A DNA stretch of 35,058 bases from Balneolaceae bacterium (GTDB lineage: Bacteria > Bacteroidota > Rhodothermia > Balneolales > Balneolaceae). Location of the stretch: assembly GCA_020832415.1 (NCBI GenBank), contig JAFIES010000100.1, positions 1-35,058 on the forward strand. The letters run 5' to 3'. Below the pieces are notes generated by a model. It saw nothing but the letters and a program-made list of their open reading frames with translations, was not told the origin of the DNA and made no database searches. Positions 1-35,058 of the stretch are shown in pieces; within the stretch, counting starts at the first letter, position 1; every line of letters starts with the position of its first letter. Position numbers and translations under genes: made by a program.

Positions 1-80
1 GTTGTTACAGGAAATAGAGGTCAGACCAATGTATATCAATAACAAGAAGAAACGGATTAACTTCATAGATGTTTATCCTA

Positions 81-710
81 TCAGAAAGGAACCCGTACAC
101 CTGCACCAAATACAAGCTGATCGGCACCACCAATACCGGAGTATCGAAGCTCACCGAATAACATTCCGAAATTCAAATTGTACTCACCACCAATACCCAA
201 ATTAAATCCTGTGTCTGAACCACTCATACTAGGAGCTGAAAATATCGGGCCGGATTGATTAGAAACATTTGGCACACCTCCATCAATTGGGGTTAATGCA
301 GGTTCCATTACAAAAAAGTCTGTACCCGGAGGATTTATGTTCGAACCGGTGAACTCCGCCGAGAATCTAAAATAGTTGATTCCCGCAAGGCCATATAGCG
401 TGAAATCTTCATTGTTTACGAAGAGATAGTGCCCATTTACATTAAATTCGAATCGTTTCACTTTGTCAAATTCCCTGTTTTCCGGAAAATAAAAGCCCAG
501 ATCAACGCCAATACGGATATCTTCATTGATGCTGTATAAAGCATCTAATCGAATACCAGCACGTTCAGCTTCAAAACCATAAAACAGTCCACCACCAAGT
601 GAAAAGCCGGTTTTTTCAGAATCTATTGGTTGTACTTCTGCTTGAGCATCAAAAAACACCATTAGTGTTAAGATGGTTATAAAAATAAATTTCAATAGTT
701 TACTCATCAT
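81..710 (-). CDS. Outer-membrane beta-barrel protein, secreted
   Basis: A 209-residue protein with a clear N-terminal signal peptide (hydrophobic residues about 5-22, ending in a DAQA cleavage-like site). The rest is made of alternating short beta strands with aromatic and glycine residues (GGGLFYGFEAE, DLGFYFPE, LAGINYFRF, LGIGGEYNLNFG) and closes with the typical terminal strand FGAGVRVPF ending in Phe. This is the pattern of small eight- to ten-stranded OmpX/OmpW-like barrels of the outer-membrane beta-barrel superfamily. No specific ligand can be named. It lies downstream of the small peptide gene and the giant surface gene on the same strand, with a gap of about 100 bases, so it may share their transcript or have its own promoter in 711-800. 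Confidence 0.8.
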   Translation of the reverse strand: MMSKLLKFIFITILTLMVFFDAQAEVQPIDSEKTGFSLGGGLFYGFEAERAGIRLDALYSINEDIRIGVDLGFYFPENREFDKVKRFEFNVNGHYLFVNNEDFTLYGLAGINYFRFSAEFTGSNINPPGTDFFVMEPALTPIDGGVPNVSNQSGPIFSAPSMSGSDTGFNLGIGGEYNLNFGMLFGELRYSGIGGADQLVFGAGVRVPF

Positions 711-808
711 ATTCTTTTTTGATTATGGGTATTTAAGGTCTAAGTAGTACAACTACCTGAAATGAGATTTTTTTGACAATTAAAAATCTATCTCTGATTC
801 ACACAATA

Positions 809-946
809 TCATGAAACCGGTGGATCATCCTGATTACCGGGTTCGGGTGGTAAAAGTTGTGCGGTTTCATCGATCAGCAGTATTTCAACCTGTGGAGTTT
901 TCCAGCTTTTTTTTTGATTTTGATTATCTTCGTTCATTGTTTCCAT
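809..946 (-). CDS. 45-residue peptide with RiPP-leader-like sequence (hypothetical)
   Basis: An open frame of 45 codons starts at ATG 946 (a second in-frame ATG is at 937) and stops with TGA at 811-809. The peptide is hydrophilic at its N-terminus, then has the segment SWKTPQVEILLIDETAQ, and ends in a Pro/Asp/Gly-rich tail (LLPPEPGNQDDPPVS). An aromatic residue, then Pro three positions on, then hydrophobic residues and a Thr is the layout of leader peptides bound by PqqD-like recognition domains in lasso-type and related RiPP precursors. There is no Cys and no signal peptide, and no maturation enzyme is visible in the window. It sits between the giant surface gene and a beta-barrel gene on the same strand. 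It could also be a random short ORF. The coding call is tentative and the RiPP reading is inference. Confidence 0.4.
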   Translation of the reverse strand: METMNEDNQNQKKSWKTPQVEILLIDETAQLLPPEPGNQDDPPVS

Positions 947-980
947 CGATTTAAGTTGGCGTTGGAGTAGACGTGAGTAT

Positions 981-1017
981 TGAGTCCTGTCCTGAGATTC
1001 TCAAGGCTCAAGACTCA
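981..1017. terminator. Imperfect hairpin after the giant surface gene
   Basis: The ends TGAGTC and GACTCA pair, and inner segments (CTGAGA/TCTCAAG) extend the stem imperfectly. It lies 11 bases beyond the stop codon of the giant gene, in the right place for a terminator or a 3'-end stabilising hairpin. No long T run follows on the minus strand, so a degraded repeat element is an equal possibility. Confidence 0.35.
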
Positions 1018-1028
1018 TATCTAATTTT

Positions 1029-4000
1029 TTATTTAATTAAAGTTAATTGTCTGGTTAGCAGTTGCCCTCCGGCTTGCAGGCGGTAGATGTAGATTCCGCT
1101 TGAGAGGTTTCGGGCATCGAAGTTCACTGTGTGGGTGCCCGCCGATACCTGTCCATCGATCAGGGTTGCTACGTGGCGGCCTGTCATGTCGAACACATCC
1201 AGGCGGACTTGTTCGGTTTGAGGCAGTTCGTAGCGGATCTGCGTGCTTGGGTTGAACGGGTTCGGGTAGTTCTGCGCCAGAGTGATGCATGTGGGCAGAT
1301 TATTGTGATCCTCAAGCGGCTGGCTGGAAAGGATGAGTTCGAAGCGTGGGGCCTGCTCAGTTGTTGACATTGCAAAAGCTCCGGGCACCGACGGACACAC
1401 CCCTTCATCGCCGCAAGCGTCGTTGCTTCCCCTCTCGAGAGGGGAGTTTGAGGCCTTGGCGGCCATCGATTCATCGATCTCGAAGTGGTAGCGCTGGCCT
1501 TCGCGCAGCTCGGTGAGGGAGCCGGTGTGGGTATCCCGCAGATAGTAGCTTCCGGAGAAATGCGAGGCTTCGGGCAGGGTCCACGTCAGGGTGTAGCTGC
1601 CAATTTCTGTGGTTTCGATTCCCAGCGGAATGGTGAGCTGGCTATCAAATTGATTGGGTAGACTGCGAATGGCGTAGGATTCCCCTTCATCATCCAGTGC
1701 GTAAAAAGAGAGCCATCGGTTTGCCAGGCCGGATGAAGCCAGTTTTGGCGCATCCATCAGGTCATGGCCATGTGTTGACTGCTCGCTGAACAGAATGTGC
1801 ACACCATCAGTATAACTCTGCGGACCGCCGGTAACGTCCAGTCTCACGATGAACGGGTCGTTATCTTGCTCCACCTGTTTAAAGTATCCTTCTACTGGTT
1901 CACCCAAGAAAGCATCCGTATCGAACCGGAGATCCGGATTGTTATCCTGTACACGAATCCAAAATGCCTGTAAAGGGGCTACCGCAACCGGACCCTCAGA
2001 GCAGCTCATCGTCAGGTAGGCGCCGCTGTTGGTGTTTGGATCCCAGATTGTGATGTTATCAGCAACACGTACGCGGCTAAATTCACAGTAATCCAATGCA
2101 TATGGTGTTGGATTGCCTAACAGCAAGTACGTGACATCCTCTTCATTTTGTGAGGCATCATAAAACAGGCCTTCCCAGAAAATACCATCCGAATACGGGA
2201 AAAAATTATCATTGCTGATTGAAATTGTTTTTGGAAAAGAATCCGAAGTATTGTCTTTTTCATACACGTAGATAATGGTGCCAACACCTGGCGGTACCGA
2301 GCTGTTACTGCTTGAAACCGGAGCCCAATCATATGCTGCATAGTTTACCTGCAGTACATTATTAAATGCAGCATTTGGGCTGTTGGAGTCTGGGAAACCC
2401 TGCGTCCATACGGAGTTAAACAGTGAACCGACTGATTCTCCCTCGGTAGGTGGGGAGATGAACCGCCAGCCTTCCTGACCGTCGAACATAACATGCGTGG
2501 CTGCCAGGTCAATGGTCATGGTGTATGCTTCTTTGCTTTCGGTTCCCTGCCCGCCGAGAATGGTAAATTCAAAAGAATCATATCCATACCCGTAGGATAT
2601 GGTTTGAGAATCGTAGGTCAGGTCACCATTGTTCAGTTGCGCAAAGGTAAGTACATCATCTGCATTCCGGTTTAGATCCCGCTTTCCGGGCAGGCTATTG
2701 ATTTTTACCGATTGCCCTTCACCCAGGCCAAAATCGGAGCCGCTGAAAACGTACGTGGTATTATTGAGTGCAAGCACTCGCTGGTCTTCGCCTTCGGGAG
2801 CCTCGCCACAGGTTGCAGATTCTTCGTCACCGTTAATTGTCCATCCATGGTCGTTGATCAATGATTCTCGTGCATCAGCCCCATTACAATATGTGAGCCC
2901 TTCTGTGCCAAGTACGATGTTTTTCGGGCCATCATTATTTTCAACAAATACAGCCCAACCAATCAGTGTGGCATCGTAATTTTCGGTGGAGAGGCCAGAG
3001 TTGTTGAACATTTCGCCAAGCCCTGTAGTAGATTCATATCCTTCCAGTACACTTACAGAACTCAGGTCCCAATCACCTAAATCCTGATCAAAATTTTGAG
3101 CATTATTAAACATTTGGAATGCTGATTCAAGGTTGCCTGTTTTCCAGCCCGAAATATCCTGGTTAAAAGCTGTGGCTCCTTCAAACATGTTTGCCATACT
3201 TTCAACTTTGTCAGTTTCCCACTGGCTGATGTCCCCGTTAAAGCTCTCAGCATCCCTGAACAAATTGTTCATATTTGTTACTTCGACAGTAGTCCAGCTT
3301 CCAATATTTTGATTGAATGCTTTGGCATCCCTGAACATTCCGGCCATGTTTCTGACTTCCCCAACATCCCAGCCACCAATATCCTGGTTAAACATTTCAG
3401 CTTCTATAAACATATTCGACATATCGGTAACTTTTCCAGTTTTCCAGTCTTCGATATTTCCGTTGAACTGTGCAGCCCTCCTGAAAGTCATATACATGTC
3501 GGTAATATTGGATGTATCCCAATGGTTCAGGTCTGCATTAAGACTTGATGCCAGGTTAAACATCTGCCTCATACTTTCAACTGAAGAAAGGTCTGGAGCA
3601 TCAGTTGCCGAAATATTAAGATTAGAGGCACCAGTGAATGCCCTTTCCATTGAACTCCATTCAATATCGCCCCATTGTACTACATCAATAATTTTATCAG
3701 AATCAGGACTATTGAAGAAATAGATCCTCGGGAAATCGCCGGAGATGGAAACTTCATACTCGCCCTCTTCTGAATAGGTGTGAGAAAGTGAATGTTCTAC
3801 ACCATCACCAGGGTTATTGGAATAGTCTTCAGGATCGGTTCCATCCCCCCAGTCAATCGTAAAATCATAACCGTTGCCAATCATTGGGATTGATATTTGC
3901 AGATCTCCCTCTTCAACTTGCCAAGTGGTGATGAAGGGGGAGAAATCGGGGCCGCTGTCTTCTCCTAAAAACTCTTCAGCAGCTATGCTGAAATCACTGA

Positions 4001-7000
4001 ACTCTGTGATCCCGGCTGCACACAAGTATGTGATTCCATCATAAAATTTTTCTGATGAATCCAATGGATTCCAGATACCCTCCGATATTTCATTTCTTTT
4101 AACGATAACACTGTTTTTCAGATCATTTGTATGAACAATACCAGTGGGATCAAGGCAAACCTCAAATTCTACGGGATCACTGCCATCAGGCACCTCAAAG
4201 CCAAACTTATTTATCATCCAGTAACCGGGAGCGATCTCTTTGGGTATTAGCTGGTTTCCTGAATTTGATTGCGCAGAAAAACTCCCAAACTCTATAAACT
4301 CAGGTAATTCATCATACTTGGTAACAAATAATGTACCGCCATTGTGCTGGGCGCCGGCAGTGCTGTTCATTTTTGCTATGCCATCACCTGTTGAAACGGT
4401 TACACCCATATCGGCTAAAAGTAACCCTGATGCATCGGGGTCGGTGTCGGCTTTGACTGTCTGGCCGGATACAGATATCGGCAGGCACATGCTGAATTCG
4501 CTTGTAATAAACTCTTCAGCTATGGAAACCGTTGCTGTTACGTACCTGTGTTCGTCTTTAAGCCCACTTACAGAAAAACTCAGAGCAGAATTGCCCAACG
4601 CTGATGCAAGCGGGGTGATATAATGTGAGCCAATATACTCATGGCCGGCTCCGTAATAAGATCCATACGTATACATATTGGCCGCACACCCAGTGTTGCC
4701 AAAAACTTCTATGGTGTACTCTTTATTCCCAAAAACCGAATGATCAAACCAGCCTTCAAACTGCAGGGTGTTGCCAGATCGAACAGCCTGTGAGATAACG
4801 GGGTAATTCAACATTCCATTGGGTCCATTTTCACCTATAAACAGATGCCGCAGTGAAACACCATCACCCTTTAAATCAATACCCACCGGGGAATCTATTT
4901 GATTTTGTTTGAGAAGTACCCGCTGCCATCCATCAGAAGAAAGGATATTGTGCCTTTCAAAATCCTCGACTGATGGCAGAACAATGCCTGAACCGGAAGC
5001 CTTAATCTTATTGGCTTTAAAAGTTGCTTCTACGCCATCGGTAATTAAAATGCCATAGCCGTCCGATTCAATGTCGTTATTGTTAACAATAGTCCCATTT
5101 AATCGATAATCTTCGAAGTCTGCAAATCGTGAAACATTTGAAATAAGTATACCACCTTCATCCGATTGGATAACATTCTCCGAAATGTCTAACTCTTTTC
5201 CGGTACCTGTTACCTGAATTCCCCATTCGCCCGATTCAATGGTATTCAGTTTCACCTGATGATTCTTACCAGTCACTATAACAGCACCGTCGATGCTCCC
5301 GGCTAATAAATCCCACATGGAAGAATTTGATAATTGTATATCCCACGCCTTAATGTGGTTTCCTGTAGCTGTGTTGGACTCGCCTCCAACATAAAGGGAC
5401 TGGCGGTGGGTTGCCATCTCGTTATTTTCGAACCTGTTTTGCTGCCCAAATAACCAGACACCGTTATCAAACCCATATATCTCTTTCTGTTCTTCGTTAA
5501 ACGTTGCAAACGAAGAGCTTATACCGAATGTATTGTGGCTGATCACGTTGCCGGTTGCCCTGACCCCCTCCGGACCGGGAACAGCAGTATCACCGCTTCC
5601 ATCGAATCGAACCATGTCCGCAGCAGAGTTTACGACCCATAGATCAATATAATGGCCCCCGATTCGGTTTGCCGTTTCCGGTGCGCCTCCGATAATATTA
5701 TTACTGCCGAGTATATCAATACCTCTTGCATTTCTACCAAATGAACCAAAAAAATCAAGTAATTCAGGCCTGCTGTTTACTACATCACCGGTACTTCCGA
5801 TTCCAATATTGTTATTATATAATCTGTTATTATGAGCCATATAATCGATTAATACCTGAACTGATCCATAGAACAAAGTGCCAACTTGTTTTAATAGCGA
5901 GTTGCCTGCAATTACGTTATCCCTGATATGGTTATCAGATGACATAATGTGAAGACCAGCGCCAGTTATATATGGCCAACCTATTATGTTAAATTGTTCA
6001 CAACGTCCTAGATATTCAGAATAAGGAATTCCCCCTACTATGCATACATGGCTCCCACCACCTTTAGCAGTTGTACCGGAGTAATCGGTGCCTATACGGT
6101 TATTTTCTATCACCGTTCCGTTTGCACCTGTACCAATTTTTATATTCGCCACGATAAAACTATGGACTACCATTCCGCGAATTTCAGATCCTCCACCCCC
6201 CGGTTTTACATTTAAACCCACCAAATCAGTATTAGACTCCTCGATTCCTTGTTCTGATCCCTGCAATGGCCCTGCCAGCTCTACAAACCCTCCCGCTTGC
6301 GTGGTACCGTCGAGAATAATGCGGGATTCAAATGGAGGAAGCGGATCATCACCATCTTCTATGAAGATTAATGGGTCACCCGGGATGTCGAAATGTATGG
6401 TGGCACCGCCGCGAGCGTTTGCCGTTTGGATCGCGGCACGCAGGGTGCACTCGGGCACTTCTTCACCGTCAATTTCTACGAGCTCACCGGTGTCGCATTC
6501 TGTTGTACTGGATGAATCATGAGGATTATCAGTGGCGGAGTTGACGATAATTACAGAAGGCTCGGTGAGTGTGACACGAAAGACCCTGCGCTCATTTTCA
6601 GGATCTCTACCCCAGCCGACGATCACCGAACCATCGTCGGAAATGTCATATGCCTCGCGCAGGCTCCACCCCGTTAGATCCAATCCATATTCATCTTCCA
6701 AAACATCCTGCAACCGACGCATACCGGTTGCCTCGGTCCAGACAAACGCATCGCGATCTTCATTCAATTCACCCCTGCTCCATCCGACCACTACGCTGCC
6801 GTCTGCCGAGACTCCGCGCGCAACACTGTTCAATCGGCCGGGGAGTTTACCGAGAGCCACCCTCCCTGTCGAAGCGGTCCATCGAAATCCTTGTACTCCG
6901 TCTCCCGGATTAAATGTCCCGATGATGGTGTTTCCATCGGCGGAGACGATGACCCGGGAGTCTTGTATGATTTCGCCTATCGGAACCATGCCGTTCTGCG

Positions 7001-7610
7001 ATGTCCATCTGAACGCTTGCAACTCCCATCCCGGATTAAACATAGGGCTGTGGCCTGTGATGACGTTTCCATCGGCCGAGACACTATGCGCCTCGGAGCT
7101 TGGATGATCGCCTTCGATGAAACCGCCAAGAAGTTCCATGCCACCGCCCGCCGTCCACCTAAATGCCTGATAACTTAAATTTCTGTTTTGGTCACGGCCT
7201 ACAACAACTGAACCATCTGCCGATACATCGAAGGCAAATGAAGCCAGCTCATTCGTGGACCCAAGACTGATCATTCCTCCATTGGGTGTCCACCGATAGG
7301 CTCTATCGGGAGAGAAAATACCACCTACTACTGCCTGCCCGTTACTTGCTACTCCTGTCGCTCTACTGTTCGAATGACCGGGAAGGGTGCCAAGCAAAGT
7401 GAGTCCGTCATTCTCAGTCCAGATATACCCCTGATTGCCCGCGTCAACAGTAGTATATCCCGCTACGACTCTCCCATCCGGCGATACCGCATCGGCATGG
7501 ATGGCAGGTGACGGAAGAACCTGGAATGACTGTGCCTGAATTAAAGGCACCAGTACCAAAAAGAAAAGCAGTATAAATTGAGATAGAAAAGCCTTTGTGT
7601 AGTTAGTCAT
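1029..7610 (-). CDS. Giant secreted mosaic surface protein: HAF repeats, CSLREA/beta-helix, BspA-type repeats, T9SS-type sorting domain
   Basis: A 2193-residue protein. I choose ATG 7610 (MTNYTKAFLSQF) over a GTG at 7637 because the signal peptide begins there. In order: signal peptide to about residue 27; HAF-type repeats about 35-350 (VSADGSVVVG and FRWT recur); a CSLREA-like segment about 353-403 (CTLRAAIQTANARGG); a right-handed beta-helix about 425-930 rich in Asn ladders; a linker; a PKD-like segment about 1225-1290 (DWGDGT); about seven BspA/DUF285 repeats about 1310-1550 (MSNMF, FNQDIGGWD); a cadherin-like stretch near 1610-1680; and a Por/T9SS type A sorting module at 2115-2193 (YPNPFNPSTQI, SSGIYIYRL, LTRQL). 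It is presumably exported and anchored at the cell surface; adhesion or polysaccharide binding is inferred from the repeat families. A palindromic element is inserted in frame near residue 2055, and an inverted repeat abuts the start codon. Confidence 0.9.
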   Translation of the reverse strand: MTNYTKAFLSQFILLFFLVLVPLIQAQSFQVLPSPAIHADAVSPDGRVVAGYTTVDAGNQGYIWTENDGLTLLGTLPGHSNSRATGVASNGQAVVGGIFSPDRAYRWTPNGGMISLGSTNELASFAFDVSADGSVVVGRDQNRNLSYQAFRWTAGGGMELLGGFIEGDHPSSEAHSVSADGNVITGHSPMFNPGWELQAFRWTSQNGMVPIGEIIQDSRVIVSADGNTIIGTFNPGDGVQGFRWTASTGRVALGKLPGRLNSVARGVSADGSVVVGWSRGELNEDRDAFVWTEATGMRRLQDVLEDEYGLDLTGWSLREAYDISDDGSVIVGWGRDPENERRVFRVTLTEPSVIIVNSATDNPHDSSSTTECDTGELVEIDGEEVPECTLRAAIQTANARGGATIHFDIPGDPLIFIEDGDDPLPPFESRIILDGTTQAGGFVELAGPLQGSEQGIEESNTDLVGLNVKPGGGGSEIRGMVVHSFIVANIKIGTGANGTVIENNRIGTDYSGTTAKGGGSHVCIVGGIPYSEYLGRCEQFNIIGWPYITGAGLHIMSSDNHIRDNVIAGNSLLKQVGTLFYGSVQVLIDYMAHNNRLYNNNIGIGSTGDVVNSRPELLDFFGSFGRNARGIDILGSNNIIGGAPETANRIGGHYIDLWVVNSAADMVRFDGSGDTAVPGPEGVRATGNVISHNTFGISSSFATFNEEQKEIYGFDNGVWLFGQQNRFENNEMATHRQSLYVGGESNTATGNHIKAWDIQLSNSSMWDLLAGSIDGAVIVTGKNHQVKLNTIESGEWGIQVTGTGKELDISENVIQSDEGGILISNVSRFADFEDYRLNGTIVNNNDIESDGYGILITDGVEATFKANKIKASGSGIVLPSVEDFERHNILSSDGWQRVLLKQNQIDSPVGIDLKGDGVSLRHLFIGENGPNGMLNYPVISQAVRSGNTLQFEGWFDHSVFGNKEYTIEVFGNTGCAANMYTYGSYYGAGHEYIGSHYITPLASALGNSALSFSVSGLKDEHRYVTATVSIAEEFITSEFSMCLPISVSGQTVKADTDPDASGLLLADMGVTVSTGDGIAKMNSTAGAQHNGGTLFVTKYDELPEFIEFGSFSAQSNSGNQLIPKEIAPGYWMINKFGFEVPDGSDPVEFEVCLDPTGIVHTNDLKNSVIVKRNEISEGIWNPLDSSEKFYDGITYLCAAGITEFSDFSIAAEEFLGEDSGPDFSPFITTWQVEEGDLQISIPMIGNGYDFTIDWGDGTDPEDYSNNPGDGVEHSLSHTYSEEGEYEVSISGDFPRIYFFNSPDSDKIIDVVQWGDIEWSSMERAFTGASNLNISATDAPDLSSVESMRQMFNLASSLNADLNHWDTSNITDMYMTFRRAAQFNGNIEDWKTGKVTDMSNMFIEAEMFNQDIGGWDVGEVRNMAGMFRDAKAFNQNIGSWTTVEVTNMNNLFRDAESFNGDISQWETDKVESMANMFEGATAFNQDISGWKTGNLESAFQMFNNAQNFDQDLGDWDLSSVSVLEGYESTTGLGEMFNNSGLSTENYDATLIGWAVFVENNDGPKNIVLGTEGLTYCNGADARESLINDHGWTINGDEESATCGEAPEGEDQRVLALNNTTYVFSGSDFGLGEGQSVKINSLPGKRDLNRNADDVLTFAQLNNGDLTYDSQTISYGYGYDSFEFTILGGQGTESKEAYTMTIDLAATHVMFDGQEGWRFISPPTEGESVGSLFNSVWTQGFPDSNSPNAAFNNVLQVNYAAYDWAPVSSSNSSVPPGVGTIIYVYEKDNTSDSFPKTISISNDNFFPYSDGIFWEGLFYDASQNEEDVTYLLLGNPTPYALDYCEFSRVRVADNITIWDPNTNSGAYLTMSCSEGPVAVAPLQAFWIRVQDNNPDLRFDTDAFLGEPVEGYFKQVEQDNDPFIVRLDVTGGPQSYTDGVHILFSEQSTHGHDLMDAPKLASSGLANRWLSFYALDDEGESYAIRSLPNQFDSQLTIPLGIETTEIGSYTLTWTLPEASHFSGSYYLRDTHTGSLTELREGQRYHFEIDESMAAKASNSPLERGSNDACGDEGVCPSVPGAFAMSTTEQAPRFELILSSQPLEDHNNLPTCITLAQNYPNPFNPSTQIRYELPQTEQVRLDVFDMTGRHVATLIDGQVSAGTHTVNFDARNLSSGIYIYRLQAGGQLLTRQLTLIK
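1428..1445. repeat. 18-bp perfect palindrome inside the giant gene, part of an in-frame insertion
   Basis: TCCCCTCTCGAGAGGGGA is self-complementary over all 18 bases. It encodes NSPLERGS in a stretch (about 1375-1462) that does not look like the protein around it: it is rich in Ser, Gly, Cys and Asp, whereas its flanks continue a Fn3/Big-like beta domain (HFEIDES before, PRFELILSS after). Bacterial genomes are known to carry short palindromic repeats that insert into ORFs in frame (for example the Rickettsia palindromic elements). A similar C-run/G-run hairpin lies between genes at 22793-22813. Confidence 0.6.
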
Positions 7611-7611
7611 A

Positions 7612-7674
7612 GTGATAGTATTTGATGAACCGGTCACGCCCGCCTTTGCCCGGAATTTTTGTCTATACTATCAC
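7612..7674 (-). promoter_or_regulatory. 10-bp inverted repeat in the leader, next to the start codon of the giant gene
   Basis: GTGATAGTAT (7612-7621) and ATACTATCAC (7665-7674) are exact reverse complements separated by 43 bases. In the mRNA the right arm would end one base before the AUG at 7610, so a stem would hide the ribosome binding region. No purine-rich Shine-Dalgarno sequence is present in the open form. A protein operator is an alternative. The function is inferred from geometry only. Confidence 0.4.
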
Positions 7675-7834
7675 ATGCAATGTTCGGGATTAGAAAGGCT
7701 CATTCATTTTGAAAACTTTTTAGAAAAATCTCTTGCTATTACGATTATCTTTATTAATTACTTATTAATAAATGAGTTGCAAGAAATAAAAATCATGAAA
7801 ATATTTTATTACAACCTGTTAATTAAGGTGAGAT

Positions 7835-8446
7835 CTACTCAAAAATAATTTTTCGGATCCGGTTATTTAAAAGATCGGCAACTAAAAGATTCCCATTCTC
7901 ATTGATTACCAGTCCAACAGGTGAATCAAACATCGCTTCATCTGCCGGGCCATCTTTGAACCCTTTTTCCCCGGTACCTGCTACCGTTGATACCATACCG
8001 GATGTTGATATTTTCCTTATCCGATTTCCTTGCGATTCTGCAACGTAAATTGTTCCCTCATTGGCTATCGCCAGTCCATGGGGATCATGAAATTGAGCGT
8101 TTAATGCTTCACCGTCGGCATATCCCCGCTCGCCATTTCCGGCAACAACGGTAACATCACCGTTTGGGGTGAGCTTGCGTATCATGTGATTTCGGGTGTC
8201 TGAGATGAAAATATTTCCATCACCATCTATTGCCAAACTTGTGGGCCAGCGAAAGGATGCTTCCGTACCATTTCCTTCAGCAAAGCCAAACTCGCCACTT
8301 CCTGCAATTGTTGTTACCTGTTGATCAGGTGTAATCATTTTAATTCAATTGCCGTCCATGTCTGCAATGATTACATCTCCCTCAGAATCAATTACAAGCC
8401 CATCCGGCAACTAAAAACTCGCTGAACCTACGGAACCATCAATTCA
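7835..8446 (-). pseudogene. NHL-repeat (six-bladed propeller type) protein, C-terminal remnant with two nonsense codons
   Basis: The longest open part starts at an internal ATG (8338) and runs 167 residues through three to four NHL repeats (LAIDGDGNIFISDTRNHMIR; LAIANEGTIYVAESQGNRIR; LVINENGNLLVADLLNNRIR), each preceded by an AGTGE..G..DG turn. It ends naturally at RKIIFE. Upstream in the same frame the family pattern continues across two stops: DGSVGSASF-stop-LPDGLVIDSEGDVIIADMDGN-stop-IKMITP. The stops are TAG at 8413-8411 and TGA at 8347-8345. The TGA stands exactly where AGA (Arg of NRI) is expected. The frame ends upstream at about 8446, where another gene fragment in a different frame takes over. 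NHL proteins of this type are usually extracytoplasmic. I regard it as non-functional. Confidence 0.7.
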
Positions 8447-8862
8447 GGCTCACTTCTGCCAACCACATCAGGCCGATTAGTGCGGCCATAAACAGCGTGC
8501 AAAAATCGCAGGTAATCAGCAGGAGATGATACCCAGCCCCCCTGGTCATCTTTTATGGGCAATGTTTAACCACCATATGCTGATTCTACCTGCCCCCTGT
8601 CCGGATAAACTGAATTCATTATTACCGAATCATGATATCTTTCTACATCTTGCAAACGTTCTTCAAAAAACTTGTTGCCAATTACCATACTTTCTGCCCT
8701 AAGCTCAACTTGAAACCGGAGTGTATCTCCGGTCAAAAGTAATCCCTGCTGTGGTGTTAATTCTACTGTAGCAACGTCCAGGTTTGGTGGGGCCTTTGGT
8801 TTCTCGGGATCGCTGCCGGTTATGCTCTCGCTGCAGGAGTTTAGAATGAACAAGAAGCTCAT
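8428..8862 (-). pseudogene. Chimeric remnant: lipoprotein start fused to a serine hydrolase (class C beta-lactamase-like) fragment
   Basis: From ATG 8862 the frame reads a lipoprotein-like start (FILNSC, Cys10) and a Big-like beginning (VATVELTPQQG, GDTLRFQVEL). After about residue 57 it changes to sequence typical of the middle of beta-lactamase/PBP4-like serine hydrolases: LQDVERYHDS, YPDRG, ESAYGG, then after an in-frame TAA (8568-8566) DDQGGWVSSPADYLRFL and VYGRTNRPDVVGRSEPELM, ending in TAG at 8430. The catalytic SxxK region is absent. The hydrophobic segment of the signal peptide continues upstream of ATG 8862 without a good start codon (LTSLLVVV), so the original start is also damaged. 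Its 3' end overlaps the start of the NHL remnant in another frame. The likely history is several deletions joining pieces of different genes. Confidence 0.6.
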
Positions 8863-9086
8863 TACTACAACTAGTAAACTAGTTAACTCTTTACTGATTC
8901 CAAGTCTGTTTTTAATTTCGTCTATAACTTTTCTGTATTAATTTCACGGTTTCAACTCTACATGCATGAAAAACAGATAATAGAGCTCATTGATGTTCAA
9001 CATCTATGGCAGAGGTTGTCAGTTCAAAATTCTGATACTTATCCGAATTAATTACTTTCATAAATATTACCGAATGAATGGTTGTC

Positions 9087-9737
9087 TCAAAAAACAAAGC
9101 CGGCGACTATTGTAAATACCCTGTGTTTTTCCCCTTCATCTGATCGATCTTCATAGACTGCAGACAAACCCAGTCCATATCTTGCCTGAATATTGAAGTT
9201 GCGGTTGCTGATTTCAAAATCACCTCCCGCCCCAATAATCGCACCGAATCCTGTCTTTTTGATTTCCGCAGAAATATCTTCGATATAGGCGATGTTTTTG
9301 CTCGCTTTCACTTCAGAATTCAGATTAATATCGAGATATGGCCCCGCCAGCAGATATGGACGGAAAGCGCTCTCCGTTCCAAACCCATATTTAGCCAATA
9401 CCGGTATTTCAAGATAATCGAGTTTGAATGTGCCGGCATTGCCTTCGTAATCACCTTTAATGATCGCCTCCTTGTATCTGCCTTCTGCTCCTTTTTGCGA
9501 ATAATAAATACCCGTTTCTATGTCCACCGGCCAGGAATCGGCTGAATAGTTGAGGTCAAAACCCGCAAAAAGACCTGTTCTGGCACTTAATTCATGTGGC
9601 CCACCTGAAAGATTTGAAAAGTTGAGACCGGCTTTTACTCCAAATTGCAATGACGACTGTGCAAAAATAGTTGTTGTTATTCCAAGAATAAAAGCCAGAA
9701 CCAGGCAAAGCTTTTTCACTGATTTTCTTAGTCCCAT
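9087..9737 (-). CDS. Outer-membrane beta-barrel (PorT-like) protein
   Basis: A 216-residue protein. Signal peptide at residues 1-27 (LCLVLAFILGITTTIFAQS), then the hallmark opening FGVKAGLNFSNLSGG of the outer-membrane beta-barrel/PorT-like family common in Bacteroidetes and relatives. Further strands follow (GLFAGFDLNY, ETGIYYSQKGAEGRY, YLEIPVLAKYGFG, FRPYLLAGPYLDINL, GFGAIIGAGGDFEI, FNIQARYGLGLSAVY) and a last strand ending FTIVAGFVF with terminal Phe. The LEIPVLAKY motif is a strong family mark. It is transcribed away from the ECF sigma gene at 9973; the shared 235-base gap holds palindromes that could serve either gene. Ligand and role are unknown. Confidence 0.85.
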   Translation of the reverse strand: MGLRKSVKKLCLVLAFILGITTTIFAQSSLQFGVKAGLNFSNLSGGPHELSARTGLFAGFDLNYSADSWPVDIETGIYYSQKGAEGRYKEAIIKGDYEGNAGTFKLDYLEIPVLAKYGFGTESAFRPYLLAGPYLDINLNSEVKASKNIAYIEDISAEIKKTGFGAIIGAGGDFEISNRNFNIQARYGLGLSAVYEDRSDEGEKHRVFTIVAGFVF

Positions 9738-9875
9738 ATTGTTTTATCAATTAAGGTTGTTGATTTTCATATCGAAGATTTCGTCTCCGTTGTCCTCTCT
9801 CTATGCATCAAAATGAATTAGTTAAGCTCATCTGGTGAAAAAAAATCTGGTGAATCAGATAAAAGTCAATTTTAG

Positions 9876-9948
9876 CTTCGAAATTCGAAGGTTTTTATTA
9901 TTATTGGACTGAAGCACTACGGGCACATTAAAGCTGTTTGATCAAACA
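9876..9948. promoter_or_regulatory. Two palindromes in the divergent region before the ECF sigma gene
   Basis: CTTCGAA-A-TTCGAAG (9876-9890) is a perfect 7+1+7 inverted repeat, and GTTTGATCAAAC (9937-9948) is a perfect 12-base palindrome, 25 bases before the ATG at 9973. Upstream, CTGGTGAA occurs twice (9831, 9847). They lie between two divergent genes, so they are candidate operators. The first is followed by five T, so it could also be a weak terminator. Confidence 0.35.
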
Positions 9949-9972
9949 TAATTTTCAGTATAAGCTTACTTT

Positions 9973-10536
9973 ATGTCTCATCAGAAAGGGGAACTAACTG
10001 CAATACTAAATTCATTGGGTCATGATTCTTCATCCATAAATAAAGCACTACCTCTTGTTTATGATGAATTACGGAATCTTGCACACAGACAACTCAGGGG
10101 AGAAAGGCCCGGCCATACACTCAATACTACTGCACTGGTGCACGAAGCATACATGAAACTCATTAACAATCCGCCTGAAGGTGACTGGAATGGCCGACGC
10201 CATTTTTTTGGAATTGCAGCCCGTGCGATGCGGCAAATTTTGGTGAATTACGCTTTGATGCGAAGCCGAAAAAAGCGCAGCGGTAGTATGAACCTTCAGC
10301 CTTTTGAAGATGAAATTTACCTCTCAGAAGAAAAAGCAGAAGAGCTCATTGTACTTGATGAAGCTCTTAAAGAGCTCGAAAAACTAAATGAACGGCAGGG
10401 AAGAGTGGTTGAATGCAGATATTTTGCCGGTTATAATGTTGAAGAGACTGCTGATATTCTTGGTATCTCACCGGCAACCGTTAAGCGAGACTGGACCAGC
10501 GCACGTGCATGGCTTTTTTCTCAAATTCACGGATGA
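9973..10536 (+). CDS. ECF-type RNA polymerase sigma factor, TIGR02999-like
   Basis: A 187-residue sigma-70 family protein. Region 2 covers about residues 20-90 with the diagnostic subfamily text ALVHEAYMKLI and WNGRRHFFGIAARAMRQILV. Region 4 (about 125-183) carries the helix-turn-helix VEETADILGISPATVKRDW. This matches the ECF subgroup TIGR02999, frequent in Acidobacteria, Planctomycetes and Balneolota/Rhodothermota, which often lies next to a Ser/Thr kinase gene; no kinase or anti-sigma gene is present here. The next plus-strand gene starts 79 bases downstream and could be cotranscribed. ATG 9973 is the obvious start because the family begins shortly before the first helix. It directs RNA polymerase to target promoters; targets are unknown. 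Palindromes upstream may be involved in its control. Confidence 0.9.
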   Translation: MSHQKGELTAILNSLGHDSSSINKALPLVYDELRNLAHRQLRGERPGHTLNTTALVHEAYMKLINNPPEGDWNGRRHFFGIAARAMRQILVNYALMRSRKKRSGSMNLQPFEDEIYLSEEKAEELIVLDEALKELEKLNERQGRVVECRYFAGYNVEETADILGISPATVKRDWTSARAWLFSQIHG

Positions 10537-10615
10537 TTACCTTTTCTATTCAGGTTCGTAACATTAAATTCATCTGCACTTCGTACATTTGAAGTCAAAT
10601 CTTATCAATATATCT

Positions 10616-11230
10616 ATGATCTCAAACTGGCTTTCATCCATCGAAAAAAAAATCTCTGCCGAAAAGATTGACCGGCACAATGAAACCATTCAAAAAATTG
10701 CAGATCTGTTAATTCGTGAGCATCAGGCTGGTAATAAAGCTCAATTAAATTTTATCTGTACACATAATTCAAGAAGAAGCCAGTTTGCACAAACGTGGTG
10801 CCGTGTGGTTCAGGATTATTTAGGGATTTATGTGGCTGATTCTTACTCCGGTGGAACGGAAGTTACAGCCTGCAATGAACGTACAGTGGCTGCACTGAGG
10901 CGGGCGGGACTCCTGATTGAACGCAAAGGCAAAGAAAACCCTGTTTATTCTGTAAAAGCACATGATGTAAATACCCATCTTAAATTATGGTCGAAAGTGT
11001 ATGATGATGAAGCAAATCCGGGGAAAAATTTTGCAGCCATCATGACCTGCGACCATGCCGATGCTAATTGTCCCTTTATTCCCGGGGCTGATGCGAGAAT
11101 TTCTCTGACATATACGGATCCAAAATATGCAGATGATACCGAAGAAGAATCTGAGGCGTACGACACTACATGCGAAATCATAGCAACGGATATGATGAGA
11201 ATCTTTACTGAGGTAAAATCGAGGATCTGA
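10616..11230 (+). CDS. ArsC/low-molecular-weight phosphatase-like protein
   Basis: A 204-residue protein with the P-loop CTHNSRRS (residues 48-55, nucleophile Cys48 and Arg54 in the C-x5-R arrangement) after a hydrophobic strand LNFI. This is the signature of low-molecular-weight protein tyrosine phosphatases and the thioredoxin-type arsenate reductases. Later motifs (YSGGTEVTACNERTVAAL, NPVYSVKAHD, AAIMTCDHADANCPFIPGA) match a longer family of about 200 residues found in Bacteroidetes relatives, with additional Cys residues that could form the redox relay of an arsenate reductase. I start at ATG 10616; a TTG at 10589 would only add nine residues. No arsenite efflux gene or ArsR is near, so arsenate as substrate is not certain; phosphatase activity on a protein or small substrate is equally possible. 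Confidence 0.8.
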   Translation: MISNWLSSIEKKISAEKIDRHNETIQKIADLLIREHQAGNKAQLNFICTHNSRRSQFAQTWCRVVQDYLGIYVADSYSGGTEVTACNERTVAALRRAGLLIERKGKENPVYSVKAHDVNTHLKLWSKVYDDEANPGKNFAAIMTCDHADANCPFIPGADARISLTYTDPKYADDTEEESEAYDTTCEIIATDMMRIFTEVKSRI

Positions 11231-11259
11231 ACTGTTTACATTACATCACAACTTTCCTT

Positions 11260-11267
11260 TACATTTG
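11260..11267 (+). promoter_or_regulatory. Possible TAnnTTTG promoter element before the HisI gene
   Basis: TACATTTG fits the -7 element TAnnTTTG described for primary sigma promoters in Bacteroidetes. It lies 53 bases before the ATG at 11320. No convincing -33 TTG box is seen at the right distance, so this is weak. Confidence 0.25.
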
Positions 11268-11319
11268 CAGGCAATTCAGATAGATTCGGGCAGAAATACA
11301 TATTTAATTTTCAGCCCTC

Positions 11320-11727
11320 ATGGAATCGATAAACAAACCAGATATTGAAGAATCTTCGAAGTTAAATCTTCAATTTAAAAAAAGAGGCGGCCTGTTGCCG
11401 GTGGTTGTTCAGGAAATTTCAACAAAAGATATCCTGATGGTTGCTTCGGTAAACAAAGAAGCACTCGAGCACTCTCTGAAAACCGGTGAAGCAACATTCT
11501 GGAGTACAAGCAGAAATGAACTCTGGATAAAAGGTTTATCTTCGGGCAACCGAATATATCTTAAGGAGATTCTGGTTGATTGTGATCAGGATTCCATCAT
11601 CTACATGGTTACTTTAGATGGTGAAGGTGTTTGCCACACAAAAAATGAGAATGATAAGTACCGTAAATCTTGTTTCTATCGAAAATTGATTCCTGGCAAT
11701 CAGAAACTTACTATCACAGAACCATGA
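11320..11727 (+). CDS. hisI: Divergent stand-alone HisI (phosphoribosyl-AMP cyclohydrolase family)
   Basis: A 135-residue protein of the PRA-CH family. The family opens the purine ring of phosphoribosyl-AMP in histidine synthesis, with a zinc ion bound by three Cys and a magnesium ion bound by an Asp cluster. Visible: GGLLPVVVQE at the start, FWSTSRNELWIKGLSSG (usually WxKGxTSG), DCDQD (Cys88 and Asp 87/89/91), CHT (Cys105) and SCFYR (Cys118). All zinc Cys are kept, but six residues are inserted between CHT and SCFYR, and the usual G after CHT is replaced by Lys. HisE is not fused and no other his gene is near. Its stop overlaps the ATG of a DUF2237 gene (ATGA), so the two are coupled. Stand-alone HisI paralogues are known in zinc-limitation regulons, so this may be a paralogue with a special role; the true hisIE could lie elsewhere. 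Confidence 0.8.
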   Translation: MESINKPDIEESSKLNLQFKKRGGLLPVVVQEISTKDILMVASVNKEALEHSLKTGEATFWSTSRNELWIKGLSSGNRIYLKEILVDCDQDSIIYMVTLDGEGVCHTKNENDKYRKSCFYRKLIPGNQKLTITEP

Positions 11728-12107
11728 CCAAACACAATTCCAAAAACGTTTTCGGAGAAAAACTTATCACCTGCTCTGAAGATCCGCTCACCGGTTTTTT
11801 CAGAAATGGCTGCTGCGATACAGGACCCGAGGATCGGGGCAGGCATTTGGTTTGTGCTATTATGACGGCTGAATTCCTTATATTCTCCAAATCCCGCGGA
11901 AATGATCTCTCCACACCCATCCCTCAATACAACTTCCCAGGTCTGGTTGATGGAGACAGATGGTGCCTCTGCGCCCTTCGATGGAAGGAGGCCTATGATG
12001 CTGGAGTGGCCCCTGAAGTTATATTAGAAGCCACAAACGAGAGCGTTTTAAAGTACGTACCTATGGAAGCTCTGCTTGAACACGCCTTTAAAACAGAAGA
12101 GATATAA
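11724..12107 (+). CDS. DUF2237 family protein
   Basis: A 127-residue protein. Motifs typical of DUF2237 are present: NVFGEKLITCSEDPLTGFFR, GCCDTGPEDRGRHLVCA, and FPGLVDGDRWCLCALRW, followed by the helix APEVILEATNESVLKYVP. The family has no established function; the conserved Cys and Asp residues could bind a metal, which is only inference. It overlaps the HisI gene by four bases, which implies joint translation and a shared role. A convergent terminator hairpin lies 25 bases after its stop. Confidence 0.85.
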   Translation: MTKHNSKNVFGEKLITCSEDPLTGFFRNGCCDTGPEDRGRHLVCAIMTAEFLIFSKSRGNDLSTPIPQYNFPGLVDGDRWCLCALRWKEAYDAGVAPEVILEATNESVLKYVPMEALLEHAFKTEEI

Positions 12108-12132
12108 ATCACCAAAAGCAGAATCGCAAAAG

Positions 12133-12162
12133 AAAAGCCCGATAATCTCTTACCGGGCTTTT
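12133..12162. terminator. Bidirectional terminator between DUF2237 and the sugar dehydrogenase gene
   Basis: AAAAGCCCG (12133-12141) pairs with CGGGCTTTT (12154-12162) around a 12-base loop, with A and T runs on both sides. It stands between two convergent genes and can serve both. Confidence 0.9.
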
Positions 12163-12183
12163 ATCATTTTATTGGTGAAGTGA

Positions 12184-13356
12184 TCAAAGATCGGCCGGCT
12201 CAATTACATAGAGTGCTCCCGGATCTTCATCAGTAAGAACATAAATGTTCCCATCGGGTCCTTCACGTACATCACGAATTCGGCCTACTTCCTGAAGTAG
12301 AAGTTCTTCATCATGAATTACTGTATAATCCATGATAAGAAGACGTCTGATTCTCTCTGCTCTTAAACCACCGGCAAGAAGATTCCCTTTCCAGTTTGGA
12401 AAATTGTCAGAAGTAACGAGTGCCAGGCCGGCCGGTGCAAGTGTTGGCAGAAATTCGTATACCGGATCTTCCATACCCTCAATACTTCTTGCTTCTGTAC
12501 CATCATGGAAACTTGTTTCATCACCGTAAGCGCGGCCAAGGCTGGCATTAGGCCATCCATAATTTTTGCCGGCTTCAATCATATTGAGCTCATCACCACC
12601 ACGCGGCCCATGCTCCGTAGCCCAGATTTCATCATTCTCGGGGTTAATGATTAAACCCTGAATATTTCTGTGTCCATAAGAGAAAATTTCCGGTGCAGCA
12701 TCATCATCCCCAACAAATGGGTTATCGGCAGGAACAGTACCATCATCATACATTCTTAATAGTGAACCGGCATGATCGCTAAGATCTTGCGCTCTCGGCG
12801 GGTTTGCACCAAAATCACCTACACTTACGTAGAGATATCCGCTTGAATCCCATGCAAATCTTGAACCATAGTGGCGGCCCGGGGAAGCGTATCGGTTCAT
12901 TTCAAAAATTTCTTCCTGATCTGTAAACTCGCTTCCATCAAGCCTGCCTCTTACTACAGCCAATACCGTATCACCATCATCATTTGGTTTAGAATAACTA
13001 AGATATATCCAACCGTTGTCATCATAATCGGGATGAAGCGACACATCCAGTAAACCACCTTGCCCTCTGGATGATACTTCCGGTGTACCATCAACTACGG
13101 TAACTTCACCGCCATCAACAATATTTAGGCGACCGGGTTTTTCGGTGACAAGTTTGCGGCCATCAGGCAAAAATGCTACGGCCCAGGGACGTTCCAGATC
13201 ACCAACAAGTTTGGTTACTTTAATGTCTTCGTATTGGGTTCTCATCTCTTTGGTATCCCACGAATCATCAGAAGATTCGGTTTCTGCCATTTCACCGGAT
13301 GAGCAGGCAACCGAAATCATAAGCATAAAAACAAATAGATAGTTGAGCTTCGACAT
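12184..13356 (-). CDS. PQQ-dependent sugar dehydrogenase family lipoprotein
   Basis: A 390-residue protein of the soluble glucose/sorbosone dehydrogenase family (COG2133, GSDH). It starts with a lipoprotein signal (LMISVACSS, lipid-bearing Cys18) followed by an acidic linker, so it should be tethered outside the cytoplasm. Family marks in order: LERPWAVAFLPDGRKLVTEKPG, GQGGLLDVSLHPDYDDNG, YSKPNDDGD, AGSLLRMYDDGT, FSYGHRNIQGLIINP, EIWATEHGPRGGDELNMIE and KNYGWP. Relatives form a six-bladed beta-propeller that oxidises sugars with PQQ, but many family members have unknown substrates. No PQQ synthesis gene is nearby. It is transcribed alone, converging on the DUF2237 gene. Confidence 0.88.
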   Translation of the reverse strand: MSKLNYLFVFMLMISVACSSGEMAETESSDDSWDTKEMRTQYEDIKVTKLVGDLERPWAVAFLPDGRKLVTEKPGRLNIVDGGEVTVVDGTPEVSSRGQGGLLDVSLHPDYDDNGWIYLSYSKPNDDGDTVLAVVRGRLDGSEFTDQEEIFEMNRYASPGRHYGSRFAWDSSGYLYVSVGDFGANPPRAQDLSDHAGSLLRMYDDGTVPADNPFVGDDDAAPEIFSYGHRNIQGLIINPENDEIWATEHGPRGGDELNMIEAGKNYGWPNASLGRAYGDETSFHDGTEARSIEGMEDPVYEFLPTLAPAGLALVTSDNFPNWKGNLLAGGLRAERIRRLLIMDYTVIHDEELLLQEVGRIRDVREGPDGNIYVLTDEDPGALYVIEPADL

Positions 13357-13554
13357 GATTGATATATTGTATTTTAGTTTATAATTAGGCCTTTATAGTA
13401 ATGAATCTGAGCATAAAGTACAGTTTACTTATGTAAAAATGATTTACACTTCTGCAGCGTTCAGATTCTTTGAACTTTTTGTGCGCCAGTTACCTGCAGC
13501 AGATATGCATTGAAATTGGCAAGAAGACTATTACGAATTAATGTAATACAGCTT

Positions 13555-13599
13555 GAGAAAAATCAGGCTCTTATGGCTTACATATTGTAAAAGAGCCTG
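13555..13599 (-). terminator. Terminator of the ccm operon
   Basis: CAGGCTCTT (13564-13572) pairs with AAGAGCCTG (13591-13599). On the minus strand the stem is followed by an A/T stretch with five T (13556-13560). It lies 17 bases past the ccmF stop. The rest of the gap 13357-13554 holds nothing I can identify. Confidence 0.85.
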
Positions 13600-13616
13600 T
13601 TTGATATGCTGTCTGT

Positions 13617-16115
13617 TTATTCTTTCTCTTTGGTATCTTTTTCTCTTCTCCAGTGCCGCATAATAGAGATGCTGAAACCGCCCATTAGCAAGAATGTACC
13701 CAGCCAAACTACGGATACGAATGGTTTTTTCTCCGCTACGATGAGAATCCAGTCTTCTTCGAACTCCTCATCCAGCCCATGAACGGTTAACTCAATAGAA
13801 TCTGATTCGGGGTGAATCCGGGTGAACAACACTTCCATATCCCAGCGATCGATTTTGAGAGGCGGTGAGTAGGTGTAACTTCGTTCATTTTCGGTATAAA
13901 CAGCAAAGAGTGGTTCAACTTCAAAGGCATTGCCTGATGGTTCGTGCACAACCCGAATAAGCGCGCGAATTCCAATCTGAGTATTATCAGGTAGTACTTC
14001 TTCACTTGCAGGAACAAAGTTTATAAAAGAGAAGGTAAACGGACCTGCAGCAACAGTATCACCCATTGTAAGCTCGATGGATTGAATATCTGTATCCTCT
14101 TCTCCCTGATCACCCACCGGCATCATGGTATTTCGCTGTGCTCTTCTTTCAAGCTCTTCATTTTTTTGAGCCACGTACTTACTTCCGGCAACATAGAGAT
14201 AGATATCGCTGAACCACCCGGTTCTCACATGCGGATCTACCGACCAGTCGATGTTATCCTCTGTTGATGTGGTTAACATCGGGTAGACTTCAGGAGTCAT
14301 CGTAAAAGGGCGGCTCCCATCAATCGGCTCAAACTCAATAATGTAATTCTGCTGACCCAGTCTCGGTGAATCACTCAACTCATACCCACGGTATGTAACG
14401 ATGTAACGTTCATTCACCAGAGTGGGTGTATCAATTTCAAGAGAAAACATCTCTACCTGCTGTGTTACAGGAAAACCCTCTTCATCAAACACATCTCCTG
14501 CAGCAATTCTGGCATTGTAATTGCGTATTTCTCGATCCAGAAGCGGCTCTGTGTAAACGGATGAAGCCAGCACCCCAAGAAGCAATACACCAAAACCGAT
14601 GTGGGTTAATGTGCCGCCAATCAGTTTCGGATTCTTTCTGATCAGGCTAAACATCACAGCTGCATTTCCAATTACAGTAAACCATCCGGCAAATATATAT
14701 ACCATATAATAGAGGCTTCGAACATCACCAAATACAATGGTAAGAACGGTTGCAGTAGAGGTTAGAATCAGGGGAATAATCATTGCGCCGGCCAGGCTTT
14801 CCCACGTATGTTTTTGACAGAACAGATACTGCCCGAGTACAGTAGCAAATGCCATAATGATGGCTATAGGCATACTCCAGTCGTTGTAGAACTGAATATC
14901 GGGTGGTGTTGGGTTTGGAACAAAAAGCTTGCCAATTATGGGGGAGCTTGTACCAATAATGATCACGAAACCAAGAATAAATAGAAGCATGGAGCCGGTA
15001 AAGGTCATAAACTCCTTACTCAGAAATTTCGACTCATTTTCAGGGCTTGGTATCTCTCTGTATCGATAGAGGTAAAAACCTATACCCATTACCGCCATTA
15101 CAACAATAAAGCTCAGTAGCTGGCCATAGAGACCCAGATCCACAAAACTGTGAACGGATTGATCGGCCAATACACCGGACCGTGTTAAAAATGTTTGATA
15201 TATAATAGAGACATATGCAAGTATGGCAAAAAACAGAGCTGCTTTGTGTGCCCGGCTGCTTTTCCTCTGGATAATCATGGCATGAATTCCGGCTGTACCG
15301 ATCAGCCAGGGTACAAGTGATGCATTTTCTACCGGATCCCATGCCCAGTAACCGCCAAATGAAAGGGTTTCATACGCCCAGTAACCACCGAGGAAGATGG
15401 CTGTAAGCAGTGACAGATTTGCTGCGAGTGTCCATGGGAGTGCAGGCCGGATCCATTCGTGATACGTTTTGGTCCAGAGTGATGCAATTGCAAATGCAAA
15501 TGGAACAGTCATCATCGCAAAGCCCACGAAAATAATGGGAGGGTGTATCATCATCCAGGGACTTTTAAGAAGATCGTTCAGACCGGATCCATCAGCTGGC
15601 ACAAAATCGGGGTTGGCCTGAATGAAGGGTGCATTTGGCATCTCCTGGGCTATCGTACGAAATGGGGATGCCCCGATCTGGGTAAAGTTGAGATCCCAGC
15701 CTACCACCATGGAGAGCAGGAAAAACTGAGTGAGTGTCATCACAAACATCACAGGCGCTCTGTAGGGTTTGCGGGTCCATTTTATAAGCCCAAGACCAAC
15801 AACACATGCGATTAAAATCCATAGCATAAAGCTTCCTTCCTGGCCGCCATAAAAGGCAGAGAAAAGATACATCGTTTCTAAATCAAGGCTCGAATAGTTC
15901 CAAACATAATAGTACTGGAACTGATTTGTCATGATGAGATAGATGAGAATCGCAGACGAGGCCAAAAGTAAGAGGCCTTTTATTCCCCACATCCAGTGGG
16001 AAATTCGTTCGATCTTAATATCGTCTTTTACGGCAGCAATGGCATACAATATCATGGCGAATATTGATGCCAGAAATGCGCCACTGAGAAGCAAGTGACC
16101 TATTGTTGCAATCAT
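13617..16115 (-). CDS. ccmF: Cytochrome c maturation heme lyase subunit CcmF
   Basis: An 832-residue polytopic membrane protein, longer than the usual 640-670 residues because of an extended C-terminal extracytoplasmic part (about residues 540-800). Marks: FYGGQEGSFMLW (88-99), SPWMMIHPPIIFVGFA (185-200), the tryptophan-rich WWD heme-handling motif GGYWAWDPVENASLVPW (254-270), LTRSGVLADQSVHSF after it, and a last membrane helix near 805-820. In system I, CcmF takes heme from CcmE and, with CcmH, attaches it to apocytochrome c at the outer face of the inner membrane. It follows ccmE with a six-base gap and ends the operon. No ccmG or ccmH gene is in the window. Confidence 0.95.
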   Translation of the reverse strand: MIATIGHLLLSGAFLASIFAMILYAIAAVKDDIKIERISHWMWGIKGLLLLASSAILIYLIMTNQFQYYYVWNYSSLDLETMYLFSAFYGGQEGSFMLWILIACVVGLGLIKWTRKPYRAPVMFVMTLTQFFLLSMVVGWDLNFTQIGASPFRTIAQEMPNAPFIQANPDFVPADGSGLNDLLKSPWMMIHPPIIFVGFAMMTVPFAFAIASLWTKTYHEWIRPALPWTLAANLSLLTAIFLGGYWAYETLSFGGYWAWDPVENASLVPWLIGTAGIHAMIIQRKSSRAHKAALFFAILAYVSIIYQTFLTRSGVLADQSVHSFVDLGLYGQLLSFIVVMAVMGIGFYLYRYREIPSPENESKFLSKEFMTFTGSMLLFILGFVIIIGTSSPIIGKLFVPNPTPPDIQFYNDWSMPIAIIMAFATVLGQYLFCQKHTWESLAGAMIIPLILTSTATVLTIVFGDVRSLYYMVYIFAGWFTVIGNAAVMFSLIRKNPKLIGGTLTHIGFGVLLLGVLASSVYTEPLLDREIRNYNARIAAGDVFDEEGFPVTQQVEMFSLEIDTPTLVNERYIVTYRGYELSDSPRLGQQNYIIEFEPIDGSRPFTMTPEVYPMLTTSTEDNIDWSVDPHVRTGWFSDIYLYVAGSKYVAQKNEELERRAQRNTMMPVGDQGEEDTDIQSIELTMGDTVAAGPFTFSFINFVPASEEVLPDNTQIGIRALIRVVHEPSGNAFEVEPLFAVYTENERSYTYSPPLKIDRWDMEVLFTRIHPESDSIELTVHGLDEEFEEDWILIVAEKKPFVSVVWLGTFLLMGGFSISIMRHWRREKDTKEKE

Positions 16116-16121
16116 ATAAAA

Positions 16122-16517
16122 TTATCCGCCCTGAGCATTTACAAGTTCAAGCTGACTGGGATCGTTGTATTTGGAGGGACATTTCATCAGCATTTCATTC
16201 GCATGAAATACATTGTTTCTCATCTCACCAACAACAACAAGCTGGGTAGCCTGTTCAAAGTTATTAGGTTTTGGCCTTGGGTAAACCACACGACGAACAT
16301 TTCCGTCCTGATCTTTCATATGAAATGAAAACTGCATGGTTTCTCGTGAGAATCCGTGAGCCTCAGAATTTTCCCAGGTACCAATTACATGAGATGTTGT
16401 TCTGTTTTCTGCTTCTTCGAAATTAACATACGTACTGATGCTGTTTCCGAAGTTATACATTAACAGTGAGGTGAAAAATACGATGGCAAGTACACCAAAA
16501 ATTAGTTTAGGCTTCAT
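16122..16517 (-). CDS. ccmE: Heme chaperone CcmE, CXXXY type
   Basis: A 131-residue protein: one N-terminal membrane helix (residues 5-22), then the OB-fold heme chaperone domain (YVNFEEAENR, VIGTWENSEAHGF, MQFSFHMKDQDGN, VVVGEMRNNVFHANEMLMKCPSKY). Classical CcmE binds heme covalently through His in an HXXXY motif; here the position reads CPSKY (Cys113, Tyr117), the Cys variant known from Desulfovibrio, archaea and some other lineages. The start overlaps the end of the CcmD-like gene by 11 bases. It receives heme delivered by CcmC and passes it to CcmF. Confidence 0.93.
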   Translation of the reverse strand: MKPKLIFGVLAIVFFTSLLMYNFGNSISTYVNFEEAENRTTSHVIGTWENSEAHGFSRETMQFSFHMKDQDGNVRRVVYPRPKPNNFEQATQLVVVGEMRNNVFHANEMLMKCPSKYNDPSQLELVNAQGG

Positions 16518-16752
16518 CGGAGCTATCTTTTATCAGTTCTTCTAGTTTAGATACATTTCTGTCAACTTTAATCAGGTAAAACAGCAGCACGAACCAAATT
16601 ATGAGGCTTACCCCAAGCACAACAAAAATCAGGTCGTTTGATGCCATGAATTGAACAAAGCCGGACGACTGTTCAATGCCCTCTAAGCCCTCCCATCGAT
16701 CGGAGTAGCTGCTTGTGAGAGTATCAACGGCGGTTGATGCGGTTTCTTGCAT
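16507..16752 (-). CDS. ccmD: CcmD-like small membrane protein of heme handling
   Basis: An 81-residue protein with a single membrane helix (about residues 36-57, FVVLGVSLIIWFVLLFYLI) and the CcmD-type arrangement: FVQFMASNDLIFVVLGVSL before the helix and a charged tail KVDRNVSKLEELIK after it. CcmD stabilises and releases holo-CcmE from the CcmC complex. The assignment depends mainly on position between ccmC and ccmE (11-base gap upstream, 11-base overlap downstream), because CcmD proteins have little sequence conservation. Confidence 0.8.
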   Translation of the reverse strand: MQETASTAVDTLTSSYSDRWEGLEGIEQSSGFVQFMASNDLIFVVLGVSLIIWFVLLFYLIKVDRNVSKLEELIKDSSDEA

Positions 16753-16763
16753 ATAATTACGTG

Positions 16764-17423
16764 TTATTGTTTGCCTGAAAGTTGAAATTGCACCGTTTTA
16801 TATCGCTTTACTACATCCATCATCCAGATTGCAATCCCGATAAAACCGATCACGGCCGGATAAAATATCAGACGAAGCTCCGGTGCAGTTAAATCACTGA
16901 ATGCCGGGTTCCCATCTGCACCGGGGTGCAGGCTTGGTAATTGCCTTGGAATGATGTAGAGTAAAAACGGAATGGTGGTAACACCAAAAATATTATATAC
17001 AGCTGAAATTTTTGCACGCTTTTCACGATCGTTAAATGCTGTTCGAAGTATGAAATAGGCAACAAAAATAAGCATTGCAAGCGCAGATAAATTCATGCGC
17101 GGTTCTGAAAACGTCCACCAGGTTCCCCAGGTAAATTTTGCCCATAACGATCCGGTTAACAATCCACAGATGCCAAAAATAAGACCCACCGCAGTAGCTG
17201 TTTCGGCCTTTAAATCCCACGAGAGGTGCTCATCATTCAGATAGCGCAAACTGTAGTAGAAGGCCATCACAAAAGCAACCATCATTGTAAACCACATGGG
17301 CACATGAAGAAACAGATTGCGTGCAGATTGCTCTAAAATCGGAATCTCGGGAATGCGAATTAAAAAACCTGCCGTAATCACAATGGTCATCCATACGGCT
17401 ACAATATATTTCCAGGTTTTCAA
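16764..17423 (-). CDS. ccmC: Heme exporter/heme handling protein CcmC
   Basis: A 219-residue membrane protein with six predicted helices, the usual size of CcmC. It has the His-containing loop NLFLHVPMWF (residues 37-46, heme ligand), the tryptophan-rich segment KFTWGTWWTFSEPRMNLSA (96-114) and a conserved late loop with a second His (SLHPGADGNP). The WWD segment departs from the common WGxWWxWDxRLT: WD is replaced by FSEP, although R109 remains. CcmC loads heme onto CcmE. It is the first gene of ccmC-D-E-F; the ABC exporter genes ccmA and ccmB are not next to it. The upstream gap to 17582 is a divergent promoter region. Confidence 0.9.
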   Translation of the reverse strand: MKTWKYIVAVWMTIVITAGFLIRIPEIPILEQSARNLFLHVPMWFTMMVAFVMAFYYSLRYLNDEHLSWDLKAETATAVGLIFGICGLLTGSLWAKFTWGTWWTFSEPRMNLSALAMLIFVAYFILRTAFNDREKRAKISAVYNIFGVTTIPFLLYIIPRQLPSLHPGADGNPAFSDLTAPELRLIFYPAVIGFIGIAIWMMDVVKRYKTVQFQLSGKQ

Positions 17424-17581
17424 GACAGCTTTTTATTTTTTGTGTACATTCAAGGCTTATTAAGATAGGCAAAATGAATGATATTTATGTGAATAGAGTA
17501 TGAAATTGAATCAAAATCATTTCACATAATTACCGATTGAATTCTTTGTTTATCAGAATCGTTTAGACAAATAAAGAACTT

Positions 17582-18100
17582 ATGCCAAGGAAAAAAATCA
17601 AGCTTCATCCTGAAAAATCAACCTACTTCTGGCAGTATTTGTTTGCTATTCTATTAATACCTCTGGCCGGGTTAGGTTTTTTTCTGCTATATCGAATTAA
17701 AGTAAAAAGAGAACAAACGGTTTACACAATCTATGATGACTCGATAAATGTACAGTCGAAAGAGTATTCTGAAAACATTGACTTGGTTAACATATCGAAT
17801 ATAACGATCAATCAAAGCCGGCTGGATCATAAATTCAATATCGGTACTTTGCGAATTCATACAGCTTCGAAAATCGTTAAGCTGGAAGGCTTGAAAAACC
17901 CGAATAGTATCACAAATCTGATTCTGAAAGCAGCTGAAGCTGAACGTGCCCGGTTGGCAAAATCGAAAGAGATCAAGAAAAAAGAACCTGAAGCACCTCC
18001 CGGAACACTCGACAAAATTGATTATCTAACTGGCCTCTGGCAGCAGGGTATTTTATCTGATGAGGATTTTCAAAAAGAAAAAAAGTACTTTGAATCCTGA
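17582..18100 (+). CDS. Membrane-anchored PH-like plus SHOCT domain protein
   Basis: A 172-residue protein. A basic N-terminus precedes one membrane helix (about residues 17-38, LFAILLIPLAGLGFFLLY). Residues about 46-122 form a bacterial PH-like domain (YTIYDDSINVQS, IDLVNISNITINQS, LRIHTASKIVKLEGL). Then comes a charged linker rich in Lys, Glu and Ala, and a C-terminal SHOCT motif (LDKIDYLTGLWQQGILSDEDFQKEK, 142-166). SHOCT motifs are thought to promote oligomerisation. Its function is unknown. It is divergent from ccmC and 44 bases before the cupin gene on the same strand. Confidence 0.75.
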   Translation: MPRKKIKLHPEKSTYFWQYLFAILLIPLAGLGFFLLYRIKVKREQTVYTIYDDSINVQSKEYSENIDLVNISNITINQSRLDHKFNIGTLRIHTASKIVKLEGLKNPNSITNLILKAAEAERARLAKSKEIKKKEPEAPPGTLDKIDYLTGLWQQGILSDEDFQKEKKYFES

Positions 18101-18144
18101 TACAAGAACGCCCAACAATAACCCCAACCTGCTCTATTCACGCC

Positions 18145-18573
18145 ATGCTTTATAAAACATTGATCACTGTTTTTGCACTTTCACTTTCGGTTTTTATACA
18201 GACTGCAAATGCACAAACCGAACCTCTGCCCATATCAAGTACAGTGTTACTGCAAACAACCACATCATGGGATGGCACCCCAATTTCATATCCGCAGGGC
18301 CAAGCTGAAGTGACAGTACTGCTGATAGAAATTGCTCCGGGTGAATCAACCGGTTGGCATCATCACCCTGTGCCCTCATTTGCATACATTATTGACGGAG
18401 AGATTGAAGTTACGCTCGAAGATGGTCAAAGCATGGCATTCTCTAAAGGTGAAGCGATCAGTGAGGTAACCAATCAAATTCACATCGGAAAAAATATCGG
18501 TGAAACTCCCTTAAAACTGGTGGTTTTTTATACCGGTGTGAAAGGTAAAGATCTTACAATTTCTGAAGATTAG
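18145..18573 (+). CDS. Secreted cupin-domain protein
   Basis: A 142-residue protein with a signal peptide (residues 1-23, ending NAQT). The cupin core follows: motif 1 GESTGWHHHPVPSFAYIIDGEIEV with three His for a metal site, and motif 2 around GEAISEVTNQIHIGKNIGETPLKLVVFY with a further His. This fits the small single-domain cupins that bind Fe, Zn or Mn outside the cytoplasm. Substrate unknown. It converges on the phospholipase D-like gene with only ten bases between stops, leaving no room for a separate terminator. Confidence 0.85.
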   Translation: MLYKTLITVFALSLSVFIQTANAQTEPLPISSTVLLQTTTSWDGTPISYPQGQAEVTVLLIEIAPGESTGWHHHPVPSFAYIIDGEIEVTLEDGQSMAFSKGEAISEVTNQIHIGKNIGETPLKLVVFYTGVKGKDLTISED

Positions 18574-18583
18574 CTCTTTTTGA

Positions 18584-19873
18584 TTACAAGTGCGGACCCA
18601 AAATCTGGGTAATCTGGCCAACAAATTTCTCCCAGCCGGAACGCTCCTCTAATTTCTCTAATGTATATGGTTGTGAATTTTCAAGATCCTGTTCAAAATA
18701 GTTTATCCTTTTTGAAGCGAATTCACGGCTTAAAACATTTGCATTGAGCTCATCATTAATCCTGAATGAGCGATTGTCGAAATTAGCGGAACCGAAGCTC
18801 ACAAAAATGTCATCTACAATCAGAAGTTTTGCATGATACATTGCAGGTTGATACTCAAATATTTCCACACCGGATTGTAACAAGGTATCCCAGCGGTTTT
18901 TTGATGCAAGACGGAAATAAGCCTGATCAATATTCTCACCCGGAACGATGATCTGAACTCTCACACCTCTCTCAGCAGCTTCTGCAAGGGCATCTAAAAA
19001 ATCGTTATCCGGAAAAAAGTATGCCGAAGATATTCTGATAGTTTCGTTCGCAGAACTTATGGCATACAGGTACATTTTTCTGATTTTTTTCTGCCCCTCC
19101 CGGGGATGGCTTGAGGTAACCTGCATGCTGTAATCTCCCTCAACGTCCAGCGCAGGGTAGTAATCAGTTCCGGTGAGTAGTTTGCCGGTAGATGCAACCC
19201 AGTTTTCAGAAAATCCCTGCTGAAAATCGTTCACAACCGGACCGGTTATCTTATAGTGATAATCCCGGAAACCGCCGTTATCTTCATGATAAAACCAATC
19301 ATCTGCGGCATTGGCACCTCCTGTAAATGCTGTTTTTCCATCCACTACCAATATTTTTCTGTGGGTACGATGGTTAAATCGCGATAACTGCAACCATGAA
19401 GGTTGTCTCCATCTCACAACCTCAACTCCCGCATCGTCCATAATACGCAATTGTTCGGAATCGGCTTTTCTCGATCCCACAAAATCCATCAGAAAATGCA
19501 CCTTTACCCCGCGTTTGGCAGCTGCGGCAAGCTCTTCTGCTAGTGGGGTTCCGATCTTTTCTCCCCAATAATTGTACGTCTCTTTTGTAATGGATTTTTC
19601 CGCATTTCGTATGGCATCGAACTTACTGCTGAAAATTTCATCTCCACTATCCAGGATTTCTACATGGTTTCCATCAACCCAGTTTCTGCCTAACAAAAGG
19701 CCGCTCTCCTGCCTGAAGCCAATCTCTTCAGCATTGTATTGAGAGATAATTGGTTCGGTAATTCGTTTGTCTTTGGGGGTGGCGTTGAAATATAGTATAC
19801 CACCGATGAGATAGGCTAAAAACAGAATCGCAATAACTAGCGGAATTAACCAGATATTAATCCGGAGTTTCAT
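18584..19873 (-). CDS. Phospholipase D family protein, cardiolipin synthase-like
   Basis: A 429-residue protein with one N-terminal membrane helix (about residues 7-29) and two PLD domains, each with an HxKxxxxD motif: HRKILVVD (171-178) followed by GGANAADDW, and HAKLLIVD (347-354) followed by GSANFDNRSFRINDELN. The GSANxDxRSF text is typical of cardiolipin synthases and related PLD enzymes, which join two phosphatidylglycerols. Bacterial ClsA has two membrane helices; with one, it is closer to ClsB/C-like or other anchored PLD proteins. It stands alone on the minus strand. Confidence 0.85.
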   Translation of the reverse strand: MKLRINIWLIPLVIAILFLAYLIGGILYFNATPKDKRITEPIISQYNAEEIGFRQESGLLLGRNWVDGNHVEILDSGDEIFSSKFDAIRNAEKSITKETYNYWGEKIGTPLAEELAAAAKRGVKVHFLMDFVGSRKADSEQLRIMDDAGVEVVRWRQPSWLQLSRFNHRTHRKILVVDGKTAFTGGANAADDWFYHEDNGGFRDYHYKITGPVVNDFQQGFSENWVASTGKLLTGTDYYPALDVEGDYSMQVTSSHPREGQKKIRKMYLYAISSANETIRISSAYFFPDNDFLDALAEAAERGVRVQIIVPGENIDQAYFRLASKNRWDTLLQSGVEIFEYQPAMYHAKLLIVDDIFVSFGSANFDNRSFRINDELNANVLSREFASKRINYFEQDLENSQPYTLEKLEERSGWEKFVGQITQILGPHL

Positions 19874-19955
19874 TTCAGTTCTTAAATTGATTGGTAATTA
19901 CACAATATATAACTGAAAAGAGACCCTTTTTCGTTTGATGTTTTCCGGAATTGTA

Positions 19956-19979
19956 AAAGCCGGCATTTAAACCGGCTTT
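19956..19979. terminator. Terminator after the first DoxX gene
   Basis: AAAGCCGG (19956-19963) pairs with CCGGCTTT (19972-19979) around an eight-base loop, with T-rich sequence following on the minus strand. It lies 21 bases past the stop of the DoxX gene at 20000. Confidence 0.8.
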
Positions 19980-19999
19980 ATTACTGGCTCAGAAAATAG

Positions 20000-20395
20000 C
20001 TACCTGTTTTCAATTTTATGATCTACTGAATAGGCACCACTGCCAAGGAAAAAGAGTGCAAGTGTGGTCAGCAGTAGCATCATATCAAGTCGGGCTGCAC
20101 TAAATTCCCCGCCAAGTTTTGTGGTAAACAATGCAACCGCCATTGTAATAGCTAATAACAAATAAGGTATCTTTGCATAAGCACCGAACAGTACTAAAAT
20201 CCCACCGAAAAATTCTACAATAGCAACTACCCAGGCCATTATTGCTGGCAGTGGTATTCCAATATTTCCAAAAAACTGCTGTGTACCTTCAATTCCGGTT
20301 AGTTTACCCCAACCTGCAATAATGAAGATCACTCCTACTCCAACCCGTAATAAAAGAAGCGCAAAGTCGCTGTTTCTGCTACTTAACTGTGTCAT
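20000..20395 (-). CDS. DoxX family membrane protein
   Basis: A 131-residue protein from ATG 20395 (MTQLSSRNSDFALLLLR). An upstream extension to 20470 is open but looks non-coding. Four hydrophobic segments and the DoxX marks LLLRVGVGVIFIIAGWGKLTG, EFFGGILVLFGAYAKIPYLLL and a terminal SVD element place it in the DoxX family, small membrane proteins of uncertain role linked in some species to oxidative stress or quinone redox systems. It is divergent from the secreted protein at 20548. A second DoxX paralogue lies at 25599. Confidence 0.85.
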   Translation of the reverse strand: MTQLSSRNSDFALLLLRVGVGVIFIIAGWGKLTGIEGTQQFFGNIGIPLPAIMAWVVAIVEFFGGILVLFGAYAKIPYLLLAITMAVALFTTKLGGEFSAARLDMMLLLTTLALFFLGSGAYSVDHKIENR

Positions 20396-20547
20396 AACAT
20401 TTTTTTTTAGTTTAGCATTTGGTTTATGCACTGCTCTCCAATAATTTAAAAGTACTGCGATAAGTTGCAAGTTATTTATGCTAAATTTTTGTTAAGCATA
20501 CATATATAAGGACTTTAAAAATCTGCTAACCCTCTATTCCGGCTGCC

Positions 20548-21360
20548 ATGAAAATTGTACAACGATCATTTCTATTTCTTCTCATTCTGTTTACTCCGCT
20601 GCTCACATATTCACAATCAACGGGTGAGGCTGTCTACATAAAAGTCGATTACATGAAAGCATCACCGGAGAACATCAGCACCTATCTTGAAGTGGAACAA
20701 CAACTTTGGAAACCCATCCATCAGAAGCGTTACGAGCAGGGAATTATTTTAGGATGGAATTTTTACAGTGTGTTTGTGGGAGAACCCGATGCACCGTACA
20801 ACTACATTGCTGTTAACTATTTTGACGATTTTGAAAAAATTGACTACTACAGGCTGAATGACCTTGTTCGAGAAGTGTACCCAGACAAAGACCTGGCAGA
20901 ATTTTATGACCAAACCAGGGCATCGCGTGAAGTGGTGAGAACCGAAATCTGGCAAATAAATGGAATCATTCAGCCGGAAGATCAGCATTTACCCATGGGA
21001 AGTTACATCACCAAAAACTTTTTTGATGCACGCGGCGGCACAGGCGAACATGAAGAGATGGAGCTCGATTTTTGGGGTGGCATCCACGAGGTTCGGGTTG
21101 ACCAAAACATTTTAAACAGCTGGGCGATGTACACCCTCTATTACCCTGCCGGTGATGCCCGCCACTACACGTACAGCACCGTAGATTATTACGATACTCT
21201 CGGGGATCTGACCATTGGTGCAGGAATAGATCTGGCCCGAATTGCTCACCCAGAAATGAGTGATGATGAACTAAACGATTTTTTTTCGCGTACTGCGGCA
21301 TCCCGAAGCTTGTTCAAAACAGAAATCTGGAAGCTCGAAGATCGGGTTGGAGCAAATTAA
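20548..21360 (+). CDS. Secreted protein with two similar halves, function unknown
   Basis: A 270-residue protein with a signal peptide (residues 1-23, ending TYSQS). The two halves are related: FYDQTRASREVVRTEIWQING (about residues 112-132) matches FFSRTAASRSLFKTEIWKLED (about 246-266), and each is preceded by a strand-rich segment with many Tyr and Trp (YNYIAVNYFDDFEKID; HYTYSTVDYYDTLGDL). The pattern suggests two dimeric alpha/beta-barrel (ferredoxin-like) domains, as in NIPSNAP-like proteins; this is an inference from secondary-structure rhythm. I do not recognise a named family. The oxidoreductase gene follows 38 bases downstream and may be cotranscribed. Confidence 0.75.
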   Translation: MKIVQRSFLFLLILFTPLLTYSQSTGEAVYIKVDYMKASPENISTYLEVEQQLWKPIHQKRYEQGIILGWNFYSVFVGEPDAPYNYIAVNYFDDFEKIDYYRLNDLVREVYPDKDLAEFYDQTRASREVVRTEIWQINGIIQPEDQHLPMGSYITKNFFDARGGTGEHEEMELDFWGGIHEVRVDQNILNSWAMYTLYYPAGDARHYTYSTVDYYDTLGDLTIGAGIDLARIAHPEMSDDELNDFFSRTAASRSLFKTEIWKLEDRVGAN

Positions 21361-21398
21361 TCTGAATTAACACTAACCAAACTGAAGTTTATCAACCT

Positions 21399-22643
21399 AT
21401 GAAAACATTGAGAATCGGATATATTGGAGCTGGCTTTATAGCAAAATTCTTAACCGTGGCTATGAAACAGGTTCGCCACTGCGAACTAACGGCAATCTAC
21501 AGCCGCGGCGGTGCCGAAGATATCGCAGCATATGCAAAAGAAAATCGTCTTGGTGAACCAAAAATCTACAGCTCTGTAACTGACGTCTGCAATAATTGTG
21601 ATGCAGTTATGATTTTTTCACCAAACTATACCCGTGTTGCTATAATGGAGGAAATAGCTGAGGCTGTAAAAGCCGGTGCATCTGTAAAAGGTGTGGTCTG
21701 TGAAAAGCCACTTGGCCGTACAGTAGCTGAAGCTGAAAAAATGGTTGAGCTTGCCAGAGATGCGAATCTGCTTACCTCCTATTTTGAAAATCAGCTGCAT
21801 ATGAATGCGATTAACAACGCATTGAGCCAGCTTCGCCCTCAACAAAATGTGATGGGGAATTTTACCCTCGCCCGAAGTACTGAAGAGCATGCAGGGCCGC
21901 ACAGTGCATGGTTTTGGGATCCCACCCGGCAAGGCGGCGGAGTTCTGTCTGATATGGGCTGCCACAGTATTGCAGTGTGCCGGCATATTCTCACACCCGA
22001 AGGTAAACCAAATACATTTTTAAAACCTGTTGCTATGCAGTGCGATACCTCCCTTCTGAAGTGGGGCCAGCCGGAATATCGCAAGCAGCTGCTCGATAAA
22101 TTTGGAGTTGATTACACCAAAACCCCGGCAGAAGATTTTGTGACCGGCATTGTAACCTTTAAGAACCCGGAAACCGGCCAGCTTGTTAAAGGTCAATTTA
22201 CCAACTCCTGGATGTACGATAAGCAAGGCCTTAGGCTCTGGATGGATGCTATTGGCCCGGGTTACGCGATGGAAGTGAACTCACTGATTTCACCGGTTGA
22301 AATTTTTGTGGGTGATGAAGCCGCTGAAGGTGTGGCCGATGCCGAAACTGCACTTGAAAAATCAACGGCTTCCCGCGGGCTGCTTGCAGTGCACAGCAAT
22401 GAAGCTGATTTTTATGGATACACAACCGAAACTCAGGATGCTGTGGACTCTTTCCTCGCAGGAAAAGATGCCATGCTCAATTTTGAATTTGGCGCAGAGG
22501 TCACTTTCCTCGTGCAGGCGGCCTATATGGCTGCCGAAAAAGGCACTACCATCGACCTGACTGATGAAAAGATCAAAAAAGAGCTGAAGAGTTACCGATC
22601 ACTCATTTCCCAGGGGAAAGGTGCTGATGTGCTCTATTCTTAG
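21399..22643 (+). CDS. Gfo/Idh/MocA family NAD(P)-dependent oxidoreductase
   Basis: A 414-residue protein. The N-terminal Rossmann fold has GYIGAGFIAKF (GAGFIA, residues 10-15), and the family signature CEKPLGRTVAEAE (101-113) holds the catalytic-region Lys of EKP. Later segments WFWDPTRQGGGVLSDMGCHSI (about 168-188) match the conserved substrate-side GG..D.G.H motif. Members oxidise or reduce sugars, inositols and related polyols; no substrate is evident. A good terminator follows 18 bases after the stop. Confidence 0.92.
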   Translation: MKTLRIGYIGAGFIAKFLTVAMKQVRHCELTAIYSRGGAEDIAAYAKENRLGEPKIYSSVTDVCNNCDAVMIFSPNYTRVAIMEEIAEAVKAGASVKGVVCEKPLGRTVAEAEKMVELARDANLLTSYFENQLHMNAINNALSQLRPQQNVMGNFTLARSTEEHAGPHSAWFWDPTRQGGGVLSDMGCHSIAVCRHILTPEGKPNTFLKPVAMQCDTSLLKWGQPEYRKQLLDKFGVDYTKTPAEDFVTGIVTFKNPETGQLVKGQFTNSWMYDKQGLRLWMDAIGPGYAMEVNSLISPVEIFVGDEAAEGVADAETALEKSTASRGLLAVHSNEADFYGYTTETQDAVDSFLAGKDAMLNFEFGAEVTFLVQAAYMAAEKGTTIDLTDEKIKKELKSYRSLISQGKGADVLYS

Positions 22644-22661
22644 GCAGTGAATGCTTTTAAT

Positions 22662-22700
22662 AAAAAAGAGCCCGCTGTACCTCCTCAGGGCTCATTTTTT
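22662..22700 (+). terminator. Terminator of the oxidoreductase gene
   Basis: GAGCCC (22668-22673) pairs with GGGCTC (22688-22693), extended by flanking A and T runs and followed by six T. Confidence 0.88.
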
Positions 22701-22792
22701 GGACGTGATGCGAATTTAAGGGCGGTTGATAACTGGAAACATCCAACTTTCTCGGTTTATACGTCTAAACAAAACCTCTTAACCACCCCCAA

Positions 22793-22813
22793 CCCCTCCT
22801 TACGAAGGAGGGG
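22793..22813. repeat. Intergenic C-run/G-run palindromic element
   Basis: CCCCTCCTT-ACG-AAGGAGGGG is a perfect 9-bp stem with a three-base loop, preceded by AACCACCCCCAA. It lies between convergent genes, and its shape resembles the 1428-1445 palindrome (CCCCTC...GAGGGG). It could belong to a dispersed palindromic repeat family or act as a terminator for the amidohydrolase gene, though no T run follows. Confidence 0.6.
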
Positions 22814-22857
22814 AGCATCTTTTATTACAATTTAAATTCGAATTCAGATTTTCAAGA

Positions 22858-24228
22858 TCAATCTATTGCTGATTTTACCCTGTCGAGGTACGTGTTAATC
22901 TCATCTCTGTCGGCATAGGTACCGTTGTAAATAACGCCTTCAATTTTATCCTGAAACGGCACTGCTTCAAGTGGATTACCACTAAGCAGAATCATATCAG
23001 CCCTGAAACCGGGAGCAATTTTGCCGGTTTTTTCCTCTTCATTCAAGTAAATACCCACATTTACGGTTCCTGTTTTTAGCGCTTCGAAGGTTGATAGCCC
23101 GGCTTCCACCAGCAGCTGAAGCTCTCTGTGAGTTGAGAAGCCCGGTGGATTAAAGATTTGAGGGGCATCAGCACCAAGCATCAAACCCGCTCCATGCTTG
23201 TGCAGAGCGTACGTAAGTTTTTTCCTGATCTCCAAAAACCGTTCTGCCTGTGTAGCATCATAATTTTCGTTTGCCCTGATGTTATTCACAAAATTTACCC
23301 AGTTATCCAATGTGTTTGATGGTATGTACTCCATACCGGGCCACTCGCGCATCTCAAAAACAGAAAGTGATGGATTGAAAATATTATCCAGCAACGTATT
23401 TGTTGGAACATTCCAGACACCGGCTTCTTTTGTAATACGGGCCGCCTCATCGATCCGATCTTCATCAACGTATGGGGTTAAATCATAACCAAAATAGATG
23501 ATTGGAGGATCGTCACGATCGGCTGCATCACCGGCAAGAAATTCCATATACCTGTCCAGATGATCGATCGTACCCTGCCCTGCTTCAAGCGACCGCTCCA
23601 AACCAACACCATAAGAAATATGCCCGGAGAATTCAATCCCGATGGATGTTGCCTCATCGGCCATCGCGTTAAAGTTTTCGAGTGTTATTCCCGGATGAAG
23701 TTTCAGCAGATCATAGCCTGCTTCGGCCTGATCGCGCACCATCTGCCGTGTTGTCTCCGGATCGGTAGCTGTATTTCCATTGAAAGATGGGCCCGAAGTA
23801 AATATCCTCGGGCTGTATAACTCCCCTGCAGCAGCCTGATCACTCAGTTCAAGATGAACCGGATGCCCAAGCATACCCCGAATCGTTGTAATTCCGTATG
23901 AGAGGTAGAGTGCCAGAGTATTTTCAAGAACTTCCCGTCCCTGGTTGCCCGATGGTATATGCGCATGCATTTCAGCAAGGCCCGGCATCAGATAGTAACC
24001 CGATTTTTCATGTACTACAGAACCTTCAGGAATTTCTGCATCATCTGCAGACCCAATCCAAGCAATTTCTCCATTCTCAATCATCACAACAGAATTGTAC
24101 TGGATCTCCTCGTTTTCCATTGTTAAAACATTCACGCCTTTAAATACTATCGGATCGGCAATAATCGCCGTGCTGAAAAGAGCAAAAATGGCCGCAGTGA
24201 GCACACCTAGTTGAATAAAATTTTTCAT
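22858..24228 (-). CDS. Secreted amidohydrolase family protein
   Basis: A 456-residue protein from ATG 24228 (MKNFIQLGVLTAAIF), which begins a signal peptide ending near ALFSTAIIADP. A longer open frame reaches back to 24384 but overlaps the end of the neighbouring gene and puts Lys-rich sequence before the signal. The metal-site marks of imidazolonepropionase/prolidase-type amidohydrolases are visible: GLAEMHAHIPSG (His88, His90), YDLLKLHPG (possible carboxylated Lys), EFSGHISYG (His), TIDHLDRY (His) and LMLGADAPQIF (Asp). The N- and C-terminal composite beta-domain (VLTMENEEIQYNSVVMIENGEIAWIG; KTGKIAPGFRADMILLSGNP) is typical. Substrate unknown. It follows the AI-2E-family permease with a gap of 34 bases. 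Confidence 0.88.
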   Translation of the reverse strand: MKNFIQLGVLTAAIFALFSTAIIADPIVFKGVNVLTMENEEIQYNSVVMIENGEIAWIGSADDAEIPEGSVVHEKSGYYLMPGLAEMHAHIPSGNQGREVLENTLALYLSYGITTIRGMLGHPVHLELSDQAAAGELYSPRIFTSGPSFNGNTATDPETTRQMVRDQAEAGYDLLKLHPGITLENFNAMADEATSIGIEFSGHISYGVGLERSLEAGQGTIDHLDRYMEFLAGDAADRDDPPIIYFGYDLTPYVDEDRIDEAARITKEAGVWNVPTNTLLDNIFNPSLSVFEMREWPGMEYIPSNTLDNWVNFVNNIRANENYDATQAERFLEIRKKLTYALHKHGAGLMLGADAPQIFNPPGFSTHRELQLLVEAGLSTFEALKTGTVNVGIYLNEEEKTGKIAPGFRADMILLSGNPLEAVPFQDKIEGVIYNGTYADRDEINTYLDRVKSAID

Positions 24229-24262
24229 GATAATTTTACTGTTTAGTAGTTGGTTTTGAGTA

Positions 24263-25411
24263 TCAATCAGATTTTTTCTTTTTTTCTTTTTTAACCACTT
24301 TTTTTCTGAGTTTGCCCACTTTTTTAGCAAGCGCACTGCGATCTTCACTCTTATCATCACGAACTCTGCCAAGCAGGTACCCATAGGGTTTCAGAGAATC
24401 CACTTCGTCGCAAATTACTTTTAAAATAGCACCCAGCGGGATAAAAAGAATCATACCTGCAAGACCCCATATTTGCGCACCGATAAAAATAAGCAACAAA
24501 GTGACAAGTGCATTCATGCTTACCTGGCTCCCAACAATTGTTGGTGTAAACAAATTGCTCTCGAAGAGCTGAATAATATAAAACCCAAGCAGTATGATTA
24601 GCGGATAGATCAGTGAATCCATCGTAATCAGAGCGTAAAGAATAGGCAGTATGGAGCCCATTATCGGACCTACAAATGGTATAACGTTGAGCATTGCTGC
24701 AAAAACCCCAAAGAAAATTGCATGATCAACACCGATAATAGTGAGCATTACAGAGTTGAGAACTGCCAGTATTCCAATCACCATCAGCAAACCGGCTATA
24801 TATTTTTGAACCAGCGTTTTTACTTTGACGATGATACTCTGAATTTTTTTCTCATTTTCTTTGTCACCTTTCCCGAATGCCATAACTACAAAGTTTTTAA
24901 GCATATCCCGGAAGAGTAAAATCAGATACATAAAAACGGGCACTAAAAAGAAAGAGGTAATTGTAGATGCCGCCCCGGTAATGCTTCGGGTTAATGAAGC
25001 TGTATTTTCTCTGATGAAATCGAAGACCTCTGTCACCACTCTGTCGAGGTTAATCTCGCCTTCTATCGCAAACCAGGTGTATAAAAAAGCATCGAGTGAT
25101 TCGAGTAACTCTTCAAGTCGCTCCGCAAACATATCTGCATCGCGGCCAAATGCTGTTACCTGGTTGTAGAAGAAAAAACCGATAATCACGAGTATAGATA
25201 ATCCAATTAAAATGGCTGCAAAAGAGGATAGAAAGCGTGGAAATTTATATCGCTCGAGAAAATTACATGCCGGTGAAAGCAGTATTGAAAAGAAGAGTGC
25301 AAAAAGCAGAGGTACCACAATCGATTTTGCCATAATCATGGCAAAAACAGTGAGTATCAAACCAATTAATATATAGGTGTATTTTACATACCACCTTATC
25401 TCATTATCCAT
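24263..25411 (-). CDS. AI-2E family transporter (PerM/TqsA-like, UPF0118)
   Basis: A 382-residue membrane protein with about seven to eight helices in the family's layout: two N-terminal helices (LIGLILTVFAMIMAKSIV; LLFALFFSILLSP), a long amphipathic segment rich in acidic and aromatic residues (about 90-150), then the conserved FFGVFAAMLNVIPFVGPIMGSILP (P and G rich) and GFYIIQLFESNLFTPTIVGSQV, ending in a Lys-rich cytoplasmic tail. Members export small molecules or act as Na+/H+ antiporters; AI-2 export is documented only for TqsA. It is the first gene of a two-gene unit with the amidohydrolase. Confidence 0.9.
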   Translation of the reverse strand: MDNEIRWYVKYTYILIGLILTVFAMIMAKSIVVPLLFALFFSILLSPACNFLERYKFPRFLSSFAAILIGLSILVIIGFFFYNQVTAFGRDADMFAERLEELLESLDAFLYTWFAIEGEINLDRVVTEVFDFIRENTASLTRSITGAASTITSFFLVPVFMYLILLFRDMLKNFVVMAFGKGDKENEKKIQSIIVKVKTLVQKYIAGLLMVIGILAVLNSVMLTIIGVDHAIFFGVFAAMLNVIPFVGPIMGSILPILYALITMDSLIYPLIILLGFYIIQLFESNLFTPTIVGSQVSMNALVTLLLIFIGAQIWGLAGMILFIPLGAILKVICDEVDSLKPYGYLLGRVRDDKSEDRSALAKKVGKLRKKVVKKEKKKKSD

Positions 25412-25598
25412 AAAAACCGTTTGCTTTCAAATTTCATTATTCATTGATTATAACAAACCTCCATCTCAGAGTGAAATGTTAGTTACCTGCCTGCATAGCA
25501 TGCCCATTTCAATAGAATTCACAAAGCAGGCATATCATAACAGAAGCTTAACATACAAATTAAACCGAACCCCTATTTTAGCAGCGTATTGAAAGTTT

Positions 25599-26078
25599 AT
25601 GAAATTACAGAGCTCTTTAGCTACCACTCCCGATAAAGCCATTATTCTGATTCGATTACTTGTTGGTTCCGTCTTCCTGTTTGAAGGCATCCAGAAGTTT
25701 CTCTACCCTGCATTGCGCGGTGCCGGCAGGTTTGAACGGATAGGAATTCCATTTCCGGAATTTTCAGCAACTTTAGTTGGCGGGTTTGAAATTATCTTTG
25801 GATTGTTGGTGCTGGCCGGGTTGCTCACGAGATTTTCGGTGATTCCACTGATTGTAATTATGCTCACTGCAATTTTCACTACCAAAATCCCCATTCTAAT
25901 TGGAAGTGAACTATTGGGATTTTCACTCAGAGAGCTCGACTACTACGGCTTTCTGAGTATGATGCATGAATCCCGGAATGATCTCGCTATGCTCTTAGGC
26001 TCTATCTTTCTCCTCATTAAAGGAGGCGGAGCCTGGTCTGTTGATCTCTATCTGAATAAAAAAATACCGAACCAATAG
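25599..26078 (+). CDS. DoxX family membrane protein (second copy)
   Basis: A 159-residue protein with the DoxX pattern: IILIRLLVGSVFLFEGIQKFLYP, RFERIGIPFPEFSATLVGGFEIIFGLLVLAGLLTR, VIPLIVIMLTAIFTTK and a terminal GGGAWSVDLYL. It resembles the protein at 20000-20395 in plan but has a longer loop before the last helix (residues about 108-125). The APC permease gene begins nine bases after its stop, so the two are very likely one transcript. Confidence 0.88.
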   Translation: MKLQSSLATTPDKAIILIRLLVGSVFLFEGIQKFLYPALRGAGRFERIGIPFPEFSATLVGGFEIIFGLLVLAGLLTRFSVIPLIVIMLTAIFTTKIPILIGSELLGFSLRELDYYGFLSMMHESRNDLAMLLGSIFLLIKGGGAWSVDLYLNKKIPNQ

Positions 26079-26087
26079 CAGAACCTT

Positions 26088-27374
26088 TTGAAAACTGAAC
26101 TTCAGCGAGTCATCAAAACCCCGGGTGCCATTTTTATGGGGCTTGGGTCTATCATCGGGACAGGTATTTTTGTAAGTATTGCCATTGGAGCCCAAATTGC
26201 GGGCAATGGTATCATCATTGCTATTATGATTGCGGCGCTACTTGCCATTTTTAACGGTTTAAGTAGTGCACAACTTGCCGCTGCACATCCCGTAAGTGGC
26301 GGAACCTACGAGTATGGATACCGTTTTCTCGGTTCCTATTTTGGTTTCACTGCAGGCTGGATGTTTATGACGGCAAAATCTGCCTCAGCTGCAACAGCCG
26401 TTCTGGGTTGTGCAGGCTACCTGTTCTACTCGTTTAACCTCGATGGCAGCTATGCAGCCATTACAGCAACCGGACTGGCAATTCTTCTACTCATGACTCT
26501 GCTGGTTTCCGGAGGAATTAGCAGAAGCAACCTTGCCAATAAATTTATTGTAACCATCACACTTTTGGGTTTACTCGCTCTTGTATTGGCCGGATTTTTT
26601 GTAAACGGAGTTCCAACCCAGCCTCTAACCGATGCATTCACCGATATTTCAGCCTCATCCATTCTCTATGGAGCTGCCCTGATGTTTGTGGCTTATACCG
26701 GTTATGGCCGTATTGCCACACTTGGTGAAGAAGTGGCCGAGCCGAGAAAAACCATTCCTAAAGCGATTATCCTGGCAATGGTTATTATTGTGCTTCTCTA
26801 TCTTTTGGTATCACTTACGGCATTGCAGGTGATGGGAGCTGAAGCATTTGGAAAGACAGTTGCCGGCGAAGCTGCTCCGTTGATGGTAGTGGCAGAAGTT
26901 CTTTCGGTTCCGGTTATAGGCCCCATTATCAGCATTGCAGCGATAACAGCCATGCTTGGTGTGCTGCTTAATTTAATGTTAGGCCTCTCCCGGGTTCTCT
27001 TAGGTATGGCACGCAGAAAAGATGTACCTGGAATTCTGAGCAGAATAAATCCTCAATCAAAAAGTCCGGTTGCATCTGTTTTGGTTACCGGTGGTATAAT
27101 CGCTGCACTTGTGCTTAGCGGCGATGTAGTTTTTACCTGGTCGTTCAGTGCGTTTACCGTACTCATTTACTACTCTATAACAAACCTCTCTGCACTGATG
27201 CTCCCAGAAAATCTGCGGCTCTATCCGCGTATTATTCCGGTTATGGGATTATTTGGATGCCTGTTTCTCGCCTTCTGGATCGATCCAATAATCTGGATTG
27301 CAGGTTTAGTCCTGATAGGAGTGGGGCTGATCTGGCACACCATAGCTTTGCGCCTGCAAGCTGGTCAGGAGTAA
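26088..27374 (+). CDS. APC family amino acid permease
   Basis: A 428-residue membrane protein with 12 likely helices. Helix 1 carries GLGSIIGTGIFVS, the unwound Gly-rich segment that binds the amino acid in LeuT-fold permeases. SGGTYEYGYRFLG and GYGRIATLGEEVAEPRKTIPKAI are further APC marks. The start must be TTG 26088 (encoding MKTELQRVIKTPGAIF); the next ATG (26136) would cut into helix 1. The neighbouring DoxX gene ends ten bases before. Substrate unknown. An exact 35-bp repeat begins 20 bases after the stop. Confidence 0.88.
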   Translation: MKTELQRVIKTPGAIFMGLGSIIGTGIFVSIAIGAQIAGNGIIIAIMIAALLAIFNGLSSAQLAAAHPVSGGTYEYGYRFLGSYFGFTAGWMFMTAKSASAATAVLGCAGYLFYSFNLDGSYAAITATGLAILLLMTLLVSGGISRSNLANKFIVTITLLGLLALVLAGFFVNGVPTQPLTDAFTDISASSILYGAALMFVAYTGYGRIATLGEEVAEPRKTIPKAIILAMVIIVLLYLLVSLTALQVMGAEAFGKTVAGEAAPLMVVAEVLSVPVIGPIISIAAITAMLGVLLNLMLGLSRVLLGMARRKDVPGILSRINPQSKSPVASVLVTGGIIAALVLSGDVVFTWSFSAFTVLIYYSITNLSALMLPENLRLYPRIIPVMGLFGCLFLAFWIDPIIWIAGLVLIGVGLIWHTIALRLQAGQE

Positions 27375-27393
27375 GAGCAACCACTTTTAGCCA

Positions 27394-27428
27394 CATTGAA
27401 GCGTCCGAAGGTCCTTCAATCGTGGCGG
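27394..27428. repeat. 35-bp direct repeat, copy 1
   Basis: This 35-base stretch is identical to 31272-31306. It contains an inverted repeat, ATTGAAG (27395-27401) and CTTCAAT (27414-27420), around a 12-base loop, and ends GTGGCGG. It lies 20 bases after the APC permease stop. Confidence 0.9.
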
Positions 27429-27714
27429 GTGCAGACATTATACCTATTAGTGATTAGCCAAAACTTCCATCACTGATCTATAAAGCTGCTATGAAAATGA
27501 GAGGAACAAAAAAAAGATTTGTTTTTTAAATTTTTTTTAGTTCTATTATTTCATGTACTTATCTATAACATCAGCTATATCAATATTAAATACTTATCAT
27601 TAGTTGTGCAAGTTTCAGGAGGTTTTTGAATACCAATCACTCCATAAGTTACAAGCAGGCCTGTTCATTCTAATCGGTAATAGTACGTTTAATTCATCAA
27701 AAAGAGGCGCTTAC
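27429..27714. other. A+T-rich non-coding stretch before the beta-helix lipoprotein
   Basis: No gene is visible. The sequence has long A and T tracts (around 27508-27550), which would suit a promoter or a region acquired from elsewhere. An SD-like AGAGGCG lies just before ATG 27715. A GTG at 27604 opens the same frame, but its added residues look non-coding. Confidence 0.5.
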
Positions 27715-29403
27715 ATGAAAACACAACTCTATCACTATTTTATAATCTTAATCACTTCCCTTTTACTCATTGCAATCGTCACATCCTGTAATGATAGCCA
27801 TATCGCAGCCATCGATCAGGGCGAAATGGATGCGGCAACCATTGGAAGTGTGAGTTCATTGTCAAACCAGGAAAAAGGCAAGTTAAGCCCGCAAGAAGCT
27901 TATGATGCCTTTTTTGATATGGTTGAGAAAGTGCAAAGCATGCAGCGGGAGGAAATTAAAACACTATCAGACAGTGAGATCATCGACCTTGGGCAGCCAA
28001 TTTTGGATGCTACAAGAAATACTATACTGTTAGATAAAAATGTTCTTGATACAATTACAAGCTTAGTCAATGAAAGAATCCTCTATGATAGAGATCTGAC
28101 GAAAATGGAGCATTTAAAACTCAGCAAACTGATTGAAAGTAAGATTTCAAGTGCAGGAATATCTAGAAGGGAATTGCAGGTCAATGATGTAAAACAAATC
28201 TTGCTTGATTTTCAAAAAAAAGAAGGCATCGAATCGATGTCCACCTGCAGCAGCCTGTTTAATGTAGGTGGTGGTAATGTTATTCTATTTCCGGGGGATC
28301 AATTAAATCTAGCAAATATGATCTGCCCCTCAGATTCTTACTTTTATTTGACTGGAGGCACATACTACAACCAATCCGTATTTAATTCTAAAAATGGTAA
28401 TCAGTGGGTGGGTGCAGGCAACTTTCAGGCTATAATAGATGGCCTAAATTCAAGCCCTTCGGCATTTGTCGGGGGTATGTCCAATAATTCTATCAGATGG
28501 ATGGAAATTCGAAATTATCAGTCACATGGTATATACTCTACCAGTACTTCTACAATGGGGTTGAGTATTAACAATATGAGATTTTATAATATTGTACCAG
28601 ACATTACTGGCCCAAACACAGGTCCAAATGCTGTAGGGCAGAGTAATGCTGCAATAACCCTGTGGAACTCAGAAAACATAAGTATAGAGAACTCTTATTT
28701 TGAAAATGTACTTTCAGGCATCAGATTAGTAAATAGTAAGGGACCACTACAAGTTCTTAACAATGAAGCTTTGAACCCAGGTCGAAACTTTTTCCAGTGT
28801 AATAATTGTGAGGGAGGTGGTATCCGGATAAATGGAAATTCTCTGGAGCACACTACAGGTTTTGGAAATTCTATCTTGGAAGATTGGTTTAATCTTTGGG
28901 AATCTGAAGGAACTCATAATGACTATATCCAAATTAAAAACAATCGTGCAAGAGTTATTCTGAGTAACGGGCAAGCAACTAAAGTTTCAAATTCTGGATG
29001 TATGGTGTTACTCGGAGATAATGGAGGTAAATTTCAGCAAGCAAAAAATAACATTGGAGTAAATCCAGGAAATTGTGGCATTGGGTTGGCATCTGGAAAA
29101 AACATGTATATTTCAGAAAACAAAATGTACAGTGCTGCCGTGCCAGGAGTATCTAATGTCGCATTTTATTCAATTAATTTTTACAGCCCAAAATCCTGTA
29201 AATATCATCATTTTGTTTCACAGAGCAACATTGCTGATTGGATTTGTGACAATCCGGAACGTTGTGATAGCCCACCTGAAAAAAATCTTGCAGATGCTGA
29301 TGGTAGCTGTACTGGTCAAAATGATAATCCTATTACTCGTACAATATTGGAAGGTTTGATTAAGGATCAAACTTTGGGAGCAGGTATTTGGAATGACTGG
29401 TAA
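27715..29403 (+). CDS. Right-handed beta-helix lipoprotein, surface, function unknown
   Basis: A 562-residue protein from ATG 27715. Lipoprotein signal with lipobox IVTSC (Cys at about residue 23). Residues about 50-170 are helical and charged (EKGKLSPQEAYDAFFDMVEKVQS, ILYDRDLTKMEHLKLSKLIESK). From about residue 190 on there are beta-strand repeats with Asn ladders (ISIENSYFENVLSGIRLVNSKG, LQVLNNEALNPG, IRINGNSLEHTTG, YIQIKNNRARVILS), the pattern of right-handed parallel beta-helix (pectate-lyase/NosD-like) proteins. Unusually many Cys pairs (CNNCEGG, GCMVLLG, NPGNCGIG, CDNPERCDSP) may form disulfides. No catalytic residues can be assigned. The gene looks richer in A+T than its neighbours and lies inside the repeat-bounded patch, so transfer is plausible. 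Confidence 0.75.
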   Translation: MKTQLYHYFIILITSLLLIAIVTSCNDSHIAAIDQGEMDAATIGSVSSLSNQEKGKLSPQEAYDAFFDMVEKVQSMQREEIKTLSDSEIIDLGQPILDATRNTILLDKNVLDTITSLVNERILYDRDLTKMEHLKLSKLIESKISSAGISRRELQVNDVKQILLDFQKKEGIESMSTCSSLFNVGGGNVILFPGDQLNLANMICPSDSYFYLTGGTYYNQSVFNSKNGNQWVGAGNFQAIIDGLNSSPSAFVGGMSNNSIRWMEIRNYQSHGIYSTSTSTMGLSINNMRFYNIVPDITGPNTGPNAVGQSNAAITLWNSENISIENSYFENVLSGIRLVNSKGPLQVLNNEALNPGRNFFQCNNCEGGGIRINGNSLEHTTGFGNSILEDWFNLWESEGTHNDYIQIKNNRARVILSNGQATKVSNSGCMVLLGDNGGKFQQAKNNIGVNPGNCGIGLASGKNMYISENKMYSAAVPGVSNVAFYSINFYSPKSCKYHHFVSQSNIADWICDNPERCDSPPEKNLADADGSCTGQNDNPITRTILEGLIKDQTLGAGIWNDW

Positions 29404-29614
29404 CAATTAGATGTATTGTTGTAATTCTTGACCACAATTAATCTTTTACTCATAGTTATAAAGCGAGTTCATTTATTGATCACACTCGATTGCACCGGTT
29501 CTTTTGCCACTGAAAAACAGAGAATCACGGAGTATTCTGAGAGTATATCTGTGCTTATGTTGCAAATCCAGATATTCAGAGTCTTCTAATGAAATTTAGT
29601 AATCCTCCAAAGTC

Positions 29615-29654
29615 CACAATGCTTCAAGATGGCAGATACACTTGAAGGTTGTTA
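29615..29654. repeat. Hairpin element H1
   Basis: CTTCAAG (29622-29628) and CTTGAAG (29641-29647) form a seven-pair stem with a 12-base loop, with CACAAT before and GTTGTTA after, which can extend it (ACAA with TTGT). It closely resembles 31350-31388, with a base-pair change that keeps pairing. It lies just upstream of the GLUG lipoprotein start. Confidence 0.7.
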
Positions 29655-29688
29655 CATTATGTATATGCAACAGAAAATCAACATCATC

Positions 29689-31263
29689 ATGATAAATAAA
29701 AGAATTCCAAAACTAATCCCTTTTTTATCAGCAATACTTATCGCCATTTTTGTTTCTTTAACTGGCTGCTCCACTGACAGCCAATCTTATGACTTTATAT
29801 TAACGATCGAAATAATCCCGGAAGGATCCGGAACCACAGACCCATTACCCGGTGGATTCGATGAAGGAGAAAATCTTCGATTAAGGGCTATTCCTGATGA
29901 GAATTACCTGTTCGATCGGTGGGAAGGGGATTTGACCACAGTTTCGAATCCCGCCGATTTAACCATGAACAGTGATAAATTCATTACTGCCATTTTCAGC
30001 AGGGCACCGCTTACCATGGGTGGCGACGGATCGGAGGCCAATCCTTACCATGTACACTCGCTTGCCGACCTTGTTGCCATAGGGTTAGAAGATAATCTAG
30101 ACAAGCACTTTATCCAGATGCAAGATATTGATGCTTCCCCATCGGCTGATTTTCAGGATGGATCGGGGTTCAGGCATATTGGAACACAAGAAGCACCCTT
30201 TACAGGATCTTTCAATGGAAATGGTTATAAAATCATAGACCTGAAAATACATTTTAACAGGTTTGATAAACACATCGGGTTGTTTGGATACATCAAAGAG
30301 GCCACCCTGGAAAATATTTATGTGGACAACAGCAGGCAGCTGGCCGATTCACAAACGGATCACCAATCCACCTATAATCTCATTCTCAATCAAACAAATG
30401 TATTACCTTCTTATGAAATTGACATCTTTGGTTCTCAAAGCGCCGGAGGGTTGGTTGGTTTTAATGAGGATGGAATTGTTCGGAACTCATTTTTTAATGG
30501 AGTTGTAGTGCTACAAAGTGGTTATGTAGCGGGGCTTGTAGGGATTAATACAGGTATCATCGAGAAGTTACATTTTATAGGAAGGGCTGGTAACTTAGGT
30601 ACTACTGCCGGCCTTGTAGGTATTAATACCGGAAAAGTTGTTGATTCTTCCAGTGGAGGGCGAATAAGTGGACAATTGGCAGCCGGCTTGGTTGCCCGTA
30701 ATATTGGAGGAGAAATACTTCAATCATCTACAATTGCCACTGTACATAGCAGCACTGCGATCGGAGGCTTAGTATTCTATAACTCTGGAGTTATTCGTTC
30801 TTCTTTTAGTAAAAATAATGATATATATGATGCAACCGGGGCGATTGGTGGCCTCGTTGCACGAAATAACGGAGAGATTATAGACTCTTATTCAATTACG
30901 GAATTGGAAAGTTTTTTTGACCCAAACAGAGATATTATCATCGGGGGGCTGGTTGGGGAAAATCTTGAAAATGGCAGTATTCAAACCTCCTTCGCTGCCG
31001 GTTATATATTGCCATTAGAGCAGAGTATTTTAGGCGGTTTGGCCGGTAAAAACAGCGGGGTGTTGATGAATGTATATTGGGACACCGACTCCACAGGCCA
31101 GGCCATAGCCGTGGATCAAGGCAACCCCGAAGGTGCCACCGGCCTCACAACTGACCAGTTGACCGGCCCCGCCGCCGAACAGAACATGCCGGAGTTCGAC
31201 TGGGTAAATGTTTGGAGAACTACCGCGGACGGATACCCGGTTTTGAGGTGGGAGGATGAGTAA
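29689..31263 (+). CDS. GLUG-motif lipoprotein with an N-terminal InlB-type repeat domain
   Basis: A 524-residue protein. I start at ATG 29689 (MINKRIPKL) because a lipoprotein signal follows, with lipobox SLTGC (Cys about 26); earlier in-frame codons from 29629 run through the H1 hairpin and add no signal features. Residues about 35-105 form a divergent B-repeat (Big-like) domain (IIPEGSGTTDPLPGG, ENLRLRAIPDENYLFDRWEGDL). Then come GLUG-type beta-repeats with the motif GGLVGxNxGxIxxS (AGGLVGFNEDGIVRNSFF; AGLVGINTGKVVDSS; GGLVARNNGEIIDSYS; GGLVGENLENGSIQTSFA), and the terminal FDWVNVWRTTADGYPVLRW. Such proteins are surface adhesin- or protease-domain-like in other species; here no enzyme domain is present. 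It lies between two copies of a direct repeat. Confidence 0.85.
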   Translation: MINKRIPKLIPFLSAILIAIFVSLTGCSTDSQSYDFILTIEIIPEGSGTTDPLPGGFDEGENLRLRAIPDENYLFDRWEGDLTTVSNPADLTMNSDKFITAIFSRAPLTMGGDGSEANPYHVHSLADLVAIGLEDNLDKHFIQMQDIDASPSADFQDGSGFRHIGTQEAPFTGSFNGNGYKIIDLKIHFNRFDKHIGLFGYIKEATLENIYVDNSRQLADSQTDHQSTYNLILNQTNVLPSYEIDIFGSQSAGGLVGFNEDGIVRNSFFNGVVVLQSGYVAGLVGINTGIIEKLHFIGRAGNLGTTAGLVGINTGKVVDSSSGGRISGQLAAGLVARNIGGEILQSSTIATVHSSTAIGGLVFYNSGVIRSSFSKNNDIYDATGAIGGLVARNNGEIIDSYSITELESFFDPNRDIIIGGLVGENLENGSIQTSFAAGYILPLEQSILGGLAGKNSGVLMNVYWDTDSTGQAIAVDQGNPEGATGLTTDQLTGPAAEQNMPEFDWVNVWRTTADGYPVLRWEDE

Positions 31264-31271
31264 TATAGCCT

Positions 31272-31306
31272 CATTGAAGCGTCCGAAGGTCCTTCAATCG
31301 TGGCGG
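31272..31306. repeat. 35-bp direct repeat, copy 2
   Basis: This stretch is identical to 27394-27428, including the ATTGAAG/CTTCAAT arms. It begins eight bases after the GLUG lipoprotein stop, and the H2 hairpin follows 43 bases later, before the serA stop. Confidence 0.9.
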
Positions 31307-31349
31307 ATGAATGCCCAAACATTCGAAATCGAATCCACATCCCGCAACT

Positions 31350-31388
31350 CACAACGCTTCGAGGTGCGGGCACGCTCGAAGGTTGTTA
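31350..31388. repeat. Hairpin element H2
   Basis: CTTCGAG (31357-31363) pairs with CTCGAAG (31375-31381) around an 11-base loop, and CACAAC before with GTTGT after extends the stem. The stem changes A:T in H1 to G:C here with pairing kept. It could slow or stop transcription at the convergent junction with serA. Confidence 0.7.
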
Positions 31389-31408
31389 AATACTACCGCA
31401 GGAATAGA

Positions 31409-32998
31409 TTAACTAAGTGAGATATACTTTACGTTGTGAACTCCCTCGAGTTCTGTGATGGATGATAGCTCATCGCTGTTGAGTTGTCGGTCCACAATTA
31501 CAGCAGTAATCGCGTTTGTACCTTTCCCTTCCCGGCCCAGGCTAAGTGCGGCAATGTTGATATCCTGGCTGGCCAGTTTACCCGCAACGGATGCAAGCAT
31601 GCCCGGTCTGTCAATATTCTGATACATCAAAATATCTCCTTCAAGGCGCAATTCAATCCCAAATCCATCAATCTCAATGATTCTGTAATCTCCGGGGCCA
31701 AATACAGCCGCTGAAATTTGAGCATACTGCGTACTGTCGCCCAGTTTGATGGTAATCAGATCATTGTAGTTTTTGTCATCGCTCTTGTTGGTTTCGCTTA
31801 GTTTGAAACCTCGTTCAACAGCATAATGGCGGGCATTTATCAGATTAACAGAATCATCCACGTATGGCGTCAGCATTCCTTTGAGAATGGAATCCGTAAG
31901 TACATCTGTGTATTTAGTGCATACACCGGTGTATTCAAATGAAAAATCTGTGGCATTTTTAGGCATGATTTGACCGGATACCCGGCCCAGTTTTTCAGCC
32001 AGCTCCACATAAGGCTGAACCTCTTCGTTGGTGAGAAGAGAGATCGATTTACTGTTCAGACTGCCTTTATAACTCTTGTTTTCAAGTGCATCAGCAATTT
32101 GATGTGCTATTTGTACGGCTACTTTCTCTTGTGCCTCCTCGGTTGATGCACCCAAATGCGGAGTTGTTATAATTGCGGGATGATTCAGGGCTTCATACAT
32201 CTCCGGAGTGGGTGGTTCTGTAGAATAGACATCAAGTGCTGCACCGGCTACAATTCCCTGCTCAATGAGTGGTTTCAAGTCTGTCTCTTTATAAATTCCG
32301 CCCCGTGCACAATTTATTAACCGGATACCTTTTTTTAGCTTCTCAGCATTCTCGAGGGAAATCATATCCCTGGTTTTTTCGGTAAGTGGTGTGTGGACAG
32401 TCAGAAAATCGGATGTCTTTAGAAGTTCATCCAGTTCTACCAATTCAACACCAAGATTTCTGGCATGCTCCTGAGTCGTAAACGGATCATAAGCATACAG
32501 CTCCATTCCAAACTGCTTCATTCGCAGTGCAACTTCGGAGCCAATTTTTCCAAGGCCTACAATACCGAGACGCTTTCCATGCACTTCAGTTCCCATGAAT
32601 TTCTTTCGGTCCCATCCCCCGCTTTTCACACGCTCTACAGATTGCGGGATATTGCGTGCTAAAGCCAATATCATTCCACATGTGTGCTCTGCAGTCGAAA
32701 TGGTATTGCCGTCGGGTGTATTCATCACCAGAATTCCTTTTGTGGTAGCTGCGGGGATATCAATATTATCAACCCCAACACCTGCACGTCCAATTATCCT
32801 GAGGTCTCCAGCATGCTTCAGTAATTCTGCATCTACAGTTGTTGCACTTCGAACCACAACCGCAGCATACGTACTAATAACCTTCTTTAATTCGTCAAGA
32901 GAAAGTTTTTCGGGCTGATCTGCATGAATCCCCCTTTTTTCAAAAATTTCTGCGCAAATTGGGTCTACACTATCAAGTAAAAGTACGTTGTAAGGCAT
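31409..32998 (-). CDS. serA: D-3-phosphoglycerate dehydrogenase (long form, ACT domain)
   Basis: A 529-residue protein of the long (type I) PHGDH form, which oxidises 3-phosphoglycerate to 3-phosphohydroxypyruvate, the first step of serine synthesis. The NAD Rossmann core has RLGIVGLGKIGSEVA (GLGKIG, 148-153). Catalytic Arg232 (NCARGG), Glu261 (YSTEPP) and His281 (HLGAST) are present. An intervening domain (about 300-450) and a C-terminal ACT domain (about 455-529, YQNIDRPGMLASVAGKLAS) complete it; in the long form they can allow serine feedback. The gene follows engB by 22 bases in one operon with purF. Confidence 0.96.
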   Translation of the reverse strand: MPYNVLLLDSVDPICAEIFEKRGIHADQPEKLSLDELKKVISTYAAVVVRSATTVDAELLKHAGDLRIIGRAGVGVDNIDIPAATTKGILVMNTPDGNTISTAEHTCGMILALARNIPQSVERVKSGGWDRKKFMGTEVHGKRLGIVGLGKIGSEVALRMKQFGMELYAYDPFTTQEHARNLGVELVELDELLKTSDFLTVHTPLTEKTRDMISLENAEKLKKGIRLINCARGGIYKETDLKPLIEQGIVAGAALDVYSTEPPTPEMYEALNHPAIITTPHLGASTEEAQEKVAVQIAHQIADALENKSYKGSLNSKSISLLTNEEVQPYVELAEKLGRVSGQIMPKNATDFSFEYTGVCTKYTDVLTDSILKGMLTPYVDDSVNLINARHYAVERGFKLSETNKSDDKNYNDLITIKLGDSTQYAQISAAVFGPGDYRIIEIDGFGIELRLEGDILMYQNIDRPGMLASVAGKLASQDINIAALSLGREGKGTNAITAVIVDRQLNSDELSSITELEGVHNVKYISLS

Positions 32999-33020
32999 GT
33001 TTGTAATGCTGTTGATTTGG

Positions 33021-33614
33021 TTATTCAGTTTCTAAAAAATCGGTTATTAGTGAGTGTATATTCTCCGTTCCTGCCCCGTTATCTGCCGAACAGGGAATTA
33101 CAGGCACTTCAATATTCATTTCACTTAAAATTTGTTCAGTCTTCTTTTTTGCCGAAGCCAGTTTATTCTTCGACAATTTATCCGACTTGGTAAGCAGTAC
33201 GGCAAATGGTTTCTCATTGGATGCCATCCAGTAAAAAAACTCTTCATCCAGCGCGGTGGGGTTGTGCCTTGAATCCACAAGATGCATGATCAATTTCAGT
33301 GTTGATCGTTTGCTGAGGTATTCGTGAATATCGCGCCCCCATCGATCGCGTTCTTTTTTGGGCACTTTGGCAAATCCGAAACCAGGCAGATCCACAATGT
33401 AAAATTGATTATCAATCTCATAGAAATTCATCTGCTGGGTTTTACCCGGAGTATTACTGGTTCTGGCCAGCCTTTTTTTATTGGTAATTCTGTTGATCAG
33501 TGAAGATTTTCCCACATTCGATCTGCCTGCGAAGCAAATTTCGGGTAAGCTCGGTTCAGGGCAATCATTTAATGATGGAGCGGATGTGATAAATGTCGCT
33601 TTTTGAAAAGCCAT
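33021..33614 (-). CDS. engB: Ribosome biogenesis GTPase EngB (YihA/YsxC)
   Basis: A 197-residue GTPase of normal family length. G1 GRSNVGKS (30-37), G2-region Thr in RTSNTPGKTQ (51-60), G3 DLPGFG (75-80) and G4 TKSD (142-145) are all present, with the family text EICFAGRSNVGKSSLIN. EngB is needed for large ribosomal subunit assembly. Its ATG shares one base with the purF stop (TAATG), so translation is coupled. Confidence 0.97.
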   Translation of the reverse strand: MAFQKATFITSAPSLNDCPEPSLPEICFAGRSNVGKSSLINRITNKKRLARTSNTPGKTQQMNFYEIDNQFYIVDLPGFGFAKVPKKERDRWGRDIHEYLSKRSTLKLIMHLVDSRHNPTALDEEFFYWMASNEKPFAVLLTKSDKLSKNKLASAKKKTEQILSEMNIEVPVIPCSADNGAGTENIHSLITDFLETE

Positions 33615-35058
33615 TAAACAATTTCGTTTTCTTCTTTCTCTACACTAAAATCAACGGGAACCGGATATTCGCCTGTGAAACATGCTGTACAGTATGAGTG
33701 ATGTGAATCATTGGCATCTTTCACAGCGCTAACAAGCCCTTCTGCAGAGAGATAACGCACACTATCCACCCCGATTTCGCGGGCAATTGCATCTACATCA
33801 CTGTTAAATTTGTTGGCAATCAACTCTTCCGTGCTGGGGAAATCCATTCCATAAAAACAGGGATGCGTTATTGGCGGAGAGCTCACAAGAAAGTGAATTT
33901 CAGCGGGATTTGCCTCACGTATCATTTCAACCAAATAGCGGGAGGTGGTGCCCCGAACAATTGAATCGTCCACGATAATTACAGAACGCCCTTCAATCAC
34001 TCCCCGAACCGTATTGAATTTTGTTCGCACTTTCTGTTCGCGGGATTTTTGACCGGGTGATATGAATGTTCTCCCCACATAGTGATTTCGAATCAGCCCG
34101 ATATCGTACTTGCAATCGAAGCCGGCTTTGTTGCTCTCATGAGCGTAACCAATGGCTGCAGTATTACTGGAATCGGGCACAGAGATTACAATTGGCCTTC
34201 TGTCTGACCTACTGCCTTTTATCACCTCATCCAGCGGATGCTCTTTCGCGAGCTGTTTTCCGAGATTTCTTCGGATTTTATCGACATTTTCACCAAAAAT
34301 TCTGCTATCCGGCCGTGAAAAATAGACATATTCAAAAATGCACTGGCTGGTTGTTGTGCCGGTCTTGGGTTCCAGATAGTAAGACTGGATATCACCATCT
34401 TCAAACGCGTTGCGATCTATTACCAGTACCTCGCCCGGTTCCACATCACGGATATACTCTGCCCCGATGATATCGAACGCGCAGGTTTCGCTCGCTACGG
34501 TGTAGGCTCCATCAATTACGCCAAGTGCCAGCGGCCTGAAACCGTTAGGATCGCGCACGGCAATCAGTTTGTCATCAGTGAGAATCACAAGACAGTAGGC
34601 ACCTTCAATTTGGCTGAGGGCATCTAATATCTGATCGATTTGATTCTCTTCCCTGCTGTGAGAGATAAGGTGCAGGATCAGTTCCGTATCGGACGTGCTC
34701 TGAAAAAGCACACCTTCATCACGAAAACGCTCTCTGAGAGTTCGTGCATTGGAGAGATTTCCATTATGGCCAATTGCAAGATTGCCGGTTCTGTAGTGAA
34801 CCCTGAATGGCTGAATATTGGCCGGGTTTTTTGCCGCACCCGATGTTGAGTAACGGTTATGGCCAATAGCAGAGCGGCCTTTCAGCTCACGCTTGAAAAT
34901 TTTTGAATCATCAAAAACCGAGAGAACAAGACCGAAATTCTTATGCATCGGCATAATGTAACGGCTTTTTTTATCATCAAAATAGGTTGAAACTATGCCT
35001 GCTGATTCTTGTCCACGGTGTTGAAGTGCGTGTAAACCGTAGTAGGTGAGTAGTGCGG
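33614..35058 (-). CDS. purF: Amidophosphoribosyltransferase PurF, partial (5' end beyond the window)
   Basis: The open frame continues through the window end. Upstream of the internal ATG 34954 it reads LTYYGLHALQHRGQESAGI, the conserved N-terminal glutaminase text, so the start with catalytic Cys1 lies outside. PRTase motif SVIIVDDSIVRGTTSR. Cys positions TSQCIFEYVYFSRPD, HPCFYGMDFPS and HSYCTACFTGEYP match the four [4Fe-4S] ligands of the Bacillus subtilis-type enzyme. It makes 5-phosphoribosylamine, the first step of purine synthesis. It shares a base with the engB start. Confidence 0.96.
   Translation of the reverse strand, partial: ALLTYYGLHALQHRGQESAGIVSTYFDDKKSRYIMPMHKNFGLVLSVFDDSKIFKRELKGRSAIGHNRYSTSGAAKNPANIQPFRVHYRTGNLAIGHNGNLSNARTLRERFRDEGVLFQSTSDTELILHLISHSREENQIDQILDALSQIEGAYCLVILTDDKLIAVRDPNGFRPLALGVIDGAYTVASETCAFDIIGAEYIRDVEPGEVLVIDRNAFEDGDIQSYYLEPKTGTTTSQCIFEYVYFSRPDSRIFGENVDKIRRNLGKQLAKEHPLDEVIKGSRSDRRPIVISVPDSSNTAAIGYAHESNKAGFDCKYDIGLIRNHYVGRTFISPGQKSREQKVRTKFNTVRGVIEGRSVIIVDDSIVRGTTSRYLVEMIREANPAEIHFLVSSPPITHPCFYGMDFPSTEELIANKFNSDVDAIAREIGVDSVRYLSAEGLVSAVKDANDSHHSYCTACFTGEYPVPVDFSVEKEENEIV

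Follow-up and report, generated by a model that had tools for sequence, protein, structure and literature searches.

The window, a stretch of 35,058 nucleotides from the genome of a Balneolaceae bacterium (G000), contains an exact 35-bp direct repeat between an amino-acid permease gene and serA, a junction which we call site A. The following features were assigned to it:

26088-27374, plus strand: APC-type amino-acid permease (Pfam AA_permease), the conserved left neighbour of site A
27388-27431, plus strand: LE (left REP hairpin), holding the first 35-bp copy, without adjoining RE
27715-29403, plus strand: lip1, lipoprotein-like, 562 amino acids, lipobox VTSC, GC 38%, between LE and RE
29614-29654, plus strand: diverged RE (right REP hairpin), resembling the type of the relatives G013 and G004 (nhmmer E=4e-5)
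29689-31263, plus strand: lip2 (GLUG-B), a GLUG / Flg_new_2 lipoprotein (Pfam), lipobox LTGC
31266-31309, plus strand: LE of a complete REPIN, holding the second 35-bp copy
31350-31387, plus strand: RE of the complete REPIN
31409-32998, minus strand: serA, phosphoglycerate dehydrogenase (Pfam), the conserved right neighbour of site A

The order is therefore LE, lip1, diverged RE, lip2, full REPIN and serA. The exact recurrence of 27394-27428 at 31272-31306, from which the original prediction started, was confirmed (0 matches in 100 shuffles), and the pair grows to 44 bp with 95% identity and two mismatches (27388-27431 and 31266-31309). Both copies lie directly 3' of stop codons as had been described, the first 44-bp copy 13 bp past the permease stop (27374) and the second starting 2 bp past the lip2 stop (31263), and each carries the described 7-bp inverted repeat, ATTGAAG/CTTCAAT. 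In addition to it there is an inner stem and an outer GCCAC/GTGGC pair, the latter with one mismatch in copy 2. Both enclosed genes are indeed lipoprotein-like and have a lipobox; for the lipoproteins, surface exposure as well as function is presumptive. For lip1 no Pfam family was found at E<=0.001, and its single-sequence structure model (pLDDT 33.5) is unusable for the label 'beta-helix'. Rfam gave zero matches in the window at gathering scores, and the window holds no tRNA genes, hence no tRNA target. A second variable patch in the window (about 624-9095) is without REPINs.

The 35-bp repeats are one half (LE) of a REPIN, an inverted pair of REP hairpins composed of LE and RE. Once reverse-complemented, RE shows the same stem-bulge-stem plan as LE, and in both hairpins paired positions covary: 8 of 16 LE pairs are changed on both sides, a value reached by none of 500 shuffles, and 6 of 15 RE pairs, reached by one of 500. 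Further pair types in LE, one of five measures, were equalled by 27 of 500 shuffles, and at LE pair 16-24 the bases do not match in 19 of the 37 rows. These counts use 37 of 47 distinct LE and 39 of 52 distinct RE sequences. The distinct sequences came from 72 LE and 62 RE matches, after copies truncated at contig ends and copies of unusual length had been removed; the counts further exclude all rows that differ from 40 bases in length and all broken or interrupted copies, including the window RE at 29614-29654. The consensus feet of LE and RE are CCRCMACG. Neither consensus sequence contains, on any strand, the GTAG tag of the GTAG-tagged REP superfamily, and there is no conserved foot of this kind in the single rows (GTAG in 4/37 LE and 3/39 RE, CTAC in 1/37 LE and 6/39 RE); the family was therefore not assigned to that superfamily.

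In the window's own genome the exact 35-bp repeat occurs nine times (0 for the reversed-pattern control), and blastn found 19 clear LE copies on six contigs, often in tandem, and a diverged one on a seventh (C132). The REPIN copies are extragenic, dispersed between main genes. With about 20 copies in the assembly, the scatter over hundreds of gene ends, against which the original prediction had warned, is not seen.

The same prediction had stated that no recombinase is present. This is correct for the five window proteins scanned, but a gene for a RAYT-like Y1/HUH transposase lies elsewhere in the genome, inside a REPIN array on contig C58. It is flanked on both sides by REPIN parts in G000 and in the relatives G002 and G013 (site E); in G024 the RAYT gene adjoins cl3, a gene of site D, and is interrupted by a stop. 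The HUH motif N-H-x-H and the tyrosine-containing motif YIHRNP are invariant in five aligned proteins; the catalytic role of the tyrosine is assigned by analogy with the family. The family score is the weak point of the assignment: NCBIfam REP_Tyr_transpos (NF047646) matches with E=3e-10 and 40 bits, under its cut-off of 80, Y1_Tnp reaches 16 bits, under its cut-off of 23, and the best PDB match, TnpA-REP (4er8), is weak (E=0.29), with the HUH part aligned only below threshold. Integron cassettes (attC) had been considered because the repeats come after stop codons, and were set aside once a RAYT-like gene and hairpins in inverted arrangement had been recognised.

Comparison with relatives showed that gene content at site A differs between genomes. 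The permease has a match in 37 of 57 relatives (E<=1e-60), and an LE lies at the same position 3' of it in G002, G004 and G013. Site A of G004 holds two tandem REPINs and zero lipoprotein genes, and that of G013 holds two GLUG genes, GLUG-A and GLUG-B, each between REPINs. The G013 gene adjoining serA is 77% identical to lip2 on the amino acid level and, among 25 loci searched in frame (L093-L117), only G013:C65 matched lip2. For lip1 no match was found among these loci, and none at site A in G004 or G013. In G002 (contig C160) the permease is followed by the LE and then by sequence that precedes lip1 in the window (97% over 145 bp); the right boundary falls at the LE, where only 25 bp of the other cargo is assembled. 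A strain with a single repeat copy and without lipoprotein genes, which had been expected for excision or insertion, was not found; the gene-free G004 has two REPINs. Of the alternatives originally posed, exchangeable cassette or REP-type element, the evidence favours both together, since the repeats are REPINs and lipoprotein content varies at site A; a crossover exactly between the two 35-bp copies is hypothetical.

Other REPIN sites behave in a similar way. Sites B and C carry different lipoproteins in different species. At site B the cargo of G000 shows no relationship to the cargo in G002 and G013, the crossovers lie in neighbouring genes, away from the REPINs, and in a single contig identity is high to the left and to the right of the cargo, a profile that fits a replaced tract. 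The site-B lipoprotein cl45 looks vertical in descent, as its divergence between G002 and G013 (0.583) is like that of its neighbours (0.459 and 0.516). At site C different GLUG alleles are attached to a REPIN and flank of 97% identity, and the crossover lies at the GLUG 3' end. At site F the cl5 gene of G002 is separated from the REPIN by an extra OmpA-like frame of 300 amino acids; in G000 about 50 bp lie there. Site D has REPINs and zero cargo in five genomes. At some of the sites the lipoprotein genes between the hairpins vary by species, and these sites look like swap spots for such genes. Speaking against a link of variation with REPINs, a 3.3-kb gap on contig C95 is without REPINs, like the second variable patch of the window.

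Fourfold divergence between G000 and G013 is 0.291 for GLUG-B and 0.267 for GLUG-A, compared to 0.590 pooled over nine core genes of similar fourfold base composition. The GLUG genes are younger than the core, and their divergence of 27-29% against 59% therefore places their exchange after the species split.

We therefore propose a low-copy REPIN family located at sites where lipoprotein genes are gained, lost and exchanged, most likely via homologous recombination, and assign this reading a probability of about 0.6. It is probable that the RAYT-like transposase of C58, provided that it was active, once copied the REPINs, which lie at a few intergenic sites and have multiplied there in tandem. 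At several of these sites whole genes, mostly for lipoproteins, lie beside or between the REPINs and are gained, lost and exchanged among related Balneolaceae, presumably by RecA-type recombination of incoming or intragenomic DNA. The homology used may have come from the core genes at the flanks, from the conserved 3' end of the GLUG genes and possibly from the hairpins of the REPINs, as crossover points. The crossovers located lie in flanking genes and at the 3' end of GLUG, and thin evidence places one at an LE; these positions fit homologous recombination better than movement of genes by the RAYT-like protein.

The most serious competing explanation, which we regard as possible but doubtful, is that ordinary gene-end REPINs are bystanders and the lipoprotein genes vary for reasons of their own. 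REPs are described as mostly downstream of coding regions (PMC3733652), and the site B crossovers in flanking genes agree with this. GLUG and lip1 genes occur in varying number also where REPIN matches are few or absent. Moreover, G000/G002 identity is bimodal across sampled contig starts, therefore mosaicism is not peculiar to REPINs; contig C190 of G002 was dropped as a contaminant candidate since many sequences of the two genomes show its level of identity to G000, about 76%. However, four REPIN sites (A, B, C and F) vary in gene content, a coincidence biased by the search, as the sites were located via REPINs. In addition, direct repeats flanking the gene left and right at up to 1.5 kb were commoner at GLUG-like (lip2-like) loci, with 4/10 positive (20 loci; 4 too short, 6 under the score threshold), than at permease loci, with 0/25 (30 loci, 5 too short), or serA loci, with 0/21 (44 loci; 8 too short, 15 without qualifying match; some are one contig counted twice), in a small sample with core genes as lenient control. 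For lip1-like loci 1/17 was positive (20 loci, 3 too short). Of these positives, five in all, L167 and L180 belong to a single module of G011 and L174 is the REPIN studied here; the window's own lip1 and lip2 were negative in this test.

It is rather unlikely, in our estimate, that the REPIN arrays of these Balneolaceae serve as permanent docking points for envelope-protein cassettes drawn from a common pool. In such a system RAYT-maintained hairpins would provide homology or nicks, cassettes would be swapped between sites and species, and surface variation would depend on a domesticated transposase.

That the RAYT itself moves LE-gene-RE units as composite elements by excision and insertion appears improbable. 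The position of lip1 between an LE and an RE would suit such a unit, as would the REPIN-bracketed RAYT gene at site E in three genomes against its place near cl3 in G024, and the RAYT gene is younger than the core (fourfold divergence 0.340 against 0.590). However, the RE near lip1 is of the G013/G004 type and accompanies the GLUG leader as in G013 (29613-29695, 81% identity to the G013 RE plus GLUG leader), none of the crossovers at site B or site C lies within a REPIN, and the G013 GLUG genes and G002 cl45 have REPINs on both sides instead of a single LE and RE.

Chimeric assembly or mixed bins at repeats are a very improbable source of the variation: although G002, G004 and G013, which carry the argument, are MAGs, six contigs (G000:C38, G000:C58, G002:C160, G002:C105, G002:C131 and G002:C124) start or stop at or near REPINs, so that misjoins are possible at single junctions, and the neighbour gene of site C is present twice in the G002 bin, in different versions (C145 and C190), separate assemblies agree on junctions (permease-LE-pre-lip1 in G002:C160, GLUG-REPIN-serA in G013:C174) and high identity lies on either side of the site-B cargo in one contig.

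The preferred reading, REPINs at sites of homologous exchange, links a REPIN family and a RAYT-like gene to the gain, loss and exchange of lipoprotein genes in an uncultured, free-living group that is distant from Neisseria, for which repeat arrays next to surface genes had been described. If REPINs do promote exchange, the effect should be measurable by comparing REPIN-bearing with REPIN-free intergenic sites. The REPIN/BIME elements with RAYT (TnpA-REP) of Pseudomonas fluorescens SBW25 and E. coli are likewise two inverted, imperfectly palindromic, bulged hairpins with a variable spacer, extragenic, dispersed and in tandem clusters, with a Y1/HUH transposase gene adjoining copies. In contrast, the family described here has about 20 copies, feet of CCRCMACG without a conserved GTAG, a transposase under the curated cut-offs, and REPINs that bracket lipoprotein genes. 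The repeat arrays of meningococci and the minimal mobile elements are close parallels. Like the REPINs, the neisserial dRS3/NIME arrays are short palindromic intergenic repeats next to variable surface genes; according to a review (PMC3898611) dRS3, a repeat of 20 bp, has almost 700 copies, pilC1 lies between repeat arrays in one strain, and identical dRS3 are a possible site of its integration or deletion. PMC3733652 classes dRS3 as a CGTC-type REP without a transposase of its own, whereas here few copies are accompanied by a RAYT-like gene. In the minimal mobile element of Neisseria, whole-gene cassettes vary between two conserved genes via homologous recombination (PMC3898611). Different whole-gene cassettes between the same conserved neighbours are also found at sites A and B, here with REPINs at the sites and related cargo at more than one of them.

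The exact 35-bp repeat pair of the original prediction was confirmed: both copies are identical, beyond chance expectation. Each lies inside a left hairpin (LE), and a REP-type element, one of the two options the prediction had offered, describes them well, as the second copy is half of an element in REPIN arrangement and the family is multi-copy in this genome (G000). In the window, the hairpins lie around lip1 and GLUG-B, the two lipoprotein genes between a permease gene and serA:

27388-27431, LE with the first 35-bp copy, without adjoining right hairpin (RE)
29614-29654, diverged RE between the two lipoprotein genes
31266-31309, LE of a two-hairpin element, holding the second 35-bp copy
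31350-31387, RE partner of the second LE

The layout of LE and inverted RE is that of a REPIN, as defined in a passage of PMC3116915. LE and reverse-complemented RE share a common plan of outer stem, bulged base, 7-bp stem, bulged base, inner stem and loop. For the LE (37 distinct sequences) both sides had changed in 8 of 16 pairs and 91% of the cells were paired, either value being reached in 0 of 500 shuffles; for the RE (39 distinct sequences) 6 of 15 pairs were changed on both sides (1/500 shuffles) and 95% were paired (0/500). GTAG was not found as a conserved foot of LE or RE; the consensus foot is CCRCMACG, on the strand with the foot before the stem. The genome-wide count proposed earlier gave 9 exact LE copies in the G000 assembly (3.94 Mb, 152 contigs) and 19 by blastn, located on contigs C19 (6), C38 (2), C58 (6), C95 (1), C100, i.e., the window (2), and C152 (2), with one further, diverged LE on C132. 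Many copies are tandem, spaced by ~134 bp on C38 and C58 and ~224 bp on C19. The spacer of the longer REPINs on C19 (L229:11952-12662 and 16329-16594) contains an additional hairpin, GGTATTTCT...AGAAATACC; a hairpin repeat resembling it flanks a GLUG gene of the related genome G020 on both sides, and in G010 part of it is found upstream of one module. Some LE of G013 and G004 have a ~20 bp insertion in one stem arm (L125:461-500, L125:2059-2098, L096:816-855), as though a further short element had inserted there.

An open frame between REPINs on C58 encodes a RAYT-like transposase whose N-H-x-H and YIHRNP motifs do not vary among five aligned proteins. It matches NCBIfam REP_Tyr_transpos (E=3e-10, under the curated cut-off) and Pfam Y1_Tnp (16 bits, cut-off 23), and the top PDB match of the five-sequence profile was TnpA-REP 4er8, weak at E=0.29. 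Homologues (E<=1e-5) occur in 18 of the 28 genomes of the genus, including G000; the closest are in G002 (93%) and G013 (82%, with one TGA within the matched stretch). Any REPIN match was found in 16 of 58 genomes, G000 counted, and most were in G000, G002 and G013 (26, 22 and 15, respectively). G004 and G025 have 4 and 5 REPIN matches though they lack a RAYT hit, and no REPIN match came from some genomes whose RAYT homologues are more distant; this comparison rests on the G000 query. At the RAYT site (site E), occupied by the gene in G000, G002 and G013, G025 has one REPIN without it.

For the junction of permease and serA (site A), 24 permease loci were fetched from the 37 relatives with a match, and both genes were adjacent on one contig in nine. 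Seven of these nine gaps are ~60-270 bp long, without REPIN; that of G017 (1.3 kb) holds an unrelated 308-aa frame, and that of G004 (~380 bp) two REPINs in tandem, of which the second is interrupted, and zero lipoprotein genes. In G022 and G009, ysxC follows the permease and serA is absent there. G013, pieced from two contigs sharing 121 identical overlapping bases, reads permease, three REPINs, GLUG-A, REPIN, GLUG-B, REPIN, serA, the last two REPINs having interrupted LE hairpins. The predicted exchangeable cassette was borne out in part: content varies (no lipoprotein gene in G004, GLUG-A and GLUG-B in G013), but a strain with a single repeat copy and no lipoprotein gene was not found. In G002 the left contig matches G000 at 96% across the permease and the LE and ends in the stretch that precedes lip1, and the right contig starts 25 bp ahead of a stretch 95% identical from LE through serA. 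Those 25 bp match the final bases of a small lipoprotein gene of G000 site B, not a GLUG gene (97% over 72 bp, mostly LE). This small lipoprotein has 0 matches in assembled G002, thus that site-A cargo is unassembled.

Site B is flanked by cl19, which encodes a large lipoprotein, and by a gene which we take to be aat. Its cargo is two small genes in G000, one with and one without lipobox, and a different lipoprotein, cl45, in G002 and G013. G000/G002 identity is mostly 93-99% to the left, 78-86% across the REPIN and roughly the final 500 bp of cl19, none over the cargo, 70-86% in aat, 95-97% for ~1 kb beyond and mixed (70-97%) further out. The exchanged tract thus appears bounded inside the neighbouring genes, not by the REPINs. 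At site C, ahead of a TPR-like gene (labelled by eye), G000 carries GLUG-A, whereas in G002:C145 the same REPIN and TPR-like gene (97%) are joined to a lip1-like gene and a different GLUG gene, the identity setting in within that GLUG gene, 135 bp from its 3' end; G002:C190, of the same bin, has a third GLUG gene. Site D holds only REPINs, in five genomes. At site F, where ~50 bp separate the cl5 gene from the REPIN in G000, G002 has one frame in between:

L124:5215-6117 (G002:C200), 300-aa frame with OmpA-like end (by eye), beside the site-F REPIN array

It is possibly a non-lipoprotein cargo; the most similar of the other sequences compared with it reaches 35% over 130 residues, and on the far side of the array there are other genes.

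Nine core genes, each close to a REPIN site, gave fourfold-degenerate divergences of 0.53-0.67 between G000 and G013 (pooled 946/1602 sites). The value was 0.291 for GLUG-B (148 sites, Fisher p 2e-12), 0.267 for GLUG-A of G000 site C against the C65 part of GLUG-A at G013 site A (116 sites, p 1e-11) and 0.340 for RAYT (47 sites, p 8e-4), where sites are not independent. Fourfold base composition of GLUG resembles core genes; RAYT is more AT-rich. The low divergence indicates exchange of the GLUG genes later than the split of the species, and one gene type, GLUG-A, now sits at different sites in G000 (C) and G013 (A). This pattern is not shared by all cargo, as cl45 (G002/G013) gave 0.583, similar to its neighbours.

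Variation also occurs without REPINs. A second variable window patch (~624-9095) has none and shows only similarity fragments in G002, G004 and G013; within it, 1029-7637 (-) encodes a 2202-aa secreted-looking multidomain protein (labelled by eye). C95 has a 3.3-kb gap without REPIN. In a G000/G002 sample (starts of 20 contigs against starts of 40), eight blocks (34.4 kb) were bimodal in identity, ~94% (12.2 kb) versus 75-83% (22.2 kb). Jumps between ~96% and ~78% were seen inside contigs (window 33000-35058 against G002:C124; L269/L270 against L267/L268), which points either to extensive recombination between species or to MAGs that are composite. Mosaicism between G000 and G002 is general; exchange is common in these genomes, and REPIN sites are among its places. 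REPINs are candidates for a causal role.

Direct repeats of other families surround some GLUG genes (G020, 144 bp, identical; G010, 259 bp, 96.5%; G011, 432 bp, 93%). In G011:C1 (L198:8670-13858) the latter precedes a lip1-GLUG pair and recurs ahead of another GLUG gene; a lipoprotein module seems to have been duplicated there, with another repeat family. A first comparison of the two sides gave no repeat pair flanking the module in G015, G005 and G017, nor in G019, where a later flank-repeat test found a 53-bp pair.

REPINs and RAYTs are already known. No prior report of REPIN-bracketed lipoprotein exchange was found in the open-licence literature, among the matches listed. For Neisseria, PMC3898611 describes arrays of repeats next to variable surface genes, as well as cassettes of whole genes lying between conserved ones, and dRS3 is classed as a CGTC-type REP without transposase in a passage of PMC3733652. 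We call the REPIN-bracketed lipoprotein exchange a variation on the known REPIN/RAYT and Neisseria cassette themes.
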